IMG/VR virus record: IMGVR_UViG_3300045120_000583
Span: 1 to 49,699 of that record
Strand: one strand, 5' to 3'
Origin: a virus
DNA length: 49,699 nucleotides
The position numbers and the translations under genes are program-made. The notes below the pieces were generated by a model that made no database searches, had not been told where the DNA came from, and was given only the letters and a program-made list of their open reading frames with translations. Below, one piece after another: positions 1 through 49,699 of this stretch. Position 1 is the first letter of the stretch. Every line of letters begins with the position of its first letter.

Positions 1-127
1 GCTCTGGTCGAGATGCTGCAGCGCCACCGTCATCTGCTCGGTGGCCTTGAGCGCGTCGCGACTGTTCTCGATGCCCTGGTCCGCAAGGTAGCGCAAACTG
101 TCCGCCGTCGCGATCTCGCCCCGTTGC
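1..127. repeat. 127-bp terminal direct repeat, left copy
   Basis: This segment is identical, base for base, to 49573-49699. The late gene that starts at 522 reads in frame through it and continues at 49572. A length of exactly 127 is a common maximum k-mer in short-read metagenome assemblers, so the repeat is best explained as the overlap of a circular contig, giving 49,572 unique bp. A genuine short terminal redundancy of packaged DNA is possible but less likely. Confidence 0.95.
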
Positions 128-522
128 ATCAGGGTGGCGGCCAGGTCACGGGTCTGCTGCTGCTGGCGCGCCATGTCCTGCATCGCGGTCGGGTTGATGA
201 GACTGACGTCATACTCCACATCGGGATTACGAAAGGCGTAGTGGTCGGCACTGGTCGTGTACGGTGCCAGGCTATTGAGCACGCCCAGCTTCTGCTCGGG
301 CGTCGTATTGGCCAGGAGCGCGGTGAGCGCAGAGGGTGAGGTCTCGGGGTACTTGAGCCCTTCGGTGACGTTGGGCGCCAACTGCGCGTCATACTGTGCC
401 AGGGTGGCGGTGAGCGCATTGGTGAGCGCGGTATTCCCTCCCTGAATCTGCGGCTGAATATCCTGCAGGATATTCTGCGTCAGCGTCAGGCTATATGGAT
501 CGAGCGGTTGTCCCTCTGCCAT
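1..522 (-). CDS. Giant internal virion / DNA-ejection-type protein, N-terminal part (joins 46075-49699)
   Basis: The ATG at 520-522 follows a GAGGTGAGG ribosome site and begins MAEGQPLDPYSLTL. All 174 codons to base 1 are open and in frame with the open frame at the other end, since base 1 equals base 49573. Joined across the circle, the gene encodes 1,339 residues. This N-terminal part is polar and Gln-rich, with a QQQQ run near residue 124 and helical character. It starts 8 bp after the stop of the upstream coiled-coil protein, in the same late operon. Position and size suggest a virion protein ejected with DNA, like the large internal proteins of T7-type phages. No diagnostic domain was recognised, so the role is inferred. 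Confidence 0.85.
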   Translation of the reverse strand, partial: MAEGQPLDPYSLTLTQNILQDIQPQIQGGNTALTNALTATLAQYDAQLAPNVTEGLKYPETSPSALTALLANTTPEQKLGVLNSLAPYTTSADHYAFRNPDVEYDVSLINPTAMQDMARQQQQTRDLAATLMQRGEIATADSLRYLADQGIENSRDALKATEQMTVALQHLDQS

Positions 523-530
523 GCCTCACC

Positions 531-1940
531 TCACTGGGCCAGGAGTTGATTGATCAGATCCTGGGGAGAGACTCGCCCCGGCGCAGGGATCGGCGTCGGG
601 CTCGCCGCAGGGGCCGACTGCTGCGGGATCGGTTGCATCATCGGCGGCGGGATGCCAGGCCGGGGTGTCGCCAGCGCGCGCTCCTGGGCCGTGAACGGCC
701 GTGCCGAGGGATCGACCGGACCCACAATGCCACTGGCGGGCCCGCCACGAATGAAGGCTTGTCCCCCACTGGTCGCTTCCCCTGGCCCCACGGGCCCATA
801 GGGAATCCGCGTCGGCGTCCCAGGGATGAACCCGGAGAGCCACTCACTCGCAGTTTGGCGTTGCCGGACGAGGAGGGGTTTGCCGGTCATCTCCTCCCAG
901 ATATGGGAGGCATTCATTTCCCGGAACCGTGTCCGTTCATCGGCGTCGGGAATGTCCTTGGCCATGTCCTCGACCGCGCGCCACTTATCGCGAGCGATCT
1001 GGCGCTTACGGGTATCGATCAGGGACGTCGTGCGCAGGATGTCTTGGTTGGTGCGCTCGGTCTCAAGCCCGAGCCGCGCCTCTTCCAACTGCACCCGGCG
1101 CTGGTTCAGCTGGGTATTGGTCAGGTTGGTCTCCGCCCGTTGCGCCCCCTCGGTGGCCAACGCATTGTAGTGGTCCTCGGTGAGTTTGAGACGCTTCTCG
1201 CCTTGCGCCGCCTCGCGCTTTTCCTTCTCGATCTCGCGGGTATCGATCAGATCATGCCCGCGTGTGGTCTCGGTGAGTTGGTCCCGTTTGAGCTGCAAGG
1301 TATCCGCAAATTGCGTGGTCTGATTGCGCTCGCGTTGCGCCGCGGTCGCCGCTTGAGAGGTAGAGGCCGCCGCCTTCTCCTGTTCGAGCGGGTACTTATA
1401 TGCGTACTCAGCGGCACGCTCTTTGGTCGCCGCATTGGGCAGCACCCCCGTCTGCGTCTGCTTCATCGTCCGCTCTTCCTGCGGAGTGAAGAGCTGCATG
1501 TCGCTCAAGAGCTTATCGGTCTGCGCCTTGGTGAAGAGCCCTTTGGTCTGCATCTCTTGGATCTTGGACACCGTCTCGAACATCTTGAGCCGCTGCTGCA
1601 TCGCCGCATCCGCCTGTTGTTGCTGCAGCTGGGGCCCCATCTGGCGGGCCATCAAGGCCGAGACAATCGGATTGACGATCGACGTAAACGGCCCACGTCC
1701 GGGGTTGGCCTGCTGCATCGCCATGAAGGCTTGCATCCGAGCCAGGCCGGGGCTGACCCCTGGCATCGGGCGGCTCAGGATCTGCATGAGCAGCGCGGCC
1801 GTCGGATCGGTGGGGCCCTGGCCCATCCCCGCTTGGGCAATCGGCATCCCGGGTTGCATCCAGGGGGTCGGTTGACCCGGGGGCTCTTGGCCTGGCAGCA
1901 TCGGCACACCAGGAATGAATGAATATCCTTCGATCGGCAT
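531..1940 (-). CDS. Gln/Glu-rich coiled-coil protein, probable internal virion protein
   Basis: 469 residues. The ATG at 1940 follows a strong TAAGGAGGTGA site. The N-terminal 60 residues are Pro/Met/Gly-rich, residues about 110-330 are charged and Gln-rich with heptad-like helical character (QLQQQQADAAMQQRLKMFE, then many REIEKEKRE-type stretches), and the C-terminal 100 residues are Pro-rich and probably disordered. It lies directly upstream of the giant ejection-type protein in the late operon, an order resembling the internal core protein genes of T7-like phages. No family was recognised; a virion role is inferred from context. Confidence 0.8.
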   Translation of the reverse strand: MPIEGYSFIPGVPMLPGQEPPGQPTPWMQPGMPIAQAGMGQGPTDPTAALLMQILSRPMPGVSPGLARMQAFMAMQQANPGRGPFTSIVNPIVSALMARQMGPQLQQQQADAAMQQRLKMFETVSKIQEMQTKGLFTKAQTDKLLSDMQLFTPQEERTMKQTQTGVLPNAATKERAAEYAYKYPLEQEKAAASTSQAATAAQRERNQTTQFADTLQLKRDQLTETTRGHDLIDTREIEKEKREAAQGEKRLKLTEDHYNALATEGAQRAETNLTNTQLNQRRVQLEEARLGLETERTNQDILRTTSLIDTRKRQIARDKWRAVEDMAKDIPDADERTRFREMNASHIWEEMTGKPLLVRQRQTASEWLSGFIPGTPTRIPYGPVGPGEATSGGQAFIRGGPASGIVGPVDPSARPFTAQERALATPRPGIPPPMMQPIPQQSAPAASPTPIPAPGRVSPQDLINQLLAQ

Positions 1941-1951
1941 TGGTCACCTCC

Positions 1952-3211
1952 TTACGGCATGAGCATGAACGCACTTCCCAGCTGCCCGAGGGCTCCCAGG
2001 AGATCCCCACCGAGCCCTGGGGTCCCAGTCGCTGTCCCGGTCGAGGTCTGACTTCCGCCCATGCCCATCAGCGCCAAGAGCGCTTGCATCTCCGGCGGCA
2101 GGCCTGAGTTGCGCAGATAGTCCGTAAACGCCCGCCCTGTGCCCGCCTCGCCTCTCCCAGCTTCCGCCCCAGCCAAGCCCGTGCCCAGGCCGAGATAGCG
2201 GCCTAGGGCATTCTCGCGCGATCCTGCCTGGGTCGAGAGCAGCGGGTTGCCCAGCCCGAGCAGCGTATTGAGATCGAGCTGCTGCCGTCCTTGCTGCGCG
2301 CTGACGCCGGTCCCCAACAAGTTGGAGAAGAGCGAACTGCCTAGCCCCGTGCGTTGGTTGTAGAGCCCACCGCCCGCCCCCAGGAGATTGCCCAGGGTGC
2401 CTGTCGCCGCGTTGGCTTTGTCGGCCATGGACGCCAGGAAGTTGGTGCGCGCATCAGACTCCGCCCGCGATAAGCCCTCGGCGAGATCGCTCGAGGTGAG
2501 CGCGCCCCCCATGTTGGTCGCCTCCATGGTGTTGGCGCGGGAGAGATTCATCTGCGCATTGAGCGCATCCATCATCGACTGGGGGATCTTCCCCGCTGCG
2601 ATCTGCGCCAGATAGGGGTTCTGCCCGAGCAGCCCCAGGTTCAACTCCGCGCTACTGGCGGGTGGGGTGAGGCCTTGCGGGCCTTGTCCTGCCATCCGCC
2701 CGATCAGATTCTCCAGTCCACTCGGTGGGGTAGGCCGCAGGTTCATGAGTCGGTTCTGCAGATAGCTCTCGGTCGGCGAGGGCGCGGCCTGAAACGGTCC
2801 CTGCATCCAGGGGGGCAGTCCCGTCTGTTGCATGGGCGTATTGCCCAGGAACAGATTGGAGAGCGCACTGGTCGAGGGGCCCGTCGGCGCCATGTACTGA
2901 TCGACGATGTCCGTCTGTTTGACATTGCCCTGCGGTCCGGTGTTGCCGGTCGTCGGCGTCGTGTTGACGGTCGCGGTCGGGGGAGGCGCAGCATTCACGG
3001 CACTATCCATGGTGCTGAGCGCCTGGTTCCATAAGTCCATCGAGGTGCTACTCAACCCCTTCAGGTTCGCCTTGGACTTGAGATCGGCCAGCGTGAAGGA
3101 CTCGGGCAGGCTCTTGAGGATCCGCGGGATGTCTTTCATCTTCGCGCCGCCACTGATCAGCGTTTGGTAGATGTAGTCGAGGTCGGCCTTGGTAAAGGTA
3201 TGCTCTGCCAT
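1952..3211 (-). CDS. Gly/Leu-rich late protein, probable internal virion protein
   Basis: 419 residues, starting at an ATG after AGGAGTGACGT. The first 60 residues are charged and helical (FTKADLDYIYQTLISGG), followed by a Pro/Thr/Gly linker (about 75-110), an amphipathic Ala/Leu/Asn-rich region (about 130-340) and a Gly-rich tail ending FMLMP. It lacks a signal peptide, unlike the proteins further upstream in the operon. The gene is 11 bp from the next and is flanked by other low-complexity late proteins. Composition resembles ejection or core proteins of short-tailed phages, but no domain was recognised. Confidence 0.75.
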   Translation of the reverse strand: MAEHTFTKADLDYIYQTLISGGAKMKDIPRILKSLPESFTLADLKSKANLKGLSSTSMDLWNQALSTMDSAVNAAPPPTATVNTTPTTGNTGPQGNVKQTDIVDQYMAPTGPSTSALSNLFLGNTPMQQTGLPPWMQGPFQAAPSPTESYLQNRLMNLRPTPPSGLENLIGRMAGQGPQGLTPPASSAELNLGLLGQNPYLAQIAAGKIPQSMMDALNAQMNLSRANTMEATNMGGALTSSDLAEGLSRAESDARTNFLASMADKANAATGTLGNLLGAGGGLYNQRTGLGSSLFSNLLGTGVSAQQGRQQLDLNTLLGLGNPLLSTQAGSRENALGRYLGLGTGLAGAEAGRGEAGTGRAFTDYLRNSGLPPEMQALLALMGMGGSQTSTGTATGTPGLGGDLLGALGQLGSAFMLMP

Positions 3212-3220
3212 ACGTCACTC

Positions 3221-3973
3221 CTAAAAGTAGCTGCCCGGAATACGCTCATCCCACGGACTCGGGGGGTACGGCGACGGCATCCGCCGGCGGGGGGCCGGCG
3301 TACCAGTGGGAGACGGCGGAATGAACGGCCCCGACGCACCGCCGGTCGGGCCTGGGGGCGCCAACTGCCCGATCCGCTGCTTCAGATAGTACGCCAACTG
3401 GGACTGCGGCGAGGTCGGATTGTAGTTGGGGTCTGGGATGAAGGGTCCGCTGTTGCCGTAGGGGATCGGGCCTGGCGCCGGTGGTTGAGGCGCGCCAGGA
3501 AACGGACGGCCAGGGATCTGTTCACTCCAGATCGGCGGGGGCGGTGCGGGGAGGGAGGGCTTGCCCATCGGGGGCGGCGGAATCAAGGGATTGCTCATCC
3601 CGGCCCACGGCTTCTGATACGGAGATAACCCCGTGTAGTCCATCGGCGAGGACGCCGATCGCGGCACGCTCAGGTTGACGTCCGCATAGGGTGCTGGTTG
3701 CGGTGGTGGTGGCAGTTGCGGGGGAGGCGGAGGCATCTGTGGGGGCGGTGGCGGGGACATCGGCGGGAAGTTCCAGTTGGGCAGCGGATCCCCAGGCGTC
3801 CATAGTTGCCCCATCGTCGGGCCATACCCCGGGGGCGTCCCGGTGTGCGGACTGTTCGGGTTAAACAGCCAATCGAACAGACTGTACGGCGTGTTCTGCG
3901 CCAGCATCCCAGAGCCGGGAAACTGTTGCTGCAAGAAGTGTTGGAGCATGGCCATGAATTGTTGTGGATCCAT
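3221..3973 (-). CDS. Proline-rich low-complexity late protein
   Basis: 250 residues. A Gln-rich amphipathic N-terminus (MDPQQFMAMLQHFLQQQF) is followed by a Pro/Gly-rich body with runs such as PPPPPQMPPPPPQLPPPPQP near residues 75-95, and a basic patch (PRRRMPSP) near the C-terminus. It starts with almost the same residues as the next upstream late protein (MDP...), hinting at a common origin or shared targeting. It is probably a disordered virion protein. The opposite strand also has open frames, but spacing, ribosome site and operon continuity favour this strand. Confidence 0.65.
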   Translation of the reverse strand: MDPQQFMAMLQHFLQQQFPGSGMLAQNTPYSLFDWLFNPNSPHTGTPPGYGPTMGQLWTPGDPLPNWNFPPMSPPPPPQMPPPPPQLPPPPQPAPYADVNLSVPRSASSPMDYTGLSPYQKPWAGMSNPLIPPPPMGKPSLPAPPPPIWSEQIPGRPFPGAPQPPAPGPIPYGNSGPFIPDPNYNPTSPQSQLAYYLKQRIGQLAPPGPTGGASGPFIPPSPTGTPAPRRRMPSPYPPSPWDERIPGSYF

Positions 3974-3982
3974 CGTGTCACC

Positions 3983-5152
3983 TCATGAGGTCAGTCGGTA
4001 GTGCGGCCCGGGGTTGCTATACGAGTACGGGTCGTTGGGATTTGTCCGCGCCCCCATGGTCGGCACCGCGCCGGGGTGGCCGGTGACCGGAGGCTGCCAC
4101 GCCGGCTGGCTGGGCAGCCCGCCAATCGAGGGGGCAAAGCCCGGACCGAAGTACGGAGCGGGCGCGGGCCGGCCCATATACGGGTCCGCGAACCCACCCG
4201 GATTGAAGAACGTCGACGGCGCATTGCCCCCCCCAATAAAGGGCGAGCCGCCCATGGGAAAGCCTTGTTGGGTCAGGGCGGCGGGTACGCCCCCCGCTGC
4301 CGGACCGCCAGCAGAGGGCATGCCGAGCCGGGCGCGTGCTGCAGCAATCGCTGCGGGTTCTTGCCCCAGCAGTCCTTGCAGCCCCGCGTTGTTCATCGCC
4401 TGACTATAGAGATCCCAGGCCTGGATGTTCTGCTGCGGGATGCTGCCGTACTGGTTGGCATCCGCCACAAAGAAGAGCTGGCTGTCTGCCGGTCTTCCCA
4501 TCTGCCGATTGACGTCGGCCTGGATCCGATTGCGCACCATGTAATCCGAGACCATCGCCGGCGTCTGGTAGTTCTGTGAGCGATCCGTCGTCCACGGGTT
4601 GTATCGATACGGCGCACCACCGCCCGTCCCAAAGCCGCTGTTGATCCCGGCAAAGTCTGGGGCGCTGACGCCGGCCGGCAGCTGTCCATAGCTGGGCATA
4701 CGGCCCATAGCATTGAAGGCACTGGGCACGTAGCCGGGGCCCCCAGGGGCAGCGTAATACCCAGGCCCTGGTCCGCTCTCGATCGTGCCGCCATAGCCGC
4801 CGCCCGGCTGGCCCGTCCCCGTGTTCCCGCCTCCGGGGTTGGCGCCGCCTTGATACCCACTGACGGGCGGGTTGAAATTCTGACCGCCGGCACCGCCCGG
4901 TGGGTTGTAGAAGGCGTTCGATTGCTGGCCAGCTTGCGGCCCAAAGAGATAGGTGAACAGATCGGACGCGCTCTGGCCGCTCTGCCCCATCGACTGGTCC
5001 TGGGGATTCACCCCACCGCCCATGCCCAGCAGCATGGGCAGCAGTTGATCGAGGATTGATCCGCCTTGGGGCGCGCCCATATCCTGGCCCAAGAACTGGG
5101 AGCCCCCCTGACCAAACGCACTGAGCAGAAACATGAGCAACATCGGATCCAT
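3983..5152 (-). CDS. Gly/Pro/Gln-rich late protein
   Basis: 389 residues; its ATG overlaps the stop of the preceding gene (TAATG). The N-terminus is short and hydrophobic (MDPMLLMFLLSAFGQGGSQF). The middle is Gly/Pro/Asn-rich and probably disordered, with a more folded patch around residues 200-265 (YMVRNRIQADVNRQMG; FFVADANQYGSI). It belongs with the neighbouring proline- and glycine-rich genes between the tail proteins and the coiled-coil ejection-type proteins. Function was not recognised; a virion component is inferred. Confidence 0.7.
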   Translation of the reverse strand: MDPMLLMFLLSAFGQGGSQFLGQDMGAPQGGSILDQLLPMLLGMGGGVNPQDQSMGQSGQSASDLFTYLFGPQAGQQSNAFYNPPGGAGGQNFNPPVSGYQGGANPGGGNTGTGQPGGGYGGTIESGPGPGYYAAPGGPGYVPSAFNAMGRMPSYGQLPAGVSAPDFAGINSGFGTGGGAPYRYNPWTTDRSQNYQTPAMVSDYMVRNRIQADVNRQMGRPADSQLFFVADANQYGSIPQQNIQAWDLYSQAMNNAGLQGLLGQEPAAIAAARARLGMPSAGGPAAGGVPAALTQQGFPMGGSPFIGGGNAPSTFFNPGGFADPYMGRPAPAPYFGPGFAPSIGGLPSQPAWQPPVTGHPGAVPTMGARTNPNDPYSYSNPGPHYRLTS

Positions 5153-5469
5153 TAGACGGTCCCCCTTCCTGACCCGCCCAGGGTCAGCAGTGCGGGATTG
5201 GTGAGAATGGGATTGACGCCCGGGGGCGGCGCCCCGATCCCCGGAATCGCGCTCGCTTCCCGCGGGAGCATGGTGAGGTCGGGCCGCATCGCCCCCATCG
5301 TGCCGGCTCTAAAAAGGCCAAATTGCCCCGGGTTCTGCTGATTCATCTGCATCGACTGCAGCATGTAGCGGATCAGCATCGTCTGGAGCGCGGCTTGCAC
5401 CGGCGTCAGGTTCTGGGTGGTGGTCTGTTTCTGCTTGGGCTTGCTGAACATGTCCGTCACGAAGCTCAT
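5152..5469 (-). CDS. Small late protein overlapping the end of the GNAT-like gene
   Basis: 105 residues, beginning MSFVTDMFSKPKQKQ. The start at 5469 is set by AAGGAGGACTCCC just upstream. A central helical segment (TPVQAALQTMLIRYMLQSMQMNQQN) is followed by a Pro/Gly-rich tail. Its first 161 bp lie inside the 3' end of the upstream gene in another frame, an unusually long overlap for this genome. The next gene begins at the TAATG that ends this one. Function is unknown; the context is probable internal virion proteins. Confidence 0.7.
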   Translation of the reverse strand: MSFVTDMFSKPKQKQTTTQNLTPVQAALQTMLIRYMLQSMQMNQQNPGQFGLFRAGTMGAMRPDLTMLPREASAIPGIGAPPPGVNPILTNPALLTLGGSGRGTV

Positions 5470-5938
5470 GGGAGTCCTCCTTGGCCCCTTCGTCGGGGGC
5501 CTTCTCTGGGTGGGTATCATCAAAACTCAGGATGAGGCCATCGCGATAGACCCCCTCCGGCGTGCGGGAGATCTTGCGATAGACCCCATCCTGCTGCCAG
5601 CCACTGGCCAGCAGCGCGGCCATCGTCACCTCTTCGTCCTCGCCAATGATGGTGCGCAGAATGTGGTAGCCGAGCATCCGGCGCATATCGCCAAACATCA
5701 TGCGGAGCGCCTGGTACTCATCGGGGGTAAAGATCTTGCGCGGCCAGATCGCCACATTCCAGTTGTCATAGAACGCGACGAAGGCGGCGGTGCGCCGGTT
5801 GGTGTGGGCTTGCAGCATGACCCGCGCATTGGCCAGTGACCAGCGCAAGGCGTCGAGCAGCCCGTCATGATCCGTGAACTCGGTGAACAAGATGTTGGCC
5901 TCGGGACTGTCTTTGGGAACGGTGAGAAAGCGGAGCAT
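5309..5938 (-). CDS. GNAT-like phage protein (possible virion-associated acetyltransferase fold)
   Basis: 209 residues; ATG after AAGGAGGACTACACGTC. Residues 1-140 look like the small GNAT-type proteins seen beside tail and ejection genes in podoviruses: alternating strands and helices (FVAFYDNWNVAIWPRKIF) and a final segment ALLASGWQQDGVYRK that matches the usual GNAT ending. The acetyl-CoA signature (R/Q-x-x-G-x-G/A) is not clear, so catalysis is doubtful. The last 50 or so residues are polar and are read out of frame over the start of the following gene, so the functional domain may end near residue 155. Confidence 0.6.
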   Translation of the reverse strand: MLRFLTVPKDSPEANILFTEFTDHDGLLDALRWSLANARVMLQAHTNRRTAAFVAFYDNWNVAIWPRKIFTPDEYQALRMMFGDMRRMLGYHILRTIIGEDEEVTMAALLASGWQQDGVYRKISRTPEGVYRDGLILSFDDTHPEKAPDEGAKEDSHELRDGHVQQAQAETDHHPEPDAGASRAPDDADPLHAAVDADESAEPGAIWPF

Positions 5939-5958
5939 GACGTGTAGTCCTCCTTGGA

Positions 5959-7473
5959 CTAGTAGGTGTCTCCTGCGCCGTCGTATTCCATCTCCAAAGG
6001 GCCGGTAATATGGAGGTAATTGTTGACGCCGACAAAGCGAAAGCGAATCTTGCTAAACCCCACCCGGCGCGTAAAGTTGCAATAGCCTTCGCTATTGGAC
6101 GTCACCAGCCCCCCGACAAAGGTGGCCCCGCCATCGATGCTGTAGCCGACGTTGACCACCGCATTGGGCAGGGTCTGAAAGTAGAGCGCGAGGAAATCAT
6201 TCTTGGCGTTGATGCTCGGTTGCTGGTTGCCATCCAACGCAAAGAAATCCTGCGTTTCCGCCAGGCCCACGGGGGTGGTGGTCGTATGCTCCTCGAACCC
6301 GACCCGATCAAACGCATCCGACGCCAGGACAAACTCGGGGGAGATGTTGGGCAGCGGCGTCACGTAGCCTCCGGGCTGATACGTCGTCGTGATCTTGCCG
6401 ATCGCGCTCAGGTCCAAGCCGAAATCGTGGAACCACCGATCGCTCTCGATGTCGTAGATGAACACGCGCCCCGTGGCCGTGCCCGTCAGCGTTCCTTCAT
6501 TGATCAGCAGGTGATACTCCCCGCGGGCTTGCAGCACCATGCCTTGCATGGTCTGGACCCGGATCGGATCGAGGAACTGACGCAGCAGCGGTTCGATCGG
6601 CCGCCCAATCGGGATGAACTTACTGCGGTCCCAGGCATAGACGCTGTCGGGGCCCAGGAAAAAGGCCACATGGTTATGCACCTGCCAGGTGTGCGGCCCC
6701 GCGATGCTCATGCCAATGTGATGGGTGCCTTCCTCAAAGACCGGGAACAGCGAGCCCGTCGGCACGATCTCAATGAGTTCGTTCTCGAGGCTGACCAGGG
6801 CTTGCTCGTCATAGTTCACCATCGCCCGAATGACCCCAGAGCTGAGGTTCGAGCCCACCTCGAGAAAGCCGGAACTGAGCCCGGTCCAATCGTTGAAGTT
6901 ACGGTTCGCACACCAGCGGATCCGTGCCCCATTGAACACACCGGACTCGATCGTCGCCGCAATCAGGATGCGGTGATTGAAGGCGATGAGATGGTCGCTG
7001 GAGTAGGCCTGGGCAATCGGAGTCACCGCATTGCCATCAAACACCCGGACGCGCAGCGACCCCGAGGCACTGGTCCACACGAGTTGATGCGCGCTATTGG
7101 CAATGGCAAACCGTTGATAGGTCGTGCCCCCCGGGACGGCAATCGCGGGCAGCGCCAGCCCCGTCTCGATCACACTCCACACGTCCGGGCCGCGGCTCAG
7201 CAGCTTGTACACCCCGTTGTTGGTGAACACCATCAGCACGTTCTCGCTGGTCCCACCGGGCGGCGATTTGAAAAACTGCACCAGATTGCGCGCCCGTTCC
7301 GCCCCCGTCCCACTGGCGGAGGTGGTGTAGAGCTGATGGTTGGAGACATGCGTGATCGCGTTGGTGCGCCCGCGCACCTGCTCGGCATAGGCCAGCGTGT
7401 CCTGGCTCACCCCAAAGCTGGACCGCGCATCGATCCCTTTGAGCGGCAGCGGGGAGATCCGGCGTCGGCTCAT
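5959..7473 (-). CDS. Tail nozzle / tubular-type protein (beta-propeller-like)
   Basis: 504 residues, all-beta in character, with repeated motifs of beta-strand pairs such as NVLMVFTNNGVYKLL, RFAIANSAHQLVWTS, HLIAFNHRILIAAT and HVAFFLGPDSVYAWD, consistent with blades of a propeller. This architecture and the start MSRRRISPLPLKGID resemble P22 gp10-type stabilisation or nozzle proteins and T7 gp12-type tubular proteins. It lies after the 214-residue adaptor candidate and a 216-residue protein, the expected place in a short-tailed phage. ATG overlaps the previous stop. It would form the DNA exit tube at the tail tip. Confidence 0.65.
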   Translation of the reverse strand: MSRRRISPLPLKGIDARSSFGVSQDTLAYAEQVRGRTNAITHVSNHQLYTTSASGTGAERARNLVQFFKSPPGGTSENVLMVFTNNGVYKLLSRGPDVWSVIETGLALPAIAVPGGTTYQRFAIANSAHQLVWTSASGSLRVRVFDGNAVTPIAQAYSSDHLIAFNHRILIAATIESGVFNGARIRWCANRNFNDWTGLSSGFLEVGSNLSSGVIRAMVNYDEQALVSLENELIEIVPTGSLFPVFEEGTHHIGMSIAGPHTWQVHNHVAFFLGPDSVYAWDRSKFIPIGRPIEPLLRQFLDPIRVQTMQGMVLQARGEYHLLINEGTLTGTATGRVFIYDIESDRWFHDFGLDLSAIGKITTTYQPGGYVTPLPNISPEFVLASDAFDRVGFEEHTTTTPVGLAETQDFFALDGNQQPSINAKNDFLALYFQTLPNAVVNVGYSIDGGATFVGGLVTSNSEGYCNFTRRVGFSKIRFRFVGVNNYLHITGPLEMEYDGAGDTY

Positions 7474-8120
7474 GTGTCCTCGCTCTTGTCGCCCACGACG
7501 ATCAGCTGGACGACGTTGTTCGCCGCATACGGCGTGCTGCCTTGGAAGAGCTGGACCAGCTCACCATCGATGGCAATCGTCCCATTCCACAGCACGATCC
7601 CCATGTTGGTCGTCGAGACTCGGATGAGCGGATGCGCAAAGAGGATGTTATCGATCGCCGTGTAGATACTGATGACACCGCGGGTGACGTCGATGGCCTT
7701 GATCGGACGGACCAGAAACGCCCCCCCCATCGGGCGCGACGACCGCTGCGGCATCAGATTGGTGAGTCCGACACCACTCACACTGAGCCCGCTAAAGTCC
7801 GTCGCCCGGTTGTTGCTGATCAGAAAGAGATAGGGGTCTTCCAGCGCAAAGCGAATGAGATCCTTGAATTGAAACTCGACCGCGATCTGCACCAGCGCCG
7901 CCGTATCCGCCGCGGTTGCCCCAATCGTGATGCGGGTGCGGCCCGTCGTCACCGTGCCCGTGGTGTCGAACTCAAACGTCACCGTCCGATCATTCACCGT
8001 GAGGGAGAAGGCGTTGCCGTCGACCACCGTATCCAAGGGGCCGAGGATGACCTGCGCCATCTGCGGCTGGTTGAACATGAATACGCGTTCGTTGACGATA
8101 CCCTTGTATTCCGTGAGCAT
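7470..8120 (-). CDS. Beta-rich late structural protein
   Basis: 216 residues, beginning MLTEYKGIVNERVFMFNQPQ with a ribosome site AAGGGGTAG. Residues 30-80 (VVDGNAFSLTVNDRTVTFEFD, then ITIGATAADTAALVQIAVEF) resemble a repeat fold common in phage structural proteins, where an attribute value is defined over an integration window. It sits between a zinc-ribbon protein and the nozzle-type protein, with overlapping start and stop codons, so it is probably part of the head-tail connector or tail. The exact role was not recognised. Confidence 0.65.
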   Translation of the reverse strand: MLTEYKGIVNERVFMFNQPQMAQVILGPLDTVVDGNAFSLTVNDRTVTFEFDTTGTVTTGRTRITIGATAADTAALVQIAVEFQFKDLIRFALEDPYLFLISNNRATDFSGLSVSGVGLTNLMPQRSSRPMGGAFLVRPIKAIDVTRGVISIYTAIDNILFAHPLIRVSTTNMGIVLWNGTIAIDGELVQLFQGSTPYAANNVVQLIVVGDKSEDT

Positions 8121-8122
8121 GG

Positions 8123-8356
8123 CTACCCCTTATACTCATCGACCGGCGGTGCACTGGTCGTGCGCACCGCTTCATAGGGGTGGTTCGGCATCCGTGGCTG
8201 CTCGGGCGGCGTGTTGCTATCGTCACACTCCGGACACTGCCAGCGGCCAAAGCGTTGCACGTACCGGAGCTTCGCCACAGGGAAATCAAGTCCGCAACTG
8301 GAGCACATACCCCAAGGCGATCGTCGTGCGGCGGCGAGCAGTCCTCGTCTATGCAT
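8123..8356 (-). CDS. Small zinc-ribbon protein
   Basis: 77 residues; its ATG overlaps the stop of the adaptor gene (TGATG), with AGGGAGGTTC upstream. Two Cys pairs, CSSC near residue 18 and CPEC near residue 41, form a classic zinc ribbon around an aromatic hairpin (RYVQRFGRWQ). Such small proteins occur in tail modules of many phages, possibly as structural zinc knuckles or assembly factors. A start at the internal Met-17 is possible but lacks a ribosome site. Confidence 0.65.
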   Translation of the reverse strand: MHRRGLLAAARRSPWGMCSSCGLDFPVAKLRYVQRFGRWQCPECDDSNTPPEQPRMPNHPYEAVRTTSAPPVDEYKG

Positions 8357-9000
8357 CAGAACCTCCCTGGGTAGACACCCTGTTGGGAGTCATGGACCGA
8401 CTCCCACATCATGGGAGAGAGCGGGGAGGTGAGGGCCACCTGGATCGGGCCGGGCAGACCCGCTTTCACGTCTTGGCGGGCGGCGCCTTTGCCGATCTCG
8501 GCCAGCGCATAGTACTGCGCGAGTTGGACCAGGCCGTCAAACCAGTCATCGCCCACTTGATAGACGCCGGGATCGGGTTGCGCCCGGTAGTAGAAGGTCA
8601 GCGTGGTCGCTTTGCTGGGCGCCTGGAAGATGAAGAACTGATAGCCATTGCGGATCCACATGGTCGGCACGCCGTCGGGCACCACATGATAGGAGAGATA
8701 GGTCTCGAACTCGCCCCGGCGCATATAGAAGCCATCGGTGTCGTTGCGGACGTGGGAGATGGCCCAGAACTTGGGCATCTGCTCGCCCCAGTTGCCACTC
8801 ATGCTGTAGCTGGATTGCCCCAGGACGAGCGGACACGGGCTGCTCACCCGATCAAACCCTTCACACCCCAGCACATTGGTCGCGAAGATGAATTGCGCTT
8901 GATCGAGATACTTCTGCAGCTGCGCATCGGTAATATCACTGCGATGGCCCAGGCGCGCCGCCAGTGCGGTCTTCGCATCGATGTAGGTAAAGAGGCTCAT
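8356..9000 (-). CDS. Head-tail adaptor / tubular protein A-type
   Basis: 214 residues. It is helical at both ends with a beta-rich middle: an N-terminal bundle (ALAARLGHRSDITDAQLQKYL), an aromatic centre (QFFIFQAPSKATTLTFYYRA) and a C-terminal helix (DGLVQLAQYYALAEIGKG). This layout matches P22 gp4-type and T7 gp11-type adaptors, which dock under the portal and receive the nozzle. It is followed in the operon by the nozzle-type protein two genes on. The ATG overlaps the upstream lipoprotein stop by four bases. Confidence 0.65.
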   Translation of the reverse strand: MSLFTYIDAKTALAARLGHRSDITDAQLQKYLDQAQFIFATNVLGCEGFDRVSSPCPLVLGQSSYSMSGNWGEQMPKFWAISHVRNDTDGFYMRRGEFETYLSYHVVPDGVPTMWIRNGYQFFIFQAPSKATTLTFYYRAQPDPGVYQVGDDWFDGLVQLAQYYALAEIGKGAARQDVKAGLPGPIQVALTSPLSPMMWESVHDSQQGVYPGRF

Positions 9001-9236
9001 TCGTCACCTGCCGCTTTCTTCTTGAGCGCCTTCAGGGCCTGCGCAATCTCGGTCGCATCGCTCTGTGAGGAGAAGGTCACGTCAACGCCATTGGGACACT
9101 TGATATGCACGGTCGGCTTCTCCAATACGGCCAGTGAATACAACGTCACGTCCCCGGTCCCGCCGCACATGGGCCCGCGGGAATGCCGATAGGCACACGC
9201 CGAGACGCCCAGCAGGACGCAGAGGAGGAGGGTCAT
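8997..9236 (-). CDS. Small lipoprotein (lipobox VSAC)
   Basis: 79 residues; the ATG at 9236 overlaps the stop of the DUF3309 gene (ATGA). The short hydrophobic N-terminus MTLLLCVLLGVSAC ends in a lipobox-like V-S-A-C, so Cys-14 would be lipidated and the mature protein tethered to a membrane facing the periplasm. Two further Cys (GPMCGG, HIKCPNG) may pair. The rest is a small mixed fold ending in a Lys-rich helix. Membrane-active pairs in late operons can be lysis (spanin-like) or superinfection-exclusion proteins; neither is proven here. Confidence 0.6.
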   Translation of the reverse strand: MTLLLCVLLGVSACAYRHSRGPMCGGTGDVTLYSLAVLEKPTVHIKCPNGVDVTFSSQSDATEIAQALKALKKKAAGDE

Positions 9237-9391
9237 AGCCGCCCCGTAATCAGCATCACGATCACGATGATCAGCAAGACCCCCACCGCCCCCGAGGGCC
9301 ACGGGCCATAGTGGTGCAGTCCCAGCGGCGGCAGCCCGCCGATCAGCATGACCACCAACAACAAGATGAGCAGCACCGTGAGTGGGGACAT
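9233..9391 (-). CDS. DUF3309-like small membrane protein
   Basis: 52 residues, starting MSPLTVLLILLLVVMLIGGL. Two hydrophobic segments flank a short loop containing PPLGLHHYGPWPSGAVG, the characteristic DUF3309 layout (hydrophobic helix, P-x-W/H-x-x-G-Y-x-P-S-G, hydrophobic helix). DUF3309 proteins are tiny two-helix membrane proteins of unknown function, common in proteobacterial genomes. Here the gene sits in the phage late operon, start-to-stop overlapping with the lipoprotein gene. Two membrane helices in 52 residues would also fit a holin-like protein, but this is speculation. Confidence 0.6.
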   Translation of the reverse strand: MSPLTVLLILLLVVMLIGGLPPLGLHHYGPWPSGAVGVLLIIVIVMLITGRL

Positions 9392-9406
9392 CGCGCCTCC
9401 TCCGCC

Positions 9407-9811
9407 TTAGCGGCCAATCGGCTCCTCGTCGCTAATCTCCTCCGCGACAATCGCCGTCGCGCCCTCCACCTGCATGTGGGCGAGCGCCAGATCGATCTGG
9501 GCTTTGTCGGTCGTCAAATCCGTCATCGCTTCTGCCGTAACGATCGTCATCGGGATCTGGTCGTACCCGGTGGCCGCCAGCTCGGCAAACGCTTTGTGAA
9601 TCCCGTCGATCGCCTTGAGCGCCGCATCCGCTTTGGCCACACATTGCCCCGCCGTCTTGACCTGCTCGGTCAGGGGGGAACTGGACGGCGCACTCGGATT
9701 GTAGCGGCTCTCGTTCTCGGCCCCCGTTTTGATATTGATCGCCTTGGTCCGATACGCCTCGATCTCCGGGCGGATCGCATCCACCCCGCTGAGGGCGTCG
9801 TCCAGTGTCAT
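9407..9811 (-). CDS. Late helical protein of unknown function
   Basis: 134 residues from the ATG at 9811 (AAGGGAAGAA upstream). It is almost entirely helical (LDDALSGVDAIRPEIEAY; VAKADAALKAIDGIHKAFAEL) and acidic, ending EEISDEEPIGR. The frame is open for about 59 more codons upstream, but there it would overlap the preceding gene and lacks a ribosome site. The C-terminal EGAT-x(8)-EEISDEE resembles the C-terminal EGAT-x(4)-EVSEEED of the upstream protein, suggesting a shared acidic tail. Probable virion protein; function unknown. Confidence 0.7.
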   Translation of the reverse strand: MTLDDALSGVDAIRPEIEAYRTKAINIKTGAENESRYNPSAPSSSPLTEQVKTAGQCVAKADAALKAIDGIHKAFAELAATGYDQIPMTIVTAEAMTDLTTDKAQIDLALAHMQVEGATAIVAEEISDEEPIGR

Positions 9812-9839
9812 GGTGTTCTTCCCTTCTGTGTGTCTCGGC

Positions 9840-10208
9840 TTACGGACGGCGGCGCCCGAGCGGGTTGACCTGCGGTATATCTTCTTCCTCGGAGACCTCA
9901 TCGGTGACTCCCGTCGCGCCCTCGACGTTGAGCATCGTAAACGTGCGGGCAATCGAAATCGCCCGGTCGGCACTGCTGGGATCGCCATCGTTCACCACCG
10001 TAATCGTCACATCCCCCACGTTGCCGTTATGTTCGACCAGAATGGGTTGCTTGAACGTGGCCGGGTCAAACTCCTGTGCCTGGCAGCGGGCAAAGCCCGG
10101 GGGCACCATCGTGATCTGCGTCTCGCGACTGGTGTCGATCAGGCCGTTATACGTGAGGGTCCACGTCCTCCGTTTTCCGGAACTAATGGTTACATTCGCT
10201 TCCGCCAT
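9840..10208 (-). CDS. Small beta-rich late protein
   Basis: 122 residues, ATG after AGGAGAACAGT. The sequence begins MAEANVTISSGKRRTWTLTY and continues as a compact beta-sandwich-like protein with VGDVTITVVNDGDPSSADRA, ending in an acidic segment (EVSEEED). No signal peptide is present, in contrast to the seven genes just upstream. It may be a minor capsid or tail component. The acidic C-terminal segment is partly shared with the next gene. Confidence 0.65.
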   Translation of the reverse strand: MAEANVTISSGKRRTWTLTYNGLIDTSRETQITMVPPGFARCQAQEFDPATFKQPILVEHNGNVGDVTITVVNDGDPSSADRAISIARTFTMLNVEGATGVTDEVSEEEDIPQVNPLGRRRP

Positions 10209-10221
10209 ACTGTTCTCCTTG

Positions 10222-12684
10222 CTACTGGACCCGAATACAGACGGGTCCGTTATTCACAATCGGTGGGGGCTTGAGGACAAAGGTCGCCACACACGCCTTG
10301 CTACTGTCCATCGTTATCGATCCCGTCGTACATCCCGTCCCCGTGTACCCGGTGAAGGTACTGGTCGCGTCCGCCGTACTACTGAGCTCGACCACGGTGC
10401 CCGTGGGATAGGTCTCGGTACAGTCAGTGCCACAGGCAATCCCCGTGCCCGTGACCGTGCCGGTGCCGGTGCCCGCCTTACTGATGGTGAGGTTAAAGGT
10501 ACTCGGCGGCAAGCTGTTGAACGTGGCATTGCAGTTTTTGATCGCGTCCATCGTCACGGTGCCGTCGGTACAATCGGCATCGCCACTCCAGCCAATGAAG
10601 GTGCTGCTCCCGTCCGGGGTCGGCGTCAGGGTCACCACCGTATTGCCACTATAACTTTCCGTGCAGTCGGATCCGCAACTGATTCCGCCTGGGCTGCTGG
10701 TCACTGTCCCCCCACCAGTCCCGGCCTTGACCACTGTGAGGGCAAAGGTCGTGGGTGGCGGCGGCGCAAAGGTCACATACAGGGAGTAGGTCGTCGTGGT
10801 CAGGGTCGACGCAGGGAACGTCCCGGGCCAGGTGCCAAACGTCATGTTCCCCGTGCTATACACACCCTGGCCTGCACTGGTGGTGTTGTAGGCCATGTTG
10901 TTGACCGCACTACTGAGCCCATTGGTGTTATACAGCAGCCAGTAGGTCGTGGCCGGATTGAGCGTCGCCGTGATCGGCAGCGTGTTCCAACTGTTGGCCG
11001 TCAGCGTGCCACTGGTGGTACTGGCGACCAGGGTATCGGGTTTGTTGGTACTCGCATTGTTGGTGTAAATGCCGAATTGATAGGAGCGGTTCGCCGTCGT
11101 GGCATCAATGGCTCCCACATACACCGACATGCTGGCGACGGTCCCTCCCGTCACCGTCACGATCTTGGAGCCGTTCATGTAGTTGGAGTCGCCATCGTCC
11201 ATCTTGGTGCCGATGGTCGTCAGCCCCAGCGTCGTGTCACTGGTGCTGCTGGTGGTCGTAAAGCTGGCACTTTGGGTACTGGCCAGCGCGTTGCCGGCCA
11301 CGTCCTTCACCCCACTCCCGCCCCCGATCGCGCGTAGCGTGTAGCTGGTACTGATCGCCAGCGGGACATTGGGCGTGAGGGTGGCGACCCGCGTCGTCGC
11401 GTTATAGCTCACCGTACTCGCGACCAGGACCGCCCCCGGCGAACTCTTGAGGTCGATCGTACTGGTCGAGATGGTCGCCGGGTCCATGGGCTCACTAAAC
11501 GTGATCGTCGGCGCAATAGTGGTCGAGATGTTCGTCGCACTGTTGGCCGGACTCACCCCACTCACGGTGGGCGGGGTCGTGTCGGGGGCCACCGTCGTAA
11601 AGGTCCAGGTGAAGGTGCTCGCCAACGCATTGCCGGCCACGTCTTTGACGCCACTGCCCCCGCCGATCACCTTGGCGGTATAGACCGTGCTCGGCACGAG
11701 GGACGTCGTCGGGTGGAGCGTAATCACGCCGGGTGCGGATTCACTGACGGTCGCCGTGATCAACGTATTGCTCGGGTTGCGCAGCTCGACCGTGCTGGTC
11801 GTGACCGTGGCCGCATTCAGATCCTCACTCATCGTCGCGGTGACGTCGGTCGTCAGCGCAATGCCCGTCGCGCCGTTCGTCGGCGTCACACTGCTCACCG
11901 TGGGGGGGGTGGTATCCGGACCGCTGGGTTGTTGAATCGAGGCATCCGACATCAATCCGGTCGCGCCACTGCCCGTATCCGAATACACTTCAAAGTCATC
12001 CAGGTACCAGTGATTGTTGGGAATGCCGCAGTTATCGCCGTTAGACTGGATGTAGAACGGCGTCCATTTCACCCCGTGGAAGTCGTAGCCCGTATTGTTT
12101 TGGACCATGACCCCGTCATGCCAGACGCGGAAGATGCCCGCTGATTGGTTGACGTACATCTCCACCTTATGCCAGCTACTCTTATTATTGGTATGATCTC
12201 CCGCTGCACCGCCCCAGTAGGTAGGGAACTGTGAATTGGTCCAGGCGTTCCCGGCTGAGGTAAACGACTCCATTGGATGCCCGGCCACCGTATAGTAGTC
12301 GTGATAAGTCGTGCCCTCTGCAAAAAAGAACCGCAGCAGTTTGAAGGAGCATCCAGAGCCCTCGTCTCCCTGGTGAATATCCCCATCGGGCCGCTCCCAC
12401 ATACGAAGAAATAACTCGTTGTTATAGAGGACGTCGGTATTCAGTACGAGTCCGGGGAAACTATTGTTACCCGTAAAGTTGGCCCCGGCCATGTGCGTCC
12501 CGCTATGCGGCCCCGCAATGCCGTCGACAGAGGAGGTGACGATAGGAATTTTGCCCCGTCCATCGTCCATCCATTTGTTGGTATTGCCATCCTCAAAGCC
12601 GTCAGTAAAGACGCGGCCTGCCGCCTGGACCTGGGTCGTCAGACACAGCAGGAGCAGACTTAGGACGAGTATGCGGTGTGTCAT
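10222..12684 (-). CDS. Secreted multidomain protein: lyase/lectin-like jellyroll, two Big_5-like and two InlB-like repeats
   Basis: 820 residues; the ATG at 12684 overlaps the previous stop (ATGA). Residues 1-22 are a Sec signal peptide (RILVLSLLLLCLTTQVQA). Residues about 25-238 form a jellyroll resembling polysaccharide-lyase or LamG-like domains (FTDGFEDGNTNKW; WHDGVMVQNNTGYDFHG; NNHWYLDDFEVYSD). Two Ig-like Big_5 repeats follow (257-365 and 368-478, each opening DTTPPTVS and closing GVKDVAGNALAST), then a beta domain (485-640) and two Cys-containing repeats like divergent InlB B-repeats (648-724, 729-803; each with GTVT, CG-x-DCTE and a final C-x-ATF). This is typical of bacterial surface adhesins rather than virions. 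It may bind or cut polysaccharide; an exported or fibre role is inferred. Confidence 0.8.
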   Translation of the reverse strand: MTHRILVLSLLLLCLTTQVQAAGRVFTDGFEDGNTNKWMDDGRGKIPIVTSSVDGIAGPHSGTHMAGANFTGNNSFPGLVLNTDVLYNNELFLRMWERPDGDIHQGDEGSGCSFKLLRFFFAEGTTYHDYYTVAGHPMESFTSAGNAWTNSQFPTYWGGAAGDHTNNKSSWHKVEMYVNQSAGIFRVWHDGVMVQNNTGYDFHGVKWTPFYIQSNGDNCGIPNNHWYLDDFEVYSDTGSGATGLMSDASIQQPSGPDTTPPTVSSVTPTNGATGIALTTDVTATMSEDLNAATVTTSTVELRNPSNTLITATVSESAPGVITLHPTTSLVPSTVYTAKVIGGGSGVKDVAGNALASTFTWTFTTVAPDTTPPTVSGVSPANSATNISTTIAPTITFSEPMDPATISTSTIDLKSSPGAVLVASTVSYNATTRVATLTPNVPLAISTSYTLRAIGGGSGVKDVAGNALASTQSASFTTTSSTSDTTLGLTTIGTKMDDGDSNYMNGSKIVTVTGGTVASMSVYVGAIDATTANRSYQFGIYTNNASTNKPDTLVASTTSGTLTANSWNTLPITATLNPATTYWLLYNTNGLSSAVNNMAYNTTSAGQGVYSTGNMTFGTWPGTFPASTLTTTTYSLYVTFAPPPPTTFALTVVKAGTGGGTVTSSPGGISCGSDCTESYSGNTVVTLTPTPDGSSTFIGWSGDADCTDGTVTMDAIKNCNATFNSLPPSTFNLTISKAGTGTGTVTGTGIACGTDCTETYPTGTVVELSSTADATSTFTGYTGTGCTTGSITMDSSKACVATFVLKPPPIVNNGPVCIRVQ

Positions 12685-13124
12685 TGTATCCCTACTTCCG
12701 TCGGCGCGTACTTCCACGCCCCGTTATAGAACGCGCCCTTCTCACAGGTCGGTATCGTGACCCCGTTCACAATCGCACTCACCATGAGCAGCACCAGCTT
12801 GTCATCGGGCACCGTGATCTTGGCCGGCGACGTGACCGCGGTTCCCCCAGGGAGCCAACTCGCCCCATTGTCAACGCTGAACTGTATCGTGTAGCCACTC
12901 GCGCCCGTCACCGGGGCCCACATCACACTGATCTGCGTCGTCGGGGAGGCCTGCGGGTCCGGGGCCGCGGACGGGTCAGGAGCAGGCGGCTCTTGGGTCT
13001 GTTGGACCGGGGCCGCGTGCGGTCGTTCGGCCACCGCTTGTTCGTCATCCTGGGCCCGCACCCGGCGGTCCCCCACCACACTCAGTCCCAATAGTATACA
13101 GACGCTCACGAGTAACATTTTCAC
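12681..13124 (-). CDS. Secreted fibronectin-III-like small protein
   Basis: 147 residues. Signal peptide at residues 1-24 (MLLVSVCILLGLSVVG core), then a Pro/Ala/Gln linker (25-62) and a single Fn3-like domain (ISVMWAPVTGASGYTIQFSVDNGASW). The ATG overlaps the previous stop by four bases. One Cys near the C-terminus could pair with another protein. Fn3-like domains in phage proteins usually bind surfaces. It fits the run of exported proteins in this operon. Confidence 0.75.
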   Translation of the reverse strand: MKMLLVSVCILLGLSVVGDRRVRAQDDEQAVAERPHAAPVQQTQEPPAPDPSAAPDPQASPTTQISVMWAPVTGASGYTIQFSVDNGASWLPGGTAVTSPAKITVPDDKLVLLMVSAIVNGVTIPTCEKGAFYNGAWKYAPTEVGIQ

Positions 13125-15784
13125 GGTGCTCTCCTTATCGCTCCCTTACCAGTTATGCTGCCTTGTCCACTAAAACTGAAAAAGTCACGCGGCTGCGGCA
13201 CGGGCGGTGCCGTCGTCAGCCGTAACAGAAAGGCGTCATTGCTGACCGTCGTCACGGCCAGAAAGGCGTTCATATCCTGCGCATACAGAAACCGGCTGCC
13301 GACTTCAAAGGTCGGACTGTAGCCCGGATGCCCCTCGAGCGTCTGCGTGCTGCAGGTGTTCGTCACGGGATCAATCGTGTAGACCTTCTTGCCTCCAATC
13401 CAGCCAACCACGACATTCCTGGTCGGGTCGAACGCCAGCCCAGGAAAGGACACCATCAGCGGGACGCACTCAAAATCGGTGATTCTCGCGTAGCTGACGT
13501 CGTTAATGTCAAAGTACCCGCACTCCAGTTCGCCGCAGATATACAGCCGGCGGTGGGCAGAATCCCAGGCCACACTCGGCCGTTGCCCAATCGGGGCCCG
13601 ACAACTGCCGAGCCGGGTAAAACTATCGCCGCTCGGATCGTACTCATCGACACACCCATTGCTGTATACCCACACATGATGGGAGGACGGGTCGTAGGCG
13701 ACCGCGTGCGTGCTCGCATCCGGGATCGTCCCACTGGGCGACTTCTGACTCCAACTATCCGTCCCCGGTGTCCAGATCCAGGTATCTTGGAGAAAGGCGG
13801 TCTCGAGCCGACGTCCGCCACTCACAAAGAGTTGATTGACATTCTGCAGCCAGGCCACGCCGTTGCGCGTCTGTCGGCCATTGGGCCGCCCGCCCGCCGT
13901 GATCTCTCCGGTACTCCCCAGATGGGTATCCGAGACATTGACGAGGCGGGTCTGGAACGTAGCCGGTGTGATCCCGACGATGGCGTTACTGTCCCAGGTC
14001 TGATTGTTGGAGAAGAGGAGCAGCCGACTGGCCTGCGTGTCATACGCAAACCCGCCCCGATCCACAATATCCACCAGCAGGCTTGGGATCGCCGACGCAA
14101 TGTCGGTGCGTCCCAGGTCCTGCCACCCTAACGCCGTCGGATCAATCGTCGTCTGATCCTGGGTGTTCACCTGCAAGATCCGGCCCGCCGTCTCGGTGTT
14201 GGACGGATCACTACAATCCGTACTCGTCTCGGCATCAACCGCATACGTCACCAGCGTCCCTGAAGAGATCGGCGTCGTATCGATATACGAGAGTCCCGTC
14301 ACTTCAATAGGAGGCGCGCCATTACGCGATAGCCAATACTTATCAATCGGCTTGTCCGCGAGTGCGGGAGTCCACCTGACCGTCGTACTCGTCACCCCAT
14401 TTTGCGTCCAGAGAGACGGAGTGCTAATCACGGTATTGAGGGTCGCATTCGATTCGTAGGCCCCCATGTCCCGCGACCCGACCGTCGTCCGCGTCGTCGT
14501 ATTGGAGGGATGAAAGTAGTTGCTGGTGGGATTGAGACTGTACCCGTGGGCACTCCCCGGATCCGTCGTCCCCGCATTGATGAGCGTCGAACCCGCAAGG
14601 TGATAGTTTTGGTTCGTGGGATCGCTAAAGTTCGCGGCCGCAATCGTGCTGTAGATAAAATTATTCGCTGGGGCCGTCTGGGTCGTCCGGCTCGCCCCGG
14701 TCGCATACACCACGGACCCAGACACGAACCCCGCGAGCCCATTGTTCACCATCGTAAACGGACTCGGGGTCACCAGCTCCGCCCAGATCCCCACGGTACT
14801 GGTCGTCCCCAGCGCATCGACAATGGTGTTGTACGTCACATAGAGTTCATCCGCGGAGTTGCTCTGCCCACTGGGTGCCAGGGCCCCATGCCAATGGACG
14901 ATGGCATAGTTGCGCGTGCTCTGTGACTGGTAGATGACGTTGCCCTTGAGATAGACCGTCCCGCCATAGGGGAAGTTGAGCTCCTCTGCCGTTTCGCCGG
15001 TACAGATCACATTGGGTTGCGCCACGGTGGTGTAGATCTCGGTGCCCGCCGGAAAGTCGGCAATGCGGTTATACTCGATCGTGCTGGTGTTGCACTTGCT
15101 CTCGACCCCGTTCCCTCCCCGCGCATCATGCACCCAGGTACCGCGCATCAGGAAATTCCGACACTGCCCGGTGCTGATATTGTGAGCCACGGGCGTGCCC
15201 CAGTTGGTCCCCTGCGTCAGCCCGCCATTATAGGCAATCTCACTGTTCGTGATCGTCAGATCATACAGGCGACTGCCCCCCGCCAGCGGTTCGTCGATGC
15301 CCTTAATGCCATTGTCGTTATGCCGCATGAAGACGTTATCGAAGGTAAAGGACGTGTTGACGCCTTTGACGGGGGCCGCATCCTGGGTGAGGTTATGGGC
15401 GCCGCCCATCTCCACGTTCTGAATCGTCAGGGTGGAGGCGCCTGCGGGGTTCGCGTACCACATGGCGCCATTCGCTGGCAGCGGCGTGGTCGTGCGGCGG
15501 ATCAGCGCGCGCTGGGTGCCGACGCCCTGGATGGTGAGGCCGGTCTGGGTAAAGGTACAGAAGTCATCACTATAGAGCAGCCGATTGCCACTCCCATCCA
15601 CACTATCAATCGCAATGGTGTCCCCATTCACTGCTACGGCCAGTGCCGCACAGACCGTCGCATAGGTCTTGCCTGGCCCCACGGTGCGCGTCGCCGCCTC
15701 CGCTGCATAGGTCATGGCCACGAGCGCCCCGAGCAGCAGCGCTAGCGTCACCCAGAAATGTTTCCAACTCGCGGTTAGTGACAT
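13121..15784 (-). CDS. Secreted beta-helix protein with C-terminal kelch-like propeller
   Basis: 887 residues. Signal peptide at 1-31 (FWVTLALLLGALVAMTYAAEA). Residues about 35-445 are a right-handed parallel beta-helix: repeated short strands with Asn ladders (LTIQNVEMGGAHNLT; LTITNSEIAYNGG; STIEYNRIADF; LYVTYNTIVDA), ending SRDMGAYES, a common last-rung motif. An Fn3-like module follows (about 450-545), then kelch/propeller-like blades (NGVAWLQNVNQLFVSGG; THAVAYDPSSHHVWVYSNG; PGLAFDPTRNVVVGW; about 555-870). Such helices often degrade or bind polysaccharide. The start overlaps the previous stop by 10 bp. Domain limits are read by eye. Confidence 0.8.
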   Translation of the reverse strand: MSLTASWKHFWVTLALLLGALVAMTYAAEAATRTVGPGKTYATVCAALAVAVNGDTIAIDSVDGSGNRLLYSDDFCTFTQTGLTIQGVGTQRALIRRTTTPLPANGAMWYANPAGASTLTIQNVEMGGAHNLTQDAAPVKGVNTSFTFDNVFMRHNDNGIKGIDEPLAGGSRLYDLTITNSEIAYNGGLTQGTNWGTPVAHNISTGQCRNFLMRGTWVHDARGGNGVESKCNTSTIEYNRIADFPAGTEIYTTVAQPNVICTGETAEELNFPYGGTVYLKGNVIYQSQSTRNYAIVHWHGALAPSGQSNSADELYVTYNTIVDALGTTSTVGIWAELVTPSPFTMVNNGLAGFVSGSVVYATGASRTTQTAPANNFIYSTIAAANFSDPTNQNYHLAGSTLINAGTTDPGSAHGYSLNPTSNYFHPSNTTTRTTVGSRDMGAYESNATLNTVISTPSLWTQNGVTSTTVRWTPALADKPIDKYWLSRNGAPPIEVTGLSYIDTTPISSGTLVTYAVDAETSTDCSDPSNTETAGRILQVNTQDQTTIDPTALGWQDLGRTDIASAIPSLLVDIVDRGGFAYDTQASRLLLFSNNQTWDSNAIVGITPATFQTRLVNVSDTHLGSTGEITAGGRPNGRQTRNGVAWLQNVNQLFVSGGRRLETAFLQDTWIWTPGTDSWSQKSPSGTIPDASTHAVAYDPSSHHVWVYSNGCVDEYDPSGDSFTRLGSCRAPIGQRPSVAWDSAHRRLYICGELECGYFDINDVSYARITDFECVPLMVSFPGLAFDPTRNVVVGWIGGKKVYTIDPVTNTCSTQTLEGHPGYSPTFEVGSRFLYAQDMNAFLAVTTVSNDAFLLRLTTAPPVPQPRDFFSFSGQGSITGKGAIRRAP

Positions 15785-17649
15785 GTGTGCGGTGCTGCTC
15801 CCCCGGATTGAAATTCGTAGGCGCCGATGTCGATGGTCCCGCCACTGGTACGTGCGAGATGATCCAAGTCTTGGTCAATGTGAATGCCGTACAGCGTAAA
15901 AAAGGTGTCGTACTCTGCGGCGGCCGCCCCATGGTTCATGGCGGGTGAGGTATCCGTGATATGGTAATTTTGCTGTGAGGAATCACTAAACGTGATGCAG
16001 CCCGCTGCCGGGTTGTACAGCATTTGGGTAAATCCAGTTTCATCACTGAGGCACGTATCAGGTTGCTGAATCCGTGGCGCATTACTTGGGGCAATAAAGC
16101 CCGCATTGCCCAAGAGACAGCCTGCACACTTCCCCGGAAACGCCGCTTGAAACGCGGCAATTGAGGTATAGACCGTAGCCAACCCTGTATTCGAGAAGAT
16201 GATACGTGTAGACGGATCGGAAAAAAGAGTGTTGGTGATTGTCGCAACCGCAGCCGAGACCGGATCGGCAAACCGGATATGCCAGCCTCGCGTCATATCC
16301 AGCCCACCGATGATGTTGTTCTTCAAGATCCACGTTTGCTCTCCCTTGGCAGGAGCAGCAGAATGTGACGCAAGTACGAACCCTGAGTCAATGTTGTACA
16401 TCGTATTGTTCACGAAGTGCCGCGTGCTCGCCCCATTCCCGATGGCTGTGATCGTCGCTTGCGCAACATTGCTCGTTGTATCGAAGAATGTGCGCTCAGT
16501 ATGAATGTTGTGAAAGTAGTTGCCAATCGCGTACTGCTCGGCAACATTGATGTTCCCAGGCGGCACGCCGCCTCCTCCTGATCCGGTCTCTTCACTGAAT
16601 CGGATACCGCTTTCCGTCCCGTAGCAATGGTTGAAGATCCACCATGTGCGGGTTGCGCCATAGTGCGTACCGAAGCACGGCGCTGCCGGGACCGAGTGCG
16701 ACCGGATGATGTCATGCACCGTGTTCTCCGAGAAAATCACGTCTTGTGATTCCTTCGCCCACAATCCACTTTGATGATTGTGATGAGAATTATTGCGCCC
16801 AACATACACAAATTGCACGTTGGCATTTGTGCTGTTTCCGCCGTTGATCTGCATCCCATCACCCCCGTTCCAGTCAAACTCGTTGTCGAGGACCCAGATG
16901 CGCCGTGAGCAACACGTAAGTGTAATCCCGTGCGTGTCTTGATCGTCTTTGGGGTCAGTAATATGGCGCCCGCCGTTGTGATGGATATGATTGTGATAGA
17001 AAATAATGTCCCGGAACAGTGAGCCTGTTGCGCCGCCCGCTGTTCCCGCTTGCACAGCCCCCCCACCGAGATTCCCGGTCACTTCATTGTTGCGAAAGAC
17101 AATGTTGTTCATATCCAAGCCGGCACTGCGCGGTTGCAGAAAGAAACAGCGGTCATTGTCACTGGAGTAGGTGGTACTCAGCGCACACTTGAGATTCTCT
17201 ATCGTGGCGTAACTTCCCCATATCCCCATCGGTGCAGTGATGGTCGGGATGTTGGCGCTGTCCTGTCCACGAATGAATACGGGCTGTGCGAGCGTGCCTT
17301 GTGACCGGATTTCTCGTCCTTGTCCAGTCTGCCGAAAACTGTAGGTGCCATGCAGTTCCACGACACTGCCAGCCGGAAGCAAATTAGGAATCGTCAGCCG
17401 TGGTGCTGACGGATGACCCGTCCGTGTACTCGGTGTATCGGTTGCGCCAGTGCAGGACTGGCAGACATAGTACCAGAGGGCTTTTGCTGTTGATGGTGTC
17501 GTAAGCCACTCTGCCGGTCGGGCGGGCGCTTGCGCTTCCCAATCCCAGCCGGGCGTGCTCGTGTTGGGCGACGGAATACCTAATGGCATCGCCACGACCG
17601 CACCCGCGATCTGGGGGAAGAGGACAAAAAGACACAGCAGTATCCACAT
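15775..17649 (-). CDS. Secreted right-handed beta-helix protein (lyase/depolymerase-like)
   Basis: 624 residues. Signal peptide at 1-17 (MWILLCLFVLFPQIAGA). From about 95 to 615 the chain is a right-handed beta-helix with successive NNIVFRNNEVTGN, DIIFYHNHIHHNGG, IWVLDNEFDWNGGDGMQING, QFVYVGRNNSHHNHQSG and DVIFSENTVHD rungs, ending TIDIGAYEFQ. His/Asp-rich rungs (HHNGGRHITDPKDDQDTHG) could bind metal or sugar. The family includes pectate-lyase-like enzymes and phage tailspikes, but catalytic residues cannot be assigned here. It is a paralogue in architecture of the following 887-residue protein. A signal peptide is unusual for a tailspike. Confidence 0.8.
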   Translation of the reverse strand: MWILLCLFVLFPQIAGAVVAMPLGIPSPNTSTPGWDWEAQAPARPAEWLTTPSTAKALWYYVCQSCTGATDTPSTRTGHPSAPRLTIPNLLPAGSVVELHGTYSFRQTGQGREIRSQGTLAQPVFIRGQDSANIPTITAPMGIWGSYATIENLKCALSTTYSSDNDRCFFLQPRSAGLDMNNIVFRNNEVTGNLGGGAVQAGTAGGATGSLFRDIIFYHNHIHHNGGRHITDPKDDQDTHGITLTCCSRRIWVLDNEFDWNGGDGMQINGGNSTNANVQFVYVGRNNSHHNHQSGLWAKESQDVIFSENTVHDIIRSHSVPAAPCFGTHYGATRTWWIFNHCYGTESGIRFSEETGSGGGGVPPGNINVAEQYAIGNYFHNIHTERTFFDTTSNVAQATITAIGNGASTRHFVNNTMYNIDSGFVLASHSAAPAKGEQTWILKNNIIGGLDMTRGWHIRFADPVSAAVATITNTLFSDPSTRIIFSNTGLATVYTSIAAFQAAFPGKCAGCLLGNAGFIAPSNAPRIQQPDTCLSDETGFTQMLYNPAAGCITFSDSSQQNYHITDTSPAMNHGAAAAEYDTFFTLYGIHIDQDLDHLARTSGGTIDIGAYEFQSGGAAPHTCH

Positions 17650-17657
17650 AAGGTTCC

Positions 17658-18389
17658 CTACTCCGCAATGTAAATGCGCCGTCGTGCCCCACCGGCTGCC
17701 GGCGCTGAGCTATCCGCCGCTTTGAAGACGGCCGCCACCGCAATCCAATTCTGCGAGACGCTCAACGTCCACGTCGGCGTCAATGGCGTCGTCGTGGTGT
17801 TGATCAGAAATGATCCATTCCCCGCTGGTGCTGTCGTCCCCCCGTTCAGCTCCCCCATCTGCGTCCACCCCGGTGGCGGATCTTGGACGATCCCCGCCCC
17901 GTCTTCCGTCTCAAACCCTACGGCAACCGTCCCATTCACTGTTGGTGTGATACTAACCGCTGGGGCCGTTCCGGTGCCATTGGCCCCCACGATACCGACA
18001 TCGAGCGGAGTGCCATGCTGCCCGATGAAAGAGTCAATCGTATAGGTAATCCGGCAATTGGTCGGTGAGGGGTTCACGACCACTTGCACGGTCTGCGTTG
18101 CGGCAACCACGGTCCAGGCAACGAACAAGCGATAGACCCCAACGGCGTAAGTCTGGACCGTGTAAGTGTTGCCGCGATTATCGGTCACGCCAATGGACGT
18201 ATTCGAGCCATCCGCAGCCCCCGTGACGACAATCATTTCCCCGGACGCGGGCGTCCCACCGACCGCCTGGGCAAGCGAATCAGACGACGACGACGTCCCG
18301 ATTTGCGTCTTTCTGCCCGCCACCTCGGTGATCACCGCATGTGACGTCAACGGCAGCAGCAGCAGCAAAAGAGTCAGTACTGTTTTCAT
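17658..18389 (-). CDS. Secreted beta-sandwich protein
   Basis: 243 residues; the ATG at 18389 overlaps the stop of the fibre-like gene (ATGA). Signal peptide at 1-18 (KTVLTLLLLLLPLTSHA). The mature part is all-beta with the motif SIGVTDNRGNTYTVQTYAVG, typical of secreted domains where a D-x-x-GN-x-Y hairpin recurs, and a WTLSVSQNWIAVAAVFKA strand pair near the end. The C-terminus is basic (GGARRRIYIAE). No enzyme motif was found. It is one of seven consecutive signal-peptide proteins. Confidence 0.75.
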   Translation of the reverse strand: MKTVLTLLLLLLPLTSHAVITEVAGRKTQIGTSSSSDSLAQAVGGTPASGEMIVVTGAADGSNTSIGVTDNRGNTYTVQTYAVGVYRLFVAWTVVAATQTVQVVVNPSPTNCRITYTIDSFIGQHGTPLDVGIVGANGTGTAPAVSITPTVNGTVAVGFETEDGAGIVQDPPPGWTQMGELNGGTTAPAGNGSFLINTTTTPLTPTWTLSVSQNWIAVAAVFKAADSSAPAAGGARRRIYIAE

Positions 18390-21300
18390 TTCGAGTAACT
18401 CAGGATCACGCCCGCCAAACTTGCCGTTGCGCCGAGCGTGTCGGTCCCAACTGTACCATCGCGAGTCAGCGCAATGTGGAGCAGTAATGGCCCACTCGTA
18501 CAACTACTCATACTGCCTCCACTAAAGTTAATCGTCGCACTGTTGATTTGATTGGCGGTCGCGAGGTTCGCATCTGTCACCGTTGCCGCCGTGTCATACG
18601 CCGCATCATCCACACTCCCAATCGGCGTACACACGACTTGGCTGCTCCATGTCGTGTTCTTCGTGTTGTCTGCGACCGTCGTGCGGTAGAGCACCGTCAG
18701 TGACATCCCGTTCGCTGCCGTAAACGAGAGAATGGGGACCGTCAGCTTAATGCCATGGAGTCCCCCATCGACAAAATCCGCCACGCCGCGCAGGAGCGAG
18801 GTATTGGTCGTCCCCGCCGAACACGTCACCGAGGGCGCACTCGCGGCACTACTGTCCCACAATAACTGTGCGGTCGTATCCACACAGCCCACTACCGGCA
18901 ACAACACGTCCGCAGCGGGGCGGCCCCACACCGCGTGATTGCTACTGGCCACCAGCCGTGATCCATCGGCCACGCCATTCACCGCCGTCAACGCATCAAT
19001 CGCGGCCGCCTGCGTCTTCTCGCCCGTGCCGCCGCGGCCAATCCCGGTGACGCCGTAGTTCCACTTGCTCGTCCCATCCGACACCAAATCAATATACGCA
19101 TTGGTCGTCGTGACAACGAGTGAGGTGGCGCCGTTAATCGTATTGCTGCCCGCGCGTGCCAATGTCGCTGTATTCGTCGTGGTCACGCCACCCGCCACAT
19201 CCGTAAAGCGCAGATGGGCACCCGCGGGGTACGCATTGGCGAGCGGCAACGTATAGGTGCGGGGGGCCGTCAACGTAGCCGTCAACAACGTATCGATAAT
19301 CGGTGCGACAATCGTGTCGTTGGCATCCCCCACCGTCTGTGTATTAACGATCCGTGCTAGCGGCACCGTGCCCGTGGCTAACAGCGAGGCATCCGTGCCC
19401 CCAATCGCACACGTCGTCACCTCACTCAGACTATCTGTGCAGAGTCCTAACGACGGCGTCAGATCCGGCATGCCGATCTTCCCGGTGGACTTGATATACA
19501 TGTGCGTGACTGGCGCATTTTCCGTGGACCCGGTCGTCCCCGCCGGACTAGTCTCGAACGTGAGCTGCCCACCAGCGCCCGTCCCGCGCCCATGCCCGCC
19601 CCCGATATGCAACCCACCGCCGGCCGTGTTGGCCCCACTCACGGTCTGTCCCGTAATCGTATACGGCGCAAGAATACTCCCGGTCGTTGGACCAAACCGA
19701 AACTCCCGCGCATTGGTCCCCCGGGCGATGCGCGTATCTGCATTGAACTCAATGTTCCCGGCACTACTAATCGCAATACCGGTATTGGTATCGTTGATCG
19801 ACACCACCGGGGAGCTGCTCGGGACTTTGAGCGCATTCACCGACAACGTCCCGTCATCCAAAAAACTGGTTCCTGACGGTGTGTCTTTCACACTCGTGCC
19901 AGGCGTCCCATTCCATCGGACAATCCCATTATCCGTACTGCTCCCAGGGCCGGTGATCGTCCCGCCGCCTGCGGTCGCTGCCTTCCATACTGCGTTCCCG
20001 GTCGCCGTATCCTTGGTCAGCACGTATTCATTCGTGGCCGCACTGACATTGCTGAACAGGTTGATCGCTTGCTGCGCGGTCAGAAACGTACAGGTTGATA
20101 ACGTACTGCTCGGCGTGCCACACACCATTGGTGAGTTGGCTGCACTGGGATCTGTCGTCAACGTCAGATAGAGATCCGTCGCTCTGTTCGCCCCCGTGAA
20201 CCCAAAGGCATGCAACGCATCCGCTCCCAACAGGCCGAGCTGACCAGTCCCAGGCCCGGTCACATTGAGTTGCGGGGCGGTCATTGTTGAATCAAAAGTC
20301 TTGGCCCCACTCAGCGTCTGGACATCGGCATTGACCACGCCCCGTGCCCCCGGCCCCGCATCCGGGACACTCAGCGTCACCGTCGAGCCCGCGGCCGTCC
20401 ACGTCACATCTGTCCCCGCCGTGTCATCCGCAAATGTAAACGTCGTGCCCGTAATGCCATTGATCGTAATCGGTCCCCCGCCACCGCCCCCACTGCCCGT
20501 GCCGCACGGTGTCCCTTGATCCGCCAGCTTCCCCCCAGCCGCCCACTTCGCGCAATTCTCCACGGTTGGCGTGGCATCCACGGTGGCCACAATGGTCCCC
20601 GCACTCAGCGTCTTCCCCGTAATGCCAGCCGCAGTCGTCGCAGTCGTGGCGTTGGTCGCGTTTGTGGCATTCGTCGCGTTGGTTGCCGTGGTTGCGGATG
20701 TCGCGGTCGTCGCGCTCGTGGCCGTCGTCGCATTCCCTGCCAGGGTCGCCGTGATGGTGCCCGCCGCGAAGTTGCCCGAGCCATCACGCTGCACGATCCG
20801 GTTGGCCGTATTCGCACTCGTGCTCCCGTGTGCCGTCGTCGCCGCAATATGGGCATCGAGCGGCGCTTGCAGAATCCCAATACTCGTGCGGGTCTGGGCA
20901 AAATTCTTGGTGAGCGTCAGTCCCGCCGCGGCGGTGCCCCACGTACTACTGATGCTCATCGCATTGGTCAGGGTGTTGTCGATCGTGAACGTCCCCTTCT
21001 TGGAGGACTCCACCTGCGTGTTCCCGTATCTGGCAGTGATCTCGCCGACCTGATTGTTCGTCGCGCCATCGCCACACAACTGCCAAAAGATACTCAGATA
21101 CTCGCCCGTGATGGCGGGGGGCGTAAAGGTCACCGCAAGCGTCTGCGCCCCATAGGCGGCCGTCACCGTGAGGGTGCCCGCATTATTCCCGGTAATCTGG
21201 CCGAACACCTCTTGCTGCGCGCACTGCTGCGTGCCGAGCGTGTTGGCAGGCAGGTTATAGGTATAGAGCACGGTCGGCGACGTCGTATTGCCGACCGTGG

Positions 21301-21424
21301 TATCGCCCGTCGACGAATCGACCGCGCCACCCCCGCCCCCACCCCCACCGCTCCCACCCCCATTCCACCCAGCCTGCGCCAGGGTCGTCAGCAGGACCAG
21401 CACCAACGCGAGAATATGTATCAT
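18386..21424 (-). CDS. Fibre-like protein with a Sec signal peptide
   Basis: 1,012 residues. Signal peptide at 1-19 (MIHILALVLVLLTTLAQAGW), then a Gly-only spacer (21-33). Residues 190-270 carry the tail-fibre signature DAHIAATTAHG, then RDGSGNFAAGTITATLAGNA and a low-complexity NAT/SAT repeat (231-265). Later regions are Thr/Ser/Gly-rich beta structure with GGGGSG linkers near 310, a GGGLHIGGGHGRG loop, and a globular C-terminus (about 880-1012). Fibre-like sequence normally has no export signal; here it follows the start of the secreted block. Candidates are a virion fibre made from an exported precursor or a surface-displayed adhesin. Confidence 0.8.
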   Translation of the reverse strand: MIHILALVLVLLTTLAQAGWNGGGSGGGGGGGGAVDSSTGDTTVGNTTSPTVLYTYNLPANTLGTQQCAQQEVFGQITGNNAGTLTVTAAYGAQTLAVTFTPPAITGEYLSIFWQLCGDGATNNQVGEITARYGNTQVESSKKGTFTIDNTLTNAMSISSTWGTAAAGLTLTKNFAQTRTSIGILQAPLDAHIAATTAHGSTSANTANRIVQRDGSGNFAAGTITATLAGNATTATSATTATSATTATNATNATNATNATTATTAAGITGKTLSAGTIVATVDATPTVENCAKWAAGGKLADQGTPCGTGSGGGGGGPITINGITGTTFTFADDTAGTDVTWTAAGSTVTLSVPDAGPGARGVVNADVQTLSGAKTFDSTMTAPQLNVTGPGTGQLGLLGADALHAFGFTGANRATDLYLTLTTDPSAANSPMVCGTPSSTLSTCTFLTAQQAINLFSNVSAATNEYVLTKDTATGNAVWKAATAGGGTITGPGSSTDNGIVRWNGTPGTSVKDTPSGTSFLDDGTLSVNALKVPSSSPVVSINDTNTGIAISSAGNIEFNADTRIARGTNAREFRFGPTTGSILAPYTITGQTVSGANTAGGGLHIGGGHGRGTGAGGQLTFETSPAGTTGSTENAPVTHMYIKSTGKIGMPDLTPSLGLCTDSLSEVTTCAIGGTDASLLATGTVPLARIVNTQTVGDANDTIVAPIIDTLLTATLTAPRTYTLPLANAYPAGAHLRFTDVAGGVTTTNTATLARAGSNTINGATSLVVTTTNAYIDLVSDGTSKWNYGVTGIGRGGTGEKTQAAAIDALTAVNGVADGSRLVASSNHAVWGRPAADVLLPVVGCVDTTAQLLWDSSAASAPSVTCSAGTTNTSLLRGVADFVDGGLHGIKLTVPILSFTAANGMSLTVLYRTTVADNTKNTTWSSQVVCTPIGSVDDAAYDTAATVTDANLATANQINSATINFSGGSMSSCTSGPLLLHIALTRDGTVGTDTLGATASLAGVILSYSK
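20630..20734 (-). repeat. Short-period tandem repeat within fibre-like gene
   Basis: A run of 6- to 9-bp units encoding NATTATSATTATSATTATNA and further NAT/TAT triplets at residues 231-265 of the fibre-like protein. It forms a Thr/Ala/Asn linker likely to make a beta-rich or flexible shaft. Length variation by slippage between related phages would be expected. Confidence 0.7.
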
Positions 21425-21431
21425 TGCATGC

Positions 21432-21761
21432 TCACTGAAACGTTATGAATAACAGGCCAGAATCGATGCGGTTGATGACCAGGCCCTTGTTGACGGAAAA
21501 CGGCAGACTCACCTCAAACTCGGTCGCACCCGTGGGCGCAGTGGTCTGCAAGATCTTGCGTCCGGTCGTATCGACCAAGATGAGCGTATCCCCTGGGGAG
21601 CCGACGTTCACCCAGCGGATCGAGGTAATGCTCAGCCCCCCCGTAATCGGCGAGGCCCCCGCCGTATCAATGAGCCAGGGACTCCGCTGAAAGTCATTTG
21701 CTGCCCAGGTGCAGACCGGGAGCAACAAGAAGAGACAGAGTAGGACACCAATGCTCTTCAC
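21432..21761 (-). CDS. Small secreted late protein
   Basis: 109 residues. Signal peptide at 1-20 (KSIGVLLCLFLLLPVCTWA). The mature part is a small beta domain (TSIRWVNVGSPGDTLILVDTTGRKILQTTA) of the type seen in short phage structural proteins that stack as caps or decoration units. Its fold would fit a virion, but the signal peptide points to export. It opens the block of seven secreted proteins after the capsid genes. Confidence 0.7.
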   Translation of the reverse strand: MKSIGVLLCLFLLLPVCTWAANDFQRSPWLIDTAGASPITGGLSITSIRWVNVGSPGDTLILVDTTGRKILQTTAPTGATEFEVSLPFSVNKGLVINRIDSGLLFITFQ

Positions 21762-21781
21762 GCGGTCCTCCTCTCTCTGTG

Positions 21782-22048
21782 TTAGGTTTGGGTGCCGAGG
21801 ACAACACCATCAGTGATGTAATTTGCGGGGGGACTGGTATGCACGCGCAGCTTATTGCTGCCATCGGGTTGCGGCCAGAGATAGGTGGCCGTGGTCACCC
21901 CGGCGCTATCCGTCGACTCCAGGCAAATCACCGCACTCGTGCTCTTCTTGCGGCACCGAATCGTAATCATGCCGCCAGCATCTTTGCTGCTCGGCCCCCC
22001 GAAGCGGGTTTCGCCACTCACATTGCGTGCTTGTCGTGCAGGCATCAT
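21782..22048 (-). CDS. Small basic late protein after capsid
   Basis: 88 residues from the double ATG at 22048/22045, placed 3-7 bp after AAGGAG. A longer reading to 22123 would overlap the capsid stop and lacks a ribosome site. The chain is basic at first (MPARQARNVSGETRFGG), then beta-rich (MITIRCRKKSTSAVICLES). It lies 41 bp after the capsid gene. It may be a minor capsid protein; no family was recognised. Confidence 0.65.
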   Translation of the reverse strand: MMPARQARNVSGETRFGGPSSKDAGGMITIRCRKKSTSAVICLESTDSAGVTTATYLWPQPDGSNKLRVHTSPPANYITDGVVLGTQT

Positions 22049-22089
22049 TGTCTCCTTTCCGAACCGTTGCGAACCGATTCCCGAACACC

Positions 22090-23028
22090 TCACGAACCGG
22101 GCGATGACCACGTTCCACGCCACCCTGAGTGACCCGAGCCCATGCGGAAGGAGACCTTAGTCTTGACTCCCCCATGCGTAAAGTCAGGATCGGTTTGCGT
22201 GCGGATCCCGCGGCGCACCCAGACGTTGAGATCGTGATCGTCGGCCAGCAGCGTCCATTGGCCGGGGTCGGTGATGTAATGCACGATCTCATACTTCACG
22301 ATCCCCTTCATCGGGTTGATCGTGTTGTTGGCAGAGTTGGGTTCGTACTCGGTGAGGAGGAGTTTCTTGGCCACCCACTCCAGCTCCGGGGGGATGATGA
22401 GTTGGGCAGGCATCTTCGGTTGGGGTAGACCCGACTCGTTGGGGATGCGCCGGAAGTTAGTAATGGCATCCTCGAGGTTGGCTTGACTGAGATCTTGTGC
22501 CACTGCCGGACGGTTAGCGTAAGTCCCACCGCGAGCGATGACATGAGCAGTACTAAAGAGAGACTCGTTAGTCGGCCCCACGGGATTAAACCCAATGCCG
22601 CCACCTGTAGTCCCAAAGCCCAGAGTAAGAATCTTAAAGGCCTGAATTTCAATCTCGTATTCTGCGGCGGCGCCGAGCTCGGCACCGATTTTGGGGACGA
22701 TGCCGTAGAGTTCATCTTCGATGCTCTCCTCTGAGATACGAGCACCAAGAGCAAAAGTATAAGGAGTATATCGAACAGTACCAACCACAGCGATATTATC
22801 AAAATCAATGGGTCCATACTCTGCCTTCGGTGCGACGCGGCCGACCGAGCGCACGAGGGTGTCATCGAAAAAGGCTTTGCCGGTATTACTACCAGGTTTT
22901 TGCGGAATGATGTTAAACACCTTGCGATAGAATTTGGGAAACGTATCGACCGTGCTGAAGATGGCCTTGCGCAACCCTGGCGTAATCAGCGACACGATCT
23001 GCGGCGTGGTTAAAATAAAATCTGCCAT
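22090..23028 (-). CDS. Major capsid protein (Mu gpT-like, HK97 fold)
   Basis: 312 residues. The N-terminal LTTPQIVSLITPGLRKAIF, the central E-loop/P-domain section and the C-terminal pattern AQLIIPPELEWVAKKLLLTE, YEIVHYITDPGQWTLLADD match Mu gpT-type major head proteins with an HK97 fold. It would assemble the icosahedral shell with the upstream scaffold. It follows a decoration-type gene. Codons between about 22500 and 22920 use many A/T third bases (GGT, GCT, CGT, ACT), unlike the neighbouring GC-rich genes, which may reflect selection for expression or recombination. Confidence 0.85.
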   Translation of the reverse strand: MADFILTTPQIVSLITPGLRKAIFSTVDTFPKFYRKVFNIIPQKPGSNTGKAFFDDTLVRSVGRVAPKAEYGPIDFDNIAVVGTVRYTPYTFALGARISEESIEDELYGIVPKIGAELGAAAEYEIEIQAFKILTLGFGTTGGGIGFNPVGPTNESLFSTAHVIARGGTYANRPAVAQDLSQANLEDAITNFRRIPNESGLPQPKMPAQLIIPPELEWVAKKLLLTEYEPNSANNTINPMKGIVKYEIVHYITDPGQWTLLADDHDLNVWVRRGIRTQTDPDFTHGGVKTKVSFRMGSGHSGWRGTWSSPGS

Positions 23029-23078
23029 CGCTCTCTCCTCTCCTTACTCACTCACAGCTTGTGCCCTTTGTCGGGGCA

Positions 23079-23579
23079 TTAGTAGTTCTGGATCGATGAC
23101 GCCAGGAACTTACAGTAGACCTGGGCGTTGGTGTCCCCGACGTTGGAGCCCGGTGCCAGGCCCAGCACAGTCACGCGATCATCGGCGCCGGCTTGCTCGG
23201 ACGCATCCAAATAAAAGCGCTTGGTGGTCGCGTCGTAGTTGAGCCCCATCGTGCCGTAGACATCGGCCGGAAGCAGCACGTAGTCCGCATTGGCGGCCCC
23301 CACTACGGTGGCGATAAAAACCATCGTCGGATCGAGCCGAATCACCTCGCAGCGCTTATCGCCGCTGGCGGCGAGGTTCTGCCCGGGATTCAGTCCCACC
23401 CCCCAGTAGGTGACTTGGTCGGCCCCCGACTGGAGCTCGACAAACCCGTTGGTGTCGACACACACCAGTGCCCCCGCGCCCCAGGTTTGGGTGGCTTTCT
23501 CGGGGAGGTCATACTTTTGCGGCGGCGCCCCATCATCGGTACGCCGCAGGATCATTGCTTGTCGTGTGATCGTTGCCAT
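23079..23579 (-). CDS. Head decoration / minor capsid protein candidate
   Basis: 166 residues, mainly beta, beginning MATITRQAMILRRTDDG. It includes GVGLNPGQNLAASGDKRCEVIRLDP and ends in CKFLASSIQNY. Size, fold type and position just before the capsid gene fit a decoration or capsid-stabilising protein. The ATG overlaps the stop of the preceding gene (TAATG). Function is inferred from context. Confidence 0.6.
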   Translation of the reverse strand: MATITRQAMILRRTDDGAPPQKYDLPEKATQTWGAGALVCVDTNGFVELQSGADQVTYWGVGLNPGQNLAASGDKRCEVIRLDPTMVFIATVVGAANADYVLLPADVYGTMGLNYDATTKRFYLDASEQAGADDRVTVLGLAPGSNVGDTNAQVYCKFLASSIQNY

Positions 23580-24088
23580 TACTTTCTCCTTTCCTTCACC
23601 TGCGGGGGAATCTCATCATCGGGACCGTCGATGCTGCCCCGCGTCGGCCCCTGGATCGAATCATCAAAGGTGTGATCGACGTGGGCCGACGCGCCGCCCT
23701 CATCGACGAGCAGCCGATTGAGCTTCTCGCGCGCGTTCTGGCGCACGGTGGTACTCTGGGCATCGAGCGCCGAGCGGTACTGCGCATGCCGCTCGATGTA
23801 CGAGGCCTCATCCACATCCATCAGCACCGTGTCCTTGTACTCGAAACTCCCATCGGCTTTGCGCGTGCCCACCTGGAACTCTTCATCCTTGGTCATCTGG
23901 TAGCCCTGAGCTTTGAGCTCCGAGATGCGACGCGGATCGTTAAAGACCGCGCGATAGACGCGGCCGGGTTTGCCCTTGCCTTTGAGCGCGGTCGGGGAGA
24001 AGAGGGGTTCGAGCCCGGGGGCGGCGCCCTTCTCGAGCAGCTCGCGCCGGCGCTTGTCAATTTGGTCCTCCAGTATTTCGATGCTCAT
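23579..24088 (-). CDS. Late protein between scaffold and decoration genes
   Basis: 169 residues, charged and helical (IEILEDQIDKRRRELLEKG; REKLNRLLVDEGG), with a short middle beta section around FQVGTRKADGSFEYKDTVL. Start overlaps the scaffold stop (ATGA). Proteins in this place in podovirus-like genomes are often of unknown role in head assembly. No domain was recognised. Confidence 0.65.
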   Translation of the reverse strand: MSIEILEDQIDKRRRELLEKGAAPGLEPLFSPTALKGKGKPGRVYRAVFNDPRRISELKAQGYQMTKDEEFQVGTRKADGSFEYKDTVLMDVDEASYIERHAQYRSALDAQSTTVRQNAREKLNRLLVDEGGASAHVDHTFDDSIQGPTRGSIDGPDDEIPPQVKERRK

Positions 24089-24870
24089 AAGTCATAGTCT
24101 CCGAGGTCTTTGGCGTTGGCGTACTCTTTGAGCGACATGCCCATCTGCTGGGCCATGTAGGCTTCCTCGCGTGTGAGCCGGCGCACACTGGCAGTACGCT
24201 GGCTGCGTGGCGTCTGCACCCCGACAGAAGAAGCAGCGGCCCCAGATGGGGCAGGGGGGTGGGGCCGCTGCTGGGGTGGTACAGCTTGACGAGGCGGCGC
24301 CGCGGCCGGCGCTGGTCCGGGGGGTTCCTCACCGGGTTCGTCCTCGACCTCCACCTCGTCACTTTGGGCTTGTTGCTGCTGCTGGGCCAGGCGCTTCTTG
24401 ACTTCGATCTCCACCAGCTCGTTGGCATGTTGACTGGCCACGACCTGATAGAGCCCGACGATCGTGTTGTAATTGGCCAACAAGCCGGGTTGCACCCCTT
24501 GGGCGTACTGGCGGATCTCGTTCTCCCAGTGCGCAAAGTAGGGCATGCGCTCGTCGCGCTTGGCGGTGAGCATGTGGCTCTCGAACTGGTTTTGCACCAC
24601 CTGCAGCATCACCGGGCCGAGCTGTGTATTGATGGTGTTGCGCAATGCGCCTTCGACGTTCTGTTTGAGTTGCTTGGGATCGGTGACATCCCACTCCGGC
24701 TCCTGCGGCGGCGCCTGTGGCTGGGGTGGGGGCTGCTGCTGTTGTTGCTGGGTGAGCACGTTATAGACCTTCTCCATGTCTTGCTGGTACTGCTGGGCGA
24801 GCTGATCGTGCCGCTGCTTCCAGTCGACCTCAGTACCCTGCGGAGCGATAGCTTGGTCGTTTTCTGCCAT
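24085..24870 (-). CDS. Scaffolding protein
   Basis: 261 residues; the ATG at 24870 lies 6 bp after AAGGAG, whereas the alternative ATG at 24876 abuts that site too closely. The N-terminal half is Gln/Pro-rich with coiled-coil helices (QRHDQLAQQYQQDMEKVYNVLTQ is one). A long central helix region follows (VKKRLAQQQQQAQSDEVEVED), with an acidic/Pro-rich spacer and a conserved-looking C-terminal helix (REEAYMAQQMGMSLKEYANA) that would contact the capsid protein. Position between portal and capsid genes agrees. Its 5' end overlaps the preceding small gene by 41 bp. Confidence 0.75.
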   Translation of the reverse strand: MAENDQAIAPQGTEVDWKQRHDQLAQQYQQDMEKVYNVLTQQQQQQPPPQPQAPPQEPEWDVTDPKQLKQNVEGALRNTINTQLGPVMLQVVQNQFESHMLTAKRDERMPYFAHWENEIRQYAQGVQPGLLANYNTIVGLYQVVASQHANELVEIEVKKRLAQQQQQAQSDEVEVEDEPGEEPPGPAPAAAPPRQAVPPQQRPHPPAPSGAAASSVGVQTPRSQRTASVRRLTREEAYMAQQMGMSLKEYANAKDLGDYDL

Positions 24871-25111
24871 GTCCATCTCCTTCTCGACTCTGTCGTTCGC
24901 TCGTCTCCTCACTTGGTGTGATTGGGAGATCGGCCGCGGCGACCGCGCCCTCGATGTCCTGCATCAGCACCAAGAGCTGATGCACGGCGCGAAAGTGCGC
25001 GCGCGCCTCAATAAGATCCTCCGCCTTGCAGGCCACCAGGTGGTCCCGCGCCGTTAGGTACCGCTGCCCCATTTGCTCCTGCAGGAGCAGCCATTGCTCC
25101 GAGTCCGCCAT
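24830..25111 (-). CDS. Small helical protein overlapping portal and scaffold genes
   Basis: 93 residues from the ATG at 25111, preceded by AGGAGGACC. Its start lies 104 bp inside the 3' end of the portal gene and its end 41 bp inside the scaffold gene. Helical, with RDHLVACKAEDLIEARAHFR and VHQLLVLMQDIEGAVAAADL, then a charged tail. Overlapped placement supports tight translational coupling. Function unknown; a head-assembly accessory is possible. Confidence 0.6.
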   Translation of the reverse strand: MADSEQWLLLQEQMGQRYLTARDHLVACKAEDLIEARAHFRAVHQLLVLMQDIEGAVAAADLPITPSEETSERQSREGDGHGRKRPSYRSAGY

Positions 25112-26930
25112 CTGGTCCTCCTGGCATATTGCCGTTGCCCATCTGTGCCCCGACTTGATCCAGTGCCATCGAGGTGAAGAGGTCATTCATATTGTAATTG
25201 CCGGCGTCCTCCATGATCTGCTTGAGTAGCATCTCCGCCGCTTTCACGGACGCCATGAAGAAGTCCTTCACGGGCGGGGGGGTCTGCGGGTTGTAGATCA
25301 CGCCCAGCATCTTGGAGATCTCGGCGGCATTCTGGATGATCATGCCGTAGAGCTGCGTCTGGGCCTGACGCTTCATCTCCTTGTTCACCGCCTTGGTCGA
25401 GACTTCAATGTTCACGCCCACCAACCCGAGAATGTTGTCAGTCGTCTCGATGAGCCCGCGCACGAGCGCCCCCCGCTCCGGGCCGAGCACGGCTTCCGGA
25501 GCGGTGGCGGAGGCTGCATCAGGCAATCCGTAGATTTGCAGACTCTCAAGGAGGAACTGCCCATAGCGCAGGAACGCGTCTCGGGCGAGCGTGACACTGA
25601 GGTCGTCACGCTGCGCTCCTTGCTCCATGAGGCTGAGCGTGGTCGTCGCGGCGGCCCGATTGGTTAGCGTGGATTCTCTACCTAGTGCCGCATCCGAGGT
25701 GCCAATGCGGCGTTCTGCCAAACCGATGGTGATCTGCTCGTCGGTCACCGTGCTCATGTAGTTCGTCGGGAACTGCATGACCTCAAGATCGTTAATGTCG
25801 TTTATTAACCACATCTTGCCGGGGTACCACCGCGTCTTCTCGTTGTAGTACTGCGAGGGCCGGCCCTTGAGCATGATGTTGTTGGCTAAGTTCGCGTTAT
25901 CGCGACGTTGGTTGTGGATCGTGGAGACTTCGGCCTGGTAGTGCTCGATTTGCTCGCAGATCCCTTTCCCGTCAAACTCACCCTCTTGCCGGACATACGG
26001 CGCAGAGAAGTAGGGACGCCGACCCCCCGCGTAGCGACACGGGTAGTAGTGGAGGAGTTGTTTGGAGTCGTAGTGGATGATGGCATCGTAGTCCTCGGGA
26101 TAGTCGTCCTCGTCCAGATCGTAGCGAAAGGAGACGTGGAAGATCTCGTACGGCGCCACCTCATCGGCGAGCCGGACGTCATCCTGGTCACTGGCGTAGA
26201 CGGTCGTCTTGTGGGACGGGGTGAGCTTGTCGAAGTCGACGAAAATTTGCTGATCCTTGGCCAGACGCTTGAGCTGATCGAGCGCCACCCAGCTGCGATG
26301 GCCGACGAGCGGCGCCACGTCCAAATCGATGTAGCCCGGCGTGATGCAGAAGTCTTCGCGGGGGATCCAGCGGGGACTGGGCTGCTTGAGGCGGCCAACT
26401 TCCTGCGGCGGCTCGGTGATCGTGCGCCGCGTGATGTAGGGCACGTCGGTAAAGCCGATGTAGCCGACCCCCGTGCCGACTTTGCAGCGGTCGCGCTCGA
26501 AATTCTCGCACAACATCTGGCCTTTCCACAAATTCTTGTCCCCCCAGTCGAGATAATCCGAGAGCGCGCGCACGGCATCCAGGTTATCGGGGTGAAAGGA
26601 GCTGAGCGTGAGGAACGGGACCGGACTACGCAGCGCGTTGACGTGTTTGGCCACGAATTGATCGACGTAGGTGGCCGAGAGGGCGATACTCAGGTTGGAC
26701 GCGTTGTCCCAGGGGGTATTTTTCTGGCTAAAGTCGGGCTCGGCCTCGTAAATATCCCACAACGTCTGCAGATGGGGCTCGAGTGTGCCGTCCCGGTAGG
26801 CGATACACTCCTCCAGGCGGGCGCAAATGTAGTCCAGCATGCGCGCTTCCTTGGCGAGCTCGTTGGTCGCCTGGTCGGCCTCGTCTTTGTCGGTCACAAC
26901 GACCGGAATGTCGGGTGTTTGCTCTGCCAT
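25008..26930 (-). CDS. Portal protein (podovirus type)
   Basis: 640 residues; the ATG overlaps the terminase stop (TAATG). N-terminal helices (about 1-90) lead into YEAEPDFSQKNTPWDNASNL and VDQFVAKHVNALRSP, then the wing and crown. A long stem region with IEHYQAEVSTIHNQRRDNAN (about 330-350) and IGTSDAALGRESTLTNRAAA (about 415-440) resembles the conserved core of short-tailed phage portals, including PxxW/x-NxS segments near the N-terminus. The last 45 residues are Gly/Pro/Ala-rich. It would form the dodecameric vertex through which terminase pumps DNA. Context with terminase directly upstream is decisive. Confidence 0.85.
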   Translation of the reverse strand: MAEQTPDIPVVVTDKDEADQATNELAKEARMLDYICARLEECIAYRDGTLEPHLQTLWDIYEAEPDFSQKNTPWDNASNLSIALSATYVDQFVAKHVNALRSPVPFLTLSSFHPDNLDAVRALSDYLDWGDKNLWKGQMLCENFERDRCKVGTGVGYIGFTDVPYITRRTITEPPQEVGRLKQPSPRWIPREDFCITPGYIDLDVAPLVGHRSWVALDQLKRLAKDQQIFVDFDKLTPSHKTTVYASDQDDVRLADEVAPYEIFHVSFRYDLDEDDYPEDYDAIIHYDSKQLLHYYPCRYAGGRRPYFSAPYVRQEGEFDGKGICEQIEHYQAEVSTIHNQRRDNANLANNIMLKGRPSQYYNEKTRWYPGKMWLINDINDLEVMQFPTNYMSTVTDEQITIGLAERRIGTSDAALGRESTLTNRAAATTTLSLMEQGAQRDDLSVTLARDAFLRYGQFLLESLQIYGLPDAASATAPEAVLGPERGALVRGLIETTDNILGLVGVNIEVSTKAVNKEMKRQAQTQLYGMIIQNAAEISKMLGVIYNPQTPPPVKDFFMASVKAAEMLLKQIMEDAGNYNMNDLFTSMALDQVGAQMGNGNMPGGPDGGLGAMAAPAGANGAAVPNGAGPPGGLQGGGSY

Positions 26931-28534
26931 TAGTAGCCTGTGTGGATGTTGCGGCCGTCATGGGCGCGATCGGGGGGCCGATCCTCGTCCTCGATGACCT
27001 GATCGCCGATGCCAACCAGGTCTTGGCGGCTATCCCAGTGCGCTGGGGTGTCGGCGCCATAGGTCGGGATCGTCCAAATGTAGGGCATGTAGGCCAGGGC
27101 ATCCAAAATATCCATGGTGCCGTTAGGAAAGTCCTCCCACTCTTCTATGAAGTCCTTGAGGCTGGGATGGACAAAGACATGTCCATTCTCGCCGAAGGGC
27201 GTAAATGACCGAATGCGGGCCAATTTGGGGGTCCCATGATCGGGTCGCAGACTTTTCACGAACATGTCGGGGTAGCGGGACAGCATCCACTCCATCATGC
27301 CCCGCTGCGCGGCCACGGTTTCAATGCCAAACAGCAGCGGCTTCCAGAACTGGTACTCATGATGGGCGAGCTCGATCGCCCCCTTGGGCGTCGTCGCCTT
27401 GGCCACGGCCGACAGGATCAGAATCGAGAAGTGCGACCACTCGTTCCTGGGGCGCGCCAGCCCGATCACCACCGAGGCCGAGCGCGAATGTTTGGAGTCG
27501 GGGCTGACGTTGGGATCTAACGTTTGGTAGATAAACAGATCCCTAAACCAGACCATCTCCTCCTCCCCATCAGCATGGTGGAGGACAAAGAACTTGCGGC
27601 CGTACTGATCGGTACTGCGGGAGTAGTAATTGAGGTCAGCGGTGGAGAGCTCGGACGCACCTTCACGGGGCGTCTCGTTGAGCATCTGCAGCGAGTAGCG
27701 GCGTTTGCCGATGCGCTGCTTGATCTTCTCCAAGACCGCTGGGGGAAACCGGGTCGGAAAGAGGGCGTTGCCGAGGGCATCGGTCGGGCCACAGTGGAAG
27801 ATGTCGAGATCGGTCTCCTCCGCCATCATCTCGACGTAGAGGTCGTGGGGGGCCCAGCGGGTGCCGTAGGTGTCGAGACGGGAGGTCTCAGGGTCGACAA
27901 GAAGATGCGTCGCCAGTGCATGGTCGTCTTTGGCCATTTGCATCGTCGCTTTGGAGCGGGCGGCTTCTTTGCCGATGAGGTCATCGTCTTTAATTCGCGT
28001 GTAATGCCGCGAGGTCGACGCGCCCCCGACCCCGATCACTTCGATCGAGAGCTCGGGATAGTCGCCCTCCCGCGGAAACAACAAACCGTCTTGGTGCCAG
28101 TTGTCGTCAAAGTCGGGCATGCGTTCGGGGAACAACCACTGCCACAAGAGACACGCCTCGGGCACGCGCCGAATGCGGTAGAGAAACTTGCGGACGTTAT
28201 CGTGGATCTCGTTGCGGATGAGGATCCGCTCCTCGGGGTTGGTGCTCACGAGCCGCACGGTATCCGCCACGGTCCAGAGCGAGGTCTTCAGAAAGTCGCG
28301 GGGGACGAGGCCGAGTTTGTACAAGGACGGACCTTGGATCCAGGCGGCCATGGCGGCATGGATACCGGTAGTGATGTCGAGGAACCCAATGGTCCAGCCC
28401 ATGAACAAGGTGTGATGTTCCGCCAGGCCGCGCAGACGGCGGCGTACCGCGTCACCCTCGTGACCCATTGACACACTGTGAGAGAAGTTCCACGTCGGTC
28501 CGTCGCGAAACGGACCGATCACATCGGTCGACAT
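26930..28534 (-). CDS. terL: Terminase large subunit
   Basis: 534 residues from the ATG at 28534 (a GTG at 28540 is less likely). The ATPase half has a Walker A-like PRDFLKTS (78-85), missing the usual GK but keeping the Arg and Lys-Thr/Ser expected of phage terminases, and an acidic Walker B-like DDDL near 183-186. The nuclease half has candidate metal residues D340 (TLDPN), E405 (FGIETV) and D474/D478 (TMDILDAL). It packages DNA into the prohead through the portal encoded next. It follows the 141-residue gene after 26 bp. Confidence 0.9.
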   Translation of the reverse strand: MSTDVIGPFRDGPTWNFSHSVSMGHEGDAVRRRLRGLAEHHTLFMGWTIGFLDITTGIHAAMAAWIQGPSLYKLGLVPRDFLKTSLWTVADTVRLVSTNPEERILIRNEIHDNVRKFLYRIRRVPEACLLWQWLFPERMPDFDDNWHQDGLLFPREGDYPELSIEVIGVGGASTSRHYTRIKDDDLIGKEAARSKATMQMAKDDHALATHLLVDPETSRLDTYGTRWAPHDLYVEMMAEETDLDIFHCGPTDALGNALFPTRFPPAVLEKIKQRIGKRRYSLQMLNETPREGASELSTADLNYYSRSTDQYGRKFFVLHHADGEEEMVWFRDLFIYQTLDPNVSPDSKHSRSASVVIGLARPRNEWSHFSILILSAVAKATTPKGAIELAHHEYQFWKPLLFGIETVAAQRGMMEWMLSRYPDMFVKSLRPDHGTPKLARIRSFTPFGENGHVFVHPSLKDFIEEWEDFPNGTMDILDALAYMPYIWTIPTYGADTPAHWDSRQDLVGIGDQVIEDEDRPPDRAHDGRNIHTGY

Positions 28535-28560
28535 GCCCACCCCCGCGGGTTGCTCGTCAG

Positions 28561-28986
28561 TTAGCGTTGCGATTTGGGATACTGCAGTTGCGTCTCCGGT
28601 TCGACCTGGCGAAAGTATTCGCGCAGGGCATAGTAGGGCCAGAAGTTGATATTGGTCGGTCCCGGCAGAAAGGACTTATCTTTCCAGGTGCCCCCCACGG
28701 CGACGTCTCCCGTGGGCAGTGTCGCCCCGTGGTAGCGGGACTCCTGAGAGAACGTCGGGTGATTGGGCTTTTTGTAGGTATCGGTCAGATGCCCCCCGGT
28801 GGGCCCCTCATGTTGCCCGACGTCTTTCCAGTAGCCTTGCAAGTCGTAGTTAAAGAGATCCTTGGTCACGTCACGTTTCGCCAGCGCACTTTGCGCCGCC
28901 ACCCAATCCATAAACGCCTGCTGCTCCTCCGCGGAGAGGGGCGTATTGAACTGGGCAGAAAAATCACGCTCAACCTGCTTGGGCAT
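28561..28986 (-). CDS. Conserved packaging-module protein
   Basis: 141 residues; its ATG shares bases with the stop of the upstream gene. N-terminal helices (FNTPLSAEEQQAFMDWVAAQ) lead to the motif YDLQGYWKDVGQ and HLTDTYKKPNHPTFSQESRY, a pattern that recurs in small proteins beside terminase genes of short-tailed phages, then NFWPYYALREYFRQVEPE. The role is unknown; it may be a packaging accessory. Confidence 0.65.
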   Translation of the reverse strand: MPKQVERDFSAQFNTPLSAEEQQAFMDWVAAQSALAKRDVTKDLFNYDLQGYWKDVGQHEGPTGGHLTDTYKKPNHPTFSQESRYHGATLPTGDVAVGGTWKDKSFLPGPTNINFWPYYALREYFRQVEPETQLQYPKSQR

Positions 28987-29603
28987 CAGTCCGACTCCAG
29001 GTTTAAGAGTTCGCGGATTTCCGGCTCCGGCTTGCGCGCCCAGGCTTCGTGGCGGGCGGCACGCGCGAGGCGGTCGTCTTCCGCGGTGGCGGTTCCGCCT
29101 CCGTGTCCTTGGGCGTGTGTTTTTTGAAAGTCTGCAAACTCGGGTGCAATTTGGCCATTCGTTAATCCTTGTGCGGTAAAGACTTTCTCGAGCTCGAGGA
29201 ACTTGGTGATGGTCTCGTCGGTCAGTGTCAGACGGCGGGGCGCGGTGCTCTTCTTGGCAGCCATGAGCGAGACGCGGTCCATGACATCACGGGCGGTGAC
29301 CAAGGTGGATTTCACATCTACGGCGCCGGAGACCAGGCCTTCGACGGCGGCATCGAGCGCATGGTTGGCGGCGAGCGCCAGGAGGATTTCCTGGTAACTC
29401 ATCGCCTCGGCATCGGGGACAAACTGCGCGAGGTAGGGCCGGGGGAGCGCACGGACGAGGGCCGAGGGAGAGACGCCGGCGGCGGAGGCCAGCACGATCG
29501 GATCTTCGCCGGTCTTGAGTGCGATCTCGACCACGGCCGCCAGATTGCGAAAGCGGTCGCGCAACTCGGTCGGCTTCTGGAAGATGAGATCGGACTCAGG
29601 CAT
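28986..29603 (-). CDS. Possible terminase small subunit
   Basis: 205 residues, first gene of the leftward late operon; ATG at 29603 with GGAG just before. An N-terminal helix-turn-helix-like section (ALKTGEDPIVLASAAGVSPS) precedes a long helical region, an RRLTLTDETITKFLELEKV helix and a basic/charged C-terminus. This layout and the place just before the terminase module suggest the DNA-recognition small subunit, but no diagnostic signature was seen. Confidence 0.55.
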   Translation of the reverse strand: MPESDLIFQKPTELRDRFRNLAAVVEIALKTGEDPIVLASAAGVSPSALVRALPRPYLAQFVPDAEAMSYQEILLALAANHALDAAVEGLVSGAVDVKSTLVTARDVMDRVSLMAAKKSTAPRRLTLTDETITKFLELEKVFTAQGLTNGQIAPEFADFQKTHAQGHGGGTATAEDDRLARAARHEAWARKPEPEIRELLNLESD

Positions 29604-29700
29604 CGCTCCGCGTTAGCCCAATTTTGCAGCAGTGTCAAATAGTTGCCACCCCTACGGGTAGTGGATGGTGAGGGAATATGGGGCTATCCGTGGTGGAAGA

Positions 29701-29729
29701 TTGGAACGGTGCGTAGAACGTGCTATGAA
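29701..29729 (+). promoter_or_regulatory. Candidate early rightward promoter (sigma-70, extended -10)
   Basis: TTGGAA (29701-29706), a 17-bp spacer, then TATGAA (29724-29729) preceded by TG for an extended -10. Reading rightwards it would start transcripts near 29736 and enter the primase gene at 29870. The 29765-29793 stem-loop lies downstream but has no U-tract in this direction. Confidence 0.45.
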
Positions 29730-29756
29730 CGGAAATGTATGTAGAAGTGGTGATGC

Positions 29757-29793
29757 AAAAAAACGAGCCGTTCAGTTAGTCGCTGAACGGCTC
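29757..29793 (-). terminator. Strong leftward intrinsic terminator upstream of late operon
   Basis: GAGCCGTTCAG (29765-29775) and CTGAACGGCTC (29783-29793) form a perfect 11-bp stem with a 7-base loop. On the minus strand the stem is followed by seven U (bases 29763-29757). It would stop leftward transcription before the late operon's first gene at 29603, so it either insulates the operon or requires antitermination. No U-tract exists in the rightward direction. Confidence 0.75.
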
Positions 29794-29869
29794 TAGGAAA
29801 CGATCCCACAAACCTTTGTACGGGGGTGGGAGAAAGGAATGTGACAATGACCAGGAAAGGATCATCGTT

Positions 29870-30478
29870 ATGACGAACATACCAAATCGCGGGAGTCGTG
29901 TCAACTCTCGTTTCCAGCGTTCATCAAACCATCACGTAAACGTCACGCTCCTGGCACTTGTCCAGGCGGACGTCGCGCTCACGTTGCGGCACGGTGAGTG
30001 GTGGGGCAAATGTCCGTTTCACGCGGACAAGACCCCATCGTTTAGCGTTCACCCAGAGAAGGAAGTCTATTACTGCTTTGGCTGCGGGGCCAAGGGAGAT
30101 GCCATCGAGTATCTCCGGCGCAGCCGGGGGTATAGCTTCGCCCAGGCGGCGGAGATGGTGGGCAAGGAGGGGCCTCCACGCGAGCGAACGGTGCGGGCCA
30201 GGCCCACGGACGTCCAGGCGGAGCAAGCGCGCTATTGGGCGTGGTGGCGCGAAAAGCTGGCAGCGTGGAACGAGCTCCTAGACGACATTCGCTGTACGGA
30301 GATCGCGTATCGTGACCAGTGCGCAAAGCTCGGGGAGACGATGAGCGATGCGTCGTATAGCTTTTGGTCGCAGCGGCTTGGTGCGCTATACGCACGGCAG
30401 TCGTACGAGCAGCAATTACTCAACGCAACAGACGCCGAGCGCTTTGCGGCTTGGCGGGAAGACGCGGGGAAGTCATGA
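29870..30478 (+). CDS. CHC2 zinc-finger primase-like protein
   Basis: 202 residues from the ATG at 29870, preceded by AGGAAAGG. An upstream reading to 29816 lacks a ribosome site. The DnaG-type zinc motif is clear: C48-P-F-H51 and C69-F-G-C72 within KTPSFSVHPEKEVYYCFGCG, followed by GDAIEYL. Only the zinc-binding domain and an Arg-rich C-terminal helix are present, not a TOPRIM primase core, so it may act with the helicase next door or with host primase. It opens the early operon, overlapping the next gene by ATGA. Confidence 0.8.
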   Translation: MTNIPNRGSRVNSRFQRSSNHHVNVTLLALVQADVALTLRHGEWWGKCPFHADKTPSFSVHPEKEVYYCFGCGAKGDAIEYLRRSRGYSFAQAAEMVGKEGPPRERTVRARPTDVQAEQARYWAWWREKLAAWNELLDDIRCTEIAYRDQCAKLGETMSDASYSFWSQRLGALYARQSYEQQLLNATDAERFAAWREDAGKS

Positions 30479-31617
30479 ACGAGGAGAAGTTCAATGTAAA
30501 CAAAGCGATTGAAGCGATGCTAGACGATCGTGCCGAGAACGCGTGGATGATCACTCAGGAACGCGAGCCCAGCCCGAACGGCAATGGCAACGGGGCGCGC
30601 CTGGCCCGTGCGGAAAAGCGGCTGTTCTTCTTTTCCGAGATCGAGGAGACGATGACGAACTGGCTGTGGTATCCATACATTCCGCTGGGGCGGCTCACGA
30701 CGATCGAGGGCAACCCAGGGGACGGCAAGAGTTGGTTTTGTCTAGCGGTGGCGTCGATGCTCAGTCGGGGCGAGTGGATCGGCACGGTGGCCGGGGGCAC
30801 GAACATCGAGACGCCCTCGCACACGATCTACCTGTCCTGTGAAGACGGCCCCAACGATATTCTCAAGCCCCGCTTACGGATCATGGAGGCCGACCAGGGG
30901 AAAGTGTCGGGGGTGAAGGGGCCGCACGAGACGGTGGACGGCGAGACCTTCGTCCGTCTGACGCTGGCCGAGTTGCCCGATCTCGGCGACATGATCCGCG
31001 TCAGGAACGCGAAGCTGCTCATGATCGACCCGGTGCAAGGCTTTCTGCCCAAAGGGACGGACATGAACAAGGCCGAATCCACCCGGCCGGTCCTGGCCGG
31101 GTTGGCCGCGCTAGCGGAACAGACCGACTGTGCCATCGTGCTCGTCCGCCATTTCGGCAAGGCCACCCGCGAGAGCGCGATGCATAAAGCGATCGGGTCG
31201 GTGGATTTTGCCGCGGCCGTGCGCTCGATCCTGGTCGTCGCGCGCGACACACGGGAGGAGTTGCCCGTCGGCACGTCGCGCCATGCCATCGTGCAGATCA
31301 AGAGCAATGGGGCACAAACAGGCCCGCCCATGAGCTTCGAGCTGCAGCGCGATGCGTTCCGCTGGATGCCGGGCACCAACTTTCAGGAAGCCGACTTGCT
31401 GCCCCAAGGGAAGCAGGCCACCGAGGATTCGCAGTCCAAGGTCGACGGCGCCGTCGAGTTCTTGCGGGAGCTGCTCGCGGACGGCCAGGTGCTCTCGACG
31501 AGCGTGCGCAAACTGGCAACGGAGAACGGCCACCGCTGGCGCACCATCGTCCGCGCCAAGGACGAGCTGAAGATCAAATCCTTCAAGGATGGCCCATGGT
31601 TCTGGAAGCTCCCCTAG
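30475..31617 (+). CDS. RepA-like hexameric helicase (AAA_25/RecA fold)
   Basis: 380 residues from the ATG at 30475, overlapping the primase-like stop. Walker A GNPGDGKS (79-86), Walker B LLMIDP (181-186) and the segments YLSCEDGPNDILKPRL and VDFAAAVRSILVVARD match RepA/AAA_25-type replicative ATPases of phages and plasmids. A winged-helix C-terminus (VSTS-x-RKLATENGHRWRTI pattern, about 330-370) could bind DNA. It would unwind template for replication. An origin-like non-coding region follows at 31618. Confidence 0.85.
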   Translation: MNEEKFNVNKAIEAMLDDRAENAWMITQEREPSPNGNGNGARLARAEKRLFFFSEIEETMTNWLWYPYIPLGRLTTIEGNPGDGKSWFCLAVASMLSRGEWIGTVAGGTNIETPSHTIYLSCEDGPNDILKPRLRIMEADQGKVSGVKGPHETVDGETFVRLTLAELPDLGDMIRVRNAKLLMIDPVQGFLPKGTDMNKAESTRPVLAGLAALAEQTDCAIVLVRHFGKATRESAMHKAIGSVDFAAAVRSILVVARDTREELPVGTSRHAIVQIKSNGAQTGPPMSFELQRDAFRWMPGTNFQEADLLPQGKQATEDSQSKVDGAVEFLRELLADGQVLSTSVRKLATENGHRWRTIVRAKDELKIKSFKDGPWFWKLP

Positions 31618-31620
31618 GGG

Positions 31621-31642
31621 ACGCGCGCGCGTGCGCGCGCGT
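31621..31642. repeat. Alternating purine-pyrimidine (CG) tract, left
   Basis: 22 bp of ACGCGC-type alternation with a single GT interruption, beginning 4 bp after the helicase stop. Such tracts can adopt Z-DNA under negative supercoiling. A similar tract ends the origin-like region at 31899-31919. Confidence 0.8.
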
Positions 31643-31898
31643 AGGCTCGTGGCATGCTTGGCATTCTTGCATCCTTGACCATATTCCCCTTACAGATCGG
31701 GGAGTTGGAAGAATGCCATGCGGTGGTATTCTTGGCTCCCTTGGCAGACTGGCATGTGGCACACTTGGGGGGGGGGAGGGGCTGGCAAGCTTGCCAAGGA
31801 GAGGGACAGATGGCACACATGGCCCATGTGGCTGGTATATATATAGTTTTTCTCTCTCTCTCTCTCCAAGAGTGCAAGGGTGCCACGTTTTTTGGTGT

Positions 31899-31920
31899 AC
31901 GCGCGCGCGCGCGCGCGCGA
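31899..31920. repeat. Alternating CG tract, right
   Basis: About 20 bp of uninterrupted CG alternation that mirrors the left tract and closes the low-complexity region before the zinc-ribbon gene. Confidence 0.8.
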
Positions 31921-31999
31921 GCCTTACCTACCCCTCATCCTGGGTGAATGATAAGAATGCCAACCCACTCTCTCAGACATACACGAAAGGAGAACGGCT

Positions 32000-32233
32000 A
32001 TGCGATATGTTCCAGGCCTCATCACGACGAAGGACGGGGCGGTGCTCTGTCCGCGGTGCGCCAGCACCGCCCTCGAACAATCTGCGGTGGATACCGGCAA
32101 TGTGCTGGGCACCACGATTACTTTTCAGTGTGCCGGGTGCCACGGGTCGGTTGCCCTGCACCTCGAACGCCATGAACAGACCGTCCGTGTCCAGTGGGAA
32201 GCCCTCCCCCCGAACCGACAGGAGGAGGTATGA
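32000..32233 (+). CDS. Small zinc-ribbon protein
   Basis: 77 residues; ATG after ACGAAAGGAGAAC. The Cys pairs CPRC (17-20) and CAGC (about 45-48) make a zinc ribbon, followed by a short beta/alpha tail. It is the first gene after the origin-like region and overlaps the HNH gene by ATGA, so both are translated together. Probably a nucleic-acid binding accessory; function unknown. Confidence 0.7.
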   Translation: MRYVPGLITTKDGAVLCPRCASTALEQSAVDTGNVLGTTITFQCAGCHGSVALHLERHEQTVRVQWEALPPNRQEEV

Positions 32234-32709
32234 CGAAGCGGGAACGGATCCTGACCAACTACGGGCACCGGTGTCACATCTGCGGGCATCGGATCGAGGG
32301 CGAGGCCTTCGACATTGACCACCTCATCCCCTTGGCCAGAGGGGGGACAGACGCGCTGTGGAACCTGGCGCCGGCGCATCCCACCTGCAACCGCAGCAAG
32401 CAAGCGGTGGTCGCGCACAATCCGGCAGACGTCCAGTTCTCCATGTTCCGGCATCGTGGGAACGGGACGAGCACGCCCTCCCCCGTCACGGACTTCGACG
32501 CGGAATGTCTCGAGTGGCTGATGCGGGCGCGAGACCGCAACAACGACTCGGGGTTGCCGACCCGCTTTCATCACTGGGTGGTCGATCGCGCCCGCCAACC
32601 GCTCACGTATACGGAGACGCAGCAGCTGTTTCTGCGCTGCTGCCAGACGCTCGGCATCCACGCCATCGTGCAGGACGATCGCTTCGTCTTTGTCACGGAT
32701 TCGCGGTAA
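32230..32709 (+). CDS. HNH endonuclease
   Basis: 159 residues from the ATG at 32230, preceded by GGAGGAGG. The HNH core is complete: RCHICG and its second half near residue 45, with the catalytic DIDHLIPLARGG (D-x-H) and the final Asn-His-type end HPTCNRSK; four Cys or His pairs bind the structural zinc. The C-terminal 80 residues form an added helical domain. Phage HNH enzymes can act in packaging, host DNA breakdown or as free-standing homing nucleases. The gene is the last before the AT-rich non-coding region. Confidence 0.8.
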   Translation: MTKRERILTNYGHRCHICGHRIEGEAFDIDHLIPLARGGTDALWNLAPAHPTCNRSKQAVVAHNPADVQFSMFRHRGNGTSTPSPVTDFDAECLEWLMRARDRNNDSGLPTRFHHWVVDRARQPLTYTETQQLFLRCCQTLGIHAIVQDDRFVFVTDSR

Positions 32710-32740
32710 CGCGGGTTGCCTGCACCGAACCTGCGTTACC
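32705..32740. other. Stem-loop after HNH gene
   Basis: GGTAACGCGGGTT (32705-32717) pairs with AACCTGCGTTACC (32728-32740), 12 of 13 bases, around a 10-base loop that starts at the HNH stop codon. There is no following U-tract, so it may be an mRNA 3' end, a processing site or a protein-binding site rather than a simple terminator. Confidence 0.6.
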
Positions 32741-33484
32741 TCCCCTCATGACCGGGGACACGTCGTATTTGCACGACCGTGCAAACGTCGAGTAGTAGTT
32801 GTGTAGTAGTCGTGTCCCATTCCCCCCCTTCTTCGTTTGGATGATACTTCACATCTCCCTACTAGTAAGTTTATAGTGTTCCTCTCACGGTACGTTGAAC
32901 GCAGTTTGTAACGACCTGTGACACAAAATTTGTAGCGAAATTTTTTGGTACGACGGTGAACGTATCCATTGCCCTCACAAACTGTGAGTTACGCTGGGGG
33001 TCTCCCGGCTAACATCCCAGAATGATTTGACTTTTTGCTCACGTTGTTCGAGACAGTCACAGAAAGTTAGATACCGTCGTATCAATCTCACAAGTTGTAT
33101 TGATGCTTGCAACTGTTAGCACACCGGGCTAGCATTACACACTGTGAGTGTTGTATCGAAAAAGGCTAGCAATTTCGGGTCATATATCGATTTGATATGT
33201 CCCTAGTGTTCACACTGTTTCTCTCTCTATTTGTAACGTCACTAGTTGTGTCGTTGAAACTATACGATACTAGTGTTGTAGAGTATTTTCTAAACGCCGT
33301 GCAAACTAGTTGTGACGTAGCGTTACAAACAACCAGTGAGGAGAGTGTCACAAGCAGTGCGAGTGGTCAGTCGCGTGGCGTTGTATGGAATCATATCGTA
33401 ACGTTTAATAATAGTTTGAACGCTACACTTGACATCGTTTCACAGATCGTGTAAACTGCATTCATAAGGAAGGAGAAACGACAG
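32710..33484. other. 775-bp AT-rich non-coding region with many short repeats
   Basis: No supported gene. Compared with its surroundings it is clearly AT-richer. Repeats seen: TTTGTAACG at 32905-32913 and 33230-33238 and inverted at 33321-33329; ACTAGTTGTG at 33241-33250 and 33305-33314; TAGTGTT at 32874, 33204 and 33271; ACTGTGAG at about 32980 and 33141; GCTAGCA twice; the palindrome TTTGCACG-AC-CGTGCAAA (32768-32785); GGGACACG/CGTGTCCC (32755-32762 and 32811-32818). Roles could include origin, regulator binding or partition. The region ends in a good promoter. Confidence 0.6.
33429..33457 (+). promoter_or_regulatory. Sigma-70 promoter with operator-like 20-mer (site 1)
   Basis: TTGACA (33429-33434), 17-bp spacer, TAAACT (33452-33457). 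The sequence GTTTCACAGATCGTGTAAAC (33437-33456) overlaps spacer and -10 and recurs with changes at 35289-35308 and 38695-38714. It would drive the genes starting at 33485 and is a likely repressor or activator target. Confidence 0.6.
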
Positions 33485-33685
33485 ATGTTCAAGGTTACAA
33501 ACATTTTCACAGAGGATGGCACCATTGCTGAGGACATCGAACAGGCAATGGATGATCTTGAAGCAATGGCAGAGGACCTGCGAGAGATGGGAAAAGACAA
33601 GGGGTTCGGCGTGGTTTGCCACATTGCCGAAGGGTATATCGCTGACCATGCGGGCGTTCATCTCGCCGACATTATTGCCATCTAA
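33485..33685 (+). CDS. Small acidic protein
   Basis: 66 residues; ATG after AAGGAAGGAGAAACGACAG. Strongly acidic N-terminal two-thirds (DGTIAEDIEQAMDDLEAMAE) of helical character and a short C-terminal region with VVCHIAEGYIADHAGVHLAD. First gene after the AT-rich region and its promoter. Acidic small early phage proteins often mimic DNA or inhibit host factors; no specific family was recognised. Confidence 0.6.
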   Translation: MFKVTNIFTEDGTIAEDIEQAMDDLEAMAEDLREMGKDKGFGVVCHIAEGYIADHAGVHLADIIAI

Positions 33686-33700
33686 CCAAGGAGAAACACC

Positions 33701-33844
33701 ATGATACTGATGCTAGTAGAAGACTTTGAGGACCTCAATCAAGACGAAATTGAGGCCATTTTGGCCGATGCTGACAGCATCCGCCGGGAGCGCGACGAGC
33801 GCGAGCTTTTTGATTTATTTCGCCAGAATAACGATAACCGTTAG
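33701..33844 (+). CDS. Tiny acidic protein (47 residues)
   Basis: A 47-residue frame beginning MILMLVEDFEDLNQDEIEAI with AAGGAG nine bases upstream. Asp/Glu make up about a third of the chain; the rest is an Arg/Glu helix ending in NNDNR. It lies 15 bp after the preceding gene and 55 bp before the Gp88-like gene. Spacing and ribosome site support translation despite the size. Confidence 0.5.
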   Translation: MILMLVEDFEDLNQDEIEAILADADSIRRERDERELFDLFRQNNDNR

Positions 33845-33899
33845 GAGAGAAGAGTCTGCTAACTCTCCCCCCCTATACCCACGAAAAGGACACAACACA

Positions 33900-34670
33900 A
33901 TGACAAACATAGCCACGCTACGAGAGTATTTCAAGACGCATCGACTTTTTACCAAGGCCAGCCCAAAGACGATAAAAGGCGAGAAATATGGGTACAAAAC
34001 CCTGATTTTGTACATGAAACCGTGGAAATCTGGTGGCCACGGCAATCTGTGCCCTATGGCTGGCTCATGCAAAAAAACCTGCCTCAATACCTCAGGGCAC
34101 GGGCGGTTTGCTTCGACGCAAGAGGCGAGACAGCGCCGCACAGATCTCTTCTTTCTCGATCGGGATTTCTTCATCGCGCAAGCCAGGTGGGAAATTGAGA
34201 ACCATCGCCACTACTGCGCCACCCATAACATGAAGCCGGTCGTGCGCTTCAATGGAACGTCTGATTTCCCCTTTGAAAATTTGGGCATTATGCAACAATT
34301 TCCAGATGTTATCTTCTATGACTACACGAAGGTATGGAAGAGACTGAACCATCATCTCACGGTCGCGCAAGCCGCCGCATGGCCGAAGAATTACACGCTC
34401 GTCTTCTCCTTGGATGAAAAGCCCGATTCCTGGCAACACGCGAACGACTATTTGGCTATTGGTGGTAAGGTGGCCGTGGTATTTGGCCCAAGCAAAGTTG
34501 GCCATATGCCCCAAACCTTTGAATTGCCTCAGTATTATTCGGACATTCCCGTTGTTGACGGTGACAGATCTGACCTGGTGTTTTTAAACCCTCCTGGCAC
34601 GATCCTTGGCTTACGTGCCAAAGGACAAGCTAAACACGACGTGAGCGGCTTTGTCATTCGTCACGCGTAA
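33900..34670 (+). CDS. Gp88/DUF7227-like phage protein with Cys motif
   Basis: 256 residues from the ATG at 33900, with ACGAAAAGGA upstream. Signature segments KTIKGEKYGYKTLILYM, a C51-x5-C57-x3-C61 cluster (CPMAGSCKKTC), GHGRFASTQEARQRR and VVRFNGTSDFP identify the phage family often called Gp88/DUF7227. Its function is unknown. The Cys cluster and barrel-like alternation (VVRFNGTSD; VIFYDYTKV; YTLVFSLDEK; KVAVVFG) suggest an iron-sulfur or radical-SAM-like enzyme; this is inference. The start could not be moved earlier without losing the ribosome site. Confidence 0.65.
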   Translation: MTNIATLREYFKTHRLFTKASPKTIKGEKYGYKTLILYMKPWKSGGHGNLCPMAGSCKKTCLNTSGHGRFASTQEARQRRTDLFFLDRDFFIAQARWEIENHRHYCATHNMKPVVRFNGTSDFPFENLGIMQQFPDVIFYDYTKVWKRLNHHLTVAQAAAWPKNYTLVFSLDEKPDSWQHANDYLAIGGKVAVVFGPSKVGHMPQTFELPQYYSDIPVVDGDRSDLVFLNPPGTILGLRAKGQAKHDVSGFVIRHA

Positions 34671-34687
34671 TGTGTAGCGTGTCGCGT

Positions 34688-34711
34688 CAAACATATCCGC
34701 GGGTATGTTTG
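34688..34711. other. Intergenic palindromic stem-loop
   Basis: CAAACATA (34688-34695) and TATGTTTG (34704-34711) flank a central CCGCGG with one T-G mismatch, giving a nearly perfect 24-bp palindrome between the Gp88-like gene and the next small gene. It lacks a U-tract and could be an operator or an RNA-processing hairpin. Confidence 0.55.
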
Positions 34712-34742
34712 GCGAAACACACAACACGAAAGGGGAAACCGT

Positions 34743-34922
34743 ATGAAGAAGAGGCTTGTACGAAAGCAACAGACCATGACCTACAAGCAGTTCATCGAGG
34801 CGTTTTTACGTCCATTTATCGCGCAGATAAAGACACAAGACCCCATCGACGGCAGTGATGCCATCGATGCCATTGTCACCTTCTATATCGACTACGAGCA
34901 ATTGAAAGACGAATTGAAATAA
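34743..34922 (+). CDS. Small protein (59 residues)
   Basis: Frame MKKRLVRKQQTMTYKQFIEA onward, 59 residues, with AGGGG upstream. A basic N-terminus is followed by two helices (IEAFLRPFIAQIKTQ; AIDAIVTFYIDYEQLK). The next gene begins 12 bp downstream with AAGGAG formed from the stop region, so translation is coupled. Function unknown. Confidence 0.5.
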   Translation: MKKRLVRKQQTMTYKQFIEAFLRPFIAQIKTQDPIDGSDAIDAIVTFYIDYEQLKDELK

Positions 34923-34933
34923 GGAGTTTCATC

Positions 34934-35275
34934 GTGTGGAAAAAACGTTTCATTACTATTCAGGGCCTCACAGAGGCGGGCTCAGCAACACCGATCCCCT
35001 ATCTTGCCTTTGTCAATGGTCCTCTAGCTGTTCATCGTCGCCTGATGCACGTCCAGCCTCCCCAGTTTAGCGAGACATCATGGTGCATTACGCATATCCG
35101 CTCTGGCTATACGTTTTTTGCGTCCTATCCACTCACCAAACGGCAAGCCCAACGCGTAGCAGAGCAACTCCTGCCCCTAGCGGACTGGTCACAAGCCAAG
35201 ACTAAACTTCTCGCTGAAGTGAAACGGAAAAAACTCATCCCACAGATTGAGGAACTCATCCGCCAGGCCGCTTGA
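34934..35275 (+). CDS. Hypothetical protein, GTG start
   Basis: 113 residues; the start is GTG at 34934, 7 bp after AAGGAG, giving MWKKRFITIQGL. Contains beta-type segments (PIPYLAFVNGPLAVHRR; SETSWCITHIRSGYTFFASY) and a C-terminal basic helix (LLAEVKRKKLIPQIEELIRQ). No family was recognised. It forms part of the run of small early genes. Confidence 0.6.
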   Translation: MWKKRFITIQGLTEAGSATPIPYLAFVNGPLAVHRRLMHVQPPQFSETSWCITHIRSGYTFFASYPLTKRQAQRVAEQLLPLADWSQAKTKLLAEVKRKKLIPQIEELIRQAA

Positions 35276-35283
35276 CGTTTCAC

Positions 35284-35313
35284 GCATGGTTTGCATTATC
35301 GTGTAAACCATGC
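35284..35313 (+). promoter_or_regulatory. Operator-like palindrome within promoter region (site 2)
   Basis: GCATGGTTT (35284-35292) and AAACCATGC (35305-35313) form a perfect 9-bp inverted repeat. It contains GTTTGCATTATCGTGTAAAC (35289-35308), a relative of sites 1 and 3. A TTGCAT (35291-35296)/TACAAC (35314-35319) pair with a 17-bp spacer and TGC upstream of the second element gives a possible promoter for the gene at 35341. Confidence 0.5.
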
Positions 35314-35340
35314 TACAACAACCATAGAAAGGGAACTACA

Positions 35341-35514
35341 ATGGATTATTCAAAGTATACGGATGATGCCCTGTACGAGCTACAGGATGAACTGGAGAGA
35401 AAAGCAGTACAATCCCCGACACATATCGGGTACTACACCTACCGTGAAGACTTGGACGAAGTAGAGGCGGAAATGTATGCACGCAAGCTGATTGATTCGC
35501 GAGAGGAAGACTAA
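35341..35514 (+). CDS. Small acidic protein (57 residues)
   Basis: From the ATG at 35341 (AAAGGGAACTACA upstream); the frame continues upstream but without a start site. MDYSKYTDDALYELQDELER is a charged helix, with a Tyr-rich middle (HIGYYTYREDL). It follows operator-like site 2. Function unknown; comparable small early phage proteins often bind host factors. Confidence 0.5.
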   Translation: MDYSKYTDDALYELQDELERKAVQSPTHIGYYTYREDLDEVEAEMYARKLIDSREED

Positions 35515-35516
35515 CC

Positions 35517-35792
35517 ATGACACAAAAGCAGCTAGAAAGATCTTTAGATCAGGCCTGGAATGCATATCTTGCACAGATTTATGACATAGCCGCGCGCGCC
35601 AGGACAGAGAATCTCTTGCCCTATCTGGAGAAAACTCAGCGTTCATTTGCTGCCGGCATGGGCACCTTTGTTGTTGACGATACGACTGAGGAACAGATTC
35701 CCACACGGCTCCTGACCCTGCTGAACACTGGCGTACCTGGACTTGACCGCAACTCAATCGGTAGCCTCATGAATTCCTATCCCGAAGAATAA
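35517..35792 (+). CDS. Hypothetical protein
   Basis: 91 residues starting 2 bp after the previous stop. Helical N-terminal half (QKQLERSLDQAWNAYLAQIY; AARARTENLLPYLEK) and a Gly/Thr-rich middle (FAAGMGTFVVDDTTEEQI). No domain was recognised; a coupled small early gene. Confidence 0.5.
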   Translation: MTQKQLERSLDQAWNAYLAQIYDIAARARTENLLPYLEKTQRSFAAGMGTFVVDDTTEEQIPTRLLTLLNTGVPGLDRNSIGSLMNSYPEE

Positions 35793-35805
35793 CCCCCAAC
35801 CACGA
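35790..35805 (+). repeat. 16-bp leader repeat, copy 1
   Basis: TAACCCCCAACCACGA, containing the stop of the upstream gene and the start of an ACGAAAGGA leader. It recurs exactly at 36266-36281 ahead of another small gene. Confidence 0.75.
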
Positions 35806-35818
35806 AAGGAACCACACG

Positions 35819-36268
35819 ATGCGCATGTACCACACCCCCCTCTATACCGTGTCCCTGGTCAGAGATGGCTCAATTAAGACCGAGTCACGCCCCCAAATTC
35901 GCTCCGCAACTGACGCCTATGCCCTCTTGAAAGACTGGTTTTTAGACAAGGACAGAGAGTCATTTGTGATCATCATGTTGAACGCCAAGAACAAGGTGAT
36001 AGGCATCAACGAGGTGTCTATTGGCTCGTTGACAAGCAGTATTGTGCATCCTCGCGAGGTGTTCAAACCTGCCATTTTGAGCAATGCCGTGGGCATTATC
36101 CTGTCCCATAATCACCCCTCTGGAGACCCCACACCCAGCCCAGAGGACAAGCAAATCACCCGCAAATTGCGTGCGGCGGGAGAGCTGTTATCCATCAAAG
36201 TACTGGATCATGTGATCGTTGGGGAGGAGCGATTCGTGTCTTTTGTAGACGATGGATACTGGGATTAA
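35819..36268 (+). CDS. RadC-like JAMM/MPN+ protein
   Basis: 149 residues; ATG 8 bp after ACGAAAGGA. Complete JAMM metal motif: HNHPSGDPTPSPED (H-x-H-x7-S-x2-D), with the preceding IVHPREVFKPAILSNAVGIIL, as in RadC-family proteins. RadC-like proteins bind zinc through this site and are frequent on phages and plasmids; the cellular reaction is not established. It begins with MRMYHTPLYTVSLVRDG and has no N-terminal helix-hairpin-helix domain, so it is shorter than bacterial RadC. Confidence 0.8.
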   Translation: MRMYHTPLYTVSLVRDGSIKTESRPQIRSATDAYALLKDWFLDKDRESFVIIMLNAKNKVIGINEVSIGSLTSSIVHPREVFKPAILSNAVGIILSHNHPSGDPTPSPEDKQITRKLRAAGELLSIKVLDHVIVGEERFVSFVDDGYWD

Positions 36269-36281
36269 CCCCCAACCACGA
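36266..36281 (+). repeat. 16-bp leader repeat, copy 2
   Basis: Exact copy of 35790-35805, again beginning with the upstream stop codon (TAA). Confidence 0.75.
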
Positions 36282-36296
36282 GGAGAAACACGCATC

Positions 36297-36512
36297 ATGA
36301 CCACCACAAAAGCGATTATACCACCCCTCGATTTCGGTGTGCGAGGTGACGGTTCTGTCCTTGAGGACCTACTGGATGGCAAGGAAAGCGTCACGATATT
36401 AACCCGGTGCCGCTTCGTCGAAGTCGCGAGACCCGACGTCAAACGCCTGACTGACTGGCTGCAAAACTGGCTCAGTGCCCACCCAGAAGAGGACCACAAT
36501 GCCACGAACTAA
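36297..36512 (+). CDS. Hypothetical protein (71 residues)
   Basis: Start at the ATG at 36297, GAGGAG upstream; an earlier in-frame ATG at 36252 lies inside the RadC-like gene and lacks a ribosome site. Contains GSVLEDLLDGKESVTILTRC and a C-terminal helix (VKRLTDWLQNWLSAHPEED). The end overlaps the start of the next gene by 14 bp. No family recognised. Confidence 0.55.
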   Translation: MTTTKAIIPPLDFGVRGDGSVLEDLLDGKESVTILTRCRFVEVARPDVKRLTDWLQNWLSAHPEEDHNATN

Positions 36513-36717
36513 GCCCACTCACGGGGGCAAAAGAGCGGGCAGCGGGCGCAAAAAACACCCCTTGCGCCCCCAGGAAAAGCCGCGCTCGTTCTGGATTCTG
36601 GCCACAGAAAAAGAGTACACCGCCATGCTGACACTCTCCCCCGCGCAACGCCGCGACGCGTTGTTGCGGGCACTCACAGAGGAGGACACGACCCATGCTG
36701 GAAAAGCTCGTGCGTGA
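36499..36717 (+). CDS. Small basic protein with GGKRAGSGRKK motif
   Basis: 72 residues from the ATG at 36499, AGAGGA upstream. The N-terminal GGKRAGSGRKKHPLRPQ is a basic Gly-rich tail common in small phage and plasmid DNA-binding proteins. The rest has a short beta/alpha region (RSFWILATEKEYTAML; PAQRRDALLRALTEE). It overlaps both neighbours, an arrangement often seen for regulators. Probably a DNA-binding protein. Confidence 0.6.
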   Translation: MPRTKPTHGGKRAGSGRKKHPLRPQEKPRSFWILATEKEYTAMLTLSPAQRRDALLRALTEEDTTHAGKARA

Positions 36718-36892
36718 TGCACTGGAGAACATCACCGTCAGTGAGCAATCGCTGACGCAACTGATCGAGTGGCAAGCCGAAGGCGAACGCGCCCAGGCAC
36801 TGCTGCAGACGTTCCTCAACCAGGTCTGGATGGCACGCGTCAAGTGCCTGCTAACCCCGGCCCCGCCGACCTATCGCTACAAGAGGAAATAA
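36695..36892 (+). CDS. Hypothetical helical protein (65 residues)
   Basis: ATG within the end of the previous gene, preceded by GAGGAGGACA. One long helix (LEKLVRDALENITVSEQSLT then QLIEWQAEGERAQALL), one Cys, and a basic C-terminus (YRYKRK). Function unknown. Confidence 0.5.
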   Translation: MLEKLVRDALENITVSEQSLTQLIEWQAEGERAQALLQTFLNQVWMARVKCLLTPAPPTYRYKRK

Positions 36893-36898
36893 CGACGA

Positions 36899-36921
36899 CG
36901 CGCGCCGGGAGAAGGCGCGCG
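36899..36921. other. GC-rich intergenic hairpin
   Basis: CGCGCGCC (36899-36906) and GGCGCGCG (36914-36921) pair perfectly around GGGAGAA. It lies between two small early genes, with no U-tract, and may protect or process the mRNA. Confidence 0.6.
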
Positions 36922-36957
36922 CCACGCTACATGAAGGGAAACCACAGAGGAGCAACT

Positions 36958-37383
36958 ATGATACCACCGAAGGACCGCAAAGAACAGCTTGCCCATCGCC
37001 TTGCGGCGCTGGCAGAGTTACACGGCAAAACCATCACCAGCATCGAGGTGAGTGACGGCACATGGCTAGAGATCGCCTGCCGCCCCGGCTATCTGCTCAC
37101 CATCGGCACGAATGACCTCTGCACTGGGCAGCGGGCCATCATCGCGGATCTGGTGCTCTCCCGCTTGGTGGGGGCGGAGTTTCGCGATCTCACTCTGCGC
37201 TATATCGCCGGTGAGTACACGCCTACGGAACGCATCGATCTCGTGCGTCTGGCACTCACAACTAGTGCAGGCCAGAGCGTGGTGGATCTGATGAACAGAC
37301 ACACGCTCAAGGGCTGCACACGCTGGAAAATTCAGTGGAGATTATCCCGCTCTGGCTCGAACCATGAGGGGGAATGGCTATGA
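36958..37383 (+). CDS. Hypothetical protein (141 residues)
   Basis: ATG at 36958 after AGAGGAGCAAC. Mixed alpha/beta (KDRKEQLAHRLAALAELHGK; GYLLTIGTNDLCTGQRAIIA; FRDLTLRYIAGEYTPTERID). No signal peptide or known motif. It overlaps the next gene by ATGA. Confidence 0.55.
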   Translation: MIPPKDRKEQLAHRLAALAELHGKTITSIEVSDGTWLEIACRPGYLLTIGTNDLCTGQRAIIADLVLSRLVGAEFRDLTLRYIAGEYTPTERIDLVRLALTTSAGQSVVDLMNRHTLKGCTRWKIQWRLSRSGSNHEGEWL

Positions 37384-37760
37384 GAACGGCAAAGGAACTG
37401 CGTGCGGAGATTAAGAAGGCCGAGGCCAAAGGCAAGACCTGCACGTTTGACTCGACGCGTCGCCAATGGGCGGAGAAGGTGGCCTTCCTGCGTCGTGAGT
37501 TTGAGCTGCAGGAGGCATGGGAAGCAGCAGGCAAACCACGCCCCAAGGCACTCCCACGCCCACGTACGCCACGCCCAGCGGTGCTGATCCCGGAGGTCAT
37601 GCCGCCACCCCCGCGTGTCATCGATGCGCCGCGGTATCAGCTCTCGACCCAGGATTTCACCGTCGGCATGGTCCTCATCACGCTCATGGCCATGTTCGGC
37701 TTTTCCCATTGGTTGGTCATCGCTGGCCTGAGCTACTACTACCGAAGGAGTAACGTATGA
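37380..37760 (+). CDS. Small membrane protein
   Basis: 126 residues from the ATG at 37380; an ATG at 37374 is too close to the GAGGGGGA site. Charged coiled-coil-like N-terminus, Pro/Arg-rich middle (PRPKALPRPRTPRPAVLIPE) and one C-terminal membrane helix (VGMVLITLMAMFGFSHWLVI) followed by YYYRR. It is probably an inner-membrane protein with cytoplasmic N-terminus. Early single-span phage proteins often block superinfection or alter transport; unproven here. Confidence 0.6.
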   Translation: MRTAKELRAEIKKAEAKGKTCTFDSTRRQWAEKVAFLRREFELQEAWEAAGKPRPKALPRPRTPRPAVLIPEVMPPPPRVIDAPRYQLSTQDFTVGMVLITLMAMFGFSHWLVIAGLSYYYRRSNV

Positions 37761-37933
37761 GACCCCCAACTCGCGAGCGCAGGCCCTACGTTGTCAGTCT
37801 CGCTGCGGCAGAGCGAATCGAGATTCGTAAGCTCTGGCGCCGAGGCCTCGGGGTATGGCGCATCGCGCAACTGTTGAAACTCGAACCTTGGCAAGTGTAT
37901 CAAGAAATTCTGAAAGTTGAGGACAATACATGA
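37757..37933 (+). CDS. Small HTH-like protein (58 residues)
   Basis: ATG overlaps the previous stop (ATGA); GAAGGAG 6 bp upstream. The basic N-terminal part and ERIEIRKLWRRGLGVWRIAQ, LLKLEPWQVYQEI, read as two helices with a turn, resemble the recognition part of homeodomain-like HTH proteins. A candidate phage DNA-binding regulator, possibly acting at the repeated operator-like sites; that link is speculative. Confidence 0.5.
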   Translation: MRPPTRERRPYVVSLAAAERIEIRKLWRRGLGVWRIAQLLKLEPWQVYQEILKVEDNT

Positions 37934-38226
37934 GGCATGCAACGATCCAGAAACATCCCAGACCACGAGATGTCCACGCTCCGTGGACGCCGCAACAACA
38001 ATGCGAGAAACTCACCTCCTGCATCCAAATACACGCGAGGCATGCGGTGGTGACAACGAACGGTTACGGTTGCTATTTTTTGCTCGCTGCACCATACATT
38101 GCACCATCGGGTGAACGCCGGTGGGCAGATGCGCAGTTGCTCGGCGCGTCCTATCACGAGGCTGCGACCACACTCAACCGTCGCTATGGGCTGTCGATCA
38201 ATCCTGCGCAAGGAAATAGCTGGTGA
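37930..38226 (+). CDS. Hypothetical protein (98 residues)
   Basis: Start overlaps the previous stop by ATGA. Basic, mixed fold (YGCYFLLAAPYIAPSGERRW; LGASYHEAATTLNRRYGLS). No domain recognised. It overlaps the next gene at TGATG. Confidence 0.5.
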   Translation: MRHATIQKHPRPRDVHAPWTPQQQCEKLTSCIQIHARHAVVTTNGYGCYFLLAAPYIAPSGERRWADAQLLGASYHEAATTLNRRYGLSINPAQGNSW

Positions 38227-38690
38227 TGACAATGCAGTGGTTTGCCACAGACATGGCGTACTTTCGCAGCCGCGATCAACGCGAGGTGATGTCGGTGATG
38301 CTCAGGTTTGTCGCGGAGACCAAGCGGGAGACCTTGGAGCAGGTCGCGGCCTGGCTGATGCCCTGGGAGTTCACCCAGCGCTACCTCCAGAAGCGCCTCA
38401 ACAACGTGCCCGCCGAGGCATTCCGGCGCACCTTCTTTTTCTACCTCGGCCACCGGCTCGATGGCAAACTCGCCTCCTCCATCCACCAGGCCGGAGAGGT
38501 CAGTGCCGTCGAGCTGGCCGTGATCGACTACGTCCGGACGCATGGCGCGTTCCAGATGGCCAACCTCGGCGCCGCCCTCGGCCATCCGCCAACCCCGGAC
38601 GATACCGCTGAAATCACCCACTTCCTGACGCTCATGACGGACAAGAAATGGCAAAAAGTATTGAGCGATGCAGTGAAACGTCGCTCTTGA
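38226..38690 (+). CDS. Hypothetical helical protein
   Basis: 154 residues from the ATG at 38226, chosen because it overlaps the previous stop; a GTG three bases earlier is an alternative. Long helices (EVMSVMLRFVAETKRETLEQ; LASSIHQAGEVSAVELAVID) and a final basic end (KKWQKVLSDAVKRRS). Function unknown. Confidence 0.55.
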   Translation: MTMQWFATDMAYFRSRDQREVMSVMLRFVAETKRETLEQVAAWLMPWEFTQRYLQKRLNNVPAEAFRRTFFFYLGHRLDGKLASSIHQAGEVSAVELAVIDYVRTHGAFQMANLGAALGHPPTPDDTAEITHFLTLMTDKKWQKVLSDAVKRRS

Positions 38691-38715
38691 TTTGCGTTAA
38701 ACATTTGTGTAAACT
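38687..38715 (+). promoter_or_regulatory. Sigma-70-like promoter with operator-like 20-mer (site 3)
   Basis: TTGATT (38687-38692), 17-bp spacer, TAAACT (38710-38715), the same -10 as site 1. CGTTAAACATTTGTGTAAAC (38695-38714) is the third copy of the 20-mer. It would drive the gene at 38737 and the cluster through the annealing protein. Confidence 0.5.
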
Positions 38716-38736
38716 ACCCTACAAACGGAGGTCCAC

Positions 38737-39018
38737 ATGGCAAAGGCACTAGCAAAGGCAATCATACGGCAAACCCCTGAAGAACTCGAGTTGCAGAGCA
38801 TTATCACGCAGTACGGTGCAGAGCGCGTGCTCAAAGTCTGGCAATCGAGGATGGATCAGTTGACCCGCCAGCGATCAACGGAATACCGAACCCGGCAGGC
38901 GGAGAAGCAGCGCGAGCGCAAACTCGCGGATAAGCAGCGGATTGAGGCGCTCGAAGCCGAGCTGGCGCGCACGCGGGGCGCAACGCCCGAGTCCGCCGCG
39001 GAAGAGCACGCGGCCTAA
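38737..39018 (+). CDS. Charged coiled-coil protein (93 residues)
   Basis: ATG after GGAGGTCC. Lys/Arg/Glu-rich with EYRTRQAEKQRERKLADKQR and EALEAELARTRG heptads after a short N-terminal helix. First gene after site 3; its stop overlaps the next start (TAATG). Function unknown. Confidence 0.55.
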   Translation: MAKALAKAIIRQTPEELELQSIITQYGAERVLKVWQSRMDQLTRQRSTEYRTRQAEKQRERKLADKQRIEALEAELARTRGATPESAAEEHAA

Positions 39019-39311
39019 TGGGCAAAGCCAGCAACAGCCGCGAGCTGACGATCCACCGCTACCACCGGGTGTGTGACATCACCCATAAGACGTGGACCGG
39101 CGACTATCAGCAGGTGCGTCAGCTCACAGCCAGAGAGGTGCAGGTGTTCATCAACACCCACACCACGGAGTATCTCAAGCTCTTCTGTGAACACACGCCG
39201 GTGCTCGACACGTATCTGGAACTGCCCGACCATCGAGGCATTAACTACCGGATTCAGGCGGCGATCACGCAGCACTGTACCCGTGAATCCTGGGAAGGAG
39301 GAGACGAATGA
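39018..39311 (+). CDS. Hypothetical protein (97 residues)
   Basis: Begins MGKASNSRELTIHRYHRVCD. Two Cys, mixed fold, ending ESWEGGDE; overlaps the following small gene by ATGA. Its place is in the tightly coupled cluster that leads to the annealing protein, but no family was recognised. Confidence 0.5.
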   Translation: MGKASNSRELTIHRYHRVCDITHKTWTGDYQQVRQLTAREVQVFINTHTTEYLKLFCEHTPVLDTYLELPDHRGINYRIQAAITQHCTRESWEGGDE

Positions 39312-39490
39312 AAAAATCCACGAAAACCCCACAGAGCACGCTGGACAAGCGCGCATTCCTGGCCATGACGATCTCGGAGCTGGAGAGCGCTGGCTTTGTG
39401 TTCCCGAAGATCCTGCGTCGCCCCCTCACCACCACACAACGGCTCGTCTTGCAAAGCCTGCGACGCGCCACCGAAAAGGAGACCGTATGA
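39308..39490 (+). CDS. Small protein (60 residues)
   Basis: Coupled by ATGA. Lys/Thr-rich N-terminus, a hydrophobic middle (LAMTISELESAGFVFPKIL) and a basic end. It overlaps the start of the annealing protein by ATGA. Possibly a partner of that protein; unproven. Confidence 0.5.
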   Translation: MKKSTKTPQSTLDKRAFLAMTISELESAGFVFPKILRRPLTTTQRLVLQSLRRATEKETV

Positions 39491-40689
39491 CAGACGAGAA
39501 TGGTACTATCACCCCCGTCACGGCAGTCACCGTCAGTGAGCCGCTAGACAGCAAACCGTTGACGGCCAGTGACATCAAAGCCCAGGTGACCCTCATCCAG
39601 CAGGTGATGGAAGCCGTGATGCAAGAGGGCTTTCACTATGGCGTGATCCCCGGCACGCAAAAGCCCACGCTCTTGAAGCCAGGCGCCGAGAAACTGATCG
39701 TCACCTTCCGCCTGGCGCCGCTGCTCAATGTCGAGCGGATTGAGCTGGCCGACGGGCATCGCGAGTATCAGGTGAAATGTACGCTCGTGCATATCCCGAC
39801 GGGGCGCGTGTTCGGCGAGGGCATCGGCTCGTGCTCGACACGAGAAGCCAAGTACCGCTACCGGCAAAGTGAACGGCTGTGCCCGCACTGTGGCAAGGCG
39901 ACGATCATCAAAGGCAAGGCGGAGTACGGCGGCGGGTGGCTGTGCTTTGCCAAGAAAGGGGGATGCGGTGCCAAGTTTGCCGACCGCGATGAGCAGATCA
40001 CCGAGCAGCCGGTGGGCCGCGTCGAGAACCCGGACCTGGCGGACATCTACAATACGATCCTCAAGATGGCCAAAAAAAGGGCCTTGGTCGATGCCACGCT
40101 CACGGCGACCGCGGCCAGCGACATCTTCACCCAGGACATGGAGGATCTCACACCAAGTGAGCTTCAGCCCGTGGTGCCTCTGCCTCCGACGCCTGGGCTT
40201 GGCGGTGAGCCTGTCACGCTACCGAGTGGCCCGCCGTCTGCCTCTCCGCCGCTGGCACGGGAGAGTAAGCTGCTGACCAAAGGCCAGCTCGAGCTGCTGC
40301 AGTTGGCGATCCGCCGGGAGAAAATCACGGAGCCCCTCCTCCTCGCCCATCTGCAGGCCACGTATGGCGTCAGGGACATCATGGATCTCAAGCAGGGACA
40401 GGTGAACGGCGTGCTGGAGTGGCTCGAGCAGATCCATGCGCAGACGGAGCAGCCGATCCCGGCCGCGCCACCAGATCGGCCACTCACCACCATGCCCAAG
40501 CAGGAGGGCATGCTCACCCTCAAGCAATGGAACGAGCTCAAGGAGGTGGCGGAGATGTGCCATATCCCGGAGCGGGTGTTCAAGGCGTACCTGAAAAGAC
40601 AGGGCTGGGCCGATCGCTTCTCCATCCCGGTGGATAAACTCGACACCATTCTGGAGTGGTGCCGGGCCAATCAGGATGACGTGCCATGA
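39487..40689 (+). CDS. Probable single-strand annealing recombinase (ERF/Rad52-like)
   Basis: 400 residues from the ATG at 39487, overlapping the preceding gene. The N-terminal region (VMQEGFHYGVIPGTQKPTLL, KPGAEKLIVTFRLAP) and IYNTILKMAKKRALVDATL, TATAASDIFTQDMED match a phage family of annealing-type recombination proteins. A zinc ribbon is inserted: C132-x2-C135 and C153-x6-C160. A Pro-rich linker (about 225-260) leads to a C-terminal helical domain with LTLKQWNELKEVAEMC. It would promote strand annealing during replication and repair. The family assignment is by pattern only. Confidence 0.6.
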   Translation: MTDENGTITPVTAVTVSEPLDSKPLTASDIKAQVTLIQQVMEAVMQEGFHYGVIPGTQKPTLLKPGAEKLIVTFRLAPLLNVERIELADGHREYQVKCTLVHIPTGRVFGEGIGSCSTREAKYRYRQSERLCPHCGKATIIKGKAEYGGGWLCFAKKGGCGAKFADRDEQITEQPVGRVENPDLADIYNTILKMAKKRALVDATLTATAASDIFTQDMEDLTPSELQPVVPLPPTPGLGGEPVTLPSGPPSASPPLARESKLLTKGQLELLQLAIRREKITEPLLLAHLQATYGVRDIMDLKQGQVNGVLEWLEQIHAQTEQPIPAAPPDRPLTTMPKQEGMLTLKQWNELKEVAEMCHIPERVFKAYLKRQGWADRFSIPVDKLDTILEWCRANQDDVP

Positions 40690-41228
40690 CCGAACTCACC
40701 GACTTGATGGCTGCGCACCGGGCCAATCAGCACCCGCTGTTTGCGCATCTGCGCACGCATCCCACGGATGCTGACGCCTGGGAGATCTTTGCCACGCATT
40801 ACCTGCACGCGATCGGCACGGCCCCGCTCTACTTTGCCCTGCTCCGGGTGCGGCTCCCGGTCACCGAGCGGGAGATCTTCGACCATCTGGTGGAGACCAC
40901 GGCCCCTGAGCGCCTGCTGCTCCCGCCCGGGTTCGTGCCCATCACGTACGGGATCGCCGATGTCCGCGACGACCTCGACATCCTGCCCGCGGTCGACGCC
41001 TTTGTGGACTACCATACGACCTCCATGAAGGTCGCTCCCCTGCCGGCCGCGCTGGGGATTCTCTACTCCCACTGCCAGGAGACCCCCTGGATCACGACGA
41101 TGGATGAGATGATAACGGTCTACCTCGCCCGCCTGGACCTGATCCGGACGGGCCTGGAAGCTGCCCTCGGTATCCGTGCCCAGCTCTGGGACGGCATCCA
41201 TGCCGCCATCACCGACATCCCCTTCTAA
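40686..41228 (+). CDS. Hypothetical helical protein (180 residues)
   Basis: ATG overlaps the annealing-protein stop (ATGA). Mostly helical and aromatic-rich (YLHAIGTAPLYFALLRVRLP; ALGILYSHCQETPWITTMDE), with a Pro-rich turn (LLLPPGFVPITYG). No recognisable catalytic motif. It may belong to the same recombination transcript. Confidence 0.55.
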   Translation: MTELTDLMAAHRANQHPLFAHLRTHPTDADAWEIFATHYLHAIGTAPLYFALLRVRLPVTEREIFDHLVETTAPERLLLPPGFVPITYGIADVRDDLDILPAVDAFVDYHTTSMKVAPLPAALGILYSHCQETPWITTMDEMITVYLARLDLIRTGLEAALGIRAQLWDGIHAAITDIPF

Positions 41229-41244
41229 CCCACGAAAGGACCCT

Positions 41245-41940
41245 ATGCTCACTCTCTGTTTGTTTTTTCTGTTGATGGCCCAGCCCGCGTGGGCCGTGCC
41301 GCTGATCAATTACTATGTGACGCTTGATACCCAACCACTGCTGGCGGCGGGCACGCCGTTTGCCATCGGCATCCGCCTCGACCACGATCCTGCCACCGGG
41401 GTCGGGGAGGGCGGATTCGCCACCGACATCATCGACTGGAACTTTCACGGCGGCATGGAGGTCGGCCCCTATGATCGCTTCAACGCCGTCGGGGTCTTGC
41501 CCACCGACGTGAACGTCAACTCCGGACCGGAGACGCCCACCTACCTGCAGGCCTTTCAGCCGGGCACGGCGCTGTCCTTTACCGTGTCCATCTTGGGCGG
41601 GGTCATTGACCCGGAACATGCGCGGTTGTCGGTGGCGATCCTCCCGCTCTCTACCACGGGCAATCCGCCGCTCATTGCCAACAGTCTGGATGCGGACGGG
41701 AACTGGTTAGGGGCCGTGTTCTTTCAGGCGCTGCTGGACGCGCATGTCCACAATGGGCTCACCGATTTTCGCACGCAGTTACTCAGCACGAACGCAGCCA
41801 CTGTCGTGACGGGGCCAGGGCAGAGCCCGATCCAGCTCTCGGCAGCTACCACTATGGTGACCCCCGAGCCAAGCACGCTCATCATGGTCGCGAGCGGGTT
41901 GCTTGGTCTCGTCTGGGTGCGCTGGAAGAGGAGTGTGTAA
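41245..41940 (+). CDS. PEP-CTERM exported protein
   Basis: 231 residues from the ATG at 41245, ACGAAAGGA upstream. Signal peptide 1-17 (TLCLFFLLMAQPAWA) and, at 207-231, a C-terminal sorting tail PEPST, then LIMVASGLLGLVWVRWKRSV: PEP box, hydrophobic helix and basic end. This is the target of exosortase (EpsH) in Gram-negative biofilm formers. The central part is a beta-sandwich-like secreted domain (GGVIDPEHARLSVAILPLST). No exosortase gene is in this genome, so the host enzyme would be needed. Rare in phages as far as I know; the role is probably surface or biofilm matrix. Confidence 0.85.
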   Translation: MLTLCLFFLLMAQPAWAVPLINYYVTLDTQPLLAAGTPFAIGIRLDHDPATGVGEGGFATDIIDWNFHGGMEVGPYDRFNAVGVLPTDVNVNSGPETPTYLQAFQPGTALSFTVSILGGVIDPEHARLSVAILPLSTTGNPPLIANSLDADGNWLGAVFFQALLDAHVHNGLTDFRTQLLSTNAATVVTGPGQSPIQLSAATTMVTPEPSTLIMVASGLLGLVWVRWKRSV

Positions 41941-41953
41941 GGGTACGAAACGT

Positions 41954-41982
41954 CGCGGGGGGCTCTGGAGATACCCCCCGCG
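41954..41982. other. Strong intergenic stem-loop
   Basis: CGCGGGGGG (41954-41962) and CCCCCCGCG (41974-41982) pair perfectly over 9 bp around an 11-base loop, between the PEP-CTERM gene and the next secreted gene. There is no U-tract after it, so it is more likely an RNA-stability or regulatory element than a terminator. Confidence 0.6.
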
Positions 41983-42003
41983 TAACAACCACGAAAAGGA
42001 ACT

Positions 42004-43542
42004 ATGCCGATGTATGCTATCATATTTCTTCTGCTGTTCTATGCACCATCCGCCCTCGCCCAGAGTACGCAATTCTGCTGGCACCTCGGCGCTGACGAGA
42101 CGGCGGAGTTCGCCGACACGTGGCAGCCTGGACAATCCGCGCCCAGCTATCCGACGCTGCCTCTCTCGAACTGTCCGCAAACGAGCTGGCGCTACAGTGA
42201 CGGCCACGGCGGCTACACCTGTGCGGACTATAAACATCATGTGAGTTACGCCAACCAAGGGGGGCTGGGGACGTGCGAGTACATTACCAACCGCATTGCC
42301 AACATCGTCACGTACGAGTGCTTTCACTACGACGTATGTATGGCGGCGACACATTTGGGCGAGCACGGCATGTGTCAGGATCGGCGGTCTGCAGCGGCGA
42401 CCTCCTACGCGATCGGCTTGGACTGCAATAACATGACGGCGCTCTGGCAAGCGCCACTCGCCATCCAGCAGGACATGCATCAGACGGACCGCCCCGGGGT
42501 CCAAGACATGCGGATCTCCGGCACGGTCAACACCAATCGCAGCACGCGGGTGAACGGACGGTGTGGGACATGGACGCTGAGTGGGTGGATCTCTGGCAGT
42601 GGGCACACGACGTGGCGGCTCGACAACCCGAACTACCCCAACTCCTCCCCGGATGGGCATCGGTGTTTTCAGTACATCCTCTTTAACGGCACCACCTATC
42701 CTGATTCCACGACGGGAAGACTCACTACCCCGGAAGCACAAGGAGAATGGCCTATGACACGCATTGGTAATCCGCCCGGCACGCCGGGCACACGACAATC
42801 CGTTCCCCAAGAGAGCGATAACGGATTCTCTCCCTTCAGTGAATCCTCCACCGGCGCGTTCCTGCCCCTGCCCGGTATTCCCACGATCCTCCCGTTCCGT
42901 CCGAACTACTCCTCCGACAGCGGGTGGGTGCGATTCGAGTGGATGCCAGCAGCGAATGCCAGTGGCTACGATCTCTACCGCTGTCCCAATGCGGTCGGGA
43001 ATTGTACACTCATTGTGAGCAACTACCAGGGCAACGCCCAGGGGTTGGTCTACACCATGACGCATCTGCAAAACAACGTTCCCGTCTACTTCACCTTGCG
43101 GGGCCGAAATGCAACGGGGCTTGGGGGCAGCCCACCGATTGTGATGAGGACACCCATGCCCCACCCTGGGGGGTTCATGATCACCGCCGCCAGGCCGAGC
43201 TGGGGCGCCCTGACGATTACCTGGGGGACCGCTGCCGACGCCTCCGGCTACCGAGTCTGGTCTTCTCCCCAGCAAGAAGGCCCGTGGACCTTACGGCAGG
43301 ATAACCTCCCGGCATCGGCACGCACGTACACCATCAACGGGCTCACCAATGGGGTGCTGCTCAACGTGCTGGTCCAGGCGTATAACGCCAACGGGGACTG
43401 GATCAATACGCACGCGGTCCCGCTGACTCCGCAAGCAACGTCGCTGCAGGCTCCCACGGCAGGCCCGCTGCGGATGTACATGCCGACCCCAGGGAACGGT
43501 CCCTTCCCACCCAACTACCGTGGGCCGTACCCCGCCCGATAG
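42004..43542 (+). CDS. Secreted Cys-rich protein with Fn3-like domains
   Basis: 512 residues from ATG 42004 (ACGAAAAGGA upstream; ATG 42010 is an alternative). Signal peptide 1-19 (YAIIFLLLFYAPSALA). N-terminal 240 residues are Cys-rich (CPQTSWRYSD; CEYITNRIANIVTYECFHYDVC; GRCGTWTLSGW), probably disulfide-bonded. Two Fn3-like domains follow (about 300-385: VRFEWMPAANASGYDLYRC; 395-475: LTITWGTAADASGYRVW). Pro/Gly-rich C-terminus. Adjacent to the PEP-CTERM gene, it may be exported together with it. Substrate unknown. Confidence 0.75.
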   Translation: MPMYAIIFLLLFYAPSALAQSTQFCWHLGADETAEFADTWQPGQSAPSYPTLPLSNCPQTSWRYSDGHGGYTCADYKHHVSYANQGGLGTCEYITNRIANIVTYECFHYDVCMAATHLGEHGMCQDRRSAAATSYAIGLDCNNMTALWQAPLAIQQDMHQTDRPGVQDMRISGTVNTNRSTRVNGRCGTWTLSGWISGSGHTTWRLDNPNYPNSSPDGHRCFQYILFNGTTYPDSTTGRLTTPEAQGEWPMTRIGNPPGTPGTRQSVPQESDNGFSPFSESSTGAFLPLPGIPTILPFRPNYSSDSGWVRFEWMPAANASGYDLYRCPNAVGNCTLIVSNYQGNAQGLVYTMTHLQNNVPVYFTLRGRNATGLGGSPPIVMRTPMPHPGGFMITAARPSWGALTITWGTAADASGYRVWSSPQQEGPWTLRQDNLPASARTYTINGLTNGVLLNVLVQAYNANGDWINTHAVPLTPQATSLQAPTAGPLRMYMPTPGNGPFPPNYRGPYPAR

Positions 43543-43551
43543 GAGACCCCG

Positions 43552-43743
43552 ATGGTGTATTGCTATCTCTGTCGTGCTCCCATTGCTACTGAGCCCCGGT
43601 ATTCTGATTACTATGACGGCGAGCCCGTGTGTTCTGGTTGTATTAACCGACTTGTCAAGCAACAAATCAGATTCAAGCGTAAACAGGACAAGCACGACGA
43701 GCAACTACGCAAGCGGGTGGCCCAGGAGCGGAGTGAAGGATGA
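43552..43743 (+). CDS. Small zinc-finger protein (63 residues)
   Basis: ATG after AGGAGACCCCG. C4-x2-C7 (CYLC) and CSGC (28-31) form a treble-clef-like zinc finger, then a highly basic helix (LVKQQIRFKRKQDKHDEQLR). Probably binds nucleic acid. Overlaps the nuclease gene by ATGA. Confidence 0.6.
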   Translation: MVYCYLCRAPIATEPRYSDYYDGEPVCSGCINRLVKQQIRFKRKQDKHDEQLRKRVAQERSEG

Positions 43744-44147
43744 TCCGGTTCAAGACCGAGGAAGACTTGCAGTTGTGGCTGGCCCAGGCACGCAGCAACC
43801 CGCTGCGTCTGCCTGTCCAAACCTCCTCGGCCATGAGCTATCTCCTCCTGCAGATGGCGCACCACATGCCCCCCATCCCCCCATGGGAGGCCGAGTTGGA
43901 GTTCTCGCCCACGCGGAAGTGGCGCGCCGACCTGGCCTGGCCCGACCACAAGATCCTGGTCGAGGTCGATGGGGCCGTCTTCACCAAAGGCCGACACACG
44001 CGTGGCGTGGGCTTTGAGAAGGACGCTGAGAAGCTCAACGCCGCGGCGCTCCTGGGCTACCGCGTGTTCCGCTTTACGCCGGGCATGATTAAATCCAACC
44101 TCGCGATCCGCACCCTGCTCGCGCTCTTTACCACGGAGGAGACATGA
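43740..44147 (+). CDS. PD-(D/E)XK-like endonuclease
   Basis: 135 residues. Core motif pattern: E in WEAELEF (about 50), RKWRADLAWPDHK (D about 60), then VEVDGAVFTKGRHTRG and FEKDAEKLNAAALLGYRVFRF, typical of small DUF559/Vsr-like phage nucleases. It probably cuts branched or host DNA during replication or recombination. It is coupled to the zinc-finger gene and to the ATPase gene, in line with a DNA-processing set. Confidence 0.7.
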   Translation: MIRFKTEEDLQLWLAQARSNPLRLPVQTSSAMSYLLLQMAHHMPPIPPWEAELEFSPTRKWRADLAWPDHKILVEVDGAVFTKGRHTRGVGFEKDAEKLNAAALLGYRVFRFTPGMIKSNLAIRTLLALFTTEET

Positions 44148-45358
44148 CAGAGATCATCGACCATGAACCCTGGCTGCCCGAGACCGGCTATCTGCGCAAG
44201 TATTGTGATTGGACGGCCAGCCACGAAGGCCCACTGCGTTTTCAGTTTTGGACCGCCCTCTCCATCCTCTCAGCGTCCGTGGGGCGGCGCTACTGGATCA
44301 ACAAAGGGTACTACAAAGTCTACCCCAACCTCTACTGCGTGTTGGTGGCGCCGACCGGGGCGTGCCGCAAGTCCTTTACTACGCGCATTGGCACCGAGAT
44401 GCTGCACGGGTCGAGTGTGCGGATCCTCTCCACCAAGATCACCCCAGAGGAATTGATCTACCGCCTCGAGACCGCACGCGTGACGGGATCCAAAACGCAG
44501 AAGAACTCCGAGGCGTTTCTGTATAGCTCAGAGCTGACCGTCTTGCTGGGCAAGCAGAGCTATAACGAGGGACTCATCGACCTGCTCACCGACTTTGCGG
44601 ACGCACCAGACAGCTGGAGTTACGCAACCCGCGGGGGTGGGAAGGTGGAGCTCCTCAACGTCTGTCTGGTGCTCCTCGCATGTAGCACCGCGGAATGGCT
44701 CGGGGAAGCCATCCCGCAGCGAGCCTACACAGGTGGCTTTCTAGCACGCATCATATTTGTCGTGCAAGAGCAAACGCTGCGCTCGTACCCGTTGCCAGTG
44801 GAGCAAGACGAGGCGTTGCGCGAGGAGTTGAAACGATTCCTCACCAGCGTGCGTCAGAGCGGGGGCGCGTTCACGTTCTCCCCTGATGGCCTGATCTGGT
44901 ACGAGGCGTGGTACCGACGCAACCGCGACACGACGGACTTCGAGGATCTGCGTCTCAACGGGTATTACGAACGCCGGCCTGATCACTTGTTGCGGGTGGC
45001 CATGCTGCTCGCGATCGCCGATCAGCTGCCCTTGGTCCTGACCCCGCGTCTGCTGTCCCAGGCCTATCAGATCCTGCGCGTGATCGAGCCGGACATGCCC
45101 AGTGCGCTTAAGCAAATCAACCTCAGTGCCGCCGGGCGAGAGAGTCAACGACTGCTGGCCATCATCACGGCGGCCAAGGAGGGACTCCCCCATGCCCATC
45201 TGTTGCGGGCGGCGCTGTCCTTCATGAACGCCCGCATGGTGGACGAGACGCTCAAGGGACTCATCGCCGCCGGGCGGATCACCGAGTTCATCACCCCGAT
45301 GGGCCGCGTCTATGGGCTGCCCAATAACGGGAGCCGTACCACAGAGGAGGACGCATGA
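44144..45358 (+). CDS. DUF3987-like replication ATPase
   Basis: 404 residues. An N-terminal region (LRFQFWTALSILSASVGRRYW), then a P-loop variant APTGACRKS (69-77), ILSTKITPEELIYRLE and FLYSSELTVLLGKQSYNEG characterise DUF3987-type ATPases of phage and plasmid replication modules, usually near primases. The C-terminal 70 residues look like a small winged-helix (LLAIITAAKEGLPHAHLLRA). It may load or assist the replication machinery. Overlaps both neighbours by ATGA. Confidence 0.7.
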   Translation: MTEIIDHEPWLPETGYLRKYCDWTASHEGPLRFQFWTALSILSASVGRRYWINKGYYKVYPNLYCVLVAPTGACRKSFTTRIGTEMLHGSSVRILSTKITPEELIYRLETARVTGSKTQKNSEAFLYSSELTVLLGKQSYNEGLIDLLTDFADAPDSWSYATRGGGKVELLNVCLVLLACSTAEWLGEAIPQRAYTGGFLARIIFVVQEQTLRSYPLPVEQDEALREELKRFLTSVRQSGGAFTFSPDGLIWYEAWYRRNRDTTDFEDLRLNGYYERRPDHLLRVAMLLAIADQLPLVLTPRLLSQAYQILRVIEPDMPSALKQINLSAAGRESQRLLAIITAAKEGLPHAHLLRAALSFMNARMVDETLKGLIAAGRITEFITPMGRVYGLPNNGSRTTEEDA

Positions 45359-45648
45359 AGTCAGCACTGCATACGACAGACATTCCCCCCTCCGCGTGCC
45401 CGTCGTGTCATACCATCATCGACTCCATGTCCGCCGTCCGGGACGTGCAGCCCAAACCCGGCGACGTCTCGCTGTGTATGCGCTGCGGGGAGATCCTGAT
45501 CGTCACCCCAGAGTGGCAGATGCGCCTGATTACCGAGGCGGAGATGGACGGCCTCGGACCCGAGGAGACCCAAGATCTCCTCGATACGCTCCAGCTGCTC
45601 CGCAGGTTCCACGTCGTCGCCGCCGCGGTGCGCACGCGACAGCGCTAA
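45355..45648 (+). CDS. Zinc-ribbon protein (97 residues), last rightward gene
   Basis: CPSC (15-18) and CMRC (41-44) make a zinc ribbon, followed by EWQMRLITEAEMDGLGPEET and a C-terminal helix. It ends the rightward arm; its stop TAA (45646-45648) overlaps the minus-strand stop TAG (45645-45647). Probably binds nucleic acid. Confidence 0.65.
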   Translation: MKSALHTTDIPPSACPSCHTIIDSMSAVRDVQPKPGDVSLCMRCGEILIVTPEWQMRLITEAEMDGLGPEETQDLLDTLQLLRRFHVVAAAVRTRQR

Positions 45649-46064
45649 GGTTTCCTGCCGGCCCGCTCCCCCGGTGCGCCTTGCTTCTCCGTCTCGGGAT
45701 GCTTGGGATCGTCCGCGACCGGCTTCTGCCGGGCCTCCTTCTGGACATCGACCGAGCCGGTCTGCTGTGGGCCCGGGGGCACGGTCGGGCGGGGCGCACC
45801 CACATCCGACGAGCCCGAGTGCGGGGGCGCAGCAGCGGGACGCGCCGTCGTGCGATCCTGAAACGGCTGCGGTGCAGGGGCGTCCTGCGTGGTCATCCGC
45901 TGGGTCTCTGCGCGGATCGCCTGCCACTGCTCTTCGTCCGGATGAAACCCTTCCTGGGAGTTGACCGTCTTCTCCATCTCCTTGATCAGTTGATCGACGT
46001 TCTTGCCCTTGAGCTCGCGCCCTGAGCGCCAGGCATCGACAAAGTCATGTGCATTAAAGGCCAT
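45645..46064 (-). CDS. Last late-operon protein, disordered C-terminus
   Basis: 139 residues; ATG after AAGGAGGATGCT. Helical N-terminal half (FNAHDFVDAWRSGRELKGKN; VDQLIKEMEKTV) and a Pro/Ala/Gln/Thr-rich C-terminal half. It ends the leftward arm after the giant ejection-type gene. Probably a minor virion protein. The stop overlaps the stop of the facing gene. Confidence 0.65.
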   Translation of the reverse strand: MAFNAHDFVDAWRSGRELKGKNVDQLIKEMEKTVNSQEGFHPDEEQWQAIRAETQRMTTQDAPAPQPFQDRTTARPAAAPPHSGSSDVGAPRPTVPPGPQQTGSVDVQKEARQKPVADDPKHPETEKQGAPGERAGRKP

Positions 46065-46074
46065 AGCATCCTCC

Positions 46075-49000
46075 TTAATGTTTTTTGTACCAATCTAGCA
46101 GCTTCTTATGCTCGGCATCGGTCGGCAACGCTAGCGCCATCTCACGGATAAAGTCCTGCGCGGTCGGGGCAGAGAAGGCATCGACGACGTCCCCCGCCTC
46201 GGAGTGTCCAGGGACAAAGGTCAGCGGTGCCCCCAGTATCGTCTTCTGCGCTTTGCTGCGTTCCTGCCCACGAGCAAAGATGGACGCAGGGACCGAGGTC
46301 ACGACATCCCACATGGGCCCGCCATGAAACCACACCGGGTAATGCCAGAGGTAGTTGGTCGCATCGGCGCCGAACACCCCTTTGAACGTCTCCTGCATGA
46401 GGTAGTTGGACCCCGTCCACCGGGCGAGCCACGCGGCCCGATCCGCGAGGTCACCACGCGTGAGTCCGCGCGCCAGGTAATGGGCATAGTTAAACGGATA
46501 GACACCGAACTGCCCGAACAAGCGGCCACCCACCCCGGCCATGAGGATCGGGGGCCGGTTTTGGGGCGAGTAGTCAAAGTTGGTTTCATCGACCGCGGAC
46601 TTGATCGCCACGGATTCCCCCGCCCGGGCCTGCCCCTGGCGGATGTAGTCGAGGATCCGCTGCTGCTCGACGGGATGCATGAGCCCGACGCGGCTGTCCT
46701 TGAGAAACTTGGCCTCGTTCTTGGTCGCGAGAAATTCCGGCAGTGCTTTGTTATAGCTATAGCGTTGGGCCAGGCCGGCCATCTCACGCAACTTCATATC
46801 GGCGGCGTTGACCATGCCCGTCCCGCGGGCCAGCACGCCCCCTTCCTGATTGAACTCCTGGGCGTAGACGCCCGCCTTTTTGAGGACATCGGCATGTCTC
46901 CCCAGAAGGACATCCTTGACGCCTTCGTAGGTGGCCCGCTCCCCGAAGCGGGGATAGATGGTTTGAAACAAGGAGAAGAATTGCTTGGTCACACTCGAGG
47001 GACGGAAGGCATAGAACCCACCGGCTTGGTAGGCGTAAAGTTCAAAATAGAGTTGCTTGCCCAGCTGCTCCGCATCCGCCGTCGACACCTCGCCCGGCAC
47101 AGCGAGGAGCCGCTTGGTCGCCTGGCCCATGGCATTCATAAAGGTCTTGTCGGATTCCGGGCCCCAGCCTTTCACCGCGCGCAGATAGGTATCGATCGTC
47201 AGCTTGGCATGGGCATTGAGCTTGGCCTGACTGCCATTGGCGAGGGTAGCCGCCTCCTCCCAGGCTCTCCCGACAAACTTGGAGAACGACCCTTGCTGTA
47301 AGAGCGCATGGCTAATGAGTCCCATGTCGGGCTCCCGCATCGAGAGCGGCAGTGTCCCCTCCGCCACGTTCTTGGCAAAGAAGTAGGCACTCTTGGGAAT
47401 CTGCCCCGAGGGATAGGCTTCATAGAGCCCAAACTGCTGGATGCGGGGCAGCGTCTCCTGCAGGAACTCCTCGGTCTCGAGCCCGAATTTGGGCAACAGC
47501 TCCTCAAACCAAGCGCGTAGCTTCTTGCCCGTCTCGGGGTTGAGCTTGTAGTCGCGGATCACCTTGTCCCATTGCTGGGAGCCCGGCTGGGTTTCCATGA
47601 GATAGGTGTAGCCCGCGCGCGCATTGTTCTCCTGCGCCTCGGCGCCGGGCGCCGTGTACTTGCGCCGCCACTGGCCAAGCACCGAGCGGCGCGGAAACAT
47701 CTCTTCCAACTGCGCGAGGTAGGGCGCCATGAACGCTTTCTGCCGCGCCAGCCCAGCCTCGATCGGCACCCACGCCTTGGTGTAGAGCGGGATCTTGGTG
47801 ATGAGTTCGACCTCCATCATGCGGGTCTTGGGAATCTGTCCCTTGACAGTGAGGCGGGCGCCGATCTCCGGGAACTGCTGCACCTCGGGGATCTCCCCCT
47901 CGGCTTTCTCCACCGCCAGCCGCTCCATGCGACTAACCGCATAGTACGGGTTCTGTCCCTCCGACCAGACCAGTTTATAGGCCGCATCTTCCATACTGGT
48001 GGGGGATGCCGGCAGACTGTCCACATAGCGGCGCGCTGCCTTCCACGAATCAAACGTCTGGGTGGGCACCCCAGGCCCATACACTTGCACCAGATCCCCA
48101 CGCGCCCGCATCTTCACGCCCTTGACCGCGTAATTGGTTTCGACGGTCAGGTGCTGCATGCCGTTGGTCTTAAAGAGGGCGTTGATCTGGGGCTGCGTCC
48201 CTTCAACGGCAGAGATATTCCGTATGAATGGCTGATCCCCAAACTTTGGCACGTACATCGGATCGGCGAGGACTTTCTCCATCTCCTCCCCGAACTCTTT
48301 GGAGAACTCCTTGGGATCGATGATGCGGCCATCACGTAACGTCACCCGCAGTTTGGTGGGTGCCCCGCGCGTGCCACTCGCCATGACGCGAATATCGGGG
48401 AGTCCCTCCAGGGATTTCTCGGCGAGCCAGTAGCCTTCCGAGGAGTTGGAGGCCGCCGCCGCTTTCTGCAGCTGGGTGAGTTCTTCCCCCGTCCAGCTGC
48501 CTTTGACCGTGAGGTTCTTCACCAGATCACGGATCATGCGGGCATACGGACCGGTGAGCTGCGCGAACTTGCGGGCCGGTGCGGCCAGCACGCGTCCGGC
48601 GACCCTCGCGACGGGGCCGCCCAGCGTCTTGGCGGCGATGGCTGCTCCTTCAATCACATGCGGGCCGACGAGATTCATGAGGCCTGCGCCCAGCGCGCCC
48701 CGCGCAATGTAGGCCGCGCGCGACGTGGGCTCGGCACCGACCAGCGGCACACTCTCTTTGACGAGGTCCGCCGCATTGGTGTAGACCGGGTAGCCCTGCG
48801 CCCCTGGATCCGTAATCCGACGCGCTCCTTCCATGAGCCCACTGCCAATGATCGGCATGCCAATCGCGGAACCAACGGCGAGATCGGTCCCCCCACGGGC
48901 GAGCCCCTCGACAATCGGATGGTCTCCTGCCGCAGCGCCAAGGGCGGCTTGCGCCCCTGCCCCTGGGAGCAGGCCCGCAGTCGCCCCCTTGGCAGCCGCA

Positions 49001-49699
49001 GCGGTGAGTTCCGCGACCGAGGCGACCCCGCCTGCCAGCTGACGGACCAGATTGGACATCGGCTCATCGGGCAGCCCAGACAGCGCGCCTTGCACCGTCT
49101 GGGTGATGCTCTGCTTGAGCGGGCCATAGACCCCGGGATTCTGCCGCACGGCCTCTTTGACGGCGGGGGTCATGGCCATGTGGGTATCGAAGTAGCGCTC
49201 GCGCACGAGCTGCTGCTGGTCGGGCGGCAGCTGCTGAAACGCGGGGGAGGCCTCGATCTCCTCCATGCTCGGAATTTCCTGCGTCGTCTGTGGGGGCGCA
49301 GGCCGGGCATTCGGATTGGGGGGCGCGGTCACGGAGAACGTGGGCGCAAACCCCCGGATCCCGTTGGCTTTGAGGCGGGCGATCACGGTGGGGTCCGTGA
49401 ACTTCGTCATGAGTTGTTGTTGCGCCGGCGTCCCAATCGCAAAGCCGTCGATCTGCGGATGCCACACGCCCTGGGCGTCCACGGGGCCGGTCGCCGTGAG
49501 GAGCGGGAGATCCGTATGTGGGGACGTGAGCACGGCCGCGCCCTTCCCCCCGGTCGCCCCCACGGTGAGCGTGCTCTGGTCGAGATGCTGCAGCGCCACC
49601 GTCATCTGCTCGGTGGCCTTGAGCGCGTCGCGACTGTTCTCGATGCCCTGGTCCGCAAGGTAGCGCAAACTGTCCGCCGTCGCGATCTCGCCCCGTTGC
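46075..49699 (-). CDS. Giant internal virion / DNA-ejection-type protein, main part (joins 1-522)
   Basis: This is the remainder of the 1,339-residue protein whose ATG is at 522. Residues 143 onward (RYLADQGIENS) fall here. An apparent TTG start at 49668 is internal and not the true start. A long Ala/Gly-rich hydrophobic stretch (about residues 350-490) could insert into membrane. The rest is mixed alpha/beta, with an aromatic C-terminal third containing FGQFGVYPFNYAHYL, ending in WYKKH. No lytic transglycosylase signature (E-S-G-type) was found. It is the penultimate gene of the leftward operon; a 139-residue protein follows after about 10 bp. Large late proteins of this kind in podoviruses are usually ejected into the cell with the genome. 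That role is inferred from size, order and composition. Confidence 0.85.
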   Translation of the reverse strand, partial: QRGEIATADSLRYLADQGIENSRDALKATEQMTVALQHLDQSTLTVGATGGKGAAVLTSPHTDLPLLTATGPVDAQGVWHPQIDGFAIGTPAQQQLMTKFTDPTVIARLKANGIRGFAPTFSVTAPPNPNARPAPPQTTQEIPSMEEIEASPAFQQLPPDQQQLVRERYFDTHMAMTPAVKEAVRQNPGVYGPLKQSITQTVQGALSGLPDEPMSNLVRQLAGGVASVAELTAAAAKGATAGLLPGAGAQAALGAAAGDHPIVEGLARGGTDLAVGSAIGMPIIGSGLMEGARRITDPGAQGYPVYTNAADLVKESVPLVGAEPTSRAAYIARGALGAGLMNLVGPHVIEGAAIAAKTLGGPVARVAGRVLAAPARKFAQLTGPYARMIRDLVKNLTVKGSWTGEELTQLQKAAAASNSSEGYWLAEKSLEGLPDIRVMASGTRGAPTKLRVTLRDGRIIDPKEFSKEFGEEMEKVLADPMYVPKFGDQPFIRNISAVEGTQPQINALFKTNGMQHLTVETNYAVKGVKMRARGDLVQVYGPGVPTQTFDSWKAARRYVDSLPASPTSMEDAAYKLVWSEGQNPYYAVSRMERLAVEKAEGEIPEVQQFPEIGARLTVKGQIPKTRMMEVELITKIPLYTKAWVPIEAGLARQKAFMAPYLAQLEEMFPRRSVLGQWRRKYTAPGAEAQENNARAGYTYLMETQPGSQQWDKVIRDYKLNPETGKKLRAWFEELLPKFGLETEEFLQETLPRIQQFGLYEAYPSGQIPKSAYFFAKNVAEGTLPLSMREPDMGLISHALLQQGSFSKFVGRAWEEAATLANGSQAKLNAHAKLTIDTYLRAVKGWGPESDKTFMNAMGQATKRLLAVPGEVSTADAEQLGKQLYFELYAYQAGGFYAFRPSSVTKQFFSLFQTIYPRFGERATYEGVKDVLLGRHADVLKKAGVYAQEFNQEGGVLARGTGMVNAADMKLREMAGLAQRYSYNKALPEFLATKNEAKFLKDSRVGLMHPVEQQRILDYIRQGQARAGESVAIKSAVDETNFDYSPQNRPPILMAGVGGRLFGQFGVYPFNYAHYLARGLTRGDLADRAAWLARWTGSNYLMQETFKGVFGADATNYLWHYPVWFHGGPMWDVVTSVPASIFARGQERSKAQKTILGAPLTFVPGHSEAGDVVDAFSAPTAQDFIREMALALPTDAEHKKLLDWYKKH
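49573..49699. repeat. 127-bp terminal direct repeat, right copy
   Basis: Exact copy of bases 1-127. Together with the continuous reading frame across the junction, it shows that the linear record is a circularly closing phage genome cut inside a gene. Confidence 0.95.

Follow-up and report, generated by a model that had tools for sequence, protein, structure and literature searches.

A run of signal-peptide-bearing genes in the structural operon of a podovirus-like phage: a candidate exported appendage module

Tailed phages are taken to assemble the whole particle in the cytoplasm. The coat proteins pIII and pVIII of filamentous phages travel by way of Sec on their route into the virion; these virions are extruded through the membrane, whereas the phage studied here is of the head-tail type, with a terminase and a portal. 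Known podovirus fibres and tailspikes (P22 gp9, T7 gp17, and Tail_Collar proteins) are produced and put together in the cytoplasm and lack signal peptides (SPs), with none in lambda, T7, or P22. Some proteins of tailed phages are known to use Sec: endolysins, the T4 antiholin RI, and Lom (PMC6116005, PMC8385771, PMC12309495). fOg44 Lys44, SAR endolysins, Lom, spanins, and T4 RI all take the host Sec route (PMC6116005, PMC8385771), but such exported helpers are single lysis or envelope proteins. The mosaic adhesive trimer (MAT) proteins of Bdellovibrio are phage-fibre-like and lie behind a signal peptide, but they are bacterial and stand on the surface of the predator (PMC10769870). In the cultured Pseudomonas phages AH02 (gp17) and Orisa/Orimi (Orionvirus), one SP gene per genome was found, annotated as hypothetical, with the SP right before a fibre-type domain. 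The Orisa genome paper mentions neither signal peptides nor mass spectrometry (PMC11256456).

The locus described here is a phage-encoded run of seven SP genes, or eight in a sister phage, for fibre-, spike-, and enzyme-like proteins. It resembles podovirus fibres and tailspikes in its putative shaft, beta-helix, and LamG-type domains (Collar being carried by the related phage MW202554), in its place in the structural operon, and in its fast turnover between sister phages; it differs from them in bearing SPs. No published precedent for such an exported run in a tailed phage was found in freely accessible journal papers, which is not proof of novelty.

The window, i.e., the whole stretch of DNA analysed, was a complete virus record of 49,699 bp with a 127-bp direct terminal repeat. 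The window phage is a podovirus-like head-tail phage. The block (10222-21761, all on the minus strand) filled the capsid-adaptor interval, and its placement between capsid and connector genes in the first-pass annotation was borne out by both border genes (Table 1). Block genes overlapped by 4-10 bp or were spaced by 7-8 bp, and ATGA/GTGA couplings set the starts at 18389, 13124, and 12684 regardless of the signal peptides. The tight junctions and couplings supported one polycistron and the called starts. All seven starts named earlier were genuine starts in the ORF list, several being fixed by ATGA/GTGA overlap. The G+C content was 0.597 in the block and 0.606 in the remaining genome, with similar GC3, which ruled out a recent foreign island. 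The scan of window genes picked up no integrase, and Pfam detected neither a holin nor an endolysin in the genes scanned. Adjoining the gp10-like tail gene, 7470-8120 (minus strand) encoded a leaderless 216-aa protein that may be a tail tip or fibre of the cytoplasmic kind. Beside the adaptor gene, an internal Met start in 8997-9302 (minus strand) yielded the lipobox-like MTLLLCVLLGVSAC, a possible outer-membrane spanin or lipoprotein.

Table 1. Positions of the SP genes and of the main structural genes in the window.
Feature	Position	Strand	Description
Terminase	26930-28540		64% identical in the sister phage
Portal	25008-26930		
Major capsid protein	22090-23028	-	Upstream border of the SP block; 79% identical in the sister phage
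Block gene 1	21432-21761	-	SP (MKSIGVLLCLFLLLPVCTWA↓ANDF) + 89-aa beta-sandwich
Block gene 2	18386-21424	-	SP (..TTLAQA↓GWNGGG) + 994-aa fibre, Gly-rich start, GNFAAGTIT-type shaft repeats
Block gene 3	17658-18389	-	SP + 225-aa protein, family unassigned; ATGA overlap fixes start
Block gene 4	15775-17649	-	SP + beta-helix (PF13229, Beta_helix, 3.3e-6), 13 Cys
Block gene 5	13121-15784	-	SP + 857-aa protein, weak kelch-like repeats
Block gene 6	12681-13124	-	SP + 123-aa protein; weakly similar to phrog_4971, a family of major tail proteins (5e-6)
Block gene 7	10222-12684	-	SP + lyase/LamG-like domain, two Big_5, divergent InlB repeat
Head-tail adaptor, SU10-type	8356-9000	-	PF24175, 1.7e-10; downstream border of the slot
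PEP-CTERM protein	41245-41940	+	SP (score 6.1) + sorting tail (TPEPSTLIMVASGLLGLVWVRWKRSV); PF07589, 28.5 bits against a cut-off of 20.7 in the genome search
fn3 protein	42004-43542	+	SP + fn3, 12 Cys; right-hand operon; ninth putatively exported protein

An SP scorer combining hydrophobic core, n-region charge, and the -3/-1 rule was written for this analysis. The seven block leaders scored 7.3, 7.8, 6.8, 7.3, 7.3, 6.3, and 7.5, and all had an n-h-c layout and small residues at -3/-1. Ten Escherichia coli signal peptides scored 4.7-7.4 with the same scorer, and the remaining 21 late ORFs of the window scored 2.5 or less. The earlier claim of seven adjacent late genes with Sec-type signal peptides was thus upheld. 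Applied to lambda, T7, and P22, the scorer picked out Lom, Bor, Rz, and Rz1 alone; head, tail, and fibre proteins all stayed unflagged. The base rate was 21 of 1135 genes (1.9%) in 63 distant relatives, with starts picked blind to signal peptides, and 11 of 3405 shuffled proteins (0.3%) passed the scorer. Seven consecutive SP genes are therefore far beyond chance, and chance or composition was excluded as the source of the run. The +1 residues at the predicted cuts were A, G, V, V, A, Q, and A; with no Cys among them, the phage lipoprotein type (Llp, Bor, Rz1) was rejected. A secreted or SAR endolysin reading was also rejected, since Pfam found no peptidoglycan hydrolase domain in the seven proteins. 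The leaders suggested that the block proteins are probably exported by Sec and cleaved.

The domain content agreed in part with the first-pass annotation. Pfam recovered two Big_5 domains (4.5e-40), an InlB-like repeat (6.5e-6), and one beta-helix, but neither the second beta-helix nor the Fn3 domain assigned to the block; the Pfam fn3 match was located outside it. The kelch-like blades of 13121-15784 gave a weak Pfam match under the curated cut-off. The shaft repeats were visible directly in the sequence of block gene 2, which had one domain in common (E 1e-15) with the SP-bearing fibre of another phage (G008). No PHROGs fibre match was obtained for the seven proteins, and 18386-21424 had no match among PDB sequences. 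The MAT proteins, which have a ~130-aa beta-rich domain behind the SP, were compared with the window fibre through this PDB sequence search. Searches by tblastn with gene 1, the fibre, two fibre domains, and the kelch-like gene found no homologue in isolated phages. Structure prediction gave a small beta-sandwich for block gene 1 (pLDDT 80) and an unusable model for 13121-15784 (pLDDT 41). The best PDB matches of the gene 1 fold were nucleoplasmin-type cores (Z 7.2). Phage cement (7dou) and turret (8qpg) structures followed at Z 5.2, and the fold was too generic for assignment. Several block proteins ended in a linker, an arginine pair, and a short strand, which was unconvincing as a shared C-terminal sorting motif. 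No outer-membrane barrel, autotransporter or sorting domain, or lipobox was found in the seven by Pfam and the +1 residues, so surface display before lysis would have no obvious route.

The cysteine content of block proteins was 1.35% and 1.70%, compared with 0.27% and 0.14% in other structural proteins, an excess of 5-12 times (OR 5.2, p 3e-10). The excess over leaderless fibre-like proteins was small (1.56-fold, p 0.07). Folding in an oxidising compartment is therefore plausible, and the cysteine content supports it without being decisive; as proof of export, the excess was rejected.

The first-pass annotation proposed a search of related phages for the same block, and a sister phage of 48.7 kb (G006) was found to carry eight consecutive SP genes in the matching capsid-adaptor interval (9724-22054). 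Three pairs of SP genes were clearly homologous (gene 1, fibre, and kelch-like), and one more was related by the lyase-like domain only. The orthologues of block genes 1 and 5 were 57% and 41% identical, both with SPs. The lyase-like part of block gene 7 matched 15253-17541 of the sister phage, which has PF14099 at 1.5e-21. The remaining genes of the sister block had no detectable relation to those of the window, yet all bore SPs. With only three to four homologous pairs and SPs on all genes, the leaders persist through protein turnover. In homologous pairs, the leader bodies had diverged and the mature N-termini past the predicted cut were alike. The paired junctions (window/sister) were TWA↓ANDFQRSPWLID/SFA↓ANNIQRTPWLID, AQA↓GWNGGG/AQA↓GWVGGG, and AEA↓ATRTVGP/AEA↓ATLQVGP, the counterpart of block gene 2 retaining AQA↓GW.GGG. 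Diverged leaders with alike junctions argue for selection for export and not for the leader's own sequence. The -3/-1 rule and n-h-c layout held in 15/15 block proteins of the two phages, and no internal start with a Shine-Dalgarno of at least 4, which could give a leaderless isoform by dual start, was found past any of the 15 leaders.

Two SP proteins on the plus strand of the window (41245-41940 and 42004-43542) had been overlooked earlier. The PF07589 tail was confined to the first of them and absent from the seven block proteins. The PEP-CTERM gene suggests a Gram-negative, exosortase-bearing host. The sister phage also encodes an SP protein at 44328-45002 (L016 4328-5002), with no homology to 41245-41940; its ..QFVPAPAA followed by a charged tail resembles a PEP-CTERM protein with a lost tail.

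The capsid-adaptor slot was 12.6-13.1 kb with SPs in these phages versus 0.3-2.2 kb and leaderless in the five relatives with both borders found. In relatives, the slot holds a leaderless LamG protein (PF13385, 8.4e-12) and a homologue of block gene 1. Leaderless homologues (~90 aa) of the mature part of block gene 1 lay 3' of the capsid gene in nine relatives, four at E 3e-5 to 0.01 in a single-sequence search; a single round of profile search added the other five, all with E of 1.7e-8 or below. At least one leader therefore sits on an old late-cluster protein. Such homologues are known for 1/7 block proteins only, gene 1, itself a candidate virion part. The module may be read as having begun with a leader added before an old late-cluster protein, followed by sixfold growth of the interval by exported proteins. 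In bacterial genomes, the capsid query found no relative, and the TerL query found one MAG contig (L030) without an SP gene.

Signal peptides recurred on appendage-type proteins of other environmental phages. In MW202554, four SP genes stood side by side (fibre-like, small, LamG PF13385, and GH28/tail-spike-like), and an SP also immediately preceded a Tail_Collar fibre (PF07484, 1.7e-23) whose match among the loci compared, in L084, was leaderless. G008 had two adjacent SP genes; G009 two, or three with an internal start of its fibre; G007 two single ones, its SP fibre being homologous to the AH02 and Orisa/Orimi proteins; and L002 one, which was weaker. Domains typical of fibres or spikes were present in MW202554 (Collar, tail-spike phrog) and in L002. 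Separately, L041 14995-19890 encoded, beside an SP fibre, a 1614-aa SP protein that has 44 Cys and includes a PT-rich linker. Since SPs stand on fibres, spikes, and LamG proteins elsewhere, the seven block proteins are probably exported appendage or depolymerase proteins.

The first-pass annotation had read the block as a coordinated exported set, which held in the sister phage, and had left open whether its products go to the cell surface or medium or form a fibre by a new export route. The comparative evidence leans to the exported fibre because of the slot's leaderless LamG and small late proteins in relatives, the leaderless homologues of gene 1, and the SP on a Tail_Collar fibre elsewhere. 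The block is read, at close to even chance, as an expanded module of exported appendages that join virions at lysis: a fibre, a beta-helix spike, proteins of the lyase/LamG type, and small beta proteins. The signal peptides, the kept cleavage junctions, the conservation of export across gene turnover, and the late-cluster origin of at least one member are the parts that the sequences support; disulphide folding, the timing, and the joining of virions at lysis are what we infer, the last being the reading we prefer. The block proteins would be made alongside capsid proteins, each as a Sec precursor whose leader signal peptidase cuts off on export. They would then fold, with disulphides, in an oxidising envelope compartment (the periplasm if the host is Gram-negative). 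There they may wait until holins open the inner membrane at lysis, meet the virions, and attach to or coat them, serving there in receptor binding and matrix degradation. P22 tailspikes can join finished heads in vitro. Canonical holins form micron-scale holes (Dewey 2010, listed as a reference in PMC9025707). Several points count against the appendage reading: leaderless late-cluster homologues are known for gene 1 only, the cysteine excess over leaderless fibre-like proteins is small, exported parts would need to reach enough virions before dilution, and the leaderless protein at 7470-8120 could be an ordinary cytoplasmic tail tip or fibre.

The strongest alternative, which we consider a real though lesser possibility, is that the proteins are exported but never enter the virion. 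A periplasmic pool of free adhesins and polysaccharide-degrading enzymes would be released before or at lysis, where it would serve to mask receptors, to release progeny from debris, or to open up the matrix surrounding neighbours. The same SP evidence and the lyase-, LamG-, and beta-helix-type domains fit this alternative, exported phage helpers such as lambda Lom are known (PMC12309495), and envelope targeting by this phage is also evident from its PEP-CTERM protein. However, the block stands where the structural operon has its appendage genes, one of its products is a fibre and another has leaderless late-cluster homologues, the Tail_Collar fibre of MW202554 carries an SP, and an outer-membrane route is not evident from lipobox, beta-barrel, or autotransporter domains.

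Bacterial secretome cargo, acquired by the phage and serving the infected or lysogenised host instead of the virus, is unlikely. Big_5, InlB-like, and PEP-CTERM domains are frequent in bacterial secreted proteins, and bacteria display phage-fibre-like SP proteins such as the Bdellovibrio MATs (PMC10769870), but in both phages the block takes the same place among the structural genes, its first, fibre, and kelch-like members being homologous, the G+C content of the block is that of its genome, and the genes scanned included no recognisable integrase. Uncleaved hydrophobic N-termini, acting as cytoplasmic anchors or docking peptides on the virion, would fit the cytoplasmic assembly of known tailed phages but are very unlikely given the cleavage features of all 15 leaders, the kept junctions behind diverged leaders, the leaderless homologues without any such segment, and the high cysteine content.

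An exported run of this kind would have one of two meanings: part of the particle is completed outside the cytoplasm, or a large set of adhesins and enzymes is secreted before the burst. We tentatively propose, as a possibility somewhat short of even, that some head-tail phages finish their virions outside the cytoplasm, with Sec-exported, disulphide-folded receptor-binding and depolymerase appendages fitted only at lysis. The question is directly testable in cultured phages with single SP-bearing fibre genes (AH02 and Orisa). If either meaning is true, the prediction, expression (disulphides, periplasmic expression), and study of receptor-binding proteins would change.
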